64,000 bases of DNA from Rhodoferax sp. PAMC 29310 (lineage in GTDB: Bacteria; Pseudomonadota; Gammaproteobacteria; Burkholderiales; Burkholderiaceae_C), in contig NZ_CP072852.1 in assembly GCF_017948265.1 (NCBI RefSeq), positions 4,092,001 to 4,156,000 of the forward strand, read 5' to 3'. Both the position numbers and the translations under genes were made by a program. Positions 1-64,000 of the stretch are shown here, piece by piece (the first letter of the stretch is position 1; each line of letters begins with the position of its first letter). The notes beneath the pieces are model-generated. The model worked only from the letters and a program-made list of their open reading frames with translations, did no database searches and was not told the origin of the DNA.

Positions 1-299
1 GGGTGAGCCCCACCGAGGTGGAGGAGGTCCTGTATTCGACCCAGATGGTGGGTGAGTGCGTCGCCTTTGGTGTGGCGCATCCAGTTTTGGGGCACGCTAT
101 ACATGTGATAGCTACTCCCGCAGGTGGTATGGGTGCAATTGACCTAAATGCCTTAAATTCAGAATGCCGAGCGAGAATGCCAGCTTACATGGTGCCCGCT
201 GGCATTGAGGTGGTTTCTGGCCCACTGCCGCGCAACGCCAATGGCAAGATTGACCGCAAATTGCTGTCCACCGAGTTTCTGACGCGACACGCGCCTTAA
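1..299 (+). CDS. acyl-CoA ligase (AMP-forming), exosortase A system-associated, C-terminal fragment
   Basis: This is the last ~98 residues of an ANL-superfamily adenylating enzyme; the 5' part lies outside the window. The fragment opens in the hinge region (SPTEVEEVLY) and ends with the conserved PRNANGKIDRKLL segment. The lysine of that GK motif is the catalytic Lys of the ligase half-reaction in this family. It sits 39 bp ahead of a PLP decarboxylase, the pairing known from XrtA/PEP-CTERM exopolysaccharide loci, so it probably activates a carboxylic acid as acyl-adenylate/CoA for that pathway. The substrate is unknown. Family assignment is firm; the exosortase association is inferred from neighbours. 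Confidence 0.85.
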   Translation, partial: VSPTEVEEVLYSTQMVGECVAFGVAHPVLGHAIHVIATPAGGMGAIDLNALNSECRARMPAYMVPAGIEVVSGPLPRNANGKIDRKLLSTEFLTRHAP

Positions 300-338
300 G
301 CTCACTTCGCTTTCTGATCCAACGAATGAAATTGAACG

Positions 339-1583
339 ATGTCCATCCCTGAACGATCCCTCCCCGTGCACGCCCCCATGAATCAGTTTGCCGTGGAGGA
401 CGGGCAATTGGTCGTGGGTGGCGAGCGCTTGGCGATGCTGGCTGAGCGCGTTGGGCAGACGCCGTTTTACGCCTACGACCGCGCGCTGTTGAAAGCCCGA
501 GTCGCCGAGTTGCGGCTTGCGTTGCCTGAAGGCATCAAGCTTCACTACGCCATGAAGGCCAACCCCATGCCCGCCGTGGTCGGGCTGATGGCGGGCCTGG
601 TCGATGGCATTGACGTGGCCTCGGCGGGGGAGTTGAAGGTGGCGCTGGACGTGGGCGCCCACCCGCAGGAGATCAGCTTTGCCGGGCCTGGCAAGCGCGA
701 TGTGGAGCTGCGCCAGGCGGTGGCCTCCCGTGTCCTCATTAACATCGAGTCGTTTCGTGAAGTGAGTGTGCTGGCGTCAATTTCCAGCGATTTGGGGCTG
801 CCTGCCCGCGTGGCCGTTCGGGTCAACCCCGACTTTGAACTCAAGGGCTCCGGCATGAAGATGGGCGGCGGCCCCAAGCAGTTTGGCGTGGATGTCGAGC
901 AAATCCCGGACTTGTTGGCGAAGGTGGCAAGTGCTGGGCTGGCTTTCGAAGGCTTTCATTTGTTCGCCGGGTCGCAAAACCTGCGTGCGGAATCCATTTG
1001 CGAAGCGCAGCAAAAATCCTATGAGTTGGCACTGCGGCTCGCGGATGGCGCGCCGTCGCCGGTGCGGTTTTTGAATTTGGGTGGGGGGTTCGGTATTCCC
1101 TATTTCCCCGGCGAGAAAAGACTCGACCTGGCGCCCATTGGTGACAACTTGGCCCAATTGGTTCAGCGTGCCAAAACTGAACTGCCTGAGACGTCCCTCG
1201 TGATTGAGTTGGGTCGCTATTTTGTGGGTGAAGCGGGCGTCTACGTGACTCGCATTCTGGACCGCAAGGTGTCTCGCGGTCAGGTGTATTTGGTGGCCGA
1301 CGGCGGTCTGCACCACCATTTGGCGGCTTCGGGCAACTTTGGACAAGTGGTGCGCAAGAACTACCCTGTCACGATTGGGACCCGGGCAGATGCGCCAGAG
1401 AAAGAGGTGGTCTCTGTGGTCGGCCCGTTATGCACCCCCTTGGATTTGCTGGCTGACCGAATGACTTTGCCGGTGGCCGATGTCGGCGATTTGGCGGTGG
1501 TGTTTCAGTCCGGTGCTTACGGCCCCACCGCCAGCCCTCAAGGATTTTTAGGGCATCCCGCGTGTGTTGAGGTCCTTGTTTAG
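339..1583 (+). CDS. PLP-dependent decarboxylase, exosortase A system-associated
   Basis: Fold-type III (alanine-racemase-like barrel) decarboxylase of 414 residues, resembling diaminopimelate/ornithine decarboxylases. The PLP lysine lies in YAMKAN (Lys73), a glycine-rich phosphate loop GGGFGIPY is near residue 248, and the family C-terminal features GPLCTPLD and SGAYG are present. The partner ligase is immediately upstream, and the next gene overlaps its 3' end by 20 bp, so the three are probably one transcript. In XrtA loci this gene is a standard member, thought to supply an amine or amino-acid-derived building block; the actual substrate is unknown. ATG at 339 is used; an internal ATG at 378 is possible. 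Confidence 0.88.
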   Translation: MSIPERSLPVHAPMNQFAVEDGQLVVGGERLAMLAERVGQTPFYAYDRALLKARVAELRLALPEGIKLHYAMKANPMPAVVGLMAGLVDGIDVASAGELKVALDVGAHPQEISFAGPGKRDVELRQAVASRVLINIESFREVSVLASISSDLGLPARVAVRVNPDFELKGSGMKMGGGPKQFGVDVEQIPDLLAKVASAGLAFEGFHLFAGSQNLRAESICEAQQKSYELALRLADGAPSPVRFLNLGGGFGIPYFPGEKRLDLAPIGDNLAQLVQRAKTELPETSLVIELGRYFVGEAGVYVTRILDRKVSRGQVYLVADGGLHHHLAASGNFGQVVRKNYPVTIGTRADAPEKEVVSVVGPLCTPLDLLADRMTLPVADVGDLAVVFQSGAYGPTASPQGFLGHPACVEVLV

Positions 1584-3534
1584 GCACCTACCGATTCAAT
1601 CCCCGGCCTCGCTGCTGCTGGCCCTTGGCAGTCTGTTCGCTGGTGCCGTGTTGGCCGTGCACCACCCGCTTTGGCCGATGGCGGCGATGGCCGCGTTTTG
1701 GCTAACTTGCATTTCTCTGGCTTGGCGCCCCGGTATTTGGCTCTTTCTGGTCCCGGCGCTCCTGCCTGTTCTGAATTTTTCCCCTTGGTCTGGGTGGATC
1801 ATTTTTGAAGAATTCGACCTGTTGCTTCTGGCCGTCCTGGCTGGTGGCTACGCTCACCGGGCCACATCGGGTGTCCCCCGGACTAGTGCGGTGCGCCGTA
1901 GCGCGGCGTTTTGGCTGATCCCGGTTCTGTTGGGTGTTTCTGGTGTTTCTGCGCTTTTGCGGGGGTTCGCAGATGCAGGAGGCTTTCGGTTCAACTGGTT
2001 TGCCAGTTACAACGATTCGCTCAATAGCTTGCGAATTTTCAAGAGTCTGGCTTTTGCACTGCTGTTGTGGCCGCTATTGAGTCAAGAGTTGAGTCACTCA
2101 AACACACGTGCCCACAGACGGCTGGCTTGTGGCGTTTTGACCGGACTCGCTGCCGTGACGGTGGCCATTGCGTGGGAGCGGATGGTGTTCCCCGGCTTCC
2201 TTAACTTTTCGGCTCCATATAGAACAGTGGCCCTTTTTTGGGAGATGCACGTGGGAGGGGGCGCCATAGACGCGTATCTTGCGCTATCTACGCCCTTTGT
2301 TGTTTGGGCGCTGGTTTCTGCGAAGCGGCCTTTTGAGTGGCTGGCCGCTGCGGTGCTCGCGTTATTAACCGGATATGCCTGCCTGACTACGTTCTCGCGG
2401 GGCGTGTATCTTGCAGTGGCAAGTTCGCTATTGCTTCTCTACCTGTTGCTCTTGATTCAAAGGCGTGGCGTTGATGTGGCAGGGTGGTGGATGCGCGTCG
2501 TACATGACAGCTTGCGCCAGGGTTGGCGTGCCAAGGCGGGCCTGCTGCTGGTGATCGCATTGCTACTGGAAGTCGCCGCCGTTCTGGGCGGAGGCACGTT
2601 TATGAAGGAGCGGCTCAGCCGGGTGACCCCGGACTTCGGCAGCCGAATTGAACACTGGCAGCAGGGCTTGGGTTTTCTTCAGGGGGAGGGCGATTGGTGG
2701 TTGGGCAAGGGGCTAGGCCGCGTACCCGCCCATTTCGCTCAGGCAGGTCCGGAAAGCGAGTTCTCGGGATCTGTGAAGTTCGCACAGGAGTCACGCCCCA
2801 GCGGGGAGGCCAACTCATTTGTCATCGTCTCAGGCCCACCCTCACGTCGGACCCTGGGTGGTGGCTATGCTTTGACGCAGCGCGTTGGCTCTTTGCCTGA
2901 GGGCGCACTGAGGGTGAGCTTTGACATTCGTGTTGACAAGCAAGCCGAGGTCTATGTCGATCTGTGCCAGCGACACCTGCTGTACGACGGACGCTGTCAA
3001 CGAGCGATGGTGGCGGTATGGCCGGTCACTGCGGGATGGCAGCGCGTGTCCTTGCCTTTGGTGGGACCTCATCTTGGTCACCTTGCGGAATTTTTAGCGC
3101 GACCCGTCCTGTTTTCACTGGCCGTTGTCAACGCCGGTGGAGTGGCTGAGATTGACAATATCTCGATGAACGCGGGACCGGCCAGCAGCGTTGTGAAAAA
3201 CGGAAATTTTTCAGAAACTGGGGCGCACTGGCTCCCGATGGCTCAGTCCTACTTTATCCCTTGGCATTTGGACAGTCTCTTTATCGAGCATCTGGTGGAG
3301 AGGGGCGTGTTCGGACTTCTTTTCTTCCTGCTTCTTGTTGCTTTCGCCATTCGGCGCCTGGTGCTAGGACCGGCACGCCATGAGGCGTTGTCGCCCTATC
3401 TGGCCGCATCCCTGTTCTCTGTCTTGGTTGTTGGACTCACAAGCAGTGTGATGGATGCACCCAGGGTGGCACTCATGCTCTATTTGATGGTGTTTTATTC
3501 GAGCTTGATCACCAAAGGCGAGGTAGATCGATAG
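1564..3534 (+). CDS. O-antigen ligase/Wzy-like polymerase with large periplasmic insertion
   Basis: Integral membrane protein of 656 residues. About ten hydrophobic segments occupy residues ~10-355, including the FSRGVYLA region typical of the O-antigen ligase superfamily, and two or three more follow from ~575 to the end. Between KGLGRVPAHFA (~382) and HLDSLFIEHLVERG (~570) lies a ~180-residue soluble stretch with the alternating hydrophobic pattern of a beta-sandwich, such as a carbohydrate-binding module. It begins with GTG inside the decarboxylase gene. In this context it should polymerise or ligate the exopolysaccharide at the periplasmic face. It is clearly longer than the ~400-450 residues usual for the family because of the insertion. 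Confidence 0.8.
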   Translation: MLRSLFRHLPIQSPASLLLALGSLFAGAVLAVHHPLWPMAAMAAFWLTCISLAWRPGIWLFLVPALLPVLNFSPWSGWIIFEEFDLLLLAVLAGGYAHRATSGVPRTSAVRRSAAFWLIPVLLGVSGVSALLRGFADAGGFRFNWFASYNDSLNSLRIFKSLAFALLLWPLLSQELSHSNTRAHRRLACGVLTGLAAVTVAIAWERMVFPGFLNFSAPYRTVALFWEMHVGGGAIDAYLALSTPFVVWALVSAKRPFEWLAAAVLALLTGYACLTTFSRGVYLAVASSLLLLYLLLLIQRRGVDVAGWWMRVVHDSLRQGWRAKAGLLLVIALLLEVAAVLGGGTFMKERLSRVTPDFGSRIEHWQQGLGFLQGEGDWWLGKGLGRVPAHFAQAGPESEFSGSVKFAQESRPSGEANSFVIVSGPPSRRTLGGGYALTQRVGSLPEGALRVSFDIRVDKQAEVYVDLCQRHLLYDGRCQRAMVAVWPVTAGWQRVSLPLVGPHLGHLAEFLARPVLFSLAVVNAGGVAEIDNISMNAGPASSVVKNGNFSETGAHWLPMAQSYFIPWHLDSLFIEHLVERGVFGLLFFLLLVAFAIRRLVLGPARHEALSPYLAASLFSVLVVGLTSSVMDAPRVALMLYLMVFYSSLITKGEVDR

Positions 3535-3680
3535 AGGTGTGACGCGGCAGTTAATATGGAGGAGTATCTTTTAACATTAGGCTATGAAGTGGCGGGTCAA
3601 ATTTCGATGAATCTCGTTTTAAGCGAGTTGATTTGATAGAAATTGGTCAGTGAATTTCCAGAAGATAACAGGGACGTTTC

Positions 3681-5063
3681 TTGATAAAAATATTCAATCA
3701 CTACTTTCACAAGCGTACGCTGCTGAGAATACTGCTCGACCTGATGTTGGTAATTGCAACGCTCATAATTGCTATTGTGCGCAATATTTCCGACCTTGAG
3801 TCAGTGTACTTAAGCGTTTTGATCGCCTCCCTATTGCTGGGATTCGGCATCTTTGTGATCAACACTGGCCTAGGGTTTTACCAGAGAACCAATGGGCGGA
3901 CATGGCTTCAAGCTGCAGCCCGGGGATCTGTATCTTTCTTCCTGTCGATTCCTTTGGTTTACGGGGTGTTTCGTCTGTCGCCTGTGAAGGTTGAGAATGG
4001 AAAAGATTTTCTGCTGGTGCTGATGCTGGGCATTGGAATCATGCTGTTGAACAGGGTCTATGCGAATCACGGCACCAGCCTTTCCCATATGCGGCGTCGA
4101 GTCATGATTTTTGGCGCGGGCCCCCGGGCCAAGCAGGCCGGAAAAATACTGTTGGCTGCTGACCCCAATGTCGACTTGGTTGGCTATTACGCCAGTCCGA
4201 ACGACGTCTTGGAGGAGGTGTCGGCGTGGGGAGTTCTGGCGCCAAAAATGACGTTGACAGACATGGTCCGAAAGGAAAAGGTGGATGAAATCGTCGTCGC
4301 CGTGTCGGAGCGTCGAGGTGGCAGCATGCCCTTGCGTGAACTCCTGGATTGCAAACTACAGGGGGTTCACGTCATTGACCTCTCCACCCATTTTGAGAAA
4401 ACCTTGGGCCAAATCAGACTCGATGCGGTCAATGCCGGTTGGTTGGTCTTTAGTGACGGTTTTGCGCAAGGGTGGATTCGATCCCTCGTGAAGCGTGTCT
4501 TCGATATCGTCTGTGCAGCAGTACTTATTCTGTTGACCATTCCGGTCATGTTAGTGACGGCGGTGCTTATTCGGATGGAAAGCCGAGGGCCCATTTTCTA
4601 CATCCAGGAGCGAGTAGGTCTCCGTGGTCAATTGTTCAATGTCATCAAGTTTCGAAGCATGCGAACCGATGCCGAAAAAGACGGAAAACCAGTGTGGGCG
4701 GCGGCTTCCGATGATCGGACAACCCGGGTGGGTCGAGTGATCAGGAAATCGCGTATCGACGAACTCCCCCAGCTTTTCAACGTACTGGGTGGCAGTATGA
4801 GTCTGGTCGGCCCTCGACCAGAGCGGCCATATTTTGTCGAAAAACTGACCAATGAGATTCCCTATTTTGCCGTTCGCCATAGTATCAAGCCTGGTTTGAC
4901 CGGCTGGGCTCAGGTGAGATACCGGTATGGTGCGTCAGTGGAAGATTCGGCAGAGAAGCTTCAATATTACCTCTATTACGTCAAAAATCACTCACTGCTG
5001 CTGGACCTCGTCGTCATATTTGAAACCGTCGGTGTCGTTTTAATGGGCTGGGGAGCGCATTAA
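3681..5063 (+). CDS. EpsB/EpsE-type polyprenyl-phosphate sugar-1-phosphate transferase (PEP-CTERM/XrtA system)
   Basis: The protein has 460 residues: four or five N-terminal transmembrane segments (to ~135), a Rossmann-like middle domain starting with RRVMIFGAGP, and a C-terminal bacterial sugar transferase domain from KRVFDIVCAA. The last part carries KFRSM, SRIDELPQL, LVGPRPERP and KPGLTGWAQV, all family hallmarks. It transfers a sugar phosphate from UDP-sugar to undecaprenyl phosphate, the first committed step of the repeat unit. TTG at 3681 is chosen because an AGGGA box lies just upstream and the resulting N-terminus (IFNHYFHKRT) is what XrtA-linked members show. The kinase gene follows after 1 bp. 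Confidence 0.9.
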   Translation: MIKIFNHYFHKRTLLRILLDLMLVIATLIIAIVRNISDLESVYLSVLIASLLLGFGIFVINTGLGFYQRTNGRTWLQAAARGSVSFFLSIPLVYGVFRLSPVKVENGKDFLLVLMLGIGIMLLNRVYANHGTSLSHMRRRVMIFGAGPRAKQAGKILLAADPNVDLVGYYASPNDVLEEVSAWGVLAPKMTLTDMVRKEKVDEIVVAVSERRGGSMPLRELLDCKLQGVHVIDLSTHFEKTLGQIRLDAVNAGWLVFSDGFAQGWIRSLVKRVFDIVCAAVLILLTIPVMLVTAVLIRMESRGPIFYIQERVGLRGQLFNVIKFRSMRTDAEKDGKPVWAAASDDRTTRVGRVIRKSRIDELPQLFNVLGGSMSLVGPRPERPYFVEKLTNEIPYFAVRHSIKPGLTGWAQVRYRYGASVEDSAEKLQYYLYYVKNHSLLLDLVVIFETVGVVLMGWGAH

Positions 5064-5064
5064 T

Positions 5065-7161
5065 ATGCTTCTGACAGCGTGGAGTTTTGGGCTGGTTGGT
5101 GTCACTTATCTGGCCTTTTTTCTGCGTCTGCTTCAGTTAGGCTATCTGAGCGCACCGCAAGAGCTACCCAAGGTTTTGCTCTTGGTGGCTGTGGGGGGCT
5201 GCACCATTTGGGGCGCGGCGGGATTTGCCCTTGTACAGACGTCGGATCCGGTCTATGGGCTGGTCAGCGCGTTGGCTGACATTTTTCGGTATGGCGCCTG
5301 GTTTGCCTTTCTTTTGGCCTTGTATCGGCCAAGTGCAGTACAAAAGTCGTCACGCCGTTTTGGACAACTTGCATCGGTTGCGATCGTGCTGGTTTCCTTT
5401 AGTTTTTTTTCCGTGTTGATGTTGTGGTTGGGTTCGAATCAATGGGGCGATCCATCTCGTTTCATGCTTTTTAGCTCAATGGCGCAGTCGGTCTACGGCA
5501 TGGTATTGCTTGAGCAAATTTTTAGAAACGTCGAAGAAGATTCCCGCTGGAACCTCAAGCCGCTTTTTCTGGGGCTGGCTGGCGGATTCTTGTTTGATTT
5601 GTACATTTTCTCGCAGGCGGTGCTGTTCAATAGTTTGGATCAAGACGCATTGAGTATCAGGGGAGGCGTCCATGCGTTGGTTGCACCCTTACTAGTGCTG
5701 TCAAGCACCCGCCGATCTGACTGGATTCAGAAAATCCGCCTGTCTCCCAAGGCGGCTTTTCACTCGGCGACCTTGCTGATTGCCGGCCTCTACCTGCTCT
5801 TCATTTCAGGCATCGGTTACTACATCCGCTATTTCGGCGGGGATTGGGGGCGCGCGCTTCAGCTGGGTCTCGTGTTCCTCGCGTTGGTTGTCCTGATGGT
5901 ATTGGCGCTGTCAGGTGCATTGAGGGCGAAACTGAGAGTGATGGTTGGAAAGCATTTTTTCCGCTACCGCTACGATTACCGCGAGGAATGGCTCCGATTT
6001 ACCAATGCCTTGTCTGTCGGGGACTCCCCTCAAGCGATGGGACAGCAGGTGGTTCGAGGACTGGCCGATATGCTCGAGAGTCCGGGTGGGGGCTTGTGGA
6101 TGCAGGGCCAGAATGGAGGCCAATTGACGCAAGTCGCACACTGGAATTTCCCGGCAACGAATGAGCAGGTGGCAATAAGCTCTTCACTTTGTCAGTTCCT
6201 GGTGAGCAGTGGCTGGGTTGTCAATCTTGGGGAGTTCCGCTCATTTCCTCGCCGCTATGAGGGGCTGGCCTTGCCCGAGTGGCTGCGCAATGCGGCGTCC
6301 GCCTGGCTGGTTGTGCCATTGTTTGTTGGGGACGATTTGATTGGGTTTGCCATATTGGCGACCCCCAGAACGCACATTGACGTCAATTGGGAGATTAATG
6401 ACCTGCTCAAAACGGCAGGCCGGCAAGCTGCCAGTTTTTTGGCTCAGATGCAGACCACAGAGGCCTTGCTTGAGGTCAGAAAGTTCGATTCATTCAACCG
6501 GATGTCCGCGTTTGTCGTTCATGACCTGAAAAATATAGTGACCCAGCTTTCACTCATGATGAAAAACGCCAAGCGACTGAGCGGCAACCCGGAGTTCCAG
6601 CAGGACATGTTGATGACGGTCGAAAATTCATTGGACCGCATGCGTCAATTGATGCTTCAATTGCGAGAGGGCGCGACGCCTCCGGGCAAGGCCTTTGGCG
6701 TCAATCTTGAGGAAATTGCGACACGAATTGCCGGCATCGCCCTGCGCCGTGACAGGGTTCTTGAAATTGAGGTCAAAGAGGCCGTACTGACCCGGGGGCA
6801 TGAAGAACGATTGGAGCGCGTCATTGGCCACATGGTACAAAATGCTTTCGATGCAACCAACGCAGGCGGGCGTGTTTGGCTCTCTCTGGAAAGGGCCAAT
6901 GGGCAGGCTCAAATCGTTGTTGGTGACACAGGACAAGGGATGACACCAGAATTCATCCAGAATCGTTTGTTCAAGCCTTTTCAAACAACCAAGTCAGCGG
7001 GCATGGGCATCGGCGCGTATGAGAGTTTCCAGTACGTCCAAGAGTTGGGCGGAAGAATTGACGTGCAAAGTGAGCCCAATGTGGGGACAACGGTCACTAT
7101 TCAATTGCCGCTATTTGAAACCCGGAAGGAGTCAGACCTCCACACGAAAGACGTTTCATGA
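5065..7161 (+). CDS. prsK: PEP-CTERM system sensor histidine kinase PrsK
   Basis: Membrane histidine kinase of 698 residues: about eight N-terminal hydrophobic helices (to ~290), a GAF-like domain (~305-455), a phospho-acceptor helix with VVHDLKNIV (His near residue 486), then the HATPase core with N-box QNAFDA, G-boxes GDTGQGM and GMGIGAYES. The very long multi-helix sensor plus GAF is characteristic of PrsK. It overlaps the following response regulator by 4 bp (ATGA), so the two are translationally coupled. In XrtA systems this pair controls extracellular matrix/PEP-CTERM gene expression; the signal is not known. Confidence 0.9.
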   Translation: MLLTAWSFGLVGVTYLAFFLRLLQLGYLSAPQELPKVLLLVAVGGCTIWGAAGFALVQTSDPVYGLVSALADIFRYGAWFAFLLALYRPSAVQKSSRRFGQLASVAIVLVSFSFFSVLMLWLGSNQWGDPSRFMLFSSMAQSVYGMVLLEQIFRNVEEDSRWNLKPLFLGLAGGFLFDLYIFSQAVLFNSLDQDALSIRGGVHALVAPLLVLSSTRRSDWIQKIRLSPKAAFHSATLLIAGLYLLFISGIGYYIRYFGGDWGRALQLGLVFLALVVLMVLALSGALRAKLRVMVGKHFFRYRYDYREEWLRFTNALSVGDSPQAMGQQVVRGLADMLESPGGGLWMQGQNGGQLTQVAHWNFPATNEQVAISSSLCQFLVSSGWVVNLGEFRSFPRRYEGLALPEWLRNAASAWLVVPLFVGDDLIGFAILATPRTHIDVNWEINDLLKTAGRQAASFLAQMQTTEALLEVRKFDSFNRMSAFVVHDLKNIVTQLSLMMKNAKRLSGNPEFQQDMLMTVENSLDRMRQLMLQLREGATPPGKAFGVNLEEIATRIAGIALRRDRVLEIEVKEAVLTRGHEERLERVIGHMVQNAFDATNAGGRVWLSLERANGQAQIVVGDTGQGMTPEFIQNRLFKPFQTTKSAGMGIGAYESFQYVQELGGRIDVQSEPNVGTTVTIQLPLFETRKESDLHTKDVS

Positions 7162-8519
7162 CCGCAGAAAAAACTCGTTCACTACTGATTGTCGAAGATG
7201 ATCTCGCACTCCAAAAGCAGATCAAATGGTCGTTGGATCGTTTTGAGTCTGTCACTGCCGATGACCGGGAAAGTGCGCTGGTTCAGATGCGCAGGAGTCA
7301 GCCTGCCGTCGTGACCATGGATTTGGGATTGCCGCCTGATGCCGACTCGGTGTCAGAGGGTTTTCGGTTGCTGGAACAAATCATTGCCTTCGATCCAGAC
7401 ATCAAAGTTATTGTCTTGACAGGTCAAAACGATCAGGCAAATGCCTTGCGCGCCATTGCCATGGGTGCCTATGACTTTTTTGCCAAACCCTTTGAGCCTG
7501 ATCTGTTGAACTTGACCGTTGAGCGCGCTTTCAGGTTATTTGAGCTGCAGGCGGAAAATCGGCGGCTGCGCGAGCTGCATCAGCCGGAATCGTTGTCCGG
7601 ATTGGTGACGAAAGACCCGGAAATGATGCGCGTTTGCCGAACCATTGAGAAGGTTGCCAGCAGTAATGCAACGGTTCTATTGCTGGGAGAGAGTGGCACG
7701 GGGAAGGAAATATTGGCGCGGGGCCTGCATCAAGCCTCAGCCCGGCGTTCCGGAAAGTTCGTCGCTATCAACTGTGCCGCCATCCCTGAAAATCTGCTGG
7801 AAAGTGAGCTTTTTGGCTACGAAAAGGGTGCGTATACGGGAGCCGCGAAAACGACATTGGGCAAGATTGAGACCGCTAACGGTGGCACGTTGATGCTGGA
7901 TGAAATTGGGGATTTGCCGCTTTCGCTGCAAGCCAAGTTGTTGCGATTTTTGCAGGAACGGACGATTGAACGGTTGGGGGGTCGACAGGAGATTCCCGTT
8001 GACGTCCGCGTGGTGTGTGCGACCCACCAGAATCTCAAGGAGCAAACCGGCGATGGTCGTTTTCGGGAGGACCTGTATTATCGATTGGCCGAAATCGTGG
8101 TCGATATTCCCCCATTGCGTGATCGGATTGGTGACGCAGCGCTGCTGGCACATGCATTTGCGCGCCGATTCTCTAAAGAGCAAAATCGTTCAAACATGAC
8201 GTTGGCTGAGTCAGCGGTGCGCGCAATCGAGAAATATGATTGGCCAGGCAACATTCGCGAGCTTGAAAATTGCATCAAGCGCGCAACCATCATGGCAGAT
8301 ACAAACCAGATCACCAGCGATGATTTAGGTTTAAAAAGCCTTGCGGTGAATCCAAGTGATGACATGCTCGAACTGCGTGTCATTCGTGACAATGCCGACA
8401 AGGAGGCCATCGTCAAAGCGATGGGACGTGTGAATGGCAATATAGTGAAAACGGCAGAACTACTGGGTGTCAGTCGGCCAACACTTTATGACTTGATGCA
8501 CAAGCTTGGGTTGAAATAG
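7158..8519 (+). CDS. prsR: PEP-CTERM-box response regulator PrsR, sigma54-dependent activator
   Basis: NtrC-type activator of 453 residues. The receiver domain has phospho-acceptor Asp55 (VTMDLGLPP) and Lys110. The AAA+ domain has Walker A GESGTGKE (177-184), Walker B LMLDEI (245-250) and the sigma54-contact loop as GAYTGA (224-229) rather than the commoner GAFTGA. A Fis-type helix-turn-helix ends the protein (~430-453, TAELLGVSRPTLYDLMHKL). It should act on RpoN promoters after phosphorylation by the adjacent PrsK. A matching -24/-12 site lies at 11434-11449, two genes downstream, and is the best candidate target in this window. Confidence 0.92.
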   Translation: MTAEKTRSLLIVEDDLALQKQIKWSLDRFESVTADDRESALVQMRRSQPAVVTMDLGLPPDADSVSEGFRLLEQIIAFDPDIKVIVLTGQNDQANALRAIAMGAYDFFAKPFEPDLLNLTVERAFRLFELQAENRRLRELHQPESLSGLVTKDPEMMRVCRTIEKVASSNATVLLLGESGTGKEILARGLHQASARRSGKFVAINCAAIPENLLESELFGYEKGAYTGAAKTTLGKIETANGGTLMLDEIGDLPLSLQAKLLRFLQERTIERLGGRQEIPVDVRVVCATHQNLKEQTGDGRFREDLYYRLAEIVVDIPPLRDRIGDAALLAHAFARRFSKEQNRSNMTLAESAVRAIEKYDWPGNIRELENCIKRATIMADTNQITSDDLGLKSLAVNPSDDMLELRVIRDNADKEAIVKAMGRVNGNIVKTAELLGVSRPTLYDLMHKLGLK

Positions 8520-8575
8520 CAGGTTCCAGTGGCCTGGAGTCGCCCGACCAGTTGAGTAAATTTCAGGGGTGAAAA

Positions 8576-11350
8576 ATGAAAATTAGAAATCGTACCGTCA
8601 GCGCAGTGGCTTCGAGCCTGCTAGCAACTTTGTTATTGATTAGTTGTAGTGAGAAGCCCGAGGACTTGATTGCTTCGGCCAAGGCCTACCTTGCCAAAAA
8701 CGACAGCAAAGCTGCAGTCATTCAAATCAAGAATGCGCTCCAAGCAGATCCGAGCCAACCAGAGGCGCGGTTTCTTTTGGGTTCTGCGTTGTTGGCTAGC
8801 GGTGACCCGGTGGGTGCCGAAACTGAATTGAGAAAAGCGCTGGATTTGAAGTATCCGATGGATCAGGTCGCGCCGAAGTTGGCTGAGGCACTTTTGGCCC
8901 AAGGGCAGCCCAAAAAAGTTACCGAGGAGTTATCCTCCGTGGTGGTGGCCGATCCCTCGGGTCTCGCCGAGATGAAGACGCTACTGGCGGCCGCTTATGC
9001 CGGGCAGGGCAAGACAGAACTCGCCCAAGGTGCGCTCAATGCCGCACTTCAGGCAGACCCCAACTATGCACCTGCTTTGCTGGTCCGTGCGCGAGAAAAA
9101 GCCGGGTTGAGGGATTTTGAAGGGGCGATGGCCATTGTGGATGATGTTATTTCCAAGTCGCCGAAGAATCATGAGGCATGGAAGATGAAGGGAGACCTGC
9201 TGCTTTACGCGCAAGATCAACGAGATCCTGCCTTGCAGGCCTACCTGAAAGCCGTCGAATTCAAACCGGATTTTCTGGCGGCCCATGCCGCTGTAACGAC
9301 GCTGCAGTTGCAACAAGGAAAGCTGGACGCTGCCAGTCAACAAATTGAATTGATGAAAGGGTTTGCCGCCAATCATCCGCAGACCAGGTTTCTACAGGCG
9401 ACACTGGCCTATCAACAAAAGGATTTGAAACAGGCGAGAAGTCTGCTGCAACAGGTGTTGCTGGCGGCCCCAACCAATGTTCAGGCGCTCCAACTAGCTG
9501 GTGCTGTTGAACTTCAACTGAACTCACCTGTTCAGGCTGAGGCCCACCTGAGCAAGGCGCTTCAACTGGTGCCAGACCTCCCGGTGGCGCGACGGTTTTT
9601 GGTGGTGACTTACCTGCGTGCTGGCCAAACCGCCAAAGCGCTTGAGACGCTTCTGCCGGGTCTGAATCGTGACAATGTGGACCCGGAGTTGCTATCGATT
9701 GCCGGTGAAACATACCTGCTGAACGGCGACGTCAACAAGGCGGAGGAGTACTTTTCCAAAGCCGCCGCCCAGTCCCCTGACGATGCCCGCAAACGGACCT
9801 CTCTGGCCATTACGCACCTGATGGCCGGCGCCGTCGATTCCGCGTTTGTAGAACTTCAGAATATTGCCGCCTCTGATGCAGGTACCACTGCTGACATGGC
9901 TTTGGTCAGCGCTCACCTTCGGCGAAAAGACTATGACAAGGCGCTCAAAGCCATTGACGGCCTTGAAAAGAAGCAGCCTGGCAAGCCCCTTGCGGCGGTG
10001 TTGAGAGGTCGAACACTGCTGGCTAAACGAGATACATCTGGTGCCCGGACGAGCTTTGAGCGGGCGGTCGAACTGGATCCCCTCTTTTTTCCAGCTGTTG
10101 CCAGCCTCGCTGCGTTGGACTTTATTGAGAAGAAACCCGACGACGCCAGAAAACGCTTTGAGGCGTTGGTGAGCAAAGATCCCAAAAACAGCCAGGCTTT
10201 GCTTGCTTTGGCAGAGTTGGCTGCTCGATCAGGTGCTGGCAAGGAGGAGGTAGTGGCGGCCATCAAAAAGGCTGTCGCGGTCAATCCGACCAACGCCGTC
10301 GCCAGGTTGATGCTGATTGACTACCACCTGCGCAACAAGGATGCGCGCCTGGCAATAGCGGCGGCTCAAGAAGGCGTGACGGCGTTGCCAGACAGTCTGC
10401 AAATGCTGGATGCCTTGGGGCGTTCTCAACAAGTCGCCGGGGAGTTCAATCAGGCGGTGACCACTTTCAATAAATTGGTCGCAATGCAGCCTAACTCTCC
10501 GCAACCCTATATGCGGTTGGCTGACGTGCACATGGCCGCCAAGGACAAAGTTGCAGCTGCGGCTAGTCTGCGCAAGGCCCTTGAAATCAGACCCGATCTA
10601 CAACAAGCACAGCGTGGCACCATCATGCTGGATGTTGACGGAAAAAATTTCAAAGGGGCCATAACTACTGCACGCTTGATGCAAAAGCAATCTCCGAAAG
10701 ACGCGCTAGGGTATGTTCTGGAGGGCGATATTCACGCTGCTCAGAAGGATTGGAATAGTGCCGCATCTGCCTATCGTGAGGGTGTTTCTAAGTTTTCCGC
10801 GCCCGAGTTGGCAATCAAACTGCACTCCGTCCTGCTTGCCGCCGACAAGACATCCGAAGCAGAGAAATTCTCGGCATCCTGGCAAAAAGACCACGCCAAT
10901 GACGCAGCTTTCCTCCTTTATTTGGGCGAAGGGGCGATCGCTCGAAAGGATTACAAGGCCGCTGAAAAAGCGTATCTGAACATCATTAAATTACAGCCAA
11001 CATTCGCCATTGCCTACAACAACCTGGCTTGGGTCACTGCCAAATTGGGTACAGACGGCGCCATTGCGTACGCCGAAAAAGCTTTGGAGTTGGCGCCCAA
11101 CCAGCCCGCGTTCATGGACACGTTGGCGGTCCTTCTGTCGGACAAAGGCGATCATGCCAAAGCCGTGAAGCTGCAAACCGAAGCCATCAAGGTTCAACCA
11201 GACAACCCCATCTTCATGCTCAACCTCGCCAAGATCTATATCAAAGGCGGTAACAAAGCGTTGGCTAAACGCGAGTTGGACGAGCTGGCAAAATTGGGCA
11301 GTAAATTTGGCGGGCAGGCTGAGGTTTCTGCTTTGTTGAATGGGTTGTAG
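8576..11350 (+). CDS. prsT: XrtA/PEP-CTERM system TPR-repeat lipoprotein PrsT
   Basis: A large (924 residues) protein made almost entirely of tetratricopeptide repeats. The N-terminus is a lipoprotein signal with lipobox LIS-C (Cys24), followed by at least fifteen TPR units (for example KAYLNIIKLQPTFAIAYNNL near the end). It is probably anchored in the outer membrane facing the periplasm and, by analogy with other TPR lipoproteins of polysaccharide export, organises assembly or export partners. It lies 56 bp downstream of prsR, the order seen in other XrtA loci. No terminator is evident before the next promoter. Confidence 0.9.
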   Translation: MKIRNRTVSAVASSLLATLLLISCSEKPEDLIASAKAYLAKNDSKAAVIQIKNALQADPSQPEARFLLGSALLASGDPVGAETELRKALDLKYPMDQVAPKLAEALLAQGQPKKVTEELSSVVVADPSGLAEMKTLLAAAYAGQGKTELAQGALNAALQADPNYAPALLVRAREKAGLRDFEGAMAIVDDVISKSPKNHEAWKMKGDLLLYAQDQRDPALQAYLKAVEFKPDFLAAHAAVTTLQLQQGKLDAASQQIELMKGFAANHPQTRFLQATLAYQQKDLKQARSLLQQVLLAAPTNVQALQLAGAVELQLNSPVQAEAHLSKALQLVPDLPVARRFLVVTYLRAGQTAKALETLLPGLNRDNVDPELLSIAGETYLLNGDVNKAEEYFSKAAAQSPDDARKRTSLAITHLMAGAVDSAFVELQNIAASDAGTTADMALVSAHLRRKDYDKALKAIDGLEKKQPGKPLAAVLRGRTLLAKRDTSGARTSFERAVELDPLFFPAVASLAALDFIEKKPDDARKRFEALVSKDPKNSQALLALAELAARSGAGKEEVVAAIKKAVAVNPTNAVARLMLIDYHLRNKDARLAIAAAQEGVTALPDSLQMLDALGRSQQVAGEFNQAVTTFNKLVAMQPNSPQPYMRLADVHMAAKDKVAAAASLRKALEIRPDLQQAQRGTIMLDVDGKNFKGAITTARLMQKQSPKDALGYVLEGDIHAAQKDWNSAASAYREGVSKFSAPELAIKLHSVLLAADKTSEAEKFSASWQKDHANDAAFLLYLGEGAIARKDYKAAEKAYLNIIKLQPTFAIAYNNLAWVTAKLGTDGAIAYAEKALELAPNQPAFMDTLAVLLSDKGDHAKAVKLQTEAIKVQPDNPIFMLNLAKIYIKGGNKALAKRELDELAKLGSKFGGQAEVSALLNGL

Positions 11351-11433
11351 ATGTGTCGAATATTTTTACAGTTGTTCTGATAAATGCAGTTGGAACACGT
11401 GGTAACCAAATAGAATCAATTACTTAGGCTTGC

Positions 11434-11449
11434 TGGCGTGATAATTGCT
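11434..11449 (+). promoter_or_regulatory. Predicted sigma54 (-24/-12) promoter
   Basis: The sequence TGGCGTGATAATTGCT matches the RpoN consensus TGGCACG-N4-TTGCW at all positions except two. The invariant GG (11435-11436) and GC (11447-11448) are separated by exactly 10 bp. The expected start point is near 11460, giving a ~16-nt leader with a GAGAGGTG ribosome site before the ATG at 11476. A sigma54 activator (PrsR) is encoded 3 kb upstream. Seen in sequence; activity is inferred. Confidence 0.75.
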
Positions 11450-11475
11450 TCCGAGTTGGGAGAGGTGAAACAATC

Positions 11476-12162
11476 ATGAATTCAAATAACGCAGGCCAGT
11501 TCGATCGCCCAAATGAATTGCGCCGCAAGCTGTTTCGCGGGGTGTCGGGCGGGGTCGGGGTGCTACTAGCAGTGCAAGCCAAGACGGCGCTTGGGGGTAG
11601 TTGCGCAAGTCCGTCGGCTATTCTCAGCGGTAACACCAGCCCGCGGCCGGGTACCGGTGACACTTGTTCGGGTGGCTGGTCTCCTGGCTTTTGGAAGGTG
11701 CCCCAACATGCAACCGATTGGGGGTTGGCTGGCGCGACTTATCCAACCTTCAAAAAGACGGTGGTGACCTGCACTAGTAGCGGCATGAAAGGACTGACGC
11801 TCAAGGACATAAATACCCCGGGTACCCTGCTCAGCGCGGCAGGTTTTGGGACTGGCGGGGCTCCTGCAGGCACGGGAATATGGGCAGTAATCGCTTTCCC
11901 AGGCAGTTTTACCGGTGGACAATTGTTGCGTCATTTGGCAGCAGCTTGGCTCAATGCGGGACGCTTCACCAGTGCCAGCAATCGTTATCCTTTAAGTCGT
12001 TCTCAGATTATTGCAATGTGGGATGCAACGAAGAGTGGTGGTTTGTACATGCCCAATGGCGCTAGTGTCAGCCAGGGCTGGTCTGCGACTCAGGTCATTA
12101 GTTACATTGAAGGCATGTACGACATCAATTCCGGTGACCCCGCGCTCTGTACGACCCCCTAG
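11476..12162 (+). CDS. Predicted exported 'SPGFWK' protein, probable sigma54/PrsR target
   Basis: Not a named family that I recognise. The 228-residue product starts with a Tat-like signal: twin arginine at 16-17 (ELRRKLFRG), then a weakly hydrophobic stretch to ~40. The mature part has four cysteines (43, 64, 99, 225), fitting two disulfides, and the motif CSGGWSPGFWK (64-74). That motif, with a later HLAAAWLNA helix (153-161), resembles the 'GYWKNHP...AALLNA' domains of some bacterial surface proteins. No PEP-CTERM tail is present. It lies directly behind the sigma54 site and 58 bp ahead of the PqqD/HprK/nucleotidyltransferase genes, so it could be the substrate or structural product of that cassette. 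Export is moderately sure; function unknown. Confidence 0.7.
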   Translation: MNSNNAGQFDRPNELRRKLFRGVSGGVGVLLAVQAKTALGGSCASPSAILSGNTSPRPGTGDTCSGGWSPGFWKVPQHATDWGLAGATYPTFKKTVVTCTSSGMKGLTLKDINTPGTLLSAAGFGTGGAPAGTGIWAVIAFPGSFTGGQLLRHLAAAWLNAGRFTSASNRYPLSRSQIIAMWDATKSGGLYMPNGASVSQGWSATQVISYIEGMYDINSGDPALCTTP

Positions 12163-12220
12163 TGGGCGGAAGTTGGAGGTGGCAAATTATTCAAATCGAT
12201 AGTCTCTTGCTTTCGCGCCG

Positions 12221-12559
12221 GTGACACTCAAAAGTTCCTTCGTCGAGTCGCCCGGGTGGTTGTCGATTGCGCCGGGGCGTGACTTGCGTCTTTCGCCAAA
12301 CTGGTCCTGCTCGGATGCCACGATTTTGTTTGACCGAAACTCTGGGGATTATTGGGTAATTTCTGCCTTGGCCAATGCCGTTGTGCGACTATTGCAAGCA
12401 GGGTGTGGCATGGCGTACGTTGACCTTGAGCGCCAACTCAGCGGACTGGCGCCGGAGACGGATCTTCTGCCGACATTACGCAGTCTGGCTGATAATGGTT
12501 TGCTCCGACCCTTGCAGGGCTCAATATCTCACGCAACACTGTGTAGATCTTCCGATTGA
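12221..12559 (+). CDS. PqqD-like protein of the HPr-rel-A cassette
   Basis: Small protein of 112 residues with the PqqD/winged-helix pattern: a strand turn around FDRNSGDYWVIS followed by a helix NAVVRLLQAG and a C-terminal helix pair with a leucine-rich end. PqqD-like proteins bind leader peptides for RiPP-type modifying enzymes. Combined with the HprK-like kinase that follows by a 4-bp overlap (TTGA), it matches the cassette known as the HPr-rel-A system. The start is GTG at 12221 without a strong ribosome site, so the N-terminus is uncertain. Its peptide partner is not established; candidates are the 228-residue protein upstream or the 52-residue ORF downstream. Confidence 0.7.
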   Translation: MTLKSSFVESPGWLSIAPGRDLRLSPNWSCSDATILFDRNSGDYWVISALANAVVRLLQAGCGMAYVDLERQLSGLAPETDLLPTLRSLADNGLLRPLQGSISHATLCRSSD

Positions 12560-13416
12560 TCGATACCGTCTTACATATCGCGCCATTCAATGTGCGAGTT
12601 CGCTCGCCGATCGCCGCGGTGATTCGACATCTTGAATTTTTCTATGAGGGTTACCGGCGCGGTGAGCCGGGGTCATTCATTGATTTTGATGTTCAGGTGC
12701 TGCAGGGTAAGGGACTTCGGCGCTGGTGGCGACCGCAGGTGCGCTTTTTGCTCGACGGCATGGAGTCTTTCTATCCTTTGCCAGCGGCGCAATCCGCGCC
12801 GCTGTTTGAATGGGGTTTGAACTGGTGCGTGGCGAACCGGCCGCTAGGTTACCTGGTTATGCACGCTGGATTGTTGGCCCGCGCAGGGCAGGCCTTGATG
12901 ATGCCGGGTTTTCCGGGCGCGGGAAAAAGCACCTTGTGCGCCGCCTTGTGTTTGATGCAGGACTGGCAACTGCTTTCGGATGAGCTTGCCATTCTGGACC
13001 CGGGCTCTGGTTTGATGCAGCCGCATCCGCGCCCCATTAGTCTAAAGAATGCTTCGGTCGATGTAGTCACAGCATTCCCGCAAGCCCGTCTTGGGCCCCT
13101 GTATCACGACACCCGCAAAGGTTCGATTTCCCATGCTGCCTGTCCTGCGAGTTCAGTGGCGGCGGCAGGCACCGTGGCGCGGGTTCGATGGATAGTGCTG
13201 CCGCGTTTTGTGGCAGGCGCCGTGCCGCATTGCGAGAAAATCAGCCGGGCCGAGACATTTTCCCTCATCTCCGAGCAGTCATTCAACAAGGAGCGCATGG
13301 GCGAAGTCGGCTTCGACGCGCTGTGTGGCATGCTCAGCGGAGCGGACTGCTACCAGATTGTTTTTGGCTCAACAGCTGACGGTCTGAAGCTCATTGGCGA
13401 TATCACAGGGTCATGA
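12556..13416 (+). CDS. HprK-related kinase A
   Basis: Kinase of 286 residues related to the catalytic domain of HPr kinase/phosphorylase. MHAG (102-105) precedes the P-loop GFPGAGKST (118-126), followed by the acidic SDELAIL (141-147). The N-terminal domain of true HprK is absent and no HPr/PTS gene is nearby, so it is unlikely to act on HPr. Relatives in lasso-peptide clusters phosphorylate serine of a small peptide; a similar protein/peptide kinase role here is inference. TTG start, overlapping the PqqD-like gene by 4 bp; the stop overlaps the next start by 4 bp. Confidence 0.82.
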   Translation: MIDTVLHIAPFNVRVRSPIAAVIRHLEFFYEGYRRGEPGSFIDFDVQVLQGKGLRRWWRPQVRFLLDGMESFYPLPAAQSAPLFEWGLNWCVANRPLGYLVMHAGLLARAGQALMMPGFPGAGKSTLCAALCLMQDWQLLSDELAILDPGSGLMQPHPRPISLKNASVDVVTAFPQARLGPLYHDTRKGSISHAACPASSVAAAGTVARVRWIVLPRFVAGAVPHCEKISRAETFSLISEQSFNKERMGEVGFDALCGMLSGADCYQIVFGSTADGLKLIGDITGS

Positions 13417-14513
13417 CGCGGCATCTCAGCAGCTCAGAATTGATCGCCGTGCTGGGTGACCCGTGCAGCGCACGCCAGTTTGACGCGGAGCAATGGTCGG
13501 CATTGGTGAATATTGCGCGTCGTACGAACCTGCTCGGCGTTTTGGCTGAGCGCTTGAATAGCGCCGGTGTGTCGGCGGGCCCTCTGGCAAATCGTCATTT
13601 TGAGGGCGCCCGACAACTTAGTGAGCGCCAGCACCGGTCGGTTCTTTGGGAAGTCCATCAATTAGATGCCGCACTGGGACATCTGCAAATACCGATCCTG
13701 TTGCTCAAGGGCGCTGCCTACGTCATTTCTGGGCACGTCGTTGGCAAGGGAAGGCTCTTCGGCGACATCGATATTTTGGTTCCGCGTGCTTCTCTGGGCG
13801 ACGTTGAAAGCCGCCTAATGCTTGCCGGTTGGGTAAGCGCGACGACCAGCGCCTATGACCAGAGATATTACCGAAAGTGGATGCATGAGCTTCCGCCGAT
13901 GACCCACTTGCGCCGCGGAACCGTGTTGGATGTTCATCACACCATTCTTCCGTTGACGGCCCGAAACGCTCCGGATCCCAAACAGATCATCGATCGGTCA
14001 TCGTACCTACCAAATTTCTCGATGATGCGAATCCCATCCCCTGAGGATCTGGTTATTCACAGCATTACACATCTGGTACATGAAGGTGAAATGCACAATG
14101 GGCTGCGCGATTTGAACGATATCGACTGCATGCTGCGGCGGTTTTCCTTGGTGCCCGGGTTTTGGGATCGCTTTGTTGGTTGCGCAGTCGGCAATGATCT
14201 CGCCGGGCCGGTTTGCTTCGGCCTGAGTCTGGCTCGGCGCTTTTTTGGCACGCCCATCCCATCCGCCGTACTGACCCAATTGTCGTCCACAGGGCGTGGC
14301 CAACAGACCACACGCTGGCTCGAGGCGGTCTACGTCAGGGCGATTGAAGCCGCTGGCGAGGATCATCGCAGCATCACAATGGATCTGGCGAAGTGGTTGG
14401 TCTATGTGCGATCCCATTGGCTGCGCATGCCTTGGACGCTGATGATTCAACACCTGTCGATCAAGGCGTGGGTCCGCTGGCGCGCCAGTGTGGGAAGTGC
14501 TCGCGAGTCGTAA
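13413..14513 (+). CDS. Uncharacterised nucleotidyltransferase-fold protein (NTP_transf_5 type)
   Basis: Protein of 366 residues with the signature of the polymerase-beta-like nucleotidyltransferase superfamily: LLLKGAAYVI, then GKGRLFGDIDILVPR, where the two aspartates of GDIDIL would bind metal. A later VLDVHHTIL could give the third acidic residue, and PSPEDLVIHSITHLVHEGEM is typical of this family. It is the third member of the overlapping PqqD-HprK-NTase set, starting with ATG inside the end of the kinase gene. Whether it transfers a nucleotide, and to what, is unknown. The family is also frequent in lasso-peptide and exopolysaccharide loci. Confidence 0.78.
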   Translation: MTRHLSSSELIAVLGDPCSARQFDAEQWSALVNIARRTNLLGVLAERLNSAGVSAGPLANRHFEGARQLSERQHRSVLWEVHQLDAALGHLQIPILLLKGAAYVISGHVVGKGRLFGDIDILVPRASLGDVESRLMLAGWVSATTSAYDQRYYRKWMHELPPMTHLRRGTVLDVHHTILPLTARNAPDPKQIIDRSSYLPNFSMMRIPSPEDLVIHSITHLVHEGEMHNGLRDLNDIDCMLRRFSLVPGFWDRFVGCAVGNDLAGPVCFGLSLARRFFGTPIPSAVLTQLSSTGRGQQTTRWLEAVYVRAIEAAGEDHRSITMDLAKWLVYVRSHWLRMPWTLMIQHLSIKAWVRWRASVGSARES

Positions 14514-14585
14514 TATGTCGCTTCGATGTAGTGAAGCCAAGCCCGGTCAAGTGACAAAATTTATATAAATTCATAGAGTGTGGAA

Positions 14586-14744
14586 ATGAAATCCAAGTCA
14601 ATTTTTCCAATGCTAATCGGGCATATTGCACAAAAACCGCTGGCTGGACTAAAGCCAAAGTCGGCATCAAGGGCAGACCCGAAAGAGGTCCGTTCCAATC
14701 ATAGTGCCGATAGCATGCTGGTTGTTGCATTCCGGGCGCGTTAG
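14586..14744 (+). CDS. Possible 52-residue peptide gene downstream of the HprK/PqqD cassette
   Basis: A short open frame starts with ATG 72 bp after the nucleotidyltransferase stop, preceded by GTGTGGAA as a weak ribosome site, and ends at TAG 14742. The peptide begins MKSKSIFPML and is basic and serine-rich in the middle (KPKSASRADPK), with a hydrophobic end (MLVVAF). It is in the same direction as the PqqD/kinase genes, so a small substrate peptide is conceivable. There is no homology I recognise and the coding evidence is weak. Confidence 0.3.
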   Translation: MKSKSIFPMLIGHIAQKPLAGLKPKSASRADPKEVRSNHSADSMLVVAFRAR

Positions 14745-14985
14745 TTAGTCCCCTCTTTTTCACTGACTGACCGAGATACATTTAACCCCTCGCTTGCGCG
14801 CATCCCCTGCGCTTCCACGATGGCGCTGAAATAGGCGCGTTAGGAGGACTCTCTGACATTAAAGGCTTCACAGGAAAACCGGATGGCAAGGGCTGAGGGC
14901 GCCTGGGCGAGAAATGCCGCTTTGCTAGGACGGCGTCAGCCTTCATAATGATTTGGATAGGGCGATTTTGATGAATGGGAGCCGC
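14745..14985. other. Intergenic region, no gene seen
   Basis: This ~240 bp stretch between the small ORF and the protease gene has no convincing coding frame. An imperfect inverted repeat (GTTAGTC at ~14744 and GACTGAC at ~14764) flanks a CTTTTT run and might be a weak terminator. No clear sigma70 or sigma54 site was found for the protease. Confidence 0.4.
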
Positions 14986-15744
14986 ATGAAAACCAGATGG
15001 ATGCTAGTTTTGATGGTCTGTAGCCTGTTTGGTGGGCCACTTCGTGCCGATATGGTCAGCACGATTGCCAGGGTCAAGCCCTCGGTCGTCATCGTGGGGA
15101 CTTTCAAAAGTACAAACAGCCCACGTTTCAATTTGCGGGGAACGGGTTTTGTCGTGGGAAATGGCAACTTGGCGATTACCAATGCACACGTCCTGCCCGA
15201 CCCCAGCGACGTCGATGTTGCCGCTGATCTGGTTATTCAGATCAAGATCGGTGAAGATAGATTTCAAATCCGACCTGTGACCGTGCTTGATATTGACGTC
15301 GCCCATGACCTTGCCCTGCTTCGTTTCGATGGGCCACCCTTGCCGCCGGTGTCCATTGGAGATTCTGATCAGGTACGCGAAGGGCAACCAATTGCGTTTA
15401 TGGGTTTTCCGATTGGTGGGGCTTTGGGCTTCTCGCCGGTTACACACCGCGGCATGATCTCGTCAATTGCTGCGGCAGCGCTGCCGACTCCAACTTCGTC
15501 ACAACTCAACGCCAAAATGGTCAGGAGCCTGCGTGCAGCCAGCTTTGACATCTTTCAGCTCGACGGAACGGCCTACCCCGGCAATAGCGGAGGGCCCTTG
15601 TTCGACCCTGATAGCGCCGATGTCCTCGGCGTGGTCAATATGGTGTTTATCAAGGGTACTCGGGAGTCCGCTTTGACGCATCCTTCAGGGATTACTTACG
15701 CCATTCCGGCGAAGCATGTGGTCCAGCTGTTACAGGGAAGATAG
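14986..15744 (+). CDS. Secreted trypsin-like serine protease (HtrA/S1C-like, no PDZ)
   Basis: With the ATG at 14986 (GGGAG five bases upstream) the product is 252 residues with a classic signal peptide ending PLRA. The catalytic triad is visible: His68 in TNAHVL, Asp108 in AHDLALL and Ser201 in GNSGGPL. This is the chymotrypsin fold of DegP/HtrA proteins, but the chain ends after the protease domain with no PDZ domain. It probably works in the periplasm or outside the cell. It lies between the HprK cassette and the acyltransferases, convergent with the latter, so a role in matrix protein processing is possible but unproven. Upstream ATG/TTG starts (14971, 14953) would lengthen the N-terminus. 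Confidence 0.85.
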   Translation: MKTRWMLVLMVCSLFGGPLRADMVSTIARVKPSVVIVGTFKSTNSPRFNLRGTGFVVGNGNLAITNAHVLPDPSDVDVAADLVIQIKIGEDRFQIRPVTVLDIDVAHDLALLRFDGPPLPPVSIGDSDQVREGQPIAFMGFPIGGALGFSPVTHRGMISSIAAAALPTPTSSQLNAKMVRSLRAASFDIFQLDGTAYPGNSGGPLFDPDSADVLGVVNMVFIKGTRESALTHPSGITYAIPAKHVVQLLQGR

Positions 15745-15772
15745 CTTCTTTTTCATTCGGTCGCTCATGGGC

Positions 15773-17095
15773 TTACTTCGCCCCATCGCGTAAAAATTGG
15801 GTTGCATTGTCAAGATCCTCGTGAGTGGACCCTTCCTTCAAAACGCTGACCAACTTACGCCAGGGAAGATCGGCAGTCTCCAGATGAAAACCATAGAAGC
15901 CTTGTTCACCTTCAAACTTCCCTCTCATAATTCGAACTCTTAGATTTGAGGTCTCATTCTTTCCGAGCCGAATGCAGGCTTGCCCCCAGATACCCTCTGG
16001 CAATGGAACTTTGGACCTAGCCAGAAAGCCATCATCGGATAACTCCACCACCTTCAAGGAATAAGACTTGGCGTTGGGGGATTCGCCAACCACAAAACTA
16101 CCGGGGCACTTCAATGAATAGCGCTGATGTTTCCTCTGCCGAATTCGAAAGTCAGTTTCAGAAAATATGGTCGGTAAATGCGCTTTGTATTGCGGCAGGT
16201 TATAGATGGAGTGCAATAAGCCCCGGTCACGGTCATCCAGCGAATCAAAGGTATTGGTCCGCTTGTTGAAAAAATAGTCAAGCAAGTCCGGCGTCATAAC
16301 CGGATCATTGGTGGTGAAGTAGCGGCGACCGGGCATCACGATATTGCGCAACTGAGAGCGCACAAAATAGTGGTATAAGTTTTTTCGGCGCGATTTGTTG
16401 CGATAGGCATCTCTCAGCAAGCCCGGGGCGTGGTGTAAGTCGACACTTGCCCCAACGGCTGGCGCGCCGTTGACGAAGTCATAGTTGTCAACGGTTTCCT
16501 GCTTCAGACGTTCAAAAAACAGAAGGGATTCGTACATCTCTATTCGGTCTGGGTTAACCGCAATTACCAGGTGTCTGGTATCAAAGAACGTAGAGCAGTA
16601 GTCATACATGAACTTCATCAACGGGAAAAGAATCATGCCCCCGGTGTTTCTAAACTTGGGGTGAACCGCCAGCGCCGACACCTCAGCGAGCCGGCCCTTC
16701 TTCTCTCGGACTTCTTGCAAGTTGAAGACAGACTGCAATGGGAACCCAAAGACACTTTCACGTATCAAAGACAGGGTGCCAACCACCTCTCCGTCATATA
16801 AGGCGCAAAGCGTGGTGGTTGTCGGCAAGGCGTGGTAAATGGTGACGCGCATGCCCGACGGGTGTGGCGCCATGAAGCCGCTGCCAACATAGGCGTCATG
16901 CAACAGTCTGAAGCAAGCCTCCAGCTCCTCCTTGGTCTGGGCAATTTTGAGCACCAGGCGTTTGTCTGGGTTAGGGTCGCAATCAACGAAAGACCGGTAA
17001 ATGGCAAAACGAAAGCGCCGGGGAAAATACGAGAAAAGCTTGCGCAACGCCTGCCGCAGAAAACGTTTAACAGGTGATGTTCTCGATTGGGTCAT
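15773..17095 (-). CDS. FeeM-like N-acyltransferase with C-terminal PilZ domain (copy 2)
   Basis: Protein of 440 residues. Residues ~45-240 form a GNAT/autoinducer-synthase-like domain of the FeeM (N-acyl amino acid synthase) type: ETAFR-like CFRLLHDAYV, then RVTIYHALPTTTTL, VGTLSLIRES and LAEVSALAVHPKFR. Residues ~321-412 form a PilZ domain with the c-di-GMP-binding arginine pair RKHQR (321-325) and ELSDDG, where the usual first Asp/Asn of (D/N)xSxxG is Glu. It should use acyl-ACP or acyl-CoA to acylate an amine, with activity or location possibly set by c-di-GMP. Its start overlaps the stop of the homologous upstream copy by 4 bp. FeeM-type acyltransferases are common companions of exosortase systems. 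Confidence 0.8.
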   Translation of the reverse strand: MTQSRTSPVKRFLRQALRKLFSYFPRRFRFAIYRSFVDCDPNPDKRLVLKIAQTKEELEACFRLLHDAYVGSGFMAPHPSGMRVTIYHALPTTTTLCALYDGEVVGTLSLIRESVFGFPLQSVFNLQEVREKKGRLAEVSALAVHPKFRNTGGMILFPLMKFMYDYCSTFFDTRHLVIAVNPDRIEMYESLLFFERLKQETVDNYDFVNGAPAVGASVDLHHAPGLLRDAYRNKSRRKNLYHYFVRSQLRNIVMPGRRYFTTNDPVMTPDLLDYFFNKRTNTFDSLDDRDRGLLHSIYNLPQYKAHLPTIFSETDFRIRQRKHQRYSLKCPGSFVVGESPNAKSYSLKVVELSDDGFLARSKVPLPEGIWGQACIRLGKNETSNLRVRIMRGKFEGEQGFYGFHLETADLPWRKLVSVLKEGSTHEDLDNATQFLRDGAK

Positions 17096-18396
17096 GTGGC
17101 CAGAAATCGAGTGGCGTACTCAAGATCATCGTAGGTGGTGCCCTGGCTCATGGCGTTGACAAACTTTCGCCACGGCAGGTCAGGCTCGGCCAGCTTGAAA
17201 CCGTAAACGCCTCCCGTTCCCTCTTCGCTGCCGCGAACGACCATCACCTTGAGCGCCGACAACTCGGTCTTGCCGAGCTGAATACTGGCATCACACCATG
17301 TATCCACCGGAAGCGGCATGGCAGACACTGCCTTGAAGCCGAATTCCGATAATTCAGTCACCACGACGTCATAGGACTCCTGAATGATGGACGACTGAAC
17401 GGTTAGCGTTCCAGGGCATTTCACAGAGTAGCGGGTGTGCTGTCTCAGCATCTCCTGATCGGTCATTGCCACAGGAACCGGGGGCAAGACATGTTGATAC
17501 GGCTTGAGCTCGTAAATTGCGTGCAGCAGCGATTTTCGGCGGGTATCCAAATCCCTGAAAACCTGGGTCCGTTGATTAAAAAAATAGTCCAGCAGGTCCG
17601 GTGTCATGACTGGGTCATTGGTGGTGAAGTAACGTCGACTGGGCACCTGGATATTAGGCAGAACCGTCTTGACGAAATAATTATGCAAATTCTTGTTGAA
17701 TCTCTTCTTGCCGTAGGTTTTTTCAAAAACCTCTGGCGCTTTGTACAAGTCCAACGACGCGCCCACCGCTGGCGCTCCATTTGCAAAATCGTAGTTATCC
17801 ACCGTGTTTTCCTTCAATCGCTGAAAGAAAAGCAATGACTCATACATCTCAATGCGGTTGGGGTTCACGGCAATCAACAAGTGGCGGGTGTCAAAGAAGG
17901 TCGTGCAGTAGTCATACATGAACTTCATTAACGGAAAGAGAATCGCGCCACCCGTCTTCCTGAATTTGGGATGCACCGCCAATGCAGAGACCTCGGCCAG
18001 ATTTCCGTGCAGCTGGCGCACAGGCGTCAGGTCAAAAATAGTCTGTAGCGGGAACCCAAACAAGCTTTCCCGTATCAGTGACAGAGTGCCCACCACTTCA
18101 CCGTCAAACTTGGCGCACAAAGTCGTGGTCGTCGGCAGGGCATGGTAAATCGTCACCCGCATTCCAGAGGGGTCGGGGCGCATAAAGCCACTGCTGACAT
18201 AGGCATCGTGCAGCAGCTTGAAGCAGGCCTCAAGCTCCTCTTTTGTTTCTGCAATTTTCAGGACCAGTCGCGGGTCAGGATTGGGATTGCAGTCAACAAA
18301 GGAACGGTAGATGGCAAACCGCGCATCACGGGGCAGAAACGAGAATAGCTGTCGAAGACTTTGGCGAAGCGATTTTCTGGCTTCTGAATTTTTCAT
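17092..18396 (-). CDS. FeeM-like N-acyltransferase with C-terminal PilZ domain (copy 1)
   Basis: First gene of the tandem pair; 434 residues, clearly homologous along its whole length to the next gene (shared RFAIYRSFVDC, GMRVTIYHALPTTTTLCA, AEVSALAVHPKFR, FFDTRHL, RRYFTTNDPVMTPDLLDYFFN). The PilZ part starts at RQHTR (318-322), keeping the RxxxR pair, and has ELSEFG in place of (D/N)xSxxG. A strong ribosome site GGGAGGAG precedes the ATG. The pair arose by tandem duplication and has diverged substantially, suggesting different acyl or amine substrates. Regulation is not visible; a GGCTCA/TGAGCC hairpin lies at 18429-18443 in the leader. Confidence 0.8.
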   Translation of the reverse strand: MKNSEARKSLRQSLRQLFSFLPRDARFAIYRSFVDCNPNPDPRLVLKIAETKEELEACFKLLHDAYVSSGFMRPDPSGMRVTIYHALPTTTTLCAKFDGEVVGTLSLIRESLFGFPLQTIFDLTPVRQLHGNLAEVSALAVHPKFRKTGGAILFPLMKFMYDYCTTFFDTRHLLIAVNPNRIEMYESLLFFQRLKENTVDNYDFANGAPAVGASLDLYKAPEVFEKTYGKKRFNKNLHNYFVKTVLPNIQVPSRRYFTTNDPVMTPDLLDYFFNQRTQVFRDLDTRRKSLLHAIYELKPYQHVLPPVPVAMTDQEMLRQHTRYSVKCPGTLTVQSSIIQESYDVVVTELSEFGFKAVSAMPLPVDTWCDASIQLGKTELSALKVMVVRGSEEGTGGVYGFKLAEPDLPWRKFVNAMSQGTTYDDLEYATRFLAT

Positions 18397-19163
18397 CTAT
18401 CAGTCTCCTCCCAATCAGAACTTCGGCAGGCTCAGTTTGAGCCATGCGACTTGAACGCTGAGAGGATCGTCGTTCAGACAAGCCCATAACCGACCTTGGC
18501 TACTCTCAAGTACGCACCTCTCAATGATAATTTCTCAAACATCAGGTCGGAGACGGTCAGCGAGCATTCTCTGACATAAAGACCCCTTTGTCATCCCTAG
18601 TGAATACGCTATCTATTTGCATCCAACCGCACGAGTGAGCGGCCTGATCTTTGGATTGATTTCATCTGTAATACTCTTTTATCACTTTTCGCACGCTCGC
18701 CATTCGCAATGTGTAATTCACTGTACGGCGGCGTTTCACTGTGTTGAGTTCGAATTTTGATCTGTTTGGCGAGCGACGGTGTAGCTAAGTTGGCGTTTCA
18801 ATACAACTTTGCGTTACCCCGAAAACCTTGCCGTTGCCAGCGCGTCAAGCGATCGCTCACGCCGATCACTGAAAAGACTAGTCGGCGCTATTGGCGGCGG
18901 ATATCCGGCGTGGACCGGTCCACAAACCTGGGATGCCATTTCGCAGACTGTCTTTTTGATAGAACTGTTCGCGCTTGAGCGGGCCAAACCTGGCCGCCAG
19001 CCGAATCACGATCCATTGATTCAAAGCTTGAGCAGAGGGGCTAGATACGTTTCCGCCTGTTACACCAAGCGCCTCGCCGAAAGGTCGGCAACCCCGCTTC
19101 ACCTTAACCAAACAGACTCCGCGGATACCGAGACGATTCTGATGAGCGGTGGGCGTCAAAGGG
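18397..19163. other. Intergenic region of ~770 bp without a confident gene
   Basis: Between the divergent ends of the acyltransferase pair and rfbC there is no ORF that I can support. A plus-strand frame from 18809 reads through to 19615, but its second half is merely the antisense of rfbC. Its first ~115 codons (with IGGGYPAWTGPQTWDAIS) look more protein-like yet match no family I know, and may be a gene remnant. The segment has lower G+C than its neighbours near 18500-18780. A small hairpin lies at 18429-18443. Confidence 0.4.
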
Positions 19164-19718
19164 CTACGCGCCCAGCGGTGGGCAAGCGCTTAAAAATGAG
19201 GCGCCGGCGGCGTCCTTGGCCGAAAGCGCGGGTGGGGCGTCCATGGCAGGCCAGTCAATGGCCAGCGTGGGGTCGTTCCAGGCAATGCAGCGCTCATGCG
19301 CCGGGGCGTAATAGTCGGTGGTTTTGTACAAAAACTCGGCCGTGTCAGACAACACCACAAACCCGTGCGCCAAGCCGGGCGGCACCCACAGCTGGCGGTT
19401 GTTGGCGGCCGACAAAATCTCGCCCACCCACTGGCCAAACGTGGGTGACTCCGGGCGAATGTCCACCGCCACGTCAAACACCTCGCCCGCCACCACGCGC
19501 ACCAGTTTTCCTTGAGGCTGCTGCACCTGGTAGTGCAGGCCCCGCAGCACGCCCTTGGCGGACTTGGAGTGGTTGTCTTGCAAAAAACTCAAGTTCAGGC
19601 CCGTGGCTTCGTTGAACGCCTTCTGGTTGAAGCTCTCATAAAAGAAGCCGCGTGCGTCGCCAAACACCTTGGGCTCAATCAGCAGCACATCTGCAATTTT
19701 GCAAGCCGTGACCTTCAT
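19164..19718 (-). CDS. rfbC: dTDP-4-dehydrorhamnose 3,5-epimerase
   Basis: RmlC-type cupin of 184 residues, the usual size. It converts dTDP-4-keto-6-deoxyglucose to dTDP-4-keto-rhamnose. Visible hallmarks are VFGDARGFFYESFN, LSFLQDNHSKS, GVLRGLHYQ with the catalytic histidine, and the C-terminal DYYAPAHERCIAWNDP segment. Last gene of the rfbBDAC operon; its ATG overlaps the rfbA stop. Cytoplasmic; feeds dTDP-L-rhamnose to the exopolysaccharide or LPS. Confidence 0.95.
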   Translation of the reverse strand: MKVTACKIADVLLIEPKVFGDARGFFYESFNQKAFNEATGLNLSFLQDNHSKSAKGVLRGLHYQVQQPQGKLVRVVAGEVFDVAVDIRPESPTFGQWVGEILSAANNRQLWVPPGLAHGFVVLSDTAEFLYKTTDYYAPAHERCIAWNDPTLAIDWPAMDAPPALSAKDAAGASFLSACPPLGA

Positions 19719-20635
19719 CAGTACACCTTCTCTTTGAGCAAACGCAGCAAATACTGGCCGTAACCAGACTTCACCAGCGGCTGCGCCAGATTTTCCAGCT
19801 GCGCGTCGTCAATCCAGCCATGGCGCCACACCACCTCTTCAGGGGCGGCTACTTTCAGGCCCTGGCGGTTTTCAATGGTGTAGATGAACTGGCTCGCCTC
19901 CATCATCGACTCGTGCGTGCCCGTGTCCAGCCACGCGTAGCCGCGCCCCATGGTCTGCACGTCCAGCGTGCCTTGCTCCAGGTACAGGCGGTTCAGGTCG
20001 GTGATCTCCAGCTCGCCACGGGCTGAGGGCTTCACCTGCTTGGCCATTTCCACCACGTTGCTGTCGTAAAAGTACAAACCTGTGACGGCATAGCGCGACT
20101 TCGGCTTGGCGGGCTTTTCTTCCAGGCTGATGGCACGGCCAGCGTCGTCAAACTCCACCACGCCGTAGCGCTCGGGGTCTTGCACCGCGTAGGCAAACAC
20201 CGTGGCGCCGTGGGTTTGCTGGTTGGCTTTTTTCAACAAGCCGGCAAAGTCGTGGCCGTAAAAAATGTTGTCGCCCAGCACCAGTGCGCTCGGCGCCCCG
20301 TTCAGAAACTTCTCGCCAATCAAAAACGCCTGCGCCAAGCCATCGGGGGAGGGCTGCACGGCGTAGGTGATCTGAATGCCCCACTGGCTGCCGTCGCCCA
20401 GCAGCTGCTCAAAACGCGGCGTGTCTTGCGGGGTTGAGATCACCAGCACCTCGCGAATTCCCGCCAGCAGCAGCGCCGTCAGCGGGTAATAAATCATGGG
20501 CTTGTCGTAAATGGGCAGCAACTGCTTGCTCACCACCTGCGTCACCGGGTACAGCCGAGTGCCTGAGCCGCCCGCCAAAATAATGCCTTTGCGCGCAGGC
20601 GCAGAGCCCGCGTGGGTGAACGTGGTTGTGGTCAT
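19718..20635 (-). CDS. rfbA: Glucose-1-phosphate thymidylyltransferase
   Basis: RmlA of 305 residues, first enzyme of dTDP-rhamnose synthesis (dTTP + glucose-1-P). Signature motif [16 protein letters not shown] lies near the N-terminus, followed by [25 protein letters not shown] and [16 protein letters not shown]. Its start overlaps the rfbD stop (ATGA-type), and its stop overlaps the rfbC start. The N-terminus has a short extra stretch ([14 protein letters not shown]) before the core. Confidence 0.96.
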
Positions 20636-21546
20636 GGTGCGGTACTCCCTTTGATTTCAGTCAACATGCGCGCCACCCCTTGCTGCCAAGGCGGCAGCAC
20701 CAGGTTGAACGCGGTTTGCAGGCGGCTGGTGTCCAGCCGTGAGTTCAGCGGCCGTTGCGCCGGCGTGGGGTAATTGGCAGTGGAGGTGGGCGCCACTTGC
20801 TCGGGGCCGGCTTTCAAGGGCCAGCCCAGCGCTTGGGCTTGGGCCAGCACATAACGCGCGTAGCCACACCAGGTGGTCTCGCCGGCGGCCACGCAGTGGT
20901 ACAGGCCGGCCAACTCGGGGCGCAGCATGGCGGCGCGCAAGGTGTGGGTGGTCACGTCAGCCAGCAGTTCGGCCGAGGTGGGCGCACCAAACTGGTCGTC
21001 AATCACAGTCAGTGCGTCGCGCTCGCCGGCCAGGCGCAGCATGGTCTTGGCAAAGTTGCCGCCGCGTGCCGCGTACACCCAGCTGGTGCGAAAAATCAGG
21101 TGCTTCGGGGTGCTGGCCACCCGCTGCTCGCCCTCCAGCTTGGTGCGGCCATACACGCTCAAGGGCCCGGTGGCGTCTGATTCGCGCCAGGGCGCCGTGT
21201 CACTGCCGTCAAACACATAGTCGGTGGAGTAGTGCACCAGCCAGGCGCCCAGCGCCTTGGCCTGCTCGGCCAGCACGCCGGGGGCCAGCGCATTCAGGGT
21301 GCGGGCGAACTCGGGTTCGCTCTCGGCCTTGTCCACGGCGGTGTGGGCGGCGGCGTTCACAATCACGTCGGGCTTCACCCGTTGCACCGTCTCGGCCAAG
21401 CCGGCCAGGTTGCTGAAGTCACCACACAGGCCGTCGGGGTTGTGGGCGGGGTCAAAGTCCACCGCCACCACCTCGCCCAGCACGCTCAAACTGCGTTGCA
21501 GCTCCCAGCCCACTTGCCCGCCGCGTCCGAAAAGCAGAATTTTCAT
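20632..21546 (-). CDS. rfbD: dTDP-4-dehydrorhamnose reductase
   Basis: RmlD of 304 residues (SDR superfamily): NAD(P)-binding [13 protein letters not shown] at the N-terminus, [15 protein letters not shown], the active-site STDYVFDG and YGRTKLEGE (YxxxK). It performs the last step to dTDP-L-rhamnose. The ATG at 21546 overlaps the rfbB stop by 4 bp, which decides this start over longer in-frame extensions into rfbB. Confidence 0.95.
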
Positions 21547-22616
21547 GCCGATTCCTTGGCGCCGTATTGCTTGCTTACCCAGTCGCGGTAGCCGCCGCTT
21601 TGCACGTTGGCCACCCAGTCCGGGTTGTCCAGGTACCACTGCACGGTTTTGCGAATGCCGGTTTCAAAGGTCTCAGCGGGCTTCCAGCCCAGTTGCTGCT
21701 CAATCTTGCGCGCGTCAATTGCGTAGCGGCGGTCGTGGCCGGGGCGGTCGGTCACGTAGGTGATTTGCTCTTTGTAAGCCTTGCCGTCAGCGCGGGGCTT
21801 GAGTTCGTCCAGCAGGGCGCACACGGTGTGCACGATGTCCAGGTTGGGCTTCTCGTTCCAGCCGCCCACGTTGTAGACCTCGCCCAGTTGGCCGGCTTCC
21901 AGCACGCGGCGAATGGCGCTGCAGTGGTCGGTCACATACAACCAGTCGCGAATCTGCTGGCCATCGCCATACACCGGCAGCGGCTTGCCCGCTTGGGCAT
22001 TCACAATCATCAGCGGAATCAGCTTCTCTGGAAAGTGAAACGGCCCGTAGTTGTTGCTGCAATTGGTGGTCAGCACCGGCAGGCCATAGGTGTGGTGGTA
22101 GGCGCGCACCAGGTGGTCGCTGGCCGCCTTGGAGGCTGAATACGGGCTGTTGGGCTCGTAGCGGTGCGTCTCGGTAAACGCATCGTCCGTCTTGGCCAGC
22201 GAGCCATACACCTCGTCGGTGGACACATGCAGCAATCTAAAAGCCACCTTGGCCGCCTCTGGCAGCGTGCCCCAGTACGCACGCACGGCTTCCAGCAAAT
22301 TGAAGGTGCCCACAATATTGGTTTGGATGAACTCGCCCGGCCCGTGAATCGAGCGGTCCACATGCGACTCGGCGGCAAAGTTCACCACCGCGCGGGGCTG
22401 GTGCTGTGTCAGCAGTTGGGCCACCAGCGCCGCGTCGCCAAAGTCGCCTTGCACAAACACATGTCGCGCATCGCCTTGCAGCGAAGCCAGGTTTTGCAAG
22501 TTGCCCGCGTAGGTCAGTTTGTCCAGGTTGATGACCGTCTCGTCGCTGCTACGCAGCCAGTCCAGAACAAAGTTGCTGCCAATAAAACCGGCGCCGCCGG
22601 TCACCAAAATCGTCAT
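21543..22616 (-). CDS. rfbB: dTDP-glucose 4,6-dehydratase
   Basis: RmlB of 357 residues, NAD-dependent extended [20 protein letters not shown], then [10 protein letters not shown], the catalytic STDEVYGSL and [22 protein letters not shown]. First gene of the rhamnose operon. A good sigma70 promoter (22637-22665) and a GGGAGG ribosome site precede it. A 14-bp palindrome lies upstream of the -35 box. Role: dTDP-glucose to dTDP-4-keto-6-deoxyglucose in the cytoplasm. Confidence 0.97.
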
Positions 22617-22636
22617 TGTTGAACCTCCCTGAACAA

Positions 22637-22665
22637 AAAATACCTGACCATTGTCGCAGTGTCAA
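22637..22665 (-). promoter_or_regulatory. Sigma70 promoter of rfbBDAC
   Basis: On the minus strand a perfect -35 TTGACA (22665-22660) is separated by exactly 17 bp from a -10 TATTTT (22642-22637). The predicted start point is about 22630, 14 nt upstream of the rfbB ATG, a leader just long enough for the GGGAGG ribosome site. Directly visible; transcription not shown. Confidence 0.75.
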
Positions 22666-22683
22666 CGTCCTAAAACAGCCTTT

Positions 22684-22697
22684 AGTCCATTCGGACT
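22684..22697. promoter_or_regulatory. Palindromic operator candidate upstream of rfbB
   Basis: AGTCC-ATTC-GGACT is a perfect 5-bp inverted repeat with 4-bp spacer. Its centre is about -60.5 from the predicted rfbB start point, a classic class I activator position. The same palindrome (AGTCC-GTTT-GGACT) occurs upstream of the truncated PEP-CTERM gene at 24642-24655, at nearly the same distance from the start codon. Binding protein unknown. Confidence 0.5.
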
Positions 22698-22770
22698 GCG
22701 GGGCCGAGCCAGCGCAAGTCTGGCTGGGTGGGCGGTCATGCCTGCTTTGGGTCAAACCCCCAAAAGCGAA

Positions 22771-22790
22771 AAGGGAGTCGAAGCTCCCTT
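22771..22790 (-). terminator. Rho-independent terminator of the broken PEP-CTERM gene
   Basis: On the minus strand, AAGGGAG and CTCCCTT form a 7-bp stem around a CTTCGA loop, followed by a TTTT tract. It lies 27 bp beyond the stop codon of the PEP-CTERM tail remnant, the expected place for that gene's terminator. Confidence 0.65.
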
Positions 22791-22816
22791 GGGGTCAGAC
22801 GCACGCCTTGTGGCAA

Positions 22817-22880
22817 TCAGGCTGCTTTGTGTTTGCGGCGCAGGGCGATAGAGCCCATCAGGCCCAGGCCGGTGCGCGCG
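22817..22880 (-). pseudogene. PEP-CTERM sorting-tail remnant (3' end of a gene)
   Basis: The minus-strand frame ending in TGA at 22819-22817 encodes ARTGLGLMGSIALRRKHKAA. This is a typical PEP-CTERM end: a hydrophobic helix with a GLGLMG core and a terminal Arg/Lys cluster. No start codon or upstream coding sequence continues in frame; the sequence beyond ~22880 instead encodes an antitoxin fragment on the opposite strand. A terminator follows. I read it as the severed 3' end of an exported exosortase substrate gene, whose 5' half may be the fragment at 24371-24571. Confidence 0.6.
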
Positions 22881-22882
22881 GC

Positions 22883-23030
22883 ATGACCCAGATGGCCAAA
22901 GACTCTGGTTTGGGTTGCCAAAGCCTCTACAAAGCGTTGGCCTCTCGCTGCAAAGCCCCGTTATGAAACGGTGATGAAAGTCGTGCGGGCGCTGGGTGTG
23001 AACCTCCATGCAGAAATGCGTCCAAACTAA
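22883..23030 (+). pseudogene. HigA-family (addiction module antidote) remnant, frameshifted
   Basis: The first frame reads MTQMAKDSGLGCQSLYKALA and then stops early at 22964-22966. One frame over, the text continues YETVMKVVRALGVNLHAEM to TAA 23028-23030. Together these are the C-terminal half of the 'probable addiction module antidote' HTH family. One base loss near the SRCKA codons explains the shift. The N-terminal half and the toxin gene are missing. It is therefore a dead fragment, probably brought in by a past insertion. Confidence 0.65.
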
Positions 23031-23192
23031 CGGCGCACCTCTTTATGCAAAAGTTACAAGCCTTTTAAGCCTCTAGCGCCAGTGCAGTCTGCGTAAGTTG
23101 CTCCTGAAAATGCAGCAATTCAATGAGGGCGCCGTGCCATTCAGCGGCCCCCATTCCCTGCAACCCAACCCATCCACCCAAGCCGCCAGCCA

Positions 23193-24296
23193 TCACCCCC
23201 GTGCATCGCCCCAGCGCAGTCGGGCGTTGTCGTCGCCCCGGTAAAGGGTCTCGCCGTGGCGGTCTACGCAGTAGGCGGGCGACACAATCATTTCAACAAA
23301 GGGCTGGTCGGCGGCAATGCGGGTGTATTCAAACAACACACTTCGCACCACCTTGGCCCCGGCGCGCAGGTGGCTGCCGTGGCCAATCCAGGCCGGGCCG
23401 GTAATGCTCACCCCCGGCTCAATGCGCACACTGGAGCCAATGTAAACCGGCCCCGTGATCGACACCTCGTCCCACGGAATGGAGGTGTTCAGCCCCACCC
23501 ATACACCCGGCCTAACCTCAGTGCCCGGCATGTTCACCTCGGCCACCTCGCCGCGCAGCACCCGCTGCAACACCGTCCAGTAGTCGCTCACCCGGCCAAT
23601 GTCGATCCAGTTAAAAAACCGGTTCTGGGCAAAAAATGGCTTTCTGTCGGCCACCAGCTGGGGAAACAACTGCGAGCCAATGTCATACACCTGGCCCGGT
23701 GGCACCAGCTCAAGCACCTCCGGCTGAAAGATGTAAATGCCCGTGCTGGCCAGCGTGGACTTGGCCTCGGCCGGTGTCGGCTTTTCCTGAAACGACACAA
23801 TGCGCCCGCCCGGCTCGGTGACCACAATGCCGTAAGACTCCACCTCAGACAGCGGCACATCCAGCGCCACCACACTGGCGATCGCACCCTTGGTCTTGTG
23901 CTCATGCAGGGCCGCACCAATGTCCATGTCAATCAAGGCGTCGCCACACAGCACCAGCGTGGTCTGATCAAAAAAGCCGCTGAAGTCTTGAATACGCCGC
24001 ATGCCACCGGCCGAACCCATGGGGCGGGGCACGATGTCGCCGTGGTCAAGCACACCCTCATACGAGTAGCCAATCTCCACGCCCCAGCGGCTGCCGTCGC
24101 CAAAATAGCGCTCAATCATCTGGTGGTGGTAGGCCACGTTCACCATGATCTGCTTTATTCCGTGGCGCGCCAGATGCTCAATCTGGTATTCCATCAGCGG
24201 CTTGCCCAGAATGGGCACCATGGGTTTGGGTAAATCCTTGGTCAAAGGCCGAACCCGTGTGCCTTGCCCCGCCGCCAAAATCATGCCTTTTGCCAT
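23193..24296 (-). CDS. NDP-sugar pyrophosphorylase (nucleotidyltransferase with LbetaH tail)
   Basis: Protein of 367 residues. The N-terminal Rossmann-like nucleotidyltransferase domain opens with MILAAGQGTRVRPLTKDLPKPM, with the pyrophosphorylase signature GxGTRxRPLT and the KP of the sugar-nucleotide site; LCGDALIDMDI supplies the metal-binding Asp. From ~260 a left-handed beta-helix follows (VRPGVWVG, GPVYIGSSVRI, GPAWIGHGSHL). Such proteins make GDP-mannose or other NDP-sugars; the nucleotide and sugar cannot be fixed from sequence. Ribosome site GGAGGG. It lies between the two PEP-CTERM fragments, so it may have arrived with the insertion that split that gene. Confidence 0.85.
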   Translation of the reverse strand: MAKGMILAAGQGTRVRPLTKDLPKPMVPILGKPLMEYQIEHLARHGIKQIMVNVAYHHQMIERYFGDGSRWGVEIGYSYEGVLDHGDIVPRPMGSAGGMRRIQDFSGFFDQTTLVLCGDALIDMDIGAALHEHKTKGAIASVVALDVPLSEVESYGIVVTEPGGRIVSFQEKPTPAEAKSTLASTGIYIFQPEVLELVPPGQVYDIGSQLFPQLVADRKPFFAQNRFFNWIDIGRVSDYWTVLQRVLRGEVAEVNMPGTEVRPGVWVGLNTSIPWDEVSITGPVYIGSSVRIEPGVSITGPAWIGHGSHLRAGAKVVRSVLFEYTRIAADQPFVEMIVSPAYCVDRHGETLYRGDDNARLRWGDARG

Positions 24297-24370
24297 GAGA
24301 AAACCCTCCAGGATATTTGTATGTGTTTTAGGCCGCCATCGCCCGTCTTACCTGCGGGATCAGCTATTGA

Positions 24371-24571
24371 TTAAATAGCAATTCCAAAGCTGCCAAACCT
24401 TGAGCCCACCCCACCCACGATATGGGAGGTCGTAAATAAGGTCAACGTGCCCAATGAGATGCCGCTCAACGAACCCGAGACTGGCGTGATGTCCGTCGTC
24501 GCGGCTTGCGCGCCTGTGGCAAATGTCGTCAATGCAGTGACAGCTGCAAGTGCGAAGGTTTTGAATTTCAT
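24371..24571 (-). pseudogene. Truncated PEP-CTERM-type exported protein (5' part)
   Basis: An ORF of 66 codons starts at ATG 24571 behind a strong AGGGGG ribosome site. It encodes a clean signal peptide (MKFKTFALAAVTALTTFATG, cleavage after AQA) followed by ~43 residues rich in Ser/Gly/Thr (SGSLSGISLGTLTL), as in short exosortase substrates. It ends abruptly at TAA with no sorting motif or hydrophobic tail. A promoter and palindrome lie upstream, so it may still be expressed as a short secreted peptide. I think it is the 5' half of a disrupted gene, but a tiny functional peptide cannot be ruled out. Confidence 0.55.
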
Positions 24572-24611
24572 GATTTCCCCCTGTGAATGGTTTCTGACCA
24601 AGTTTGGGGTC

Positions 24612-24655
24612 ATACTAATTTCAGGGTAAACCCGTGTCTATAGTCCGTTTGGACT
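24612..24655 (-). promoter_or_regulatory. Promoter and palindrome upstream of the truncated PEP-CTERM gene
   Basis: On the minus strand, -35 TAGACA (24640-24635) and -10 TAGTAT (24617-24612) are 17 bp apart, giving a start near 24605. Immediately upstream lies the palindrome AGTCC-GTTT-GGACT (24642-24655), centred near -43.5 and abutting the -35 box, a position suited to a LuxR-type class II activator. The palindrome is shared with the rfbB upstream region. Confidence 0.5.
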
Positions 24656-24740
24656 AACTGCGACCGGGTGGGTTGGGGGCTGGCTGGTGCGAATGACCGG
24701 TGTTGGCGCTGACCACGGCGCCGGTGGGCGCCGTGTGTAC

Positions 24741-25715
24741 TTAGCCGCCTGCGTCGACGCTGAAGGTGGCGTGCTGGTCTTGCCCGAGAACCGCCACTAG
24801 CTGTGGCAGCGCAAGTTGCAACGCAGCTTTTAACGTATGCGGTGGGTTGATGATGAACATGCCGCTGGCGGGGAGGCCGGGGCGTTTGACGTCGCCAGCT
24901 TCATCGGACAAGAGTTTGCTGTTTTTGACGGTCAGTGTGGCGTTCAACCAACTCCGGCCAGCTTTTGTGGCCAGTGTTTTGAGTTTGCGGGGTACATCAT
25001 GCGCTTCAGGGCGGGGGATGATGGGGTACCAGACGGCGTAGGTGCCGGTGGCAAAACGTGTCAATGAGTCGGCAACCATGGCGACCACGCGCAGGTAGTC
25101 GTTTTTAATTTCGTAACTGGGGTCGCAAAACACCAGCGCGCGCCGAGCAGGCGGCGGCAAAAACTTCTTGATGCCTTCAAAACCATCTTCCCGCAATACA
25201 GCCACCTGGCGGCCGGCCTCAAGCTGGGCTATGTTGGCCGCCAGTGTTTTGATGTCGGTGGGGTGAATCTCAAACAGCTTGAGTTTGTCGCGATCACCCA
25301 GCAGGCGCTGAATAATGAACGGCGAGCCGGGGTAGACCTTGTGGCTGCCTTTGTTGTTGAAGCTGGCCACCATTTCAAGATAGGCCTTGAGCGCGGGTGC
25401 CAGGTCATCCAGCGTGGGCTTGGCGGGTGTTTTGACTTTGCCGGCGGCAGAGCCTTTGGTGGCTGGGGCTTCAGTGCTTGTGGCGGGGGTTCCGTTTTCA
25501 AGCTCCTTGACAAGGCGCATGAATCCATTGGCGGCCTCTCCGCTGGTTTCAGCGTAGTCGCCGTCCAGTCGGTAAAGGCCGGCACCGGCGTGGGTGTCAA
25601 AAACGGTGAGGGCGGTGTCCTTTTGCAGCAGGTGCTGCAGCATGGCCACCAGCACGGTGTGTTTGAGGACGTCGGCATGATTGCCGGCATGAAAGGCGTG
25701 TCGATAACTGAACAT
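24741..25715 (-). CDS. rlmJ: 23S rRNA (adenine(2030)-N6)-methyltransferase
   Basis: RlmJ of 324 residues. The N-terminus FSYRHAFHAGNHADVLKHTV and DTHAGAGLY are diagnostic; the methyltransferase catalytic DPSYE is at ~207-211 (CDPSYEIK). It methylates A2030 of 23S rRNA using SAM. Compared with the E. coli enzyme (280 residues) there is an extra low-complexity segment at ~93-122 rich in Ala, Thr, Pro and Lys. It is divergent from rplM. Confidence 0.93.
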   Translation of the reverse strand: MFSYRHAFHAGNHADVLKHTVLVAMLQHLLQKDTALTVFDTHAGAGLYRLDGDYAETSGEAANGFMRLVKELENGTPATSTEAPATKGSAAGKVKTPAKPTLDDLAPALKAYLEMVASFNNKGSHKVYPGSPFIIQRLLGDRDKLKLFEIHPTDIKTLAANIAQLEAGRQVAVLREDGFEGIKKFLPPPARRALVFCDPSYEIKNDYLRVVAMVADSLTRFATGTYAVWYPIIPRPEAHDVPRKLKTLATKAGRSWLNATLTVKNSKLLSDEAGDVKRPGLPASGMFIINPPHTLKAALQLALPQLVAVLGQDQHATFSVDAGG

Positions 25716-25747
25716 GCCGAATTTTAACCGGCGGCCGACAAACTTTG

Positions 25748-25753
25748 TATAAT
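25748..25753 (+). promoter_or_regulatory. -10 box of the rplM-rpsI promoter with long leader
   Basis: A perfect TATAAT lies 175 bp upstream of the rplM start, with no good -35 (TAACCG at 17-bp spacing). The start point would be near 25760, leaving a ~170-nt untranslated leader containing several inverted repeats (for example AACCCCTTAGGTT at ~25889-25901). Such leaders are common on ribosomal protein operons and can be autoregulatory; that is inference. Confidence 0.5.
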
Positions 25754-25928
25754 CTTGGGCTTCGTAGCGATTTTGTAGCTCCGCGACGAGGGCTCCCTTC
25801 CGGCTTTACGGCCAGAAGACGGGTAAACCTACCTAAGAGATTCCCATCAGAGGAACGCCGACCGTAGAAAAGAGCAGCAAGGAAGCCAACCCCTTAGGTT
25901 GGACAAACCCTCTTTTATTGAGAAACTC

Positions 25929-26402
25929 ATGACAAAAACTTTCAGCGCAAAACCCGCTGAGGTCGTGCACGAGTGGTTTGTGATTGACGCGACCGATAAG
26001 GTCCTCGGACGAGTAGCCAGCGAAGTTGCTCTCCGTTTGCGCGGCAAACACAAGGCCATTTACACGCCTCACGTTGACACTGGTGACTTCATCATTGTCG
26101 TAAACACAGATCGCCTGCGCGTGACCGGTGCCAAGCCGATCGACAAGGTGTATTACAGCCACTCCGGCTACCCAGGTGGCATTTCTGCCATCAACTTCCG
26201 TGACATGCAAGCCAAATTCCCCGGCCGCGCTTTGGAAAAAGCCGTCAAGGGTATGTTGCCTAAAGGCCCATTGGGCTACGCCATGATCAAGAAGCTCAAG
26301 GTCTACGGTGGTGCAGAGCATCCCCATACCGCCCAGCAGCCCAAAGTATTGGAAATTGCCGGCATTTCTGCCGATGCCATTAAGAGGGAGTCTGCCAAAT
26401 GA
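25929..26402 (+). CDS. rplM: 50S ribosomal protein L13
   Basis: L13 of 157 residues, slightly longer than E. coli (142) because of the C-terminal tail [12 protein letters not shown]. Conserved stretches include [47 protein letters not shown] and [14 protein letters not shown] at 25929 is chosen because homologues begin (M)KTFSAKP. It overlaps rpsI by 4 bp, the standard rplM-rpsI pair. Confidence 0.98.
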
Positions 26403-26791
26403 TCGGTGATTGGAACAATGGTACCGGCCGTCGCAAATCCAGCGTCGCCCGAGTTTTCCTGAAAAAGGGCTCCGGCCAGATCGTCGTGAATGGCAAAGAC
26501 ATCGAAAAGTTTTTCGGTCGTGCTACTTCTATCATGATCTGCAAACAGCCTCTGCTGCTGACTAACCACGCTGAAACGTTTGACATCATGGTCAACGTGG
26601 CTGGCGGCGGTGAGTCTGGTCAAGCTGGTGCAGTGCGCCACGGTATCACCCGCGCTTTGATCGACTACGACGCAACACTCAAGTCTGAGCTGAGCAAAGC
26701 AGGTTTCGTGACTCGCGATGCCCGTGAAGTTGAGCGTAAGAAAGTCGGCTTCCACGGCGCTCGTCGTCGTAAGCAGTTCAGCAAGCGCTAA
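26399..26791 (+). CDS. rpsI: 30S ribosomal protein S9
   Basis: S9 of 130 residues, exactly the E. coli length, with [38 protein letters not shown] and the universally conserved C-terminal SKR that reaches into the ribosomal P site. Start overlaps the rplM stop. A strong hairpin at 26827-26856 ends the operon. Confidence 0.98.
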
Positions 26792-26826
26792 GTTTCACGA
26801 CTCTTCGCTCGCTCTACGCGACAAAG

Positions 26827-26860
26827 CAGCCGCCAGAATGCAGATTCTGGCGGCTGTTTG
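26827..26860 (+). terminator. Terminator after rpsI
   Basis: A perfect 13-bp inverted repeat (CAGCCGCCAGAAT and ATTCTGGCGGCTG) with a 4-nt loop GCAG is followed by TTTG. It sits 35 bp beyond the rpsI stop. The T-run is short but the stem is very stable. Confidence 0.75.
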
Positions 26861-26887
26861 CATTCAGGACGTTAGACTCCCCCCTCC

Positions 26888-27616
26888 ATGCGACTTCGAC
26901 TCCTTATTCGACGACTGACAGTTAGCGCCCCCCGTGTGTCGGTGCGCAGTGCGCTGCCCTGGCCGTTTCGCTGGATTGTGCTGGCGACGGTGTTTGGTTT
27001 TTGCGCCGCCATTGCCTTGTGGGCGTTTGAGTTCGGTAAAGACATTGCCGGGCTGGATCACAACACCAAAGCGGAGTTGAAAGAAACCAGGGCCGAACTG
27101 GTGACCTTGCGCGAGGAGATGGCGCAATTGAAAGCGATGCAAGATCAGGCGCAATCGGTGGCCAATACCGCAGATACCCTGTTGTTGGCTGAAAAAGCAT
27201 CGTTTGAGAAGCTGGCTGTGCTGAACAAGCAACTGGAAGCGACCAATCGCAGCTTGCGCGATGACCTGGGTTTTTTCGAGCAGTTGATTCCAGCCGTGGG
27301 TGGTGATAGTCTGGCCATCCGCAGTTTGCAGGCCGAGCGTTTGAATGACGCGGAGTTGAAGTGGCAGGTGCTGCTGGTTCAAGCGGTTCGCAATCCACCG
27401 GAATTTGACGGTCAGCTGGCGCTGAGTTTTGCAGGGTTTCAAAATGGCAAACCATGGATGGCGACCTTGCCGACAGGGAGTCAAGCCATCAAATTCAAGC
27501 AGTACGGCCGCATTGAGGGCATTTTTGAGTTGCCTGCGCAGGTCGTCGTCAAAAGCGTGACGGCCAAGGTCATGGTTGGTGCGGTGGTCAAGGTGGTTCA
27601 ATCGGTCAAGCTTTGA
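26888..27616 (+). CDS. Single-pass membrane coiled-coil protein (DUF6776-like)
   Basis: Protein of 242 residues without known function. A basic N-terminus is followed by one transmembrane helix (~30-50), a coiled coil (~58-125, heptads such as ELVTLREEMAQLKAM), and a compact C-terminal beta-rich domain (~135-242). The layout recalls divisome/elongasome periplasmic proteins. It is followed by the bactofilin gene after 35 bp, and the pair is widespread beside erpA in Burkholderiales, suggesting a role with the bactofilin in cell envelope organisation (inference). Confidence 0.7.
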   Translation: MRLRLLIRRLTVSAPRVSVRSALPWPFRWIVLATVFGFCAAIALWAFEFGKDIAGLDHNTKAELKETRAELVTLREEMAQLKAMQDQAQSVANTADTLLLAEKASFEKLAVLNKQLEATNRSLRDDLGFFEQLIPAVGGDSLAIRSLQAERLNDAELKWQVLLVQAVRNPPEFDGQLALSFAGFQNGKPWMATLPTGSQAIKFKQYGRIEGIFELPAQVVVKSVTAKVMVGAVVKVVQSVKL

Positions 27617-27651
27617 CCCGGTTCGTGGAAATTAACATTGAGGATGTCGAC

Positions 27652-28110
27652 GTGTTCAACAAGCAAAAACAACCTGCCATCAAATGCCTGATTGGCGAAA
27701 CCAGCCGGATTGATGGCAATCTGTCGTTTTCGGATGGCTTGAGAGTCGATGGTACGGTGGTGGGCAATGTGAGTGCTGGCAAGGGCTTGTCGAGCATGTT
27801 GGTGATATCGGAGACCGCGACGGTCACCGGTGAATTGCATGCCGATCATGTGATCGTGAACGGAACGGTTCACGGCCCCGTTCATGCACGAGTGATGCTG
27901 GAGTTGCAGCCCAAAGCCCGCATTCATGGTGACGTGCATTACACGGTGCTGGAGATGCACCGTGGTGCCCTGGTGTCCGGGCAGTTGCGTCCCATCGTTG
28001 ACGCCGGTGAAGCCAAGACCAAGGATGTAAAAAGCGAAACACTTGGAGAGGCGGACGAGGAAAAGCCCACACTCAAGTTAGCGGCAAATAACCATCGTCA
28101 GAATTCCTGA
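27652..28110 (+). CDS. Bactofilin family cytoskeletal protein
   Basis: Polymer-forming protein of 152 residues. The right-handed beta-helix core has the family start IKCLIGETSRIDGNLSFSDGLRVDGTVVGNV, given here as separate motifs IKCLIGE, RIDGNL and LRVDGTV, then ELHADHVIVNGTV and HYTVLEMHRGALVSGQL. A charged disordered tail follows. The start is set to GTG 27652 (MFNKQKQPAIK), the usual bactofilin N-terminus, instead of the upstream TTG 27613. It assembles membrane-associated filaments that often recruit M23 peptidases; one such peptidase is encoded 1.6 kb downstream. Confidence 0.88.
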   Translation: MFNKQKQPAIKCLIGETSRIDGNLSFSDGLRVDGTVVGNVSAGKGLSSMLVISETATVTGELHADHVIVNGTVHGPVHARVMLELQPKARIHGDVHYTVLEMHRGALVSGQLRPIVDAGEAKTKDVKSETLGEADEEKPTLKLAANNHRQNS

Positions 28111-28156
28111 CTGAATTGCTGTAGTATTCAAGTGATTCAATTTTTCGGAGTATTCC

Positions 28157-28522
28157 ATGAGCGCCGTTGCAGAAAATTTATCCCCCGAAATGCCGAGCCC
28201 GATTCTGTTCACCGACAGCGCGGCGGCTAAAGTGGCTGACCTGATTGCCGAAGAAGGCAATCCCGATTTGAAGCTGCGTGTCTTCGTGCAGGGTGGCGGA
28301 TGTTCCGGGTTTCAGTATGGTTTCACGTTTGATGAAATCACCAATGAAGACGACACAACCATGACCAAGCATGGTGTCTCCTTGCTAATCGACGCCATGA
28401 GCTACCAGTACCTGGTGGGCGCAGAGATTGACTACAAAGAAGATTTGCAGGGCGCGCAATTCGTGATCAAAAACCCGAATGCCCAATCTACCTGCGGTTG
28501 CGGTTCGAGCTTTACGACCTGA
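28157..28522 (+). CDS. erpA: Iron-sulfur cluster insertion protein
   Basis: A-type Fe-S carrier of 121 residues. The three conserved cysteines are visible: [11 protein letters not shown] and the C-terminal STCGCGSSF. It delivers [4Fe-4S]/[2Fe-2S] clusters to apo-proteins such as IspG. CGGAG ribosome site before the ATG at 28157. Convergent with anmK. Confidence 0.95.
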
Positions 28523-28543
28523 CGGTTGTTTGCTTTCGCCCAG

Positions 28544-29659
28544 TCAAGCTGGGTAGATTGCACCAGAGATACGGGCGCCACGGGCGCCCGTTACTGTTTT
28601 AAGGCTGGTGGTTTGACGCAAGGCAGTCTTGCTGGCCAACCAGGCAAAAGCGGTGGCCTCCACTTGCTGGGGCGGCAGGCCATGAGACTCTGAGGAGTCG
28701 ACCTCCACGTCGGGCAGCAGGGCCTGAATGCGGCGCATCAAATGGCCGTTGAAGGCACCGCCGCCACAAATAATCAGCTGCCGCGCGTCGTCGCCATACT
28801 GTTGGACACTGGTGGCGCAGGCCGTGGCCGTCAATTCAGTCAGTGTGGCTTGCACGTCCACGGGTGCCACTGAAGAAAATCCATCCAACCGCCAGTTCAG
28901 CCAGGTCGGGTTGAATAAATCCCGGCCAGTGCTTTTGGGGGCAGGTTGGGCGAAGTAGGGCTCTTCAAGCAGGCGGTTCAAAAGGCCGTCGTGAACGCGT
29001 CCAGCGGCAGCCCAGGCGCCATCGGCGTCATAAGCTTGTTCTCGGTGTTGCTGGCACCAGGCGTCCATCAAGGCATTGCCGGGTCCGCAGTCGAAGCCCT
29101 GCACGTCGTCGGCCATGTTGGGGCCGATCACGGTCAGGTTGGAAATACCGCCAATATTGAGTGCCGCGATGGTCTCACCCGGACGACCAAACACCGATTG
29201 ATGAAACGCAGGCACCAACGGCGCACCTTGTCCGCCGGCGGCAATGTCGCGGCTGCGAAAGTCGGCGACCACATCAATGCCCGTCAATTCAGCGAGCAAT
29301 GCGGGGTTGTTGAGTTGCAGGGTGTAGCCTGTGCCGTCATAGGCTTGAGGCTGGTGACGTACCGTTTGACCGTGGGCTCCGATGGCGGCGACTTGAGCCG
29401 CATTGAGGCCGGTCTTGTGCAGCAGTTGCGCCACGATATGAGCGTAGACGCGCACCAAAGCGTTGGCAGCCAGTGCGGACCGGTGAATCTCGTTGACGCC
29501 TGGTGTGTTGAGTGCCAGCAATTCGTCCGCAAGCGCTTGTGAAAGTGGTGCGTTGACGTGGGCGACGACTTTAAGTCGATCTCTTGAGAGATCGACCAAA
29601 ACGCCGTCCACACCGTCCAGCGAGGTGCCGGACATCAGGCCAATAAACAGGTCGGACAC
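28544..29659 (-). CDS. anmK: Anhydro-N-acetylmuramic acid kinase
   Basis: AnmK of 371 residues, an ASKHA-fold kinase that converts 1,6-anhydro-MurNAc from recycled peptidoglycan to MurNAc-6-P. Hallmarks: IGLMSGTSLDGVDGVLVD at the N-terminus, GAHGQTVRHQP, NIGGISNLTVIGP and GPGNALMDAW. It lies 29 bp downstream of the M23 peptidase, so degradation and recycling of the wall are encoded together. Confidence 0.95.
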   Translation of the reverse strand: MSDLFIGLMSGTSLDGVDGVLVDLSRDRLKVVAHVNAPLSQALADELLALNTPGVNEIHRSALAANALVRVYAHIVAQLLHKTGLNAAQVAAIGAHGQTVRHQPQAYDGTGYTLQLNNPALLAELTGIDVVADFRSRDIAAGGQGAPLVPAFHQSVFGRPGETIAALNIGGISNLTVIGPNMADDVQGFDCGPGNALMDAWCQQHREQAYDADGAWAAAGRVHDGLLNRLLEEPYFAQPAPKSTGRDLFNPTWLNWRLDGFSSVAPVDVQATLTELTATACATSVQQYGDDARQLIICGGGAFNGHLMRRIQALLPDVEVDSSESHGLPPQQVEATAFAWLASKTALRQTTSLKTVTGARGARISGAIYPA

Positions 29660-29688
29660 GCCGATCTCGCTGTTTGGCGCTGGTCGGC

Positions 29689-31080
29689 TTACTGGATTCC
29701 TGCAGGCAGCAGGGAGTAGGCGGCGTTCAGAGCCACGCGATTTTCAGCGGCCAAGCGGCTAAACACTGGTTTGGCGCCGGCAGACAGGGGAATTGATTCA
29801 CTCTGACGCGCAAGAATCAAGGGGTCTTTGGGAACGCCGTTGTCGCGAAATTCAAAGTGCAGGTGAGGCCCAGTGGCCCAGCCCGATGAACCGACTGCAC
29901 CAATGTTCTGACCCTGGCTCACGCTCTGGCCTTTACGAACATTGATTTTGCTCATGTGCGCATACACCGTGGTTTTTTGCTTGCCATGGTTGATGAATAC
30001 GACATTGCCGTAGCCATTTTGCACACCGGAAAATTCAACCACGCCATCACCCACACTGCGAATGGGGGTGCCGGTGCTGCCAGCGTAGTCAACACCTGTA
30101 TGGGCTTTCCAGGTTTTCAAAATGGGATGGAAGCGCATTTTGAAGGCGCTGGTCATGCGGGTGAATTCAAGCGGGGAGGCCAGGAACGCCCGGGTCAGGC
30201 TTTGGCCGTCCAGTGTGTAGTAAGCGCCTTTGCCTGCTGAAAGGGTTTGACCATTTGATGCGGTTGCGTTTCGAGCGGGGTCCTGGAACCACATGGCCTG
30301 AAAAGTTTTGCCATTGTTCATGAACTCGGTACTGAGCACGCGACCGGTGCGCAGCGGCTCACCGTCGCCCTCGAGTGTTTCATAGACGATCGAGAAACGG
30401 TCGCCCTTGCGAAGCGCACGCTGGAAGTCAATGTCACCAGAAAAAATTTCAGCCACTTGAATGGCCACGGCGTCCGGAATGTTGGCGTTATCAGTGGCCG
30501 CAAACAGGGAGGACTCGATGGTGCCGCTGGCCAGTTTGCTGGACACAGTGAGGGGAGCCGTTTCGACGCGGGACTGAAAACCAGCGGGAGTTTTCTCAAG
30601 AACGAGGCGGTTGAAGTTGCCGCTTTCGTCGGAGGCCCAACGTGCGCTCAGCTTGAGCAGTGAGTTGTCTTCATTGGTTTCTGCAGTGACATTGCGGCCA
30701 CTTCGGCCCAGCAAGGCGTCGCGGGCAGTGTTGTCCGCACGAATGAAGGCGGCTGCCGCCACGTCGGCAACACCCAGCCGTTTCAGCAAGGTGTCTGCCG
30801 TGTCGCTGGAGCGCGTCAGTTCAGAGCGAAACAGCGTCAGGGGTTGGATGGCCAACACATCAGGGGGCGTATACGCTACGCCAGCCTCGACGGAGTAAGC
30901 AATCTGCTGGACAGGAATGTTTGCCGCATCAGGTCCAAACGAGGCAACCGCATAAGCACCGCCGCCGCCAAGCAGCATGAAGGAGGCGATGAGGGCCGTG
31001 ATTCGTTTGGGGTGTTGTTGGAGTGATTGAACGACAAAATTGGTCACAACTTTGCTAGCGGGGGTGAGTCCGTTTTTCAA
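29689..31080 (-). CDS. M23 family metallopeptidase (membrane-anchored LytM/DipM type)
   Basis: Protein of 463 residues with an N-terminal transmembrane helix (~28-48), a middle region with a Csd3-like double domain (GDRFSIVYETLEGDGE, ARNATASNGQTLSAGKGAYYTLDG), and a C-terminal LytM domain. Zinc ligands are in HTGVDYAG (HxxxD) and HLHFEFRDNG (HxH). It should cleave peptidoglycan cross-links in the periplasm. Transcribed with anmK and divergent from tyrS. The nearby bactofilin makes a morphogenetic role likely. Confidence 0.9.
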   Translation of the reverse strand: MKNGLTPASKVVTNFVVQSLQQHPKRITALIASFMLLGGGGAYAVASFGPDAANIPVQQIAYSVEAGVAYTPPDVLAIQPLTLFRSELTRSSDTADTLLKRLGVADVAAAAFIRADNTARDALLGRSGRNVTAETNEDNSLLKLSARWASDESGNFNRLVLEKTPAGFQSRVETAPLTVSSKLASGTIESSLFAATDNANIPDAVAIQVAEIFSGDIDFQRALRKGDRFSIVYETLEGDGEPLRTGRVLSTEFMNNGKTFQAMWFQDPARNATASNGQTLSAGKGAYYTLDGQSLTRAFLASPLEFTRMTSAFKMRFHPILKTWKAHTGVDYAGSTGTPIRSVGDGVVEFSGVQNGYGNVVFINHGKQKTTVYAHMSKINVRKGQSVSQGQNIGAVGSSGWATGPHLHFEFRDNGVPKDPLILARQSESIPLSAGAKPVFSRLAAENRVALNAAYSLLPAGIQ

Positions 31081-31221
31081 GGTCAGTCTTTCAGGTCAAG
31101 GTGCGTGTGCGTGAAGCACAGCCAAAAAATGGGGGGTCGAGCCTTGGTCATTTAAAATCGAAGGCTAGAGCAGTCGGACATTATAACTTTGCCTCCCTTT
31201 CTCGCATCAAGTAAAACCCTT

Positions 31222-32466
31222 ATGAATCAAGCGTTAACGCCCCCATTTCCTGTAACAAAACGTGTTGAAGAGGCCTTGGCAATCACCTTGCGCGGTTGTG
31301 ATGAACTGATTCCGCAGGAAGATTGGGTGAAAAAGTTGGCTCGTTCCGAGGCCACTGGCGTGCCGCTGCGCATCAAGCTGGGCTTGGATCCGACGGCGCC
31401 TGATATCCACATTGGCCACACCGTGGTGCTCAACAAGATGCGCCAGTTGCAGGATTTGGGTCACACCGTGATCTTCCTGATCGGTGATTTCACTAGCCTG
31501 ATTGGGGACCCGTCTGGGCGCAACAGCACGCGCCCGCCGCTGACGGCTGAGCAGATCAAGGTCAATGCCGAGACCTACTACCGCCAGGCCAGCATGGTGC
31601 TGGATCCGACCAAAACCGAGATCCGCTACAACAGCGAATGGTCCGACGCGCTGGGCGCGCGCGGCATGATTGAGTTGGCGTCGCGCTACACCGTGGCGCG
31701 CATGATGGAGCGCAACGATTTTCATGACCGGTTCAAATCCGGCACGCCCATCAGCGTGCACGAGTTTCTGTACCCGTTGATGCAGGGTTACGACAGCGTG
31801 GCGCTCAAGAGCGACCTGGAGTTGGGTGGCACGGACCAGAAATTCAACCTCTTGATGGGACGCCACTTGCAGGCCGAGTACGGGCAAGAGCCTCAGTGCA
31901 TCTTGACCATGCCCTTGTTGGAAGGCCTGGACGGCGTTGAGAAAATGTCCAAGAGCAAGAACAATTACATCGGTATCTCCGAAGAACCCAACACCATGTT
32001 CGCCAAGGTGTTGAGCATCTCTGACGTGTTGATGTGGAAGTGGTTTACTTTGTTGAGCTTCAAGAGCGAGGCCGAGATTGCAGCCCTCAAGGCCGAGGTG
32101 GATTGTGGGCGCAACCCGAAAGACGCCAAAGTGGCGCTGGCCAAAGAAATTACGGCGCGTTTTCACAGTGCCGAGGCAGCCGATGCGGCTGAGCAAGACT
32201 TCATCAACCGCAGCAAAGGTGGCGTGCCTGATGAAATTCCGGAAGTCACCTTGCCACTGGGCGAGGGTGGTGCAGCGCTGGGCATTGGGGCACTGTTGAA
32301 GATGGCCGGTTTGGCGGCGTCAAGCGGCGAAGGCAACCGGCTGATTGACGGCGGTGGTGTACGCGTGGACTCCAGCGTGGTCAGCGACAAGGCTCTGAAA
32401 CTGGGCGCGGGAACCTATGTGATTCAGGTCGGAAAGCGCAAGTTCGCGCGAGTGACGGTGGGCTGA
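31222..32466 (+). CDS. tyrS: Tyrosyl-tRNA synthetase
   Basis: Class I synthetase of 414 residues. HIGH motif in [14 protein letters not shown], tyrosine-binding region [23 protein letters not shown] in [14 protein letters not shown], and a C-terminal S4-like RNA-binding domain (from ~350, [12 protein letters not shown]). It is the TyrZ-like bacterial subgroup. ATG at 31222 is favoured; an upstream TTG frame from 31189 adds 11 unlikely residues. The next gene begins directly after the stop. Confidence 0.96.
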
Positions 32467-33384
32467 ATGATCGATTCAATTCCCAAGCGGTTTCTGACGC
32501 CGCAGCGTCTGTTGTGGACCTCGGTGGTGGTGGCGATCATCACCATCACACTGAAAACGCTGGCCTGGGTCATTACCGACTCGGTGGGCTTGTTGTCCGA
32601 TGCCATGGAGTCGCTGGTCAATCTAGCCAGTGCTATTTTTGCCTTGGCCATGGTGACCATTGCCAGCCGACCGGCTGATGAAGACCATCCGTATGGGCAC
32701 CACAAAGCGGAGTATTTCTCTTCGGGTTTTGAAGGCATCCTGATCATCGCGGCCGCCATGGGCATCATTTGGGCGGCAGGCCATCGTCTGTTTGACCCGC
32801 AACCGATTCAGGAGGTGGGCTGGGGCTTGGCCCTGTCCGTGGTGAGTTCGGCCTTGAACGGTGGCTTGGCCTGGATCATGTTTGGTGCGGCCAAAACGCA
32901 CCGCTCCATTGCTTTGGAGGCTGACGCCAAGCATTTGGTGACGGACGTATGGACTTCGGTGGGCGTGGTCATTGGCGTGGCCGCAGTGGCGATGACCGGC
33001 TGGCTGTGGTTGGATGCGTTGGTGGCGATTGGCGTGGCCCTGAACATTCTGAAAGAAGGGTTTCACCTGATCTGGCGCTCGTCGCAGGGCTTGATGGACG
33101 AGGCGGTGGAGCCCGAAGTTATGAGCCAGATTCAAGCCACTCTGGAAGAGTTTGACCACCATACGATTCGCTTTGACCATGTGACCACACGCCGCTCCGG
33201 TCAGCGGCGGTTTGTGGACATGCACATGCACATGCCGGCCAGCTGGACGCTGGGCCGGGCCGCCGCCGTGCGGGCCAGCGTGGAGCAGGCGCTCATGAGC
33301 GCTGTGCCCGGTTTGCGTGCCACCATTCAGTTGCTGCCTACCGACGTGGAAGCGCATTTTGATGACGTCAAGGACTTGATTTGA
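32467..33384 (+). CDS. Cation diffusion facilitator (divalent metal efflux)
   Basis: CDF transporter of 305 residues with six predicted transmembrane helices. Metal-site motifs are [15 protein letters not shown] (SDAxES in place of HDAxHx-x-D) and DVWTSVGVV, with [14 protein letters not shown] (HPYGHxKxE) typical of the FieF/manganese-zinc-iron group. The C-terminal cytoplasmic ferredoxin-like domain runs from ~210. Adjacent to tyrS with no gap, and overlapping dtd at its end by 4 bp. Confidence 0.9.
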
Positions 33385-33863
33385 TCGCCGTCTTGCAGCG
33401 CGTGAGCGAAGCCAGGGTGACTGTGGCGGGCGACACCGTGGGCGAAATTGGCGCCGGTTTGCTGGTGCTGGTGTGCGCTGAGCGGGGCGACACGGAGGTG
33501 GAGTGCGACAAGATGCTGAGCAAGCTTTTAAAGCTGCGCATCTTCAATGACGACGCCGGCAAGATGAACCACAGTGTGCAAAACATGGATGGGCGCGGCA
33601 CGGTGGGTGACTTGTTGCTGGTCAGCCAATTCACGCTGGCCGCCGATGTGAGCGGCGGCAACCGCCCCGGTTTTACCGCGGCCGCCAAGCCGGACGAGGG
33701 GCGTCGCTTGTACGACCACTTGGTCGCGCAGGCCCGCTTGGTACATCCGGTGGTGCAAACCGGCCGGTACCAGACCGAGATGCGGGTGCAACTGGTGAAC
33801 GATGGCCCGGTCACCATTCCGTTGCGCATTGCGCCAGCGGCTGGTTTGCTATTGAATAAGTAG
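33381..33863 (+). CDS. dtd: D-aminoacyl-tRNA deacylase
   Basis: Dtd of 160 residues (E. coli 145). The N-terminus [14 protein letters not shown], the active-site [17 protein letters not shown] (SQFTL with GGNRP) and the NDGPVTIPL (normally NxGPVT) motif are all present. It hydrolyses D-Tyr and other D-amino acids, and glycine, from tRNA. TTG start overlapping the cation transporter stop. Close to tyrS, a sensible functional neighbourhood. Confidence 0.95.
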
Positions 33864-33903
33864 CGGTCTGCGCTTGTTGGGCAGGCACTAGAGCCACATT
33901 TCA

Positions 33904-34350
33904 TCAATAAGGGTTGTCAAACCCCAGGCGCGCCATGATGTCGGTCTCGCGCATTTCCATCACTTCGGCGTCTTCTTCCAAATCATGGTCCCAGCCTTGG
34001 GCATGCAGCGTGCCGTGCACGATCAGGTGGGCGTAGTGGGCTTCCAACGTTTTGCCTTGCTCCTTGGCTTCTTGCGCGACCACGGGGGCGCACAGCACCA
34101 AGTCAGCAGTGACCACGGGTTCCATCGTGTAGTCAAAGGTCAGCACGTTGGTGGCGTAGTCTTTCTGGCGGTAGTCGCGGTTTAGCGTCTGGCCTTCTTC
34201 GGCGCCCACAATGCGCACGGTGATCTCGGCCGTGGACTCAAGCGCGTGGCGAATCCAGCGGGTGACCTTGTGGCGGGACAGGGCGACGCGGTGCAGCGGT
34301 GCGTCCTCGAATTTGGCGAATTGCAGGGACAGGGTGAGTTCGTTTAGCAT
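33904..34350 (-). CDS. ybeY: rRNA maturation endoribonuclease YbeY
   Basis: YbeY of 148 residues with the zinc motif [12 protein letters not shown] (H3 set), plus [18 protein letters not shown]. It processes the 16S rRNA 3' end and takes part in ribosome quality control. It follows phoH by ~75 bp on the same strand, the usual phoH-ybeY order. Confidence 0.95.
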
Positions 34351-34425
34351 GGTTTTTTACGTCAAATAGGTCTCTAGCCCCCGTGCAATATGCGCAGAAA
34401 GCTATCGTTTTAATAGTGATGGTTG

Positions 34426-35427
34426 TCAGGTCATTTTCTTGACTGCGCGGGTGCGAGCGGCCTCACTTGGCCGAAGCGGGCTGTCGTCGTCGCGAGTCTG
34501 GTTGTTGGAGGCGCCGGGGGCGTCATAGGCGTCCACTATGCGGGCCACCAGCGGGTGGCGCACCACGTCGGCGCTGGTGAGGCGGCAAATGGCAATGTCT
34601 TCGACGCGCTTAAGCACGCGTTCGGCATCAATCAGGCCGCTGAACTGGGTTTTGGGCAGGTCAATCTGGCTTACGTCGCCGGTGACCACGGCTTTGGAGC
34701 CAAAACCAATGCGGGTCAAAAACATCTTCATCTGCTCAGGCGTCGTGTTTTGTGCCTCGTCCAGAATCACAAACGCGTTGTTCAGGGTGCGCCCGCGCAT
34801 GAAGGCCAATGGCGCGATCTCGATGGTCTGGCGGTCAAACGCTTTTTGCACCTGGTCAAAGCCCATCAAGTCGTACAAGGCGTCGTAGAGCGGGCGCAGA
34901 TAGGGGTCAATCTTCTGGTTCAAGTCACCGGGCAGAAAGCCCAGGCGCTCGCCCGCTTCAACGGCTGGGCGCGTCAGGATGATGCGTTGCACGGCGCTGC
35001 GTTGCAAAGCGTCCACGGCCATGGCCACCGCCAGATAGGTCTTGCCCGTGCCGGCCGGGCCAATCCCAAAAGTGATGTCATGGCCGGCAATGCGGTCCAT
35101 GTAATTGGCCTGGTTGCGGGTGCGGGGTTTGAGGTCGGCGCGGCGGGTTTTCAGGCCGGGGCTGTCAGCGTCATGGCCGTCGCCGGCCAGCATCAGCTGC
35201 ACCGTGGCGGGATCAATGGGGCGACCCGCCATTTCGTACAGCGCTTGTAGCATTTCCATGCCGCGTTTGATCGCTGCCTTGGTGCCCTCCACCTTGAATT
35301 GCTCGTGGCGGTGGGCGATCTTCACCTCCAGCGCGCTCTCAAGGGTGCGCAGATGCTCGTCCATGGGGCCACACAAATGGCCCAGGCGGGTGTTGTTCAG
35401 CGGGGAAAACAGGTGTCTGACGATCAA
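34426..35427 (-). CDS. ybeZ: PhoH-like ATPase (YbeZ)
   Basis: PhoH family protein of 333 residues: Walker A GPAGTGKTYLAVA, RPAVEAGERLGFLPGDL, Walker B FVILDEAQNTTPEQMK and TGDVSQIDLP. It probably acts as an RNA helicase/ATPase partner of YbeY. TTG at 35427 is chosen because an AGGA box lies ~8 bp upstream and homologues begin at IVRHLFSPLNNTRL; longer frames run into the divergent ruvA gene. Confidence 0.9.
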   Translation of the reverse strand: MIVRHLFSPLNNTRLGHLCGPMDEHLRTLESALEVKIAHRHEQFKVEGTKAAIKRGMEMLQALYEMAGRPIDPATVQLMLAGDGHDADSPGLKTRRADLKPRTRNQANYMDRIAGHDITFGIGPAGTGKTYLAVAMAVDALQRSAVQRIILTRPAVEAGERLGFLPGDLNQKIDPYLRPLYDALYDLMGFDQVQKAFDRQTIEIAPLAFMRGRTLNNAFVILDEAQNTTPEQMKMFLTRIGFGSKAVVTGDVSQIDLPKTQFSGLIDAERVLKRVEDIAICRLTSADVVRHPLVARIVDAYDAPGASNNQTRDDDSPLRPSEAARTRAVKKMT

Positions 35428-35468
35428 GTTGATAATTCCTGAAAAGGGTTCCCAATGATAGGTAAGAA

Positions 35469-36044
35469 ATGATCGGCAAACTGACAGGCACGTTGTGCGA
35501 CAAAAATCCACCCCAGGTGATGGTCGATTGCCATGGCGTGGGCTATGAGGTGCATGTGCCCATGAGCACGTTTTACAACCTGCCCGAACTGGGCGCCAAG
35601 GTGAGTTTGTTGACCCACTTTGTGGTGCGCGAGGACGCGCAAATCTTGTACGGGTTTGAGAATTCGCAGGAGCGCGAGGCGTTTCGCCAGCTCATCAAGA
35701 TCACCGGTGTGGGGCCGCGCACGGCATTGTCCGTGCTGTCGGGCATGAGTGTGGCGGATTTGTCGCAGGCGGTGACGATGCAAGAGGGCGGTCGCCTGAT
35801 CAAGGTGCCGGGCATCGGCAAGAAAACGGCGGAGCGTTTGTTGCTGGAGCTTAAAGGCAAGCTGGGGCCAGACATTGGCCTGTCCAGCACGCTGGCCAAC
35901 GACGCACAGGGCGACATTTTGCAAGCCTTGCTGGCGCTGGGTTACAGCGACAAAGAAGCTGTGCTTGCGCTCAAAGCCCTGCCCAAAGATGTGGGCGTGA
36001 GTGACGGTATCAAACAGGCCTTGCGGGCGCTCTCCAAGGCGTAA
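35469..36044 (+). CDS. ruvA: Holliday junction DNA helicase subunit RuvA
   Basis: RuvA of 191 residues: OB-fold N-terminus [22 protein letters not shown], the HhH motifs [15 protein letters not shown] and [17 protein letters not shown], and the RuvB-binding C-terminal domain ([13 protein letters not shown]). RuvA binds the four-way junction and loads RuvB. Unusually ruvB is not adjacent: a cupredoxin and a carbonic anhydrase, both on the other strand, lie between. Confidence 0.96.
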
Positions 36045-36085
36045 CGGAGCGCCGCGACTCACAGGGTCTGGCGCGTCGGGGCGGT

Positions 36086-36610
36086 TTATTTGACGGTGAT
36101 CAGGGTCCACATACCCAAGGCGTAGTGGCCGGCAATATTGCAGTACAGCATGTAACGGCCTGGCTTCAGGGTCATCGTCAATGCGCCATTCTTACCGGGC
36201 TCCAATTCGGCGACCTCGCCAAGGTGACCCGCAGCATCTTCGTCGACCTTTTGAGTGGCCTTGTCGTAAGGTAGTGGCGTCGTCTCATCTTTGAGCGGTG
36301 CCAGAACCATTTCGTGGACCATGATTTTGGAGGCATTGGTCACTGCAAAGGTCACCTCACCCGCTGGCACCGTGCGCGGGGTGGCGGTGATGCCCATCGG
36401 CCCTTTTTGCTGTTGCCCCGCCTTCTGTCCCATCCCCATTCCCATCCCCATTCCAAACATCGGACCATCGGTCAGCATGTTCATCGACATGGCGCCTTTG
36501 TCCCAGAGAGACACCTTGATGACGGTGCCCTTGGCAAAGGCCTGTCCGGCGGTCAAAGAGAACGCTGTGAGGGCTGCCAGTGCCATCCAGTTTCTGCGAG
36601 CTAATTTCAT
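36086..36610 (-). CDS. Periplasmic cupredoxin-like copper protein
   Basis: Exported protein of 174 residues: signal peptide ending GQAFA, a Met/Gly-rich stretch (MFGMGMGMGMGQK), then a plastocyanin-like fold. Type 1 copper ligands are visible as His in IMVHEMV and the C-terminal set CNIAGHYALGM (Cys, His, Met), as in sulfocyanin/plastocyanin. It probably carries electrons or copper in the periplasm. Same strand as the carbonic anhydrase gene upstream of it, with ~90 bp between. Confidence 0.82.
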   Translation of the reverse strand: MKLARRNWMALAALTAFSLTAGQAFAKGTVIKVSLWDKGAMSMNMLTDGPMFGMGMGMGMGQKAGQQQKGPMGITATPRTVPAGEVTFAVTNASKIMVHEMVLAPLKDETTPLPYDKATQKVDEDAAGHLGEVAELEPGKNGALTMTLKPGRYMLYCNIAGHYALGMWTLITVK

Positions 36611-36699
36611 GATGAGTTCCTATTTGTTGGCGTCAAATTTGACGTCAATTAATAGTGAACTCAAATGCCGCGCTCGTATTGACCCGCATCAAGGTTTGC

Positions 36700-37779
36700 T
36701 TACTGTGCGCTGCGTACCGCCCGCCCATTGGTTGGTTGCACAGGCCGGGCATTGTTGGGGAATAGCTGTGAAAAAAGTTTGATCTGCTCACGCGCGACGG
36801 GGGTGGGTTCCTTCAAGACCATCCACAACACGCCCTCGGTGCAGGGTGGTGTGGTGAGTGATCCCATGAATTGGTAGTAGCGTTGGTCGGTGGGCAGCAA
36901 TTCGGTCAGGTTCACCATATCCACCGGCATGCGCACGCTGTCGCCCTTGTCCAGCGGCATATAGGTCCATACCTTGTTGATCAGTGTGTTGAGTTCGCCC
37001 GGGTCCAGCAAGACCGCCACCACGGCCAACTGACCCGCAGAACTTTGGTGCACCAGGTGCGCCACCATGGCCGAGCCACGAGAGTTCACTCGCTCCTCAG
37101 AGGGATGATGAAAGTGAAACTGCAAAAGCTTGAACTCGGTCCCGCGCACCGTCAGCCAGTTATCGCCTTGCACGTCAACCTGAATCGTGTGGCCGTTGTT
37201 GATCACGGTGCCGTTGCTGGGTTGGTAATGGAATTGCAGGGTTTCAGCCGGCCCTTTCAACGTTATGGCCTCATCAATGTTGATGGGGGATTGCCGGTCG
37301 CCAGCGCCACAGGTTCCAAAGTCAGGGTTAATTTTGGACCACGTTTGTGGCCCTGTTTCACCTGCATAGCTCCAATCTGCTTTGCCGCCGTGCATGGGTT
37401 CTTTGGAGTCCTTCGCCATAGGGGGCAGGGGACTACCGGTCAGCTCAGCCGCCTTGGCGCGGATGTATTTTCGGCTGGCTTTAGAGTCAACCGGGGTAGC
37501 CGCTTTTTGGTGGGGGGTATGTTCGACGTGCTCGCCGGACGCCGTGCCGCCGCCGTCTGGGCTGGCCATGGCCTCTCCATTCACGATCAGCGTCAAACGT
37601 TTCGTGGTTAGCGCACCGCCCTCTAACGCGGCGCGAACCTGGTCCCCCATGGCTTTGCCGACTGCCTTGCCTTCACCGCTTGCCAGGGCCGCTGTGGGCA
37701 GCGCCAGGCAAAGACTCAGTAGCAGGGTGGTGAGGAGAATGCTTTTGTGTGCGGCGGCGTGGCCAGTGCTTGAGGTCAT
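36700..37779 (-). CDS. Alpha-type carbonic anhydrase, periplasmic, with long N-terminal extension
   Basis: Of 359 residues with the start at 37779 (GGAG nine bases upstream; 37794 is the alternative ATG). A signal peptide (to ALA ~33) is followed by ~105 residues of low-complexity linker, then the alpha-carbonic anhydrase domain: DWSYAGETGP, RQSPINI, zinc histidines in FHFHHPSEE (HxH) and AHLVH, and LTTPPCTEGV. It hydrates CO2 in the periplasm. The extension is absent from typical bacterial enzymes (~220-250 residues). The gene is divergent from ruvB. Confidence 0.88.
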   Translation of the reverse strand: MTSSTGHAAAHKSILLTTLLLSLCLALPTAALASGEGKAVGKAMGDQVRAALEGGALTTKRLTLIVNGEAMASPDGGGTASGEHVEHTPHQKAATPVDSKASRKYIRAKAAELTGSPLPPMAKDSKEPMHGGKADWSYAGETGPQTWSKINPDFGTCGAGDRQSPINIDEAITLKGPAETLQFHYQPSNGTVINNGHTIQVDVQGDNWLTVRGTEFKLLQFHFHHPSEERVNSRGSAMVAHLVHQSSAGQLAVVAVLLDPGELNTLINKVWTYMPLDKGDSVRMPVDMVNLTELLPTDQRYYQFMGSLTTPPCTEGVLWMVLKEPTPVAREQIKLFSQLFPNNARPVQPTNGRAVRSAQ

Positions 37780-37929
37780 GTGAGTCAGCTCCATTGGCGT
37801 GCGCAGTGTTCAGGGCGCCTGTGAAAAGATAAGGCGGTTTGGTGTTGATATCGGCAGAAAGCGGCAACTTCTTGAGGGCCGAGCCCTGCTGCACGCTATA
37901 GTCAACCTCCACTTTGACCCCCTAGCGCC

Positions 37930-38988
<1,059 letters not shown>

Positions 38989-39057
38989 GGTGGCCGCATG
39001 GGTTGGATGTTGTAAGTTTGAGCGCTTGATTGCGACCAATGATTTTCAAGGAACACG

Positions 39058-39543
39058 ATGGTACTGAACCACTACTTTCGTCTCCTAATGGGTGCACTAG
39101 GCTTGACGCTATGGACCCTGACCGCCAGCGCGCAAACGCCCAACCCAGCGCCCATCGTTTTGCAGGCCAGCACCCTGACGGGTGAGCGCTTTGATGTGGG
39201 AGCGCTCAAAGGCAAAGTGGTGATGCTGTTTTATTGGTCCACCGACTGTGCGGTTTGCCGATCGCACTTGCCGGAGCTGCGGGCCAATCTGGCGGGCTGG
39301 AAGGGGAAGCCCTTTGAGCTGGTGACCGTGAATGTCGACAAAGACATGGCCGGGTGGCGGGCCTACGAGAAGATCTTGGCGCAAACCCACTCGGTGCGCC
39401 CCACTGCTGTTTGGCAAGGGGACATCATGCGCACCAAATTGCCGGTAACCGTGGTCCTGGACGTACAGGGCCGCGAAGTCGCTCACCACGAGGGGCGCAT
39501 TGCCCCTGAGGCGTGGGATGACGTCGCCGCCTTACTGCCCTGA
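39058..39543 (+). CDS. TlpA-like periplasmic thiol-disulfide oxidoreductase
   Basis: Thioredoxin-fold protein of 161 residues with a signal peptide (cleavage near ASA-QT). The redox motif is CAVC in STDCAVCRSHLPEL, followed by the TlpA/ResA features FELVTVNVDKD and a cis-Pro region KLPVTVVLD. It likely reduces or relays electrons to periplasmic cysteines, for example in cytochrome c maturation. It stands alone, convergent with the transporter gene. Confidence 0.85.
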   Translation: MVLNHYFRLLMGALGLTLWTLTASAQTPNPAPIVLQASTLTGERFDVGALKGKVVMLFYWSTDCAVCRSHLPELRANLAGWKGKPFELVTVNVDKDMAGWRAYEKILAQTHSVRPTAVWQGDIMRTKLPVTVVLDVQGREVAHHEGRIAPEAWDDVAALLP

Positions 39544-39568
39544 GCCCGGGGAGGCCGCCCTGTGCCGC

Positions 39569-40507
39569 TTAAGGCGGCGTGGCCCCGCCATTGACCCTTC
39601 CTCTCTGAAAAATGATCATGCCGACCGCGATGAGTGCGACTGCAACGCCCAGATTCCGGGGACTGGCTTCCCCTAAAAAATGAATCGCCACGGTGCTGCC
39701 AACCACGGCGGCGATCGATCCAATCTGACTCAGGTAAACAGGTCCCGCCAACTGCTGAAGCACAAAATAGAGGCTGTACATCACGCTAAAGATGGAAATT
39801 TGAACGACGAGAAAGATCAACACCGACGGTGATGCGATCAGCTCGCTGAAGCTTCCCCGCGCCCACATCGCGGCAAACGGGGCCAACAAAAGGCCACCAC
39901 TAAGCAGCATGACGGCGGCCAGGTAAGTCGGTGATGCGTCGCTGGGCCAGCGCAGGGTTCGGTAGATGTTGCCCAGGGAAATCACGATGGGCGAAAGCGT
40001 TGACAGTGCGATCCAGAACACAGGACTGTCCGCACTGGATGCCTTGGACACCGCGAGCACACATCCACCCAACAAGCCAAACGCGACGCCGAAGGCTTTT
40101 TGAGCGTTGAACCGGTCCATTTTGAGAAGCAGGGCCAGAACAGAGGTGATCAGAATCGGGAAAGCGAAAGTGAGCGACAGGAAACTTGCGCCCACATGCT
40201 CGACCGCCAAAAAGCCGATGGCGTTGGGCAGGGCAAAGAGTAATCCCGCCACCAACCCGTATTCGGCGACTCTCGCGTTCCAGGGAGTGGGGCGTTTTCT
40301 GAGGCGCTCGCCAAACAGCAAGATCGTTCCCGCCGTCAGCATGGACAGCACGAGTAGGGTCAGAGGTGCGGCGCCAGCCTTGACGGCCAGTTTGGCGACG
40401 ACCAATGACAAACCCAACAAACTACCAACCAGCAACAAAAGGACCATCGGCAACAGACCCGAATGGGCGGTTGGAGTGGTGGTGATTGTTGGCCTATAGT
40501 GACTCAT
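39569..40507 (-). CDS. DMT-superfamily transporter (EamA)
   Basis: Membrane protein of 312 residues with ten predicted helices in two EamA-like halves (LLLLVGSLLGLSLVVAKLAV near the start; a second GxxxP-type half from ~170). Start at ATG 40507 is chosen; the longer frame upstream reads through the divergent MarR gene. The substrate cannot be told. It shares a 67-bp intergenic region with a MarR regulator that likely controls it. Confidence 0.82.
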   Translation of the reverse strand: MSHYRPTITTTPTAHSGLLPMVLLLLVGSLLGLSLVVAKLAVKAGAAPLTLLVLSMLTAGTILLFGERLRKRPTPWNARVAEYGLVAGLLFALPNAIGFLAVEHVGASFLSLTFAFPILITSVLALLLKMDRFNAQKAFGVAFGLLGGCVLAVSKASSADSPVFWIALSTLSPIVISLGNIYRTLRWPSDASPTYLAAVMLLSGGLLLAPFAAMWARGSFSELIASPSVLIFLVVQISIFSVMYSLYFVLQQLAGPVYLSQIGSIAAVVGSTVAIHFLGEASPRNLGVAVALIAVGMIIFQRGRVNGGATPP

Positions 40508-40531
40508 GGTTGTTCTCAAGTTGGTAATTAG

Positions 40532-40561
40532 CTTGATGAATTGTATCTTTGCATCAAGATA
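40532..40561. promoter_or_regulatory. Probable MarR operator between the transporter and its regulator
   Basis: Two nested inverted repeats occupy the divergent intergenic region: CTTGATG (40532-40538) with CATCAAG (40552-40558), and TATCTT (40544-40549) with AAGATA (40556-40561). The second is an 18-bp palindrome of the size bound by MarR dimers. It would allow one repressor to cover both promoters. Confidence 0.5.
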
Positions 40562-40574
40562 AATAGGTGAATTT

Positions 40575-41060
40575 ATGGATCGTGCCGAGTTGGCCGTCGC
40601 ACAGTGGGCGCGGGAAATGCCTGATTGGGAGCTCTTGCCCATGGAGGTTGTGGGGCGTTTGAGCGAGGCCTCACTGTTGATGACGCGCACGCGGTTGGAG
40701 CCGCTATTTGCCAAGTTTGAATTACAAAGTGGCGAGTTCGATGTCTTGGCGACCCTGCGCCGTTCGGGGCCGCCGTATGCGCTAACACCCACTCAGCTGT
40801 ATGACGCCACCATGATTTCCTCCGGTGGCATGACCAATCGTCTGGATCGCCTGGAGCGGGCGGCCTTGATTGAGCGCCGGCCCAACCCCGACGACCGCCG
40901 AGGCGTATTGGTGGCGTTGACGGCGAAAGGGATTGAACTCATGGGGCGTGTCGTGCCTGCCCACCTGGAAAATGAGCGGGACGCGCTGACGGCCTTGACG
41001 CGTCAGGAGCAAAAAACATTGAACACCTTGTTGGCAAAGCTGATTGCGCACCTGAGTTGA
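40575..41060 (+). CDS. MarR family transcriptional regulator
   Basis: Winged-helix regulator of 161 residues. The DNA-recognition helix region is TPTQLYDATMISSGGMTNRLDRLE and the wing holds ERRPNPDDRRGVLVALTAKG, with the DxRxxxvxLT signature of MarR proteins. Long N-terminal helix for dimerisation. Divergent from the DMT transporter, whose expression it probably represses until a small-molecule ligand binds. Confidence 0.9.
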   Translation: MDRAELAVAQWAREMPDWELLPMEVVGRLSEASLLMTRTRLEPLFAKFELQSGEFDVLATLRRSGPPYALTPTQLYDATMISSGGMTNRLDRLERAALIERRPNPDDRRGVLVALTAKGIELMGRVVPAHLENERDALTALTRQEQKTLNTLLAKLIAHLS

Positions 41061-41086
41061 ATGGCATAACTTGAACGCCTCGACGG

Positions 41087-42823
41087 CTATTGAGCGGCCA
41101 AGGCGGGGGCAGGTCTGGCGTTGCGCACGATCAGGAACTGGGCAAGGTAGTAGGTAGACAAGACCCACAGCGAAGCCAGTGGCAAGGGCTGCATAAAGCG
41201 ATTCACTGCAATCAGTGAATCACTCAGCATGAACACCATGGCGCCCACGGCAACCGCCCAGGCTTGCCCATCGCGCCATACCGTGGCACGGCCAATGGCT
41301 TGGGCCGCCATGAGGGCGATCACCGCCACATACACTGGCACCGCCACCTTTAGGCCAGGGTCGGTCAACCCGCCCCAGAGCCAGGCCAACATGGCAGCGC
41401 CCACGCCCAAGGTGGCCATCAGCGCTCGCCGACTGGGAAAACGCGGGCAGTTTTGAAAAAACAGGGCGATATAAAACCCGTGCGCCACAAGAAATGCCAC
41501 CAACCCGGGAATGAAATAGGCGTCGCCCAGCATCAAAAGCACGTCACCCACCAATGACGCCACCAGTGCCCACACCAAAATAGTATCAAATTGGCCTCTG
41601 GTCCTTGTTTCTACTGTGCGAGACGCTATGAATGAGATAGCAAGCAGCAAGGCCAATGGTTTGAAGGCCGCGTGGATTTGAAGCAGGCCCAGTGCCCCGC
41701 TGGCCGTGGCCACAGCAGCCGCTTCGATCATCAGCATTTCCAGCCGGTCCATGCGGCCCTGAAGCACCGCGCCCAGCGCCCAAAACCCGCTGAGCAAGAC
41801 CCCGCTCCAGATTGCGGTGACATGGAGGGGCGAACGCCCGGCCATCCATAGCACCACCAGTACCCCGGCCATCAGCCAGACAAATTGAAGGCCGGCAAAC
41901 CACTGTGTCGCCGAGCGAACCGGCGGGGCGAAGGTTTGCACCTGCTGGATGTCGAAATCCGGCTTGGGAAAACGAGCTTCCACGTCGGCGGGGCGCCAAC
42001 CCGGTGGTTTGAACCACACCCGCAGCTTGTCCCACCAGGAGCGGGTGTGCCACGCGTCCTTCATCAAGGCCCAATACACCTCGGCGTTGGCCCACAGCGG
42101 GTCCCAGCTGTTGAGCGCTCCCCGAGTGCCGTAAACACAGGGTGCGGCTTCTTCCTTGAACGTGCCAAACCAGCGGTCCCACAGCACCAAAATGCCGCCG
42201 TAGTTTTTGTCCAGGTACTCGTCGTTCACGGCATGGTGGACACGGTGGTTGCTGGGCGAGAAAAAGACGCGGTCAAACCAGCCCAGCTTGCCCACCTGCT
42301 CGGTGTGCACCCAAAACTGGTACAGCAAATCAACCAGCGCCACGATGCCAAACAGCAGCGGGGGCACACCGGCCACCGCCATGGGCACGTAAAACAACCA
42401 GCCCAGCAAAGCCCCGCTGCTGGTTTGCCGCAAGGCCGTGGACAGGTTGTAATGCTGGCTTTGGTGGTGCACCACATGAGCTGCCCACAAGACCGCGACA
42501 CGGTGCCCGCCGCGGTGCAACCAGTAGTAGCAAAAGTCGTAAAACAGCAAAGCCAGCAATGCACCGTACCAGGTGGACCACAGGGGGGCATCGGGCGTCT
42601 CCCACAGGGCGTTGTACAGGTAGGTGTAGATGCCAATGGTGAATAGCTTGGTGAACAGGCCGCCCAACTGACTCAAAATGCCCACGCTGAGGCTGCTGAT
42701 AGCGTCGCTCAAGCCGTAGGCGGGGCGGCCTGCCGTGCGGCTGCTGGGGCGGCGGCTGAGCCACCACTCGGCCAGCATCATGAGCAAAAAGATGGGGGTC
42801 GCTAAAACAATGGCTTGACTCAT
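41087..42823 (-). CDS. Sterol desaturase/AGMO-like hydroxylase fused to a YhhN (lysoplasmalogenase) domain
   Basis: Protein of 578 residues in two membrane parts. The first ~300 residues are a fatty acid hydroxylase superfamily domain with the di-iron histidine boxes HRGGH, HVVHHQSQHYN and NHRVHHAVN, in the arrangement of alkylglycerol monooxygenase. From ~385 to the end a multi-helix YhhN domain follows (SLVGDVLLMLGDAYFIPGLVAFLVAHGFY), the family of lysoplasmalogenases. Both domains act on ether lipids (O-alkyl and vinyl-ether bonds), so the fusion suggests a two-step ether-lipid breakdown or remodelling enzyme. Residue motifs are seen; substrate is inferred. Confidence 0.82.
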   Translation of the reverse strand: MSQAIVLATPIFLLMMLAEWWLSRRPSSRTAGRPAYGLSDAISSLSVGILSQLGGLFTKLFTIGIYTYLYNALWETPDAPLWSTWYGALLALLFYDFCYYWLHRGGHRVAVLWAAHVVHHQSQHYNLSTALRQTSSGALLGWLFYVPMAVAGVPPLLFGIVALVDLLYQFWVHTEQVGKLGWFDRVFFSPSNHRVHHAVNDEYLDKNYGGILVLWDRWFGTFKEEAAPCVYGTRGALNSWDPLWANAEVYWALMKDAWHTRSWWDKLRVWFKPPGWRPADVEARFPKPDFDIQQVQTFAPPVRSATQWFAGLQFVWLMAGVLVVLWMAGRSPLHVTAIWSGVLLSGFWALGAVLQGRMDRLEMLMIEAAAVATASGALGLLQIHAAFKPLALLLAISFIASRTVETRTRGQFDTILVWALVASLVGDVLLMLGDAYFIPGLVAFLVAHGFYIALFFQNCPRFPSRRALMATLGVGAAMLAWLWGGLTDPGLKVAVPVYVAVIALMAAQAIGRATVWRDGQAWAVAVGAMVFMLSDSLIAVNRFMQPLPLASLWVLSTYYLAQFLIVRNARPAPALAAQ

Positions 42824-42973
42824 AGGGGGTGCATCTTCGCCGATGGGTGCGCCGGTTTACCTGCGGAATTACCCTCGCCTTCAATGTGGCACCTTCCGCC
42901 GGAGGTCGAATTCAAAACCGAACGGGCTCAGGACGCACAATAACGGGTTGTCACACACCTTGGGAGAAAACGC

Positions 42974-44257
42974 ATGTCCACCGCACCTCACGCCCCGTCC
43001 TATTACGCGGCCTCGGCCAACCCGTCCGCTCCCCGTCCGCCGCTGCAAGCCAGCATTGAGGCTGATATCTGCATAGTCGGTGCGGGCTACACCGGGTTGA
43101 ATGCGGGCATCTCCCTGGCCGAAGCGGGCTTCAAGGTCGTGGTGCTGGAGCAAAACCAGGTAGGCTGGGGCGCCTCTGGCCGCAATGGCGGCCAGGTGGT
43201 GCACAGCTATTCGCGTGACATTGATGTGATCGAGTCCAACCACGGCAAGGCCATTGCCGAGCCGCTGGGCCGCATGATGTTTGAAGGCGCCCAAATCCTT
43301 CGCGAGCGAATTGCCAAATACGACATTCAGTGCGATCTGAAGCAGGGCGGCGTCTACGCCGCCACGAGCACGGGCAAGATCCACGGCCTGAAAGAGCAAA
43401 AGGCCTTGTGGGAAAAGTGGGGCCACCAAAACCTGAGTCTGATCGAGGGCAAGGATGACATCCGCAAGCTGGTTAACTCTGATCGCTATGAAGCCCTGCT
43501 GGTGGACAGCACCGGTGGTCACTTTCACCCGCTTAACCTCGCGCTGGGCGAGGCCGCCGCTCTGGAGCAACTCGGTGGTGTGATTCACGAGCATTCCGGC
43601 GTCACCAAAATTGAGCGGGGCGCGCAAGCGGTGGTGCACACCGCCCAGGGTCAGGTCAGAGCCCGTTTTGTCATCGTGGCCTGCAACGCCTACATTGGCG
43701 ACTTGGAGCCGTCGCTGGCCGCGAAGTCCATGCCATGCGGCACACAGGTGGTGGCCACCGAGCCGCTGGGCGCCCTCGCGGATGAAATCATTCCCTCGGA
43801 CTACTGTGTGGAAGACAACAACTTCTTGCTGGATTACTTCCGTCTGTCGGCTGACAAGCGCTTGATTTTTGGGGGCGGTGTCGCCTACGGCGCACGTGAC
43901 CCCGCTCACGTGGAGTCCATCATTCGCCCGAAAATGCTGCGCGCCTTTCCGCAATTGCAGGGCAAGAAAATCGAGTTTGGCTGGACCGGCAACTTCCTGC
44001 TGACCCTGTCACGCCTGCCCCAAATGGGCCGTCTGTCTGACAACATCTATTACTCACAAGGCTGCTCAGGCCACGGTGTGACCTTCACCCATTTGGCCGG
44101 GCGCTTGCTGGGAGAGGCCATTCGCGGCCAAGCCGAACGCTTTGACGCCTTTAGCCGCCTGCCGCACTACCCCTTCCCTGGTGGGCGCCACTTGCGGGTG
44201 CCCTTCACCGCCATGGGCGCGCTTTGGTACGCGATGCGAGACCGCTTGGGGGTTTGA
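42974..44257 (+). CDS. FAD-dependent amine oxidoreductase (PuuB/GlpO-like DAO family)
   Basis: Flavoprotein of 427 residues. The N-terminal dinucleotide-binding motif CIVGAGYTGLNAGISLAE is followed by GWGASGRNGGQVVHSYS, typical of the gamma-glutamylputrescine oxidase subgroup, and a C-terminal FAD segment YSQGCSGHGVTFTHLAG. It oxidises an amine or N-substituted amino acid to aldehyde/imine with H2O2 release. No other putrescine pathway gene is beside it, so the substrate stays open. An inverted repeat CACTGACGTCAGTG lies 24 bp after the stop. Confidence 0.85.
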   Translation: MSTAPHAPSYYAASANPSAPRPPLQASIEADICIVGAGYTGLNAGISLAEAGFKVVVLEQNQVGWGASGRNGGQVVHSYSRDIDVIESNHGKAIAEPLGRMMFEGAQILRERIAKYDIQCDLKQGGVYAATSTGKIHGLKEQKALWEKWGHQNLSLIEGKDDIRKLVNSDRYEALLVDSTGGHFHPLNLALGEAAALEQLGGVIHEHSGVTKIERGAQAVVHTAQGQVRARFVIVACNAYIGDLEPSLAAKSMPCGTQVVATEPLGALADEIIPSDYCVEDNNFLLDYFRLSADKRLIFGGGVAYGARDPAHVESIIRPKMLRAFPQLQGKKIEFGWTGNFLLTLSRLPQMGRLSDNIYYSQGCSGHGVTFTHLAGRLLGEAIRGQAERFDAFSRLPHYPFPGGRHLRVPFTAMGALWYAMRDRLGV

Positions 44258-44327
44258 GCCGGCACAGGCGCTACACGTCTCACTGACGTCAGTGCCTGCG
44301 ACCGCTTAAAAGAAAACTATTGGGAGA

Positions 44328-44828
44328 TCACCCCAGCAGCCCGGGGTTCAAGCGCCACAGAGAAAAAGTGAGTGCCGACGAGAAAGTCACCCAGGCCAGG
44401 TAGGGAAATAGCAAGACGGCTGAGAGTCGGCTGACGCGCCAGAATAGTGCGATGGTGGCCGCAATCAGAACCCAAAGCAGCAGAATCTCGGCCAAGGCCA
44501 AGCCACCTTGATGCCAGACAAAGAACAACCAGGTCCACAGCCCGTTCGCCACCAACTGGACAATAAATACCAGCAGCGCACTCTTGGCGCCCGCAAAGCC
44601 TCCTCTGCGCCAAACCATCCACGCAGAGATGCCCATGAATAGATACAGAACAGTCCACACCGGGCCAAACAACCAGCCCGGAGGTGCCCAGGCGGGTCGA
44701 ACCAGTTCGCTAAAAAAGGCGCCAGCGCTGGCCGATGCCAACGCGCCGGCAGCAGCGGCGAAAGTCGCTAGCAGCCAGCCAAGCAGGCCCAGCGTTTGGT
44801 GGGTTTTTGAAAACGGAGAAGGATGCAT
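44328..44828 (-). CDS. TspO/MBR family protein
   Basis: Five-helix membrane protein of 166 residues. The Trp-rich family pattern is present: RPAWAPPGWLFGPVWTVLYLFMGISAW, quoted in part as PAWAPPGWLFGPVW and LYLFMGISAW. It binds tetrapyrroles/porphyrins and is linked to stress and porphyrin handling. ATG 44828 is preferred over 44843; both are plausible. Confidence 0.9.
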   Translation of the reverse strand: MHPSPFSKTHQTLGLLGWLLATFAAAAGALASASAGAFFSELVRPAWAPPGWLFGPVWTVLYLFMGISAWMVWRRGGFAGAKSALLVFIVQLVANGLWTWLFFVWHQGGLALAEILLLWVLIAATIALFWRVSRLSAVLLFPYLAWVTFSSALTFSLWRLNPGLLG

Positions 44829-44968
44829 TGGGCGGGGTCTCACTGGATGTTGACAGCGGGAGTGGATTCAATGTACACGTCGTTCAATCCTCCAGCGTGG
44901 GCTGGCAGCAGGGCAGCGCAGTGAAAAAGCGAGGCTCAAGTGAGCCGCCTCAACCCAAGCGGGCCACC

Positions 44969-45607
44969 TCAGGTGGTCGCCTCGTCCAACGATTCGCTGT
45001 CCAGATGGCGCTCGTCCGACCAGCCAACGATGGTCAGGGCGTCGGGGGTCCACAACAGGCGGTTGATTGTGGCGTTGCCCAGGTTCCAGCTGCGGGGGGC
45101 TTGCAGGGTTTGGCCGGTGGCGTTGCGGTAGAGCATGTCGAGCACGCCGCCGTGGGCAACCAAGACGATTTGCTCGCCAAGGTGCTCGGCGGCCAGCTCG
45201 GCCACGGTTTCAGTGACCCGTTGGTGAAACGTCACCAGCGACTCACCACCAGGCGGTGTCCAGTGCGGGTCGCGCTGGCGCCAGAGCAGGGCTTGGGCTG
45301 GAAAGTGTTCTTCAATTTGCGCATGGGTTTGCCCTTGCAACTCCCCAAAGTGGCGCTCCCGAAGGCCTGGGTGCGGCTGCAGCGAGTGGCCGGTAAGGGT
45401 GCCCAGCGCCTGGGCCGTGGCGTGGGCGCGTTGCAAGTCACTGGTGTAAATTGCGGCAAACGACTCATCGGCCAGCGCCTGCGCGGCGCGTTCGGCCTGC
45501 CAACGGCCCCGCTCATTCAGGGCGATGTCCATGTGGCCTTGCAGCCGGGTGTCGGCGTTCCAAGCGGTTTCACCGTGGCGAATGGCAATGAGGCGGGTGG
45601 CTTGCAT
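44969..45607 (-). CDS. Histidine phosphatase family protein (GpmB/CobC-like)
   Basis: Of 212 residues with the RHG motif IRHGETAWN (phospho-His acceptor), DLQRAHATAQALG, GLRERHFGELQG and the second histidine in VLVAHGGVLDML. These are features of the 2,3-bisphosphoglycerate-independent 'phosphoglycerate mutase-like' phosphatases. Substrate unknown. Start ATG 45607; the lipoprotein gene ends 8 bp upstream. Confidence 0.88.
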   Translation of the reverse strand: MQATRLIAIRHGETAWNADTRLQGHMDIALNERGRWQAERAAQALADESFAAIYTSDLQRAHATAQALGTLTGHSLQPHPGLRERHFGELQGQTHAQIEEHFPAQALLWRQRDPHWTPPGGESLVTFHQRVTETVAELAAEHLGEQIVLVAHGGVLDMLYRNATGQTLQAPRSWNLGNATINRLLWTPDALTIVGWSDERHLDSESLDEATT

Positions 45608-45615
45608 GGTGGGGG

Positions 45616-46221
45616 TCAACGGGGAATCTCGATATTGATGCGACGGGGCCCGGCCGGGGGCAGTGGAAAGCCACGCAAGGCGGCGTCCAACAAGGCGGGC
45701 ACAACGGCGTCGCTGTCCCGCCAAGGGCCATCGTGCGCGGCTTGGGTTTCGTAGACCACTTGGTGGGTGCTCAAGCTGCGGATCACCAGACTGACCCGGT
45801 GCCAGTAATAGGGCTGCTGCATCGGCATGCCAAAAAATGGCGCCCGTCCGCCAATACCGACACTGCCTGAGCGGCCACCCCAGCCCAAGCCCCACCCGAG
45901 TTGGAGGCCCGAGTAGGGCTCGTCGCCGGGTCCGTAGGGGGTGATTTTGAGACTGTAGCCGACTTGAACGGAGTACAGCGCGAGGCTGTCCTGCCGCTTC
46001 AGGCCGGCTTGGCCCAAGGCCTGCTGGGCCAGGTTCTCCAGCCAGTCCTGTTGTCGGGGGGTGGCTTGCTGGGATGGCAAGCGTTCAAATCGGTAATAGG
46101 CGCCTGTGGGAATCGCAGGCGGTGAGGCAAAGCTGGTCACATCGGCGTCGACCAGCCGCACGCTGGCGCAGCCGGTCAACAACCAAACCAGTGTGGTGAC
46201 AAGAGCCAGTTTGCGCAGCAT
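45616..46221 (-). CDS. DUF4136-type lipoprotein
   Basis: Lipoprotein of 201 residues: signal MLRKLALVTTLVWLLTGCAS with lipobox LTGC, then a domain with YYRFERLPSQQ, QVGYSLKITPYG and YWHRVSLVIRS resembling DUF4136. Function unknown. A GGGAGA ribosome site precedes the ATG at 46221. Lies between ttcA and the phosphatase on the same strand, 35 bp after ttcA. Confidence 0.8.
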   Translation of the reverse strand: MLRKLALVTTLVWLLTGCASVRLVDADVTSFASPPAIPTGAYYRFERLPSQQATPRQQDWLENLAQQALGQAGLKRQDSLALYSVQVGYSLKITPYGPGDEPYSGLQLGWGLGWGGRSGSVGIGGRAPFFGMPMQQPYYWHRVSLVIRSLSTHQVVYETQAAHDGPWRDSDAVVPALLDAALRGFPLPPAGPRRINIEIPR

Positions 46222-46256
46222 GAGGGTCTCCCGCAATAGGGTGATGAAAGGCAGGC

Positions 46257-47186
46257 TTAGAGCGACAAGACTTGCAGGCCGGGCAGGCTGGCCACGGGGA
46301 AATCTTCTTCGTCAAACACCTTGTCGCCGTCGGCATCTGGCACGCCGGTGACTTTGATGTCTTTGAAATTGTGAAGTTTCAGGTCCATCAAATGCGAGGG
46401 CACCACGTTTTGCAGCGCCGTGAACATGGTCTCGGTGCGGCCGGGGTATTGCTTTTCCCATTCGCGCAGCATGTTGCCAATCTGTTTGCGTTGCAGGTTT
46501 TCCTGACTGCCGCACAAGGTGCAGGGAATGATGGGGAACTCGCGGTGGGCGGCCCAGCGGATCAGGTCTTTCTCTGCCACGTTGGCCATGGGGCGGATCA
46601 CGATGTGGCCACCGTCGTCGCTGACCAGTTTGGGCGGCATGCCTTTGAGCTTGCCGCCGAAAAACATGTTCAGGAAAAAGGTCTGAATGATGTCGTCGCG
46701 GTGGTGGCCCAGCGCAATTTTGGTGATCTTCAATTCATCGGCCACGCGGTACAAGATGCCCCGGCGCAAGCGGCTGCACAGGCTGCACATGGTCTTGCCT
46801 TCAGGAATCACCTTCTTCACGATGCTGTAGGTGTCCTGCGTTTCGATGTGATACGGCACGCCCAGCTGCTTCAGGTAGGCGGGCAAGATGTGGTCCGGGA
46901 AACCGGGCTGTTTCTGGTCCAGGTTGACGGCGATCAGCTCAAACTTGATGGGCGCGCGCTGCTGCATTTTGAGCAGGATGTCGAGCATGGCGTAGCTGTC
47001 TTTGCCACCCGACACACAGACCATCACGCGGTCGCCTTCCTCGATCATGTTGTAGTCCACGATGGCTTGGCCCACCTGACGGCAGAGCCGTTTTTCCAGC
47101 TTGTGTGTTTCGCGTTCAATCTTGACGCGGGCAGCAGGGTCTTGGTCCAAGGTGGCGACGTCGTCGTCTGTCCAGGTAGTAGTCAT
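46257..47186 (-). CDS. ttcA: tRNA 2-thiocytidine(32) synthetase
   Basis: TtcA of 309 residues. PP-loop SGGKDSYAM for ATP, and two CxxC pairs ([10 protein letters not shown] and [12 protein letters not shown]) that hold the [4Fe-4S] cluster. It thiolates C32 of several tRNAs. ATG 47186 is used. Third gene of the SDR-folB-ttcA set, starting 14 bp after folB. Confidence 0.95.
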
Positions 47187-47200
47187 CTTGTTCTCTCCGG

Positions 47201-47572
47201 TCACCATTGACCTGTTTCCATACGAATGGCGACTTCACAGTCGTCAAAAATTTCAAGTTTGGCAATTTTCACCCGCACGCCCAACACGCCGGGCAGCTGC
47301 ATCAGGCGGTTGGCGAGTTTGCCGATCAGTGTTTCGAGCAGGTTCACATGCTCCGCAGTGCACTCGTTGATGATGATTTGGCGCACTTTGCGGTAGTCCA
47401 GCACATGGCAGATATCGTCGTCATGGGGCAGCAAGGGCTGCGTGCCCAGGCTGAGTTCGGCGTCCACCTGAATCGGTTGCGGCGCGGTTTTTTCAAACTC
47501 CAGAATGCCCAGATTGGCGTCAAAGCGCAAACCGGTCAACGTGAGAGTCTGGTTGCCAAAGGTGGGGTTCAT
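47201..47572 (-). CDS. folB: Dihydroneopterin aldolase
   Basis: FolB of 123 residues. Family features: [18 protein letters not shown], the substrate-binding [16 protein letters not shown] (normally D..DYxxv) and [17 protein letters not shown] (E-x-LA). It cleaves dihydroneopterin to hydroxymethyl-dihydropterin for folate synthesis. Start ATG 47572 overlaps the stop of the SDR gene by 4 bp. Confidence 0.92.
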
Positions 47573-48369
47573 CGGTGCAGTTTCACTTCTAGGGGGCAAA
47601 GCAGAGAGAAGTCGCGGTCGAACTTCATCAGGTGCTGGCCACCATCGACCAGCAAGGTGGTGCCCGTGATGGACTGGTTGTCCATGGCGAATTTGACGGT
47701 GGCGGCCACGTCGGCAGAGGTGGACGAGCGCCCCAGCGGGGATAGCTTGTGGCGGGCTTCAAACTCCTCGTCGGTCAGTAGGTGGCTGGTCAGGGTCAGG
47801 CCCGGCGCCACACCGACCACGCGAATTTGCGGTGCCAATGCCATGGCCAGCACGGTATTGGCGGCTTCCAGCGCGACTTTGGAGAGGGTGTAGCTTAGAA
47901 AATCGGGGTTTTGGTTCCAGAGTTTCTGGTCCAGCAGGTTGACCACGACGCCACGAGCGTCGCCGCCACGCTCTTTGACGTGCTCGTATAAGGCCTGGGC
48001 CAGCAAAATGCCGGCGCCTGCGTTGCTGCGCATGTGTTTTTCCATGGCGGCAAAGCCAAAGGTGGCAGCAGTGTCCTGCTCGAAGGTGGAGGCACTGTTG
48101 ACCACGGCATCAACCTGGCCAAACTCACGAATCACGCTGGGCAAGAGGTTGCGCACCGCCGTTTCGTTGGATAAATTGGCGCGAAAAGCGGCACTGGCGC
48201 CCGCTAGCTCTTTGCAATCAGCTACTGTTTTTGTAGCATCTTCTAGCGAGTCGCGGTAGTGCACGGCCACGCGCCAGCCATCTTTGGCCAGCGCCAAGGC
48301 GATTTCACGCCCCAGTCGCTTGGCGGCGCCGGTGACTAAAACCGTGCGGGAGGGAATAGTGAGGGACAT
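47569..48369 (-). CDS. SDR oxidoreductase, probable pteridine reductase (FolM-like)
   Basis: Short-chain dehydrogenase of 266 residues. The cofactor motif TGAAKRLGREIA has the TGxxxRxG form typical of pteridine reductases. NSASTF (for NNAS) and the catalytic YTLSKVALE (YxxxK) follow. Overlap with folB supports a role in dihydromonapterin/dihydrofolate reduction. It is divergent from the methyltransferase gene with only 21 bp between. Confidence 0.85.
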   Translation of the reverse strand: MSLTIPSRTVLVTGAAKRLGREIALALAKDGWRVAVHYRDSLEDATKTVADCKELAGASAAFRANLSNETAVRNLLPSVIREFGQVDAVVNSASTFEQDTAATFGFAAMEKHMRSNAGAGILLAQALYEHVKERGGDARGVVVNLLDQKLWNQNPDFLSYTLSKVALEAANTVLAMALAPQIRVVGVAPGLTLTSHLLTDEEFEARHKLSPLGRSSTSADVAATVKFAMDNQSITGTTLLVDGGQHLMKFDRDFSLLCPLEVKLHR

Positions 48370-48390
48370 TCGGGGACAATTCAGAGTGTG

Positions 48391-49524
48391 ATGACAACTT
48401 CTTCTATTTTAACGAGCACCCTTGCCGAGCACATTCAACAGTCGCTGGTGGACCACCAGGGTTGGATGGGTTTTGATGAATTCATGGCGCAGGCGCTTTA
48501 CACGCCTGGCCTGGGTTACTACACCAATGACAGCATCAAATTTGGCGCGCTGCCCTACAGCGTGGAGGGTGGCGAGCGGGTAGCGGGCAGTGATTTTGTG
48601 ACCGCGCCTGAGATGTCGCCCCTGTTCGGGCGCACCGTGGCGGCCCAAGTCGCGCAGGCCTTACAGGTCACGGGCACGCAAGAAGTTTGGGAATTTGGTG
48701 CCGGTTCGGGTGCGCTGGCCCTGCAGGTGCTGGATGAGTTGACCGAGTTGGGCGGACCTGTGCCACAGTACCGCATCGTTGACTTGTCGGGTACGCTGCG
48801 CGCGCGCCAGCAAGAAAAGTTGGCCAAATACGCCGAACGTGTGCAATGGGTCAACGCGTTGCCGGAGACCATTCAGGGTGTGGTTCTGGGCAACGAGGTG
48901 CTGGACGCCATGCCCGTGAAATTGCTGGCACGGGTGAAGGGCGTGTGGTTTGAGCGGGGCGTGACGATGGCGGATGGCGATACCCCCTCCTTTGCCTGGG
49001 AAGACCGCCCCACCGACCTGCGCCCGCCGCTGGAGATCGAGGGCGAGCACGATTACCTGACCGAGATTCATCCGCAAGGAGAGGCTTTTATTGCCACCAT
49101 GGCCGACAAGCTTTCGGTGGGCGCCATCTTCTTGATTGACTATGGTTTTCCTGAGAGTGAGTACTACCACCCGCAGCGCCACATGGGCACGGTGATGTGC
49201 CACCTGGGGCACCGGGCCGACCCTGATCCGCTGGTTCTGGTGGGCATGAAAGACATCACCGCCCATGTGAATTTCACCGGCGTGGCGGTGGCAGCCCAAG
49301 ACGCCGGTTTGGAGGTGCTGGGCTACACCTCGCAGGCGCGGTTCTTGATGAACAGTGGATTGATTCAGCACATGGAAGCCTCTGATTTGCCAACGCGCGT
49401 GCAAGCCCAGAAACTCATCATGGAGCACGAAATGGGCGAGTTGTTCAAGGTCATCGGACTGTGCAAAGGAGAACCGTGGGAGGCCATGGGCTTCTCGCAG
49501 GGCGACCGCACCCACCGGTTGTAG
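48391..49524 (+). CDS. SAM-dependent methyltransferase, MidA/NDUFAF7 family
   Basis: Of 377 residues. The N-terminus MGFDEFMAQALYTPGLGYYTN and DFVTAPEMSPLFGRTVA, with EFGAGSGALALQVL as SAM motif I and LGNEVLDAMPV, are diagnostic of the DUF185/MidA family (protein arginine methyltransferases; the mitochondrial member methylates a complex I subunit). Its bacterial substrate is not known. ATG at 48391; DUF2905 gene follows 3 bp after the stop. Confidence 0.9.
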   Translation: MTTSSILTSTLAEHIQQSLVDHQGWMGFDEFMAQALYTPGLGYYTNDSIKFGALPYSVEGGERVAGSDFVTAPEMSPLFGRTVAAQVAQALQVTGTQEVWEFGAGSGALALQVLDELTELGGPVPQYRIVDLSGTLRARQQEKLAKYAERVQWVNALPETIQGVVLGNEVLDAMPVKLLARVKGVWFERGVTMADGDTPSFAWEDRPTDLRPPLEIEGEHDYLTEIHPQGEAFIATMADKLSVGAIFLIDYGFPESEYYHPQRHMGTVMCHLGHRADPDPLVLVGMKDITAHVNFTGVAVAAQDAGLEVLGYTSQARFLMNSGLIQHMEASDLPTRVQAQKLIMEHEMGELFKVIGLCKGEPWEAMGFSQGDRTHRL

Positions 49525-49527
49525 ACC

Positions 49528-49722
49528 ATGTTCCGCTGGCTTATCGTCATTTTTCTGGCCCTGTTGCTGATCAATAGCGTCACCCCCTGGTTTCGCAAGC
49601 TGGGCTTTGGTCGCTTGCCAGGTGATTTTCGATTCAAGGTGTTTGGGCGGGAGTTTTTTATTCCGCTCACCACCACCATTCTGCTCAGCCTTGTGGCGGG
49701 CGCCATCTCCAAAATCATCTGA
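49528..49722 (+). CDS. DUF2905 small membrane protein
   Basis: 64 residues: two hydrophobic helices (1-20 and ~42-62) separated by a basic loop with LGFGRLPGDFRFKVFGREFFIPLT, quoted in part as GRLPGDFRF. This matches the conserved DUF2905 family of unknown function. Starts 3 bp after the methyltransferase stop, so probably cotranscribed. Confidence 0.85.
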   Translation: MFRWLIVIFLALLLINSVTPWFRKLGFGRLPGDFRFKVFGREFFIPLTTTILLSLVAGAISKII

Positions 49723-49784
49723 ACGGGCAGTGCTTGAAGCCGCCTGATGTGACTCAACCTGCGTTGTAGAAAGGTAACTCGCCA

Positions 49785-50222
49785 ATGACCGACGCCCTGC
49801 ACATTGTTTGTCCCTATTGCCACACCACCAACCGGGTGAGCCAGGCTGACTTGGCCAAAGCGCCAGACTGTGGAAGCTGCCACAAGGCCTTGTTCGTGGC
49901 GCACTCGCTGGCACTGAACGAAGCCAATTTCAACAAGCACATTGCGCGCAGCCAGATTCCGGTGTTGGTCGACTTCTGGGCGCCCTGGTGTGGCCCGTGC
50001 CGCCAGATGGCGCCCGCTTTTGAGCAGGCGGCCGCACAGCTGGAACCCCAGTTTCGATTGGTCAAGGTCGACACCGAGGCGGAGAAAAACCTGGGCGCAC
50101 GCTTCAACATCCGCAGCATCCCGACCTTGGCCTTATTTGCCAATGGGCGCGAAGTGGCCCGCCAACCCGGGGCCATGGGGGCGGTCGACATTGTTCGCTG
50201 GGCGCGATCTCAGCGCGTATAA
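49785..50222 (+). CDS. trxC: Thioredoxin 2
   Basis: TrxC of 145 residues. The N-terminal zinc ribbon has two CxxC pairs (CPYCHTTNRV and CGSCHKALF), followed by a thioredoxin domain with the active site WAPWCGPCRQMAP and cis-Pro SIPTLALF. It reduces disulfides in the cytoplasm, usually under oxidative stress. Confidence 0.95.
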   Translation: MTDALHIVCPYCHTTNRVSQADLAKAPDCGSCHKALFVAHSLALNEANFNKHIARSQIPVLVDFWAPWCGPCRQMAPAFEQAAAQLEPQFRLVKVDTEAEKNLGARFNIRSIPTLALFANGREVARQPGAMGAVDIVRWARSQRV

Positions 50223-50378
50223 AACCTGCTGGCCGGCGGCATGTAATTCGCCGGTAACCAATTCGGCCGACCGGTATTAGTATTGGGCCTTTCCAATGCG
50301 GAGGCGGCTGCAAGCGGCCCGTGGGCCTGCTTGATAACGAATGCATGCCCCGTCTTCCGCGCACCAAGTAACAAAAAT

Positions 50379-51371
50379 ATGACTCAAAATGTTTTGACTG
50401 ACGGGTTTCAACTGGCGCCCGGCGCCGCGCCCCTGGCCTGTGTGGACATTGGCGGCACCAAGGTCGCCGTCAACATCGTGGACGACCAAGGCATTCGTGG
50501 CCGGGTAGCTGAGCCCACCGCCAAAGTGGGCGAGAACGACGCCTTGGCCCGACAAATCATTCGCATGGTGAGTGAAAGCTGCGACTTGGCGGGGGTGGAT
50601 GTCGCCAAACTGGCGGCCGTGGGCGTGGCCTCTTGCGGCCCGTTTGTGCTGAACCAGGGGCTGGTGGAGTTGGCTGCCCCCAATATATGTGGCGGCTTGG
50701 CCGGCACGGCGCGGGGCCTGCCCAACACCTGGAAGACGGCCCTGTTGGAGGCCCCTTTGCGTCAGGCTTTCCCTAATGTGAGGGTGGAAAACGACGGCAT
50801 TGGAGCGCTGGAGGCGGAGCGCCGCTGGGGTGCGTTGCAAGACAAGGGGCAGGCGTTGGATCACTGTGCCTACGTGACCTGGAGCACCGGTATTGGCGTG
50901 GGCTTGTGCGTGGACGGGCGAGTGTTGCGCGGCAAGAACGGCAACGCCGGCCATGCGGGCCACCTCTTTGTGAGCGACAACAGCGATGCCTTGTGCGGCT
51001 GCGGCAATGTGGGTGATGTCGAAGGTTTGATTGCCGGCAACGCCATTGCCCGGCGCTTTGCGGCTGATGGTTACGCTGATTCTGCTATTCTTTTTGAAGC
51101 GGCTTACGCAGGTGATGCAAGGGCTGTAGCCATTATTGATGAGTTGTGCCGGGTGATGGGCCGCACCCTGTACAACCTGATTGCAACATTGGATTTACAG
51201 CGCATCAGCCTGGGCGGCAGTGTCTTTTGGCACCACCGAGCCTACTTGCTACCCCGGTTGCAAGTGCAGGTGCGCGGCAAGTTTCCAGCCCTGACCGACG
51301 GCTGCGAACTGGTGCCTGCGGGCTTGGGTGCGCGGGTCGGCGACTTTGGTGCACTGGCCTTGGTTGCTTGA
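50379..51371 (+). CDS. ROK family sugar kinase
   Basis: Of 330 residues with ROK features: ATP-binding DIGGTKVAVNIVD, VASCGPFVLNQG, ENDGIGALEAE, the catalytic/zinc region HAGHLFVSDNSDALCGCGNVGDVEGL (CGCGNxG...E). It phosphorylates a hexose such as glucose. The downstream sugar ABC importer supports this: imported sugar would be phosphorylated at once. ATG at 50379 is used; ribosome site is weak. A strong terminator follows, so the importer has its own promoter. Confidence 0.85.
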   Translation: MTQNVLTDGFQLAPGAAPLACVDIGGTKVAVNIVDDQGIRGRVAEPTAKVGENDALARQIIRMVSESCDLAGVDVAKLAAVGVASCGPFVLNQGLVELAAPNICGGLAGTARGLPNTWKTALLEAPLRQAFPNVRVENDGIGALEAERRWGALQDKGQALDHCAYVTWSTGIGVGLCVDGRVLRGKNGNAGHAGHLFVSDNSDALCGCGNVGDVEGLIAGNAIARRFAADGYADSAILFEAAYAGDARAVAIIDELCRVMGRTLYNLIATLDLQRISLGGSVFWHHRAYLLPRLQVQVRGKFPALTDGCELVPAGLGARVGDFGALALVA

Positions 51372-51420
51372 ATGTGGAAGGGCCCGTGGCCCTGATTTGT
51401 CTCTCGACCCGTCGGTGGGA

Positions 51421-51455
51421 AAAAGCCTCTTGGTGTGATGCCAAGAGGCTTTTTT
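51421..51455 (+). terminator. Rho-independent terminator after the ROK kinase gene
   Basis: A 13-bp perfect stem (AAAAGCCTCTTGG with CCAAGAGGCTTTT) around a 7-nt loop is followed by a T-tract. It lies 50 bp beyond the kinase stop. The A-run on the other strand would let it work in both directions. Confidence 0.9.
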
Positions 51456-51628
51456 GTGGCGACCAAGTTGGTAGCATGGCCACCGAGCCGGTGCTAAGGG
51501 TAAATCCTGATTACGCAATCATGAGGATTAATTAACAATTAATTAATTCGAGCGACATAATGCCTGCGCGAATCAACCCGGGTCCGGTGGCAAGTGTTGT
51601 CATCGGCGTTCAAATAACAGGAGAGATT
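51456..51628. promoter_or_regulatory. Upstream region of the sugar ABC operon
   Basis: This ~170 bp holds an inverted repeat TGATT-ACGC-AATCA (51508-51521) and an AT-rich palindromic block of TTAATTAA repeats (51527-51548). An UP-element or operator function is plausible. No convincing -35/-10 pair could be assigned. Confidence 0.35.
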
Positions 51629-52876
51629 ATGTTGAAACTTTCAAAGCTGGCTACGGCCGTGGCGTTTGTGGTGGCTGGTTCGGCCGCCATGGCAGGTGAG
51701 GTCGAGGTTCTGCACTACTGGACATCGGGTGGTGAGGCCAAGTCGGTTGCCGAGTTGAAGAAGATCATGCAGGCCAAAGGCCATACATGGAAAGATTTTG
51801 CAGTCGCTGGTGGCGGCGGTGATAACGCGGCCACCGTGTTGAAGAGCCGTGTGGTGTCAGGCAACCCACCCTCGGCTGCCCAGATCAAGGGCCCTGCTAT
51901 CCAAGAGTGGGCAGCAGAAGGCGTTTTGGCTAATCTGGATGGCACGGCTAAAGCCGAGAAATGGGACAGCCTGTTGCCCAAAGTGGTGGCTGACGTCATG
52001 AAGTACAAAGGCAATTACGTTGCTGCGCCGGTCAACGTTCACCGCGTGAACTGGATGTGGGCGAACGCTGCTGTATTGCAAAAGGCGGGCGTGTCTAGCG
52101 CACCAAAAACTTGGGATGAGTTCTTCGTCGCCGCTGAAAAAGTCAAAAAAATGGGTCTGATTGCCGTGGCACACGGTGGCCAAAACTGGCAAGACTTCAC
52201 GACCTTTGAAGACGTGGTTCTGGGTGTGGGTGGTTCCAAGTTCTACAACGATGCTTTGGTCAAGTTGGACCAGAAGGCGCTGACCAGCGCCACCATGACC
52301 AAGTCGCTCGAAACCTTCCGCAAGATCAAAGGTTACACCGACCCAGCTTCTCCTGGTCGTGACTGGAATCTGGCCACCGCGATGGTGATTCAGGAAAAGG
52401 CAGCCTTCCAGTTCATGGGTGACTGGGCCAAGGGCGAGTTCACAGCCGCCGGCAAAGTGCCAGGCAAGGACTATATCTGTGCGGCCACACCTGGCACCGC
52501 CAACTCCTACACCTTTAACGTGGACTCGTTTGCCATGTTCAAGCTCAAGGACTCTGGCGCCCAGAAGGCACAGGGCGATCTGGCTGCCGCCATCATGGGT
52601 ACCGATTTCCAGGAAATCTTCAACCTGAACAAAGGCTCTATCCCTGTTCGTTTGAACATGAACATGGCCAAGTTTGACGATTGCGCCAAGACGTCCGCCA
52701 AGGACTTCGTGGACACCGCCAAAACAGGTGGTCTGGTGCCTTCCGTGGCCCATGGCATGGCGATCAAGCCCGCTGCTGAAGGTGCTATCAAGGACGCCGT
52801 CAGTCAGTTCTGGAACGACGACAAGATCTCCGTGGCAGATGGTGTGAAAAACATCGCCAAAGCAGCAATGCAGTAA
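51629..52876 (+). CDS. Sugar ABC transporter, periplasmic binding protein (glucose/mannose type)
   Basis: Family 1 solute-binding protein of 415 residues. Signal peptide ends AMA-GE. The mature start EVEVLHYWTSGGEAKSV, DWAKGEFTAAGK and NLNKGSIPVRLN fit the GtsA/glucose-binding group. ATG 51629 has a clear AGGAGAG ribosome site; an upstream in-frame ATG at 51560 lacks one. A hairpin terminator follows, so the binding protein can be made in excess over the membrane subunits. Confidence 0.92.
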   Translation: MLKLSKLATAVAFVVAGSAAMAGEVEVLHYWTSGGEAKSVAELKKIMQAKGHTWKDFAVAGGGGDNAATVLKSRVVSGNPPSAAQIKGPAIQEWAAEGVLANLDGTAKAEKWDSLLPKVVADVMKYKGNYVAAPVNVHRVNWMWANAAVLQKAGVSSAPKTWDEFFVAAEKVKKMGLIAVAHGGQNWQDFTTFEDVVLGVGGSKFYNDALVKLDQKALTSATMTKSLETFRKIKGYTDPASPGRDWNLATAMVIQEKAAFQFMGDWAKGEFTAAGKVPGKDYICAATPGTANSYTFNVDSFAMFKLKDSGAQKAQGDLAAAIMGTDFQEIFNLNKGSIPVRLNMNMAKFDDCAKTSAKDFVDTAKTGGLVPSVAHGMAIKPAAEGAIKDAVSQFWNDDKISVADGVKNIAKAAMQ

Positions 52877-52881
52877 TCTGA

Positions 52882-52922
52882 ATGGGATACACGGGTGCGA
52901 ACCGGTGTGTCCCCATTTTTTT
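52882..52922 (+). terminator. Hairpin terminator/attenuator between binding protein and permease
   Basis: ATGGGATACAC and GTGTGTCCCCAT pair with one bulge and one G-T pair around a GC-rich loop, followed by a run of seven Ts. It lies 5 bp after the binding protein stop. Partial termination here would explain higher binding-protein output. Confidence 0.75.
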
Positions 52923-53104
52923 CGCAGAACTTGGGCAGACGGGCGCCCAAATGCTGTGTTTCCGGTCTGGAGATTTCAGACGGATGAATGAGAGCTGGCA
53001 ACGTCAACGACTGGTTGACTCGGCTGGAATGGCATCAAGCCACCGTGGATGGTTTCCTCACAGCAGGGCTGAACGTGAGCGGGCTCAAACGGAAACAAGA
53101 AATT

Positions 53105-53983
53105 ATGAAAACACTTGAAAATATATTACCGAAACTGGTGATTGCCCCCGGTTTTTTGATCGGGTTTGCATTCATCTACGGTTTCATGATCTGGAACGGC
53201 GTGCTCTCCGTCACCGGGTCCCGCATGTTGCCGAACTACAGCGAATTTGTTGGACTGGATCAATATGTCCAGCTCTGGGATATGGATCGTTGGTGGGTCG
53301 CGCTAACGAACCTGGGCATCTTCAGTGTCTTGTACGTGGGCGGATCCATGGCGTTGGGCATGGCAATGGCAATTTTTCTGGATCAGAAAGTGCGCTTTGA
53401 GGGCGTGCTGCGTACGGTTTACCTCTACCCCATGGCGTTGTCTTTCATTGTGACCGGCACCGCCTGGAAGTGGATTTTGAACCCCAGCCTGGGCTTGGAG
53501 AAGTTGATGCATGACCTGGGTTGGGCCAGCTTTCACTTCGACTGGTTGGTGCAATCGGACATGGCGATTTACTGTGTGGTGATTGCCGGTGTATGGCAGT
53601 CGGCCGGCTTTGCCATGGCCCTGTCGTTGGCCGGCTTGCGCGGCATTGACGACAACATCATCAAGGCAGCCCAGTTGGACGGCGCCTCATTGCCTCGCAT
53701 TTACTGGCGCATTATTTTGCCTATTCTGCGGCCTGTTGTTTTCTCTACCGTTCTGGTTTTGTCTCACCTCTCGATCAAGAGCTTTGACCTGGTCATGGCC
53801 TTGACAGCAGGGGGCCCAGGTTATGCCACCGATGTGCCGGCTACGTTCATGTATGTGATGAGTTTTACTCGCGGCCAAATTGGCCTGGGCGCTGCCAGCG
53901 CCACCATGATGCTGGCCACCGTGGCCGCCATTGTGGTTCCTTACCTTTACAGCGAGCTTCGCGCCAAACCCCATGATCGCTAA
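53105..53983 (+). CDS. Sugar ABC transporter permease 1
   Basis: Of 292 residues with six predicted helices. The EAA loop conserved in MalF/UgpA-type permeases reads AAQLDGASLPRIYWRIILPIL. It pairs with the next permease (11-bp overlap) to form the channel. Start ATG 53105 chosen; an upstream frame from 52988 has no ribosome site and no homology-like sequence. Confidence 0.92.
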   Translation: MKTLENILPKLVIAPGFLIGFAFIYGFMIWNGVLSVTGSRMLPNYSEFVGLDQYVQLWDMDRWWVALTNLGIFSVLYVGGSMALGMAMAIFLDQKVRFEGVLRTVYLYPMALSFIVTGTAWKWILNPSLGLEKLMHDLGWASFHFDWLVQSDMAIYCVVIAGVWQSAGFAMALSLAGLRGIDDNIIKAAQLDGASLPRIYWRIILPILRPVVFSTVLVLSHLSIKSFDLVMALTAGGPGYATDVPATFMYVMSFTRGQIGLGAASATMMLATVAAIVVPYLYSELRAKPHDR

Positions 53984-54827
53984 ACACCTCCCCCGCGCCC
54001 TGATTTACGGCATTCTGCTGATTGCCGCCTTCTTTTTCCTGGCGCCTCTGTATGTGATGCTGGTGACGTCTTTCAAAGACGCCGCGCAGATTCGGTCGGG
54101 CAATCTCATGAGTTTGCCCACGTCGCTCAACTTCGATGCATGGAGCTTGGCGTGGTCGTCGGCCTGCACGGGTGTTGACTGCCGTGGCCTCAAACCGTAT
54201 TTTTACAACTCAGTGATCATGGCGATTCCAGCGGTGTTGATTTCCACTGCATGGGGCGCCATCAACGGCTATGTGCTGAGTTTGTGGAAGTTCAAGGGCA
54301 GTGAGGTGCTGTTTGGCTTCTTGCTGTTTGGTGTGTTCATGCCGTTCCAAGTCGTTCTGTTGCCCATGAGCCAGGTGCTCGGTTTCCTGGGCTTGTCCAG
54401 TTCGTTGGGTGGCCTGATTGCGGTGCATTGTGTTGCGGGAATGGCCGGAACGACACTGTTTTTTAGAAACTACTACACCGCCATTCCCCGAGAGCTGGTG
54501 AATGCTGCACGCATTGACGGCGCTGGCTTTTGGCGTATTTTCTGGCGCATTGTGATGCCGCTCTCCACGCCCATTTTGATGGTGACGCTGATCTGGCAGT
54601 TCACCAACATCTGGAACGATTTCCTGTTTGGCGTGGCCTTCAGCGGCGCGGACAGCAAACCCATCACGGTCGGCTTGAACAACATGGCCAATACCTCCAG
54701 CAGTGTCAAGAGCTACAACGTGGACATGGCGGCTGCCGTGATTGCGGGCTTACCCACGATGCTGGTGTATGTGCTGGCGGGTCAATACTTTGTTAAAGGA
54801 CTCACCGCTGGCGCGGTGAAAGGATAA
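53973..54827 (+). CDS. Sugar ABC transporter permease 2
   Basis: MalG-type permease of 284 residues, six helices, EAA loop AARIDGAGFWRIFWRIVMPL. ATG 53973 lies inside the end of permease 1, indicating translational coupling. The KPYFYNSVIMAIPAVLIST segment is typical of glucose/mannose importers. Confidence 0.92.
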   Translation: MIAKHLPRALIYGILLIAAFFFLAPLYVMLVTSFKDAAQIRSGNLMSLPTSLNFDAWSLAWSSACTGVDCRGLKPYFYNSVIMAIPAVLISTAWGAINGYVLSLWKFKGSEVLFGFLLFGVFMPFQVVLLPMSQVLGFLGLSSSLGGLIAVHCVAGMAGTTLFFRNYYTAIPRELVNAARIDGAGFWRIFWRIVMPLSTPILMVTLIWQFTNIWNDFLFGVAFSGADSKPITVGLNNMANTSSSVKSYNVDMAAAVIAGLPTMLVYVLAGQYFVKGLTAGAVKG

Positions 54828-54830
54828 AAA

Positions 54831-55907
54831 ATGGCATCTTCGGTACATATCGCGGGTATCCGCAAAGTTTTTGGCAATGGCGACAAAGCCGTCGAAGTTC
54901 TCAAAAAGATCGACATCGAAGTCGCGCCCGGCGAGTTTTTGATTTTGGTCGGCCCCTCGGGCTGCGGCAAATCGACTTTGCTCAACATCATTGCGGGCCT
55001 AGAAGAGCCCAGCGAAGGTGAGCTTCGCATCGCCGGTAAAAACGTCATTGGCATGGCCCCGGCCAAGCGCGACATCGCGATGGTGTTCCAGAGCTATGCG
55101 CTGTACCCCACCATGAGTGTGGCGGACAACATCGGGTTTGCGCTGGAAATGCGCAAGGTGCCGAAAGCGGCGCGCGAGAAGCGGATTCAAGAGGTCGCAG
55201 TCATGCTGCAGATTGAACACCTGCTGGACCGAAAGCCTGCCCAGTTGTCTGGCGGTCAACGCCAACGTGTCGCCATGGGTCGCGCCTTGGCCCGTGATCC
55301 GCAACTGTTTTTGTTTGATGAACCCTTGAGTAACCTGGACGCGAAGTTGCGGGTCGAGATGCGTGCTGAGATCAAGCGCCTTCATCAGGTGTCTGGGATT
55401 ACCACCGTCTATGTCACGCACGACCAGATTGAGGCCATGACGCTGGGCACCCGCATTGCGGTGATGAAGGGCGGCGTCCTGCAGCAAATTGGCACGCCGG
55501 ACGATATTTACCGGCACCCGGTGAACATGTATGTGGCGGGCTTCATTGGCTCACCGAATATGAACTTCATCCCAGGCCGTATTGAGGCCACGGGTGACCA
55601 GGGTAAGTTTGTCTTTGAAGGCGGTTCGCTGGACCTGATCTGTCCCGACGCGAAGCAGGTGACTTTGGGCCAGCGCCCTGAACATATTCACCTTACCACT
55701 GACACGTCAGTGTCCTGGCGTGGAGAGATCGTGCTGGTCGAGCCCACCGGTGCGGACACCTACGTGGTGGTGAAAACAGCGGTTGGCTTGATGACCGTCC
55801 GTGTGGAACCCAACTCAATCGTCAAAGTAGGCGAGTTGACCGGCTTGACGGTGAGCAGCCGCCACAACCACTGGTTTGATGCCAAGACCGAGGCAAGAAT
55901 CAACTGA
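54831..55907 (+). CDS. Sugar ABC transporter ATPase (UgpC/MalK-like)
   Basis: Of 358 residues: Walker A GPSGCGKST, Q-loop FQSYALYPTM, signature LSGGQRQRVAMGRAL, Walker B LFLFDEPLSNLD, switch His in VYVTHDQ, and a C-terminal TOBE/regulatory domain (~240-358). It energises the importer. Begins 3 bp after the second permease; its 3' end overlaps the convergent GGDEF-EAL gene by 8 bp. Confidence 0.95.
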   Translation: MASSVHIAGIRKVFGNGDKAVEVLKKIDIEVAPGEFLILVGPSGCGKSTLLNIIAGLEEPSEGELRIAGKNVIGMAPAKRDIAMVFQSYALYPTMSVADNIGFALEMRKVPKAAREKRIQEVAVMLQIEHLLDRKPAQLSGGQRQRVAMGRALARDPQLFLFDEPLSNLDAKLRVEMRAEIKRLHQVSGITTVYVTHDQIEAMTLGTRIAVMKGGVLQQIGTPDDIYRHPVNMYVAGFIGSPNMNFIPGRIEATGDQGKFVFEGGSLDLICPDAKQVTLGQRPEHIHLTTDTSVSWRGEIVLVEPTGADTYVVVKTAVGLMTVRVEPNSIVKVGELTGLTVSSRHNHWFDAKTEARIN

Positions 55908-58863
55908 GCTCATGGCCTCGTTCACGCGAGGCCATGAAGGCCTCGAAGTCGGGGGCTGACATGGGGCGTGCGAACAGGTAGCCCTGCCCGAAATCGCAGC
56001 CGGCCGCAATCAGCAGGTCGCGCTGCAGTTGAGTCTCGACACCCTCTGCCACCACTTTAATGCCTAACTCATGGGCCATCACGATGATGGCTTTGCAAAG
56101 GGCCAGATCGGTGGAGGCGGGAATCAAATGACGCACAAAACTTTGGTCAATCTTGATGTAGTCAATGTCAAATTTTTGCAGGTAGGAGAGGGCGGAGTAA
56201 CCTGTACCGAAGTCGTCCAAAGAGACGCCAATGCCGGCGTCCCGCAACGCCAGCAGTTCTTCAATCACCGCATCTGAGGTTTCCAGCAACAGTCCCTCGG
56301 TGATTTCAACGACCAAACTGTCGCCGGGCAGGTTGGCCGCGACGAGTTGGTCATGCCAATGGGCATGCAATCGATTGCCGTTTTGAAACTGGATCGGCGA
56401 TTTGTTGACGCTGATTTGAAATTGGGGCGAAAGCCGTTTTCGCCACACCTTGATTTGTTCCATGGCCTGTTTGAGCACCCAGTCGCCAATGTCAATAATG
56501 AGTCCGCTGGACTCCGCAATCGGAATGAAATCAGCCGGGCTGACCAAGCCGCGCGTGGGGTGGTTCCAGCGCAGCAAGGCTTCGGCCTTGTAGACCTCTC
56601 CATTGGAAAAATCAACAATCGGTTGGTACACCAATTGGAACTGCTGGTTGCCCAATGCCGAGCGAAGATCATGGGTCAATCGAACCCGGGACTGTGCCGC
56701 TTCCTGCAAAGACGGTGTAAAAAAGCTGAACTGGTTTCGTCCAGCGCCTTTCGCCACATAGAGGGCTTGGTCCGCGTTTTTGTACAGGTCTTCGACCTCG
56801 TTGCCGTCCAGCGGGAAAATCGTGATGCCTATGCTGGCAGAGACGTAAACCTGTTCGTCGCCCAGCTGAAAGACGCTGGACATGGCGTGCAACAGGGACT
56901 GGAGCGTGCGCTCAACGCTGGCGACATCGGGTAGCTCCGTCATGAGCACTGTGAATTCATCACCGCCCATGCGGGCTACTGTGTCTGTGTCGCGCACACA
57001 GGCTTTAATGCGAAGGGCTGCTTCTATCAGCAGCAAATCGCCGTTGTCGTGGCCCAGCGTGTCGTTGACTTCCTTGAAGTGATCCAGATCGATGAACAAA
57101 ATGGCGAGCTTGCGGTCATCGCGCCGGTTTTTCTGAATCTCATGCTCCAGCCGGTCCCGAAGCATGCGGCGGTTGGGCAGTCCGGTCAGGGTGTCAAAAT
57201 GGGCTTGCTTCCAGACCAGTGCTTCAGAGGCTTTGCGCGCCGTGATGTCAGTGTGGGTGCCAATCATGCGCAGCGGCAGGCCCTGTGGGTCTCGGGTGAT
57301 GACCATGCCGCGACTCAATATCCATTTCCAGCTGCCATCGGAACAAAGAATGCGGTGCTCATTGACGTAGGTGGGGGTCCTGCCTTCAAAATGGTCAGCC
57401 CGGTCGCGCTCAAGCTGAAGCAGGTCGTCGGGGTGGGTTCGGCCGTCCAGCACGTTGGGGTGCTGTTCGTCCTGGGCCTCGCTCAAACCATACATGGCCA
57501 GAAGTTGAGCAGAGAGATACTCGGTTCCACTCTGAATATGCCAGTCCCACATGCCGTCGCCCGTGCTCTCCAGCGCCAGCTTCCAGCGTTCTTCGCTGTC
57601 GCGCAATGCCGATTCGGAGTTTTTGCGCTCGGTGATGTCCTGCAACACCGACGTTCGTTTAAGGGGTTGCCCGTTTTTCCACACCGTATTCCCCATGGAC
57701 TTCACCCAAATGGGGCGTCCTGTGGCGGTGACCATTTGAAGCTCGACGTCGTGGTGGGTGGGTTGACTCATACCGTCGGCGTAGGACGCCTCAATAGTGG
57801 CCAGTGAGGCCGGCGAGAAGAAGCCTGCCATTGAACTTAGGGTGGGTGTGTAGGTTGACGATGAAAGTTCAAGGATTCTGAAAACCCCTTCGGTCCAGAA
57901 GATTTCTTCCTTCTCAAAGTCCACCGCCCAGCCGCCCACCCGCGCCATGTCCTGGGTGACGTCGAGCAGCTCGTTGAGCTCGCGCCGGGCCGCTTCGGAT
58001 TTGACGTAGGCGCTGACATCGGTGAACGTGCGCACTATGGCGCCGTCAGGAAGCACTTGACTTTTGACCTCAAGGATCTGCCCTGAAGGGGTCTCACGCA
58101 GGTAAGTCCCTGGCAGGGGGGCGCTGCCGCCACGGGCGAGGTTGAGCAGTCCTGCGCGGGCATTGGCGTCGACCCACGCGCATTCAGGGCCCAAGTCACC
58201 TCGTTGTAGCAGGAGTTGGCACAGTGCTTGTACCGTGGTCCCTGCCGACAGCATCTCGGCAGAAACCCCCAGCAGCTCACAAACACGCGGGTTGAACATC
58301 ACCACGCGGGAGGTGGTGTCAAACAGAAGAATGCCTTGACTGATGCTTTTTAAGGTTGTTTCAAGGCGATTGGATTGGTTCAGCAACTGTTGGTTCAAGT
58401 CCTGCAACGCCGCTTCCTGGGCTTTGCGGTCGCTGATGTCCGTGTGGGCTCCTGTGACATGCAGGGGGTGCCGCTGTTCGTCGCGTAACACCACCAAAAT
58501 GCGCGACAAAATCCACTTCCATGTGCCGTCCTTGCAGCGCATGCGAAATTCGATGGTGTTGATCTCCGCCGGATCACTCAGCTGGGCTTGGTCCGAGAGT
58601 TCCAGTCTCTCGATGTCGTCGGGGTGGAGTCGATCAAAGAACTCTTGGTAGCCCGTGCCCACCTCGTGATCGGCATAGCCGAGCATTTCTTTCCATCGGC
58701 TGGAAAAGGTCTGTAAGCCCGTCAGAACGTCCCAGTCCCATACGCCTTCGCCGGATGTCTCCAGCATGTGCCGCCAGGGGTATTCCAAGCCAAGGGAAGG
58801 GGGGCGATCCCGCACTGCGCCGTCAAACGGGGGCTTGGGTTGAAGGGGGCGATCGGCGGTCAC
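55900..58863 (-). CDS. PAS(x4)-GGDEF-EAL c-di-GMP enzyme
   Basis: A ~987-residue signalling protein. Four PAS domains with PAC tails come first (SGEGVWDWD; SISQGILLFDTT; MARVGGWAVDFE; STGDGMWDWH), then an intact GGDEF (RMGGDEFTVL) and an intact EAL (YKAEALLRWNHP, DDFGTGYSALSYL). It may be able both to make and degrade c-di-GMP. No membrane helix is seen, so it senses a cytosolic cue. The start is uncertain: GTG 58863 is chosen so that it does not overlap the kinase gene; ATG 58767 lies at the first PAS domain. Confidence 0.88.
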   Translation of the reverse strand: MTADRPLQPKPPFDGAVRDRPPSLGLEYPWRHMLETSGEGVWDWDVLTGLQTFSSRWKEMLGYADHEVGTGYQEFFDRLHPDDIERLELSDQAQLSDPAEINTIEFRMRCKDGTWKWILSRILVVLRDEQRHPLHVTGAHTDISDRKAQEAALQDLNQQLLNQSNRLETTLKSISQGILLFDTTSRVVMFNPRVCELLGVSAEMLSAGTTVQALCQLLLQRGDLGPECAWVDANARAGLLNLARGGSAPLPGTYLRETPSGQILEVKSQVLPDGAIVRTFTDVSAYVKSEAARRELNELLDVTQDMARVGGWAVDFEKEEIFWTEGVFRILELSSSTYTPTLSSMAGFFSPASLATIEASYADGMSQPTHHDVELQMVTATGRPIWVKSMGNTVWKNGQPLKRTSVLQDITERKNSESALRDSEERWKLALESTGDGMWDWHIQSGTEYLSAQLLAMYGLSEAQDEQHPNVLDGRTHPDDLLQLERDRADHFEGRTPTYVNEHRILCSDGSWKWILSRGMVITRDPQGLPLRMIGTHTDITARKASEALVWKQAHFDTLTGLPNRRMLRDRLEHEIQKNRRDDRKLAILFIDLDHFKEVNDTLGHDNGDLLLIEAALRIKACVRDTDTVARMGGDEFTVLMTELPDVASVERTLQSLLHAMSSVFQLGDEQVYVSASIGITIFPLDGNEVEDLYKNADQALYVAKGAGRNQFSFFTPSLQEAAQSRVRLTHDLRSALGNQQFQLVYQPIVDFSNGEVYKAEALLRWNHPTRGLVSPADFIPIAESSGLIIDIGDWVLKQAMEQIKVWRKRLSPQFQISVNKSPIQFQNGNRLHAHWHDQLVAANLPGDSLVVEITEGLLLETSDAVIEELLALRDAGIGVSLDDFGTGYSALSYLQKFDIDYIKIDQSFVRHLIPASTDLALCKAIIVMAHELGIKVVAEGVETQLQRDLLIAAGCDFGQGYLFARPMSAPDFEAFMASRERGHELS

Positions 58864-58958
58864 GCAATGTCCAGACTGAGAGTGCTTGGGATACAAAAAT
58901 CCGGAATTTGAAGGCTTCAGTATCTTACTTGTGTCTGGCCACTGGGGCCAGAAAGGAG

Positions 58959-60356
58959 CTAGGCCCCTCGTCTGGCCAAAGGCAGCGCAATGACAACGCG
59001 CAAGCCGTGCGGCGCAACACGAACCGCCGTGGCACTGCCGTTGTGGCGGTGGGAGATTTCCGCCACGATGGCCAAGCCCAGACCGCAGCCGCCCGGCAAT
59101 TCGCTGGCACGCCAAAAGCGCTCGAATACATGTTCCAGTTCGGCATTCGTCAGCCCTGGGCCATTGTCTTCGACCTCAATCAGGGCCTGGCCTCCGACTT
59201 GGCTGCAGCGCAAGGTGACCATGCTGCCCTGACCGCTGTAGAGGATGGCGTTGTCGATGAGGTTGCTCAAGGCTTCGCGAAACAGCAGTTTTTCACCGTG
59301 GACCATCAGGCAGTCATCGCCCTCAAATCCAAGGTCAATGCCCGCTGCCAGCGCGCGCGGGGTCCACTCTCGGGCAACTTCGCGGGCCAAAGCGGCGGCG
59401 TCCAACAGCTGCAAGCGAACATCCGCCTCGTTGCGGGCCAGAGACAGCAACTGGTGAACCAGATGGGCGCTGCGCTGGGCGCCGGCCAAAACCTTGACCA
59501 ATCGGGCACGCAGCGCCTGCGCGTCGGGTTCGGCAATGGCCAGCTCGGTTTGGCTGATCAGCCCCGCCAACGGAGTGCGCAATTGGTGAGCCGCATCGCT
59601 TAAAAACCGTTTCTCCTGCCCCAGGCTGCGCCGAACGGCGGACAGCAATTGGTTGACGGCGCCGGCCAGCGCGTGCACTTCCTGGGGGGCTTGCGTCATC
59701 TCAATCGGGGAAAGCGCTGACAGGCTGTGTTCCCGCCGGTCACCCAGCTGGGCCTGTAAGCGCTTCAGCGGAATCAAGCCCCGTGACACGCCACCGTAGA
59801 CCAAGACCCCTAGCAAGGCGCCCAAGACCAGCAATGGCGCCAGAATGTCGGCGACCAACTCCGCTGTAATGCGCTTCTGCACAGCCAGGCTTTTGGCGAC
59901 CTGCACACGCAATCGTTGCGGTGCATCGGCCTCTCCATAGTCAACATCAAGCAGCGCAACCCGCATGGGTTTTTTGTCAATGGTGGCGTTGTAGAGAATG
60001 GGGACGCCGGTCAGGGGTGCCAGTTCAACCGGGTTGGGTAAGGTGCTGTTGCCCAGCAGGAATCGTCCGGGCGGTGAGGACACCATGTAGCTGACGCGGT
60101 CCTTGGGGTCTTGCTCAAGGATGTCCTGAGCGGCTTTGGGAAAGTCGATCAGGAGGCCTGATCCAATGGGTTTGACCTGGCGGGCCAGCGAGCGAACAGA
60201 CTGGGTGAGGGACTGGTCAATGCCCTTTTCGGCGTAGCTCAGAGCAACCCGGTAAGTCAATGCGCCGCCCACCAGCCAGAGCACCAGTTGCGGCAGCATC
60301 AGCCACAACAACAACTGACGCTTGAGCGATAGCCCGTGCGCGGGAAATGCGCTCAC
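58959..60356 (-). CDS. Two-component sensor histidine kinase (TctE/QseC-like)
   Basis: Of 465 residues: two transmembrane helices (~12-32 and ~165-185) bracket a periplasmic 2CSK_N-type sensor; a HAMP-like linker, phospho-acceptor DAAHQLRTPLAGL, N-box SNLIDNAILYS, and G-boxes VEDNGPGL and GGCGLGLAIV follow. It overlaps its response regulator gene by 4 bp. The ligand is unknown; relatives sense tricarboxylates or catecholamine-like signals. Confidence 0.9.
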   Translation of the reverse strand: MSAFPAHGLSLKRQLLLWLMLPQLVLWLVGGALTYRVALSYAEKGIDQSLTQSVRSLARQVKPIGSGLLIDFPKAAQDILEQDPKDRVSYMVSSPPGRFLLGNSTLPNPVELAPLTGVPILYNATIDKKPMRVALLDVDYGEADAPQRLRVQVAKSLAVQKRITAELVADILAPLLVLGALLGVLVYGGVSRGLIPLKRLQAQLGDRREHSLSALSPIEMTQAPQEVHALAGAVNQLLSAVRRSLGQEKRFLSDAAHQLRTPLAGLISQTELAIAEPDAQALRARLVKVLAGAQRSAHLVHQLLSLARNEADVRLQLLDAAALAREVAREWTPRALAAGIDLGFEGDDCLMVHGEKLLFREALSNLIDNAILYSGQGSMVTLRCSQVGGQALIEVEDNGPGLTNAELEHVFERFWRASELPGGCGLGLAIVAEISHRHNGSATAVRVAPHGLRVVIALPLARRGA

Positions 60357-61054
60357 GGTGCGGCAGTCTCCAGCATATAACCCAGACCGCGCACGTTGCG
60401 AATACTGAGTCCCGAGTCAGCCAACTTGCGGCGAAGGCGGTGGATGTAAACCTCCAGGGCGTTGGAGGCGGCCCCGCCACCTTCTGCGGGTTCGGATTGC
60501 CAGCGATCCATGACGTCTTCCCGGCTCACCACCTGTCCGGCGCGGGTGACCAGCAAGGATAGCAGGGCCCATTCACGCTGGGTCAATTCCATTGCCACCT
60601 CGCCCAGCCAGGCTTGAGGCAGGACGGCATCAACGCGCAGGGCCCCAGAGGTGTTGGTGGGTACTTCCAGCGAACCACCAAAGGCGGGCAATTGGGCACG
60701 GCGCAACAAGGCGCCCAAACGGGCCTGCAACTCGCCCATGTCAAAAGGCTTGGTCAGGTAGTCATCGGCGCCCGCGTTCAGACCTTGAACCCGGTCGTCA
60801 ATGCCATCACGCGCGGTCAGAATCAGAACCGGGAGTGCAGGCAGGCGCCGGCGAATCCAGCGCAGCAACTCCATACCGCTGACCTTGGGCAGACCCAGGT
60901 CCAGCACCACGCCGTCGTACCGGTTCGACTCCAGCAGGGCTTGCGCAGGGGCGCCATCGGCCGCTGTGGTGACGGCATGGCCCGCATTGGTGAGCTGGGC
61001 GCTCAGGCCATCGCGGAGCAAGTCATCGTCTTCAACAATTAGCAATCGGGACAT
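60353..61054 (-). CDS. OmpR-family response regulator (TctD/QseB-like)
   Basis: Of 233 residues. Receiver with acidic pocket IVEDDDLLRDG, phospho-acceptor in VVLDLGLPKVSG and Lys in YLTKPFD. The C-terminal winged helix of OmpR type has LTQREWALLSLLV and VYIHRLRRKL. Start ATG 61054 chosen by homology to other regulators (SRLLIVEDD). First gene of the pair. Confidence 0.92.
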   Translation of the reverse strand: MSRLLIVEDDDLLRDGLSAQLTNAGHAVTTAADGAPAQALLESNRYDGVVLDLGLPKVSGMELLRWIRRRLPALPVLILTARDGIDDRVQGLNAGADDYLTKPFDMGELQARLGALLRRAQLPAFGGSLEVPTNTSGALRVDAVLPQAWLGEVAMELTQREWALLSLLVTRAGQVVSREDVMDRWQSEPAEGGGAASNALEVYIHRLRRKLADSGLSIRNVRGLGYMLETAAP

Positions 61055-61108
61055 GATAGAAAACCAAAAAAGCAAACAATCGGCGCCCTAAAGGCTCAGC
61101 CATCAATA

Positions 61109-62407
61109 CTACTTGGCATTTGCCAGGGAATCGGCTTCGGCGAAAGATGATGGCGCTGCCGCCTTGATGGCGTTGACCCGGGCCAGGTGAATGAGTTCAC
61201 CAATGGCTTTGCCCTGGACGCCCGCCGCCATGGCTGTTTCGGCAATGCTGTTTGTCGCCACCCCTTGGGCTGCCATCAATGCGGCCCACAAGCGCGGCCC
61301 TTGCGGGTAGGGCGAGTTGCCCAGCCCACCGCGGCCACGGGCATCGCATTCGCAGGCCAGCAACACCTCGCCAAATCGCTGCGGCTTGCGAAAGGCATCA
61401 CAACGCTCAAGCAGGCGCACCAAAGCGGCGGCGTTCAGGTCAGCGCTGCGGTGAATATTGCCGTGTTCTCGGGCGACCACATCGGCCAGTTCCCGGCAAT
61501 CGGTCGGCGCTCGCAGCCGTTCACACACCTTTTTCAGAAGCCGCGCACTGCGCTCCTCATGGCCGAGGTGGCGGGGCAGGATGTGCGCGGGCGTGGTGCC
61601 TTTGCCCAGGTCATGAAACAGGCAGGCCACGCGCACGGCCAGCGATGCGTTCAGCTGTGCGCTCATGTCCATGACCATCATCATGTGGATGCCGGTGTCC
61701 ACCTCGGGGTGGTAGTCTGCGCGCTGGGCCACGCCCCAAAGGCGGTCCAGCTCCGGCAGCAGATGGGCCAGGGCGCCGCAGTCTCGCAGCACCTCAAACA
61801 TGCGGGAAGGGCGCTCTTCCATCAAGCCCCTAGCCAGCTCCTGCCAAACCCGTTCAGCCACCAGGTGATCGACGTCCCCGGCGTTGACCATCGCGGTCAT
61901 CAAGGCCAGCGTTTCCGGGGCCACGGTGAAATCAGTGAAGCGGGCGGCCAACCGGGCCACTCTTAAAATGCGCACCGGGTCTTCGCTGAAGGCCGGGCTG
62001 ACATGGCGGAAGACCTTGTTCTTGAGGTCACCCTGTCCGCCATAGGGATCGGTGAGGTGCGGGTGCCGGGGGTCAAACTGGCCCTGCTCGTCGATGTGAT
62101 CGACGCTGATGGCAATGGCGTTGATGGTCAGGTCGCGTCGCGCCAGGTCGTCATCCAGCGTGACGTCGGGCGCGGCATGAATGACAAACCCCCGGTAACC
62201 CGGCGCCGAATTGCGCTCGGTGCGGGCCAGGGCATATTCCTCTTTGGTTTTGGGGTGCAAAAACACCGGAAAATCTCTGCCCACGGCCAAATAGCCCTGG
62301 GCGGTCATGGCCTCGGGCGTGGCGCCCACCACCACCCAGTCGCGGTCTTTCACTGGTAAACCCAGCAGGGCATCGCGTACCGCACCACCCACCATGTATA
62401 TCTGCAT
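61109..62407 (-). CDS. cca: Multifunctional CCA tRNA nucleotidyltransferase
   Basis: Of 432 residues. Catalytic head: VGGAVRDALLGLPVKDRDWVVVGA with the DxD pair, RRDLTINAIAI; then the neck and body, and an HD phosphohydrolase domain (VACLFHDLGKGTTP) as in gamma/beta-proteobacterial enzymes. It adds or repairs the 3' CCA of tRNA; the HD domain has 2',3'-cyclic phosphodiesterase activity in E. coli. Confidence 0.95.
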   Translation of the reverse strand: MQIYMVGGAVRDALLGLPVKDRDWVVVGATPEAMTAQGYLAVGRDFPVFLHPKTKEEYALARTERNSAPGYRGFVIHAAPDVTLDDDLARRDLTINAIAISVDHIDEQGQFDPRHPHLTDPYGGQGDLKNKVFRHVSPAFSEDPVRILRVARLAARFTDFTVAPETLALMTAMVNAGDVDHLVAERVWQELARGLMEERPSRMFEVLRDCGALAHLLPELDRLWGVAQRADYHPEVDTGIHMMMVMDMSAQLNASLAVRVACLFHDLGKGTTPAHILPRHLGHEERSARLLKKVCERLRAPTDCRELADVVAREHGNIHRSADLNAAALVRLLERCDAFRKPQRFGEVLLACECDARGRGGLGNSPYPQGPRLWAALMAAQGVATNSIAETAMAAGVQGKAIGELIHLARVNAIKAAAPSSFAEADSLANAK

Positions 62408-62436
62408 GGTGGGCAGTTTACTGAAACCCAGGCCCT

Positions 62437-63120
62437 CTAGCGTGACAGGCGGTAAGGCTCTTCAAAGTCGAGAAAGTCCTTCTCGGCCAGGGCCTCGTCC
62501 ATCCAGGCTTTGACGCCGGGCAGTGCCTTGACTCGGGACACATAGGCCGCAATGGTCGGCGGCACGGGCAGGGCATAGTTGGAAAGGCGCATACACACCG
62601 GGGCGAAAAAAGCATCGGCAATTGAGAACTCGCCAAACAACATGGGGCCGCAGTGTTCACTGAGCAGGCCTTCCCACATGGCCACGAGGCGGTCGACATC
62701 GGCGCGCAATGCCGGTTTGTCGCGCCAGAGCAAGGCACCGGTGTTGGTCAAATCGGCTTCAATGTTCATGGGGCAGTTGCTGCGCAAGCCGGTGAAGCCT
62801 GAGTGCATGTCAGCGCAGACGCTGCGGGCGCGGGCCCGGGCGGCTTTGTCGGCGGGCCAGAGCTTCTTCTCGGGAAACTGTTCCGCCAGGTACTCGGCAA
62901 TGGCCAGGGAGTCGCCGATGACCAAGTCGTCATCCATCAGGGCCGGTACCTTGCCGGTGGGGTTGACGGCCTGGATGGTGGTTTTGAAGCTGGAGCTCGG
63001 GTCGAAGGAGTCAAAACGGACCATGACTTCCTCAAACGGGATGCTGCTCTGCTTGAGCAACACCCAGGGGCGCATGGACCAGGACGAGTAGTTTTTGTTG
63101 CCGATGTAGAGCTTGAGCAT
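62437..63120 (-). CDS. Glutathione S-transferase family protein
   Basis: Of 227 residues. N-terminal thioredoxin-fold domain from MLKLYIGNKNYSSWSMRPWV, with the SSWSMRP active-site segment of this GST subgroup and the GSH-binding GKVPALMDDDLVIGDSLAIAEYL (P-x-L, DS). C-terminal all-helical domain to the end. Start ATG 63120 chosen, giving the canonical N-terminus. Confidence 0.92.
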   Translation of the reverse strand: MLKLYIGNKNYSSWSMRPWVLLKQSSIPFEEVMVRFDSFDPSSSFKTTIQAVNPTGKVPALMDDDLVIGDSLAIAEYLAEQFPEKKLWPADKAARARARSVCADMHSGFTGLRSNCPMNIEADLTNTGALLWRDKPALRADVDRLVAMWEGLLSEHCGPMLFGEFSIADAFFAPVCMRLSNYALPVPPTIAAYVSRVKALPGVKAWMDEALAEKDFLDFEEPYRLSR

Positions 63121-63339
63121 GACGGGTCCCTTTAAAAACCAAATGCTAGCGCACCGCACCGCTTGGATTGATGACTTATACCGACTGGTTTGATGCGAGA
63201 TTCCCCGCGCGACCCATTAGTCCCGCCACATTGGGGCCAGCATGGGCTCAATAGGGCGGGTTTCGGGGTCATTTTTGCTATTTTTTTGGTAGCTTATTGC
63301 GCTGGTTAGATGTGGGGTTAAGCCCGATTTGTCTAAAAA

Positions 63340-64000
63340 TCAAGGCAAATCCTTGTAGGGCTCAACCACACTCGCGTCACGCGGTCCGACTGAGCCCAGT
63401 CGGGTTTTCAATGACTGGGGCTGGCCGGTGATGATGGCGGCGTAGTTGGTGGTGTTGGACAGCACTTTTTTCACATAGTCGCGGGTTTCACTGAAGGGAA
63501 TGTTCTCCGCCCAGATCGCGGCCTCCAGCACCGGCGCGCCAGTTTGGCCGCGCCAACTGCGGGGACGCCCTGGACCGGCGTTGTAGGCGGCCGCGGCCAT
63601 GGGCATGGAGCCGGCAAAGTCGTCCAGCACCAGCTTCAGGTAGCCCGTTCCAATGGCGATGTTGGTATCGCGTTCGGTGATTTGGTGGGGTTTGAAATCG
63701 TTCAAGCCAATCTTCTTGGCGGTCCAACGCGCTGTCGCCGGCATCACCTGCATCAACCCGCTGGCTCCCACGGACGAACGGGCGTCGGTGATGAAGCGGC
63801 TTTCCTGGCGAATCAGGCCATAGACATAAGCCGGGTCCAGACCGATTTGGGCGGTGCGTTTCAACACGGCGTCGTGGTGCGGCATGGGGAAACGTTGGTC
63901 GAAATCAATGACGTTCTTGGTGCGTTCGCTGGTGTTGATGCAACGATCCCATATTTGGTTCTGACAGGCCAGCGCAGCCGCGGCCAGCAGGTTGCGGTCG
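63340..64000 (-). CDS. Soluble lytic murein transglycosylase (Slt-like), C-terminal part
   Basis: The gene runs off the right edge; ~219 residues are visible. The SLT catalytic domain has the Glu in IRQESRF, then GASGLMQVMPATA, DTNIAIGTGYLKLVL and AYNAGPGRP. It cleaves the MurNAc-GlcNAc bond to 1,6-anhydro products, which AnmK (this window) recycles. Upstream residues (AALACQNQIWDRCINT) belong to the alpha-helical superhelix domain of Slt70-like enzymes. Confidence 0.9.
   Translation of the reverse strand, partial: DRNLLAAAALACQNQIWDRCINTSERTKNVIDFDQRFPMPHHDAVLKRTAQIGLDPAYVYGLIRQESRFITDARSSVGASGLMQVMPATARWTAKKIGLNDFKPHQITERDTNIAIGTGYLKLVLDDFAGSMPMAAAAYNAGPGRPRSWRGQTGAPVLEAAIWAENIPFSETRDYVKKVLSNTTNYAAIITGQPQSLKTRLGSVGPRDASVVEPYKDLP

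Follow-up and report, generated by a model that had tools for sequence, protein, structure and literature searches.

What do the three overlapping genes for a PqqD-like protein, an HprK-related kinase and a nucleotidyltransferase act upon in Rhodoferax sp. PAMC 29310? An earlier note on the 64,000-nt stretch of DNA analysed here (the window) had joined this trio to the gene of an exported 228-aa protein and had seen that protein as the possible target of phosphorylation or nucleotidylation. The layout was borne out when the ORF coordinates were rechecked (Table 1): the stop of the PqqD-like ORF overlaps the TTG start of the kinase, and the nucleotidyltransferase ORF overlaps the kinase by 4 nt. 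The region end named earlier, 14744, is 231 nt beyond the last stop. The motifs listed in the note were also found, namely the P-loop GFPGAGKST at kinase residues 118-126, GDIDIL in the third protein, and four cysteines (43, 64, 99, 225) along with SPGFWK in the 228-aa protein. We consider that the cassette is probably a leader-guided system for protein modification and export.

Table 1. Features of the cassette and of its setting (positions in the window)
Feature	Position	Strand	Basis or remark
PrsK, XrtA/PEP-CTERM histidine kinase	5065..7161	+	TIGR02916, 810.2 bits; setting
PrsR, PEP-CTERM-box response regulator	7158..8519	+	TIGR02915, 734.9 bits; setting
PrsT, XrtA/PEP-CTERM TPR protein	8576..11350	+	TIGR02917, 853.7 bits; setting
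Sigma-54 (-24/-12) type promoter, TGGC-N7-TTGC	11434..11449	+	begins 42 nt before secreted-protein gene
228-aa exported protein, presumed substrate	11476..12162	+	ORF; A1 profile; AF2 model
Leader of 228-aa protein, residues 1-40	11476..11595	+	alignment A1; leader profile
Mature start, residues 43-57 (C43, S47, S51, GN, S55)	11602..11646	+	conservation; proposed acceptors S47/S51
PqqD-like RiPP recognition element (RRE)	12221..12559	+	AF2, Foldseek, family profile; GTG start
HprK-related kinase A	12556..13416	+	TIGR04352, alignment A2; TTG start
PF14907 nucleotidyltransferase	13413..14513	+	PF14907 match; kept carboxylates
Trypsin-like protease, recurrent neighbour, role uncertain	14953..15744	+	PF13365

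The co-occurrence of the secreted-protein family with the trio was checked in other genomes. The profile of alignment A1 (34 sequences that we chose from the 120 relatives listed) had matches in 22 of 300 genomes of the order, and in all 22 a kinase above the cut-off lay no more than about 3 kb away on that contig. The 228-aa protein proved to be a single branch of a far larger partner family: each of the 50 kinases above the cut-off in the 300 genomes had an RR-leader partner alongside (picked by eye), and across the loci the partners combined a similar twin-arginine leader with a variable secreted part. Outside the order, in the rest of the phylum sample, a partner was found by the held-out leader profile beside 47 of the 53 testable kinases; the leader-protein gene was present in the remaining six genomes as well, located elsewhere and not adjoining the kinase, and in four of these six split cases the PqqD gene adjoined the relocated partner gene. 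The top leader match was 600-1300 nt upstream of the kinase in 75 of 80 named loci, a set that shares some genomes with the order set. Since co-occurrence was observed both in the order (22/22 by A1, 50/50 in all) and outside it (53/53), the secreted protein goes with the trio, and the counts confirm a linkage beyond chance; the lack of co-occurrence named in the earlier note as grounds for rejection was not observed. For the partner family (the 41 members of alignment A3, also chosen by us) no NCBIfam or Pfam model matched to any purpose.

A regular-expression search for RR leaders produced many matches in the wrong frame, and the order-set partners were then picked by eye; those of L068, L086 and L088 were found on a second look, and that of L073 by reading the frames of the gap that precedes its kinase. 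As the objective test we take the leader profile, built from 49 order-set leaders only, as run on the held-out set. For a match to count, it had to rank among the six best of its locus, carry RR, score above 4 bits and lie 200-1250 nt before the kinase; in L118 a partner on the opposite strand was allowed. Of the 47 matches, seven (those of six f85 loci and of L146) stayed below 10 bits. Taking the top match alone, on the sense strand and from -1300 to -400, gives 44.

The 228-aa protein matched no Pfam or NCBIfam model. Its AF2 model, with no fold match in PDB, predicts a folded domain (mean pLDDT 79.7), while residues 44-53 have pLDDT below 50. The leader has the twin-arginine motif R16, R17, which is kept in at least 90% of A1 (a family gathered by homology), a weakly hydrophobic stretch and a small-x-small end, with cleavage after ALG as judged by eye; a TatC gene is present in the genome. 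These are features of Tat substrates, and it is the RR pattern that makes the leader a putative Tat signal: in NCBIfam no general Tat-signal model matched any of the 41 partners at E 0.01, and the Pfam Tat-signal models matched one of 41, weakly and only to the narrow UCR_Fe-S_N.

Immediately past the leader, conserved serines were observed. After merging identical proteins (from 174 to 169), S47 was present in 94 of the 94 unique class A proteins and S51 in 93 of 94, where the motif filter applied touches S51, not S47. The invariant residues of A1 included S51, G52, N53 and S55. Class B proteins had Ser at a column about +3 after the leader in 41 of 45 cases, and no one serine motif was common to all partner classes. 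A second candidate in class B, perhaps the true modification target, is the C-terminal motif [ST]C[WFY]xS[FLIV]; its conservation within class B is circular, because the motif defined the class.

The PqqD-like protein scored 18.3-18.4 bits (E 0.0031) against TIGR04353, whose cut-off is 35, so it is below the curated family limit; it reached 24.8 bits against a profile of other loci made without its own sequence and L160-L166. The best Foldseek matches of its AF2 model (pLDDT 86.2) were 5v1v, 5v1u and 6jx3, and the family profile matches TfuB1 and TbiB1; the predicted fold is closest to the leader-binding RREs of lasso peptides. By profile, PqqD was found beside 165 of 185 kinases and was not found beside 12 kinases that have an adjacent leader gene.

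The kinase belongs to TIGR04352 (HprK_rel_A) with 343.6 bits compared to a cut-off of 200, and its H103, K124, D142 and E143 were invariant in 32/32 sequences of A2, an alignment of our choosing. The third gene product matched PF14907 with 167.5 bits, with D118, D120 and D173 invariant in 50/50; for 12 of the 55 held-out kinases, some of which lie at contig ends, no adjacent nucleotidyltransferase was found. A protease homologue was present within the fetched flank at 18 of the 50 order loci, that of the window among them, and at 4 of 55 others. The earlier statement that the locus has no cyclase or protease stood in its first part, as neither a lasso macrolactam cyclase nor a B2 protease was recognised among the 13 genes scanned between 339 and 18396; given the trypsin-like gene, its second part is tenable only if it refers to a dedicated peptidase for a lasso leader.

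The window is an exosortase-A/PrsKRT locus. Besides the genes in Table 1, a profile scan found EpsB2 and exosortase-A decarboxylase genes in the window, and the XrtA gene lies 31 kb before it in the same genome; the gene at 1564-3534 had no family match at E 1e-20. XrtA was present in 47 of 50 kinase genomes of the order compared to 26 of 250 other order genomes (Fisher p 2.7e-32, kinship ignored); in the phylum sample, 36 of the 61 genomes with a kinase had no XrtA above the cut-off. Sigma-54 sites, scored with a simple hand-made weight scheme and controlled by base shuffles, the other strand and other windows, preceded 34 of the 48 partner genes in the order set and occurred in 137 of the 3163 other windows taken from these loci. 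The frequencies were 1/30 in the XrtA-negative group and 0/10 in f85/f118. In beta- and gammaproteobacteria the cassette accompanies exosortase A, and a sigma-54 promoter frequently precedes the gene of the secreted protein. The matrix setting suggested earlier for the 228-aa protein is supported by the locus and by the sigma-54 site.

We propose a mechanism with the following presumed order of steps. The secreted protein would be made with a long leader that is a Tat signal and a docking tag for the PqqD-like RRE at once. The RRE would present this protein to the HprK-like kinase, which would phosphorylate a conserved serine just past the leader, S47 or S51 in this protein and, in class B as the other main class, the Ser at about +3. 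The PF14907 enzyme might put a nucleotidyl or sugar group on that phosphate; this third step, the transferase one, is the weakest of the mechanism. The modified, folded protein would leave by Tat, with the leader removed, and would become part of the exopolysaccharide/PEP-CTERM matrix. Sigma-54 (probably PrsK/PrsR) would switch its gene on together with that matrix in beta- and gammaproteobacteria. As the enzymes travel with a secreted family that shares one export tag, the data suggest that they may chemically mark these proteins before export, perhaps for the slime that holds cells together. Only tentatively do we extend this to a widespread RiPP-like system for folded proteins, where the leader would be both RRE tag and Tat signal, cytoplasmic phosphorylation would be followed by phospho-glycosylation or nucleotidylation, and the mark would be needed for building the exopolysaccharide matrix.

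The trio could instead be a chaperone or proofreading set for Tat leaders: PqqD would keep hold of the leader, nucleotide use by the P-loop protein would set the timing of folding or of cofactor loading, and nothing would be modified covalently. Some Tat substrates do have leader-binding chaperones. Moreover, the Tat-like leader is constant in the partners while the mature parts vary widely, and the conserved cysteines could bind a cofactor. We consider this unlikely, however, given that H103, K124 and D142 of the kinase and the carboxylates of the transferase (50/50) are kept and that related RRE-kinase sets modify covalently, according to passages of PMC13381572, PMC9266682 and PMC8498205.

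It is rather doubtful that kinase and transferase have some other target (a polysaccharide, a lipid carrier or a PEP-CTERM protein), with the secreted protein as a co-regulated structural partner. The position of the cassette within an EPS locus in the window would fit, as would the XrtA and sigma-54 linkage, but kinase and partner remain linked where neither XrtA nor sigma-54 sites occur, solved complexes show PqqD-like RREs bound to ribosomal leaders, and PqqD stays with the partner gene in most split cases (4/6). As to a classical HPr kinase regulating the PTS, the kinase profile does match, distantly, HPr kinase 1jb1 (E 0.001) and the genome has an HPr gene; yet this sole HPr match is about 1.37 Mb from the kinase, the kinase falls in a separate equivalog, and its usual neighbours are PqqD, the nucleotidyltransferase and the leader protein. 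That reading is disfavoured and, in our view, highly improbable; the earlier remark that no PTS partners are nearby was true for the 13 window genes scanned.

With the proposed leader-guided modification of the secreted protein, an annotated but orphan kinase system gains a candidate substrate in all testable kinase genomes counted above (50 in the order, 53 outside) and, in Beta- and Gammaproteobacteria, a tie to exopolysaccharide loci. The prediction names the protein, the serine and the partner.

The pairing of kinase and PqqD is a known one, already named in NCBIfam as the HPr-rel-A system (TIGR04352 with TIGR04353). The window kinase is a clear member with the PqqD-like gene directly upstream, whereas this PqqD is under the TIGR04353 cut-off; the NCBIfam descriptions consulted name no substrate. 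With the XrtA/PEP-CTERM system the locus shares PrsK, PrsR and PrsT beside the cassette and upstream sigma-54 sites, as for the PEP-CTERM genes in passages of PMC1569441 and PMC9850573. It differs in that the 228-aa protein has no apparent PEP-CTERM tail (no NCBIfam match) and that the XrtA linkage is not universal.

The likeness to lasso-peptide tailoring noticed earlier holds, with the PqqD fold nearest to lasso B1-leader complexes and with kinase and nucleotidyltransferase as in pseudomycoidin. Passages of PMC9266682 and PMC8498205 describe HprK-like kinases acting on precursors: PadeK phosphorylates the lasso precursor of paeninodin, and PsmK with PsmN yields the phospho-hexose of pseudomycoidin, where the nucleotidyltransferase gene is responsible for the hexose on the phosphate, although the reviewers allow that a host enzyme added it. 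The acceptor in these passages is the C-terminal Ser of a short peptide, unlike the Ser near the mature N terminus proposed here. We liken the PF14907 enzyme to PsmN and LppN by their description as nucleotidyl- or NTP transferases.

The LPPs of Bacillota (PMC13381572, Nat Commun, May 2026), as described in passages of that paper, have a discrete RRE, an HprK-like kinase (LppK, which phosphorylates core Ser3), an uncharacterised NTP transferase (LppN, with no activity in a heterologous host), precursors in which the leader is constant and the rest varies, and nearby polysaccharide loci. The window cluster has the same gene set of RRE, HprK-like kinase, NTP transferase and, presumably, precursor. 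LPPs are linear peptides with an SpI-like peptidase, an MsbA-like transporter and a YxxP leader motif, compared to the Tat-like RR leader, predicted folded domain, conserved Cys and Pseudomonadota origin here. No SpI-like leader peptidase or MsbA-like transporter was recognised among the 13 genes scanned between 339 and 18396, and by inspection the leader of the 228-aa protein has FxxP and RR, not YxxP or [Y/W]xxPx[LVIAFY]. Leader-guided HprK-like phosphorylation with an RRE and an NTP transferase in the cluster is already published there for Bacillota peptides. The enzyme logic has its precedents in Bacillota (paeninodin, pseudomycoidin, LPPs), and folded Tat-exported substrates would be new. 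If true, RRE-guided phosphorylation would extend from small Bacillota peptides to folded Tat-exported proteins of Pseudomonadota.

The cassette in the window comprises four co-directional genes, the last three of which overlap (see the table). With the genes for the decarboxylase, EpsB2, PrsK, PrsR and PrsT upstream, and this genome's exosortase XrtA gene ~31 kb ahead of the window, we assign the cassette to an exopolysaccharide/PEP-CTERM locus, in which it comes immediately after prsT.

Cassette and neighbouring features (window coordinates)
Feature	Position	Match or remark
Exosortase-A-associated decarboxylase	339-1583	upstream of the 228-aa gene
Gene without match at E 1e-20	1564-3534	upstream of the 228-aa gene
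XrtA/PEP-CTERM glycosyltransferase EpsB2	3681-5063	upstream of the 228-aa gene
PrsK, PrsR, PrsT	between EpsB2 and the 228-aa gene	
Sigma-54 pattern TGGCGTGATAATTGCT	11434-11449	upstream of the 228-aa gene
Exported protein, 228 aa	first gene of 11476-14513	no match in Pfam or NCBIfam searches
PqqD-like protein	within 11476-14513	
Kinase	within 11476-14513	HprK-related kinase A, TIGR04352, 343.6 bits (cut-off 200)
Nucleotidyltransferase	within 11476-14513	PF14907, 167.5 bits
Trypsin-like secreted protease	14953-15744	
Tandem paralogues, N-acyl amino acid synthase FeeM domain	15773-17095 and 17092-18396 (-)	PF21926

A protein search with the 228-aa protein gave 242 relatives at E 0.01, and 34 sequences from the best 120 of these were aligned. 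The profile of this alignment matched in 22 of 300 genomes of the order, and a kinase scoring over the cut-off was present in 50. In all 22 genomes a match was situated within ~3 kb of a kinase on the same contig, so the lack of co-occurrence that the earlier note named as a refutation was not seen. In the surroundings of all 50 order kinases we observed a neighbouring ORF with a twin-arginine (Tat) leader of the general pattern RRRFxKxGLAAxxVILTLASRPVLG, situated upstream of the kinase in 44 loci and directly after the transferase in six (L055, L071, L088, L096, L102 and L103).

Since these partners were chosen by eye, a profile of 49 order leaders was tested on kinases outside the order. In a phylum sample of 398 genomes the kinase was found in 61, of which 55 were outside the order; two of these kinases were at a contig edge, leaving 53 testable loci. 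A leader ORF was present beside the kinase in 47 of the 53, and in 45 loci it was the best match among all six-frame ORFs of the surrounding stretch. Whole-genome searches showed that each of the remaining six genomes encodes a partner elsewhere, though in G551 it was found by the leader part only (E 5e-6, leader score 36.9 bits). The PqqD gene adjoins the relocated partner gene in four of these six split cases (L242, L244, L246, L247) and remains beside the kinase in G504, while in G379 PqqD was not found. The partner is therefore present in every testable kinase genome of the two samples (50/50 and 53/53).

A third set consisted of the best 80 named loci, from Pelomonas, Aromatoleum, Massilia, Duganella, Dechloromonas, Sedimenticola, Thioalkalivibrio, Methylovulum, Magnetovibrio and others. 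Here the leader match was at the expected place in 75 of the 80; among the exceptions, two top matches were downstream on the opposite strand, one was further upstream and one contig was cut. For locus L208 the genome yielded no more than a partner fragment, away from the kinase and at the edge of a contig. In locus L201 a single kinase had two good leader matches nearby (34.6 and 28.2 bits), a hint that one cassette may serve several substrates.

Among the partners the leader is constant and the mature part is variable. The 169 unique partners include 94 with SGNxS- or SPGYW-like motifs, the window's protein among them (class A), and 45 with a C-terminal [ST]C[WFY]xS[FLIV] motif of the SCWTSF type (class B; e.g. 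L105-L118, L122-L126, L129-L132). No partner has both motifs and 30 have neither, with a weaker C-terminal variant in four of the 30. In class A a cysteine is kept just after the leader in 92 of 94 (C43 in the window's protein), and two serines just behind the leader are nearly invariant (S47 in 94/94, S51 in 93/94). In class B a serine stands at about the third position past the leader end in 41 of 45; the C-terminal motif of this class may serve for anchoring or as another site of modification. The L057 partner differs from the other classes in having a mature part made up largely of Ser, Ala, Gly and Asn.

Searches of 41 diverse partners against NCBIfam and Pfam produced no convincing family, the few matches being single and weak. 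In the model of the 228-aa protein, with a mean pLDDT of 79.7, a domain is predicted with confidence from around residue 60 onwards, and the N-terminal part containing S47 and S51 is predicted to be loose; searches with the model against solved structures revealed no resemblance.

PqqD was found beside 165 of 185 kinases. Of the other 20 kinases, 12 had an adjacent leader gene, six had none and two were at contig edges. Where the leader gene was not next to the kinase (seven loci), PqqD was also missing from beside the kinase in six. All 43 aligned PqqD examples matched TIGR04353 at E 0.01, with the window's own protein under the curated cut-off. The family profile matches the lasso proteins TfuB1 (E 1.4e-6) and TbiB1. 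Complexes of the same two proteins with leader peptides (5v1v, 5v1u, 6jx3) were the best structural matches of the window's PqqD model (pLDDT 86.2; best Foldseek E 2.9e-3, probability 1.00), followed by other RiPP enzymes with such domains. The predicted fold of PqqD is that of a leader-binding domain. Kinase residues H103, P-loop K124, D142 and E143 are kept in 32 of 32 sequences, and transferase residues D118, D120 and D173 in 50 of 50; the transferase was not found beside 12 of the 55 held-out kinases.

Of the 300 order genomes, 73 had XrtA over its cut-off: it was present in 47 of the 50 kinase genomes and in 26 of the 250 others (counts that ignore kinship). In the phylum sample, counted by hand, it was present in 25 of 61 kinase genomes compared to 10 of 337 others. 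With 36 phylum kinase genomes lacking XrtA, it is a common companion of the cassette and not a requirement. Sigma-54 sites scoring at least 18 were found within 200 nt upstream of 71 of 166 partner genes, compared to 2.2 expected from shuffles, 407 of 9710 other windows of the same loci and 3 of 166 reverse strands of the same stretches. Sites were present in 34/48 order loci, 3/7 of group f53 and 33/71 of the named set, and in 1/30 XrtA-negative phylum genomes and 0/10 of groups f85/f118. Such sites have been reported for PEP-CTERM genes, together with PrsK, PrsR and PrsT (parts of PMC1569441), and a floc-formation PEP-CTERM gene is described as RpoN-dependent (parts of PMC9850573).

Downstream of the window's cassette, the trypsin-like protease has homologues in the fetched flanks of 18 of 50 order kinases, counting the window's own, and of 4 of 55 outside the order, often at a distance of ~2 kb; the partner or the matrix might be its substrate. 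The C-terminal end of one FeeM-domain paralogue matches PilZ weakly, and a homologue of the first paralogue accompanies the kinase in one further locus of the order, L098.

The architecture is shared among these loci, and we infer the chemistry, for which tested precedents are close. Parts of PMC9266682 and PMC8498205 report serine phosphorylation of lasso precursors by HprK-like kinases and, in pseudomycoidin, one or two hexoses on the phosphate, owed to the nucleotidyltransferase gene, though a host enzyme could have contributed. For linear polyphosphorylated peptides (LPPs) of Bacillota, parts of PMC13381572 give Ser3 of the core (AQSNWK) as the kinase target, a transferase without activity in the host used, and clusters near capsule genes. 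In our proposal, the RiPP recognition element (the PqqD protein) would dock on the partner leader, a serine close behind it would be phosphorylated, and the PF14907 enzyme might then transfer a further group. The folded product would be exported by Tat, a route that would suit a modification dependent on cytoplasmic nucleotides.

Judged by titles and abstract openings, no description of the cassette or its partner was found in the open-licence literature, and the main text of PMC13381572 mentions neither Pseudomonadota, Proteobacteria, twin-arginine nor TIGR04352. The enzyme logic is already known from Bacillota; new, as far as we have seen, are the Tat-leader protein partner, its presence in all testable kinase genomes of the two samples and the link with the matrix programme of XrtA and sigma-54.
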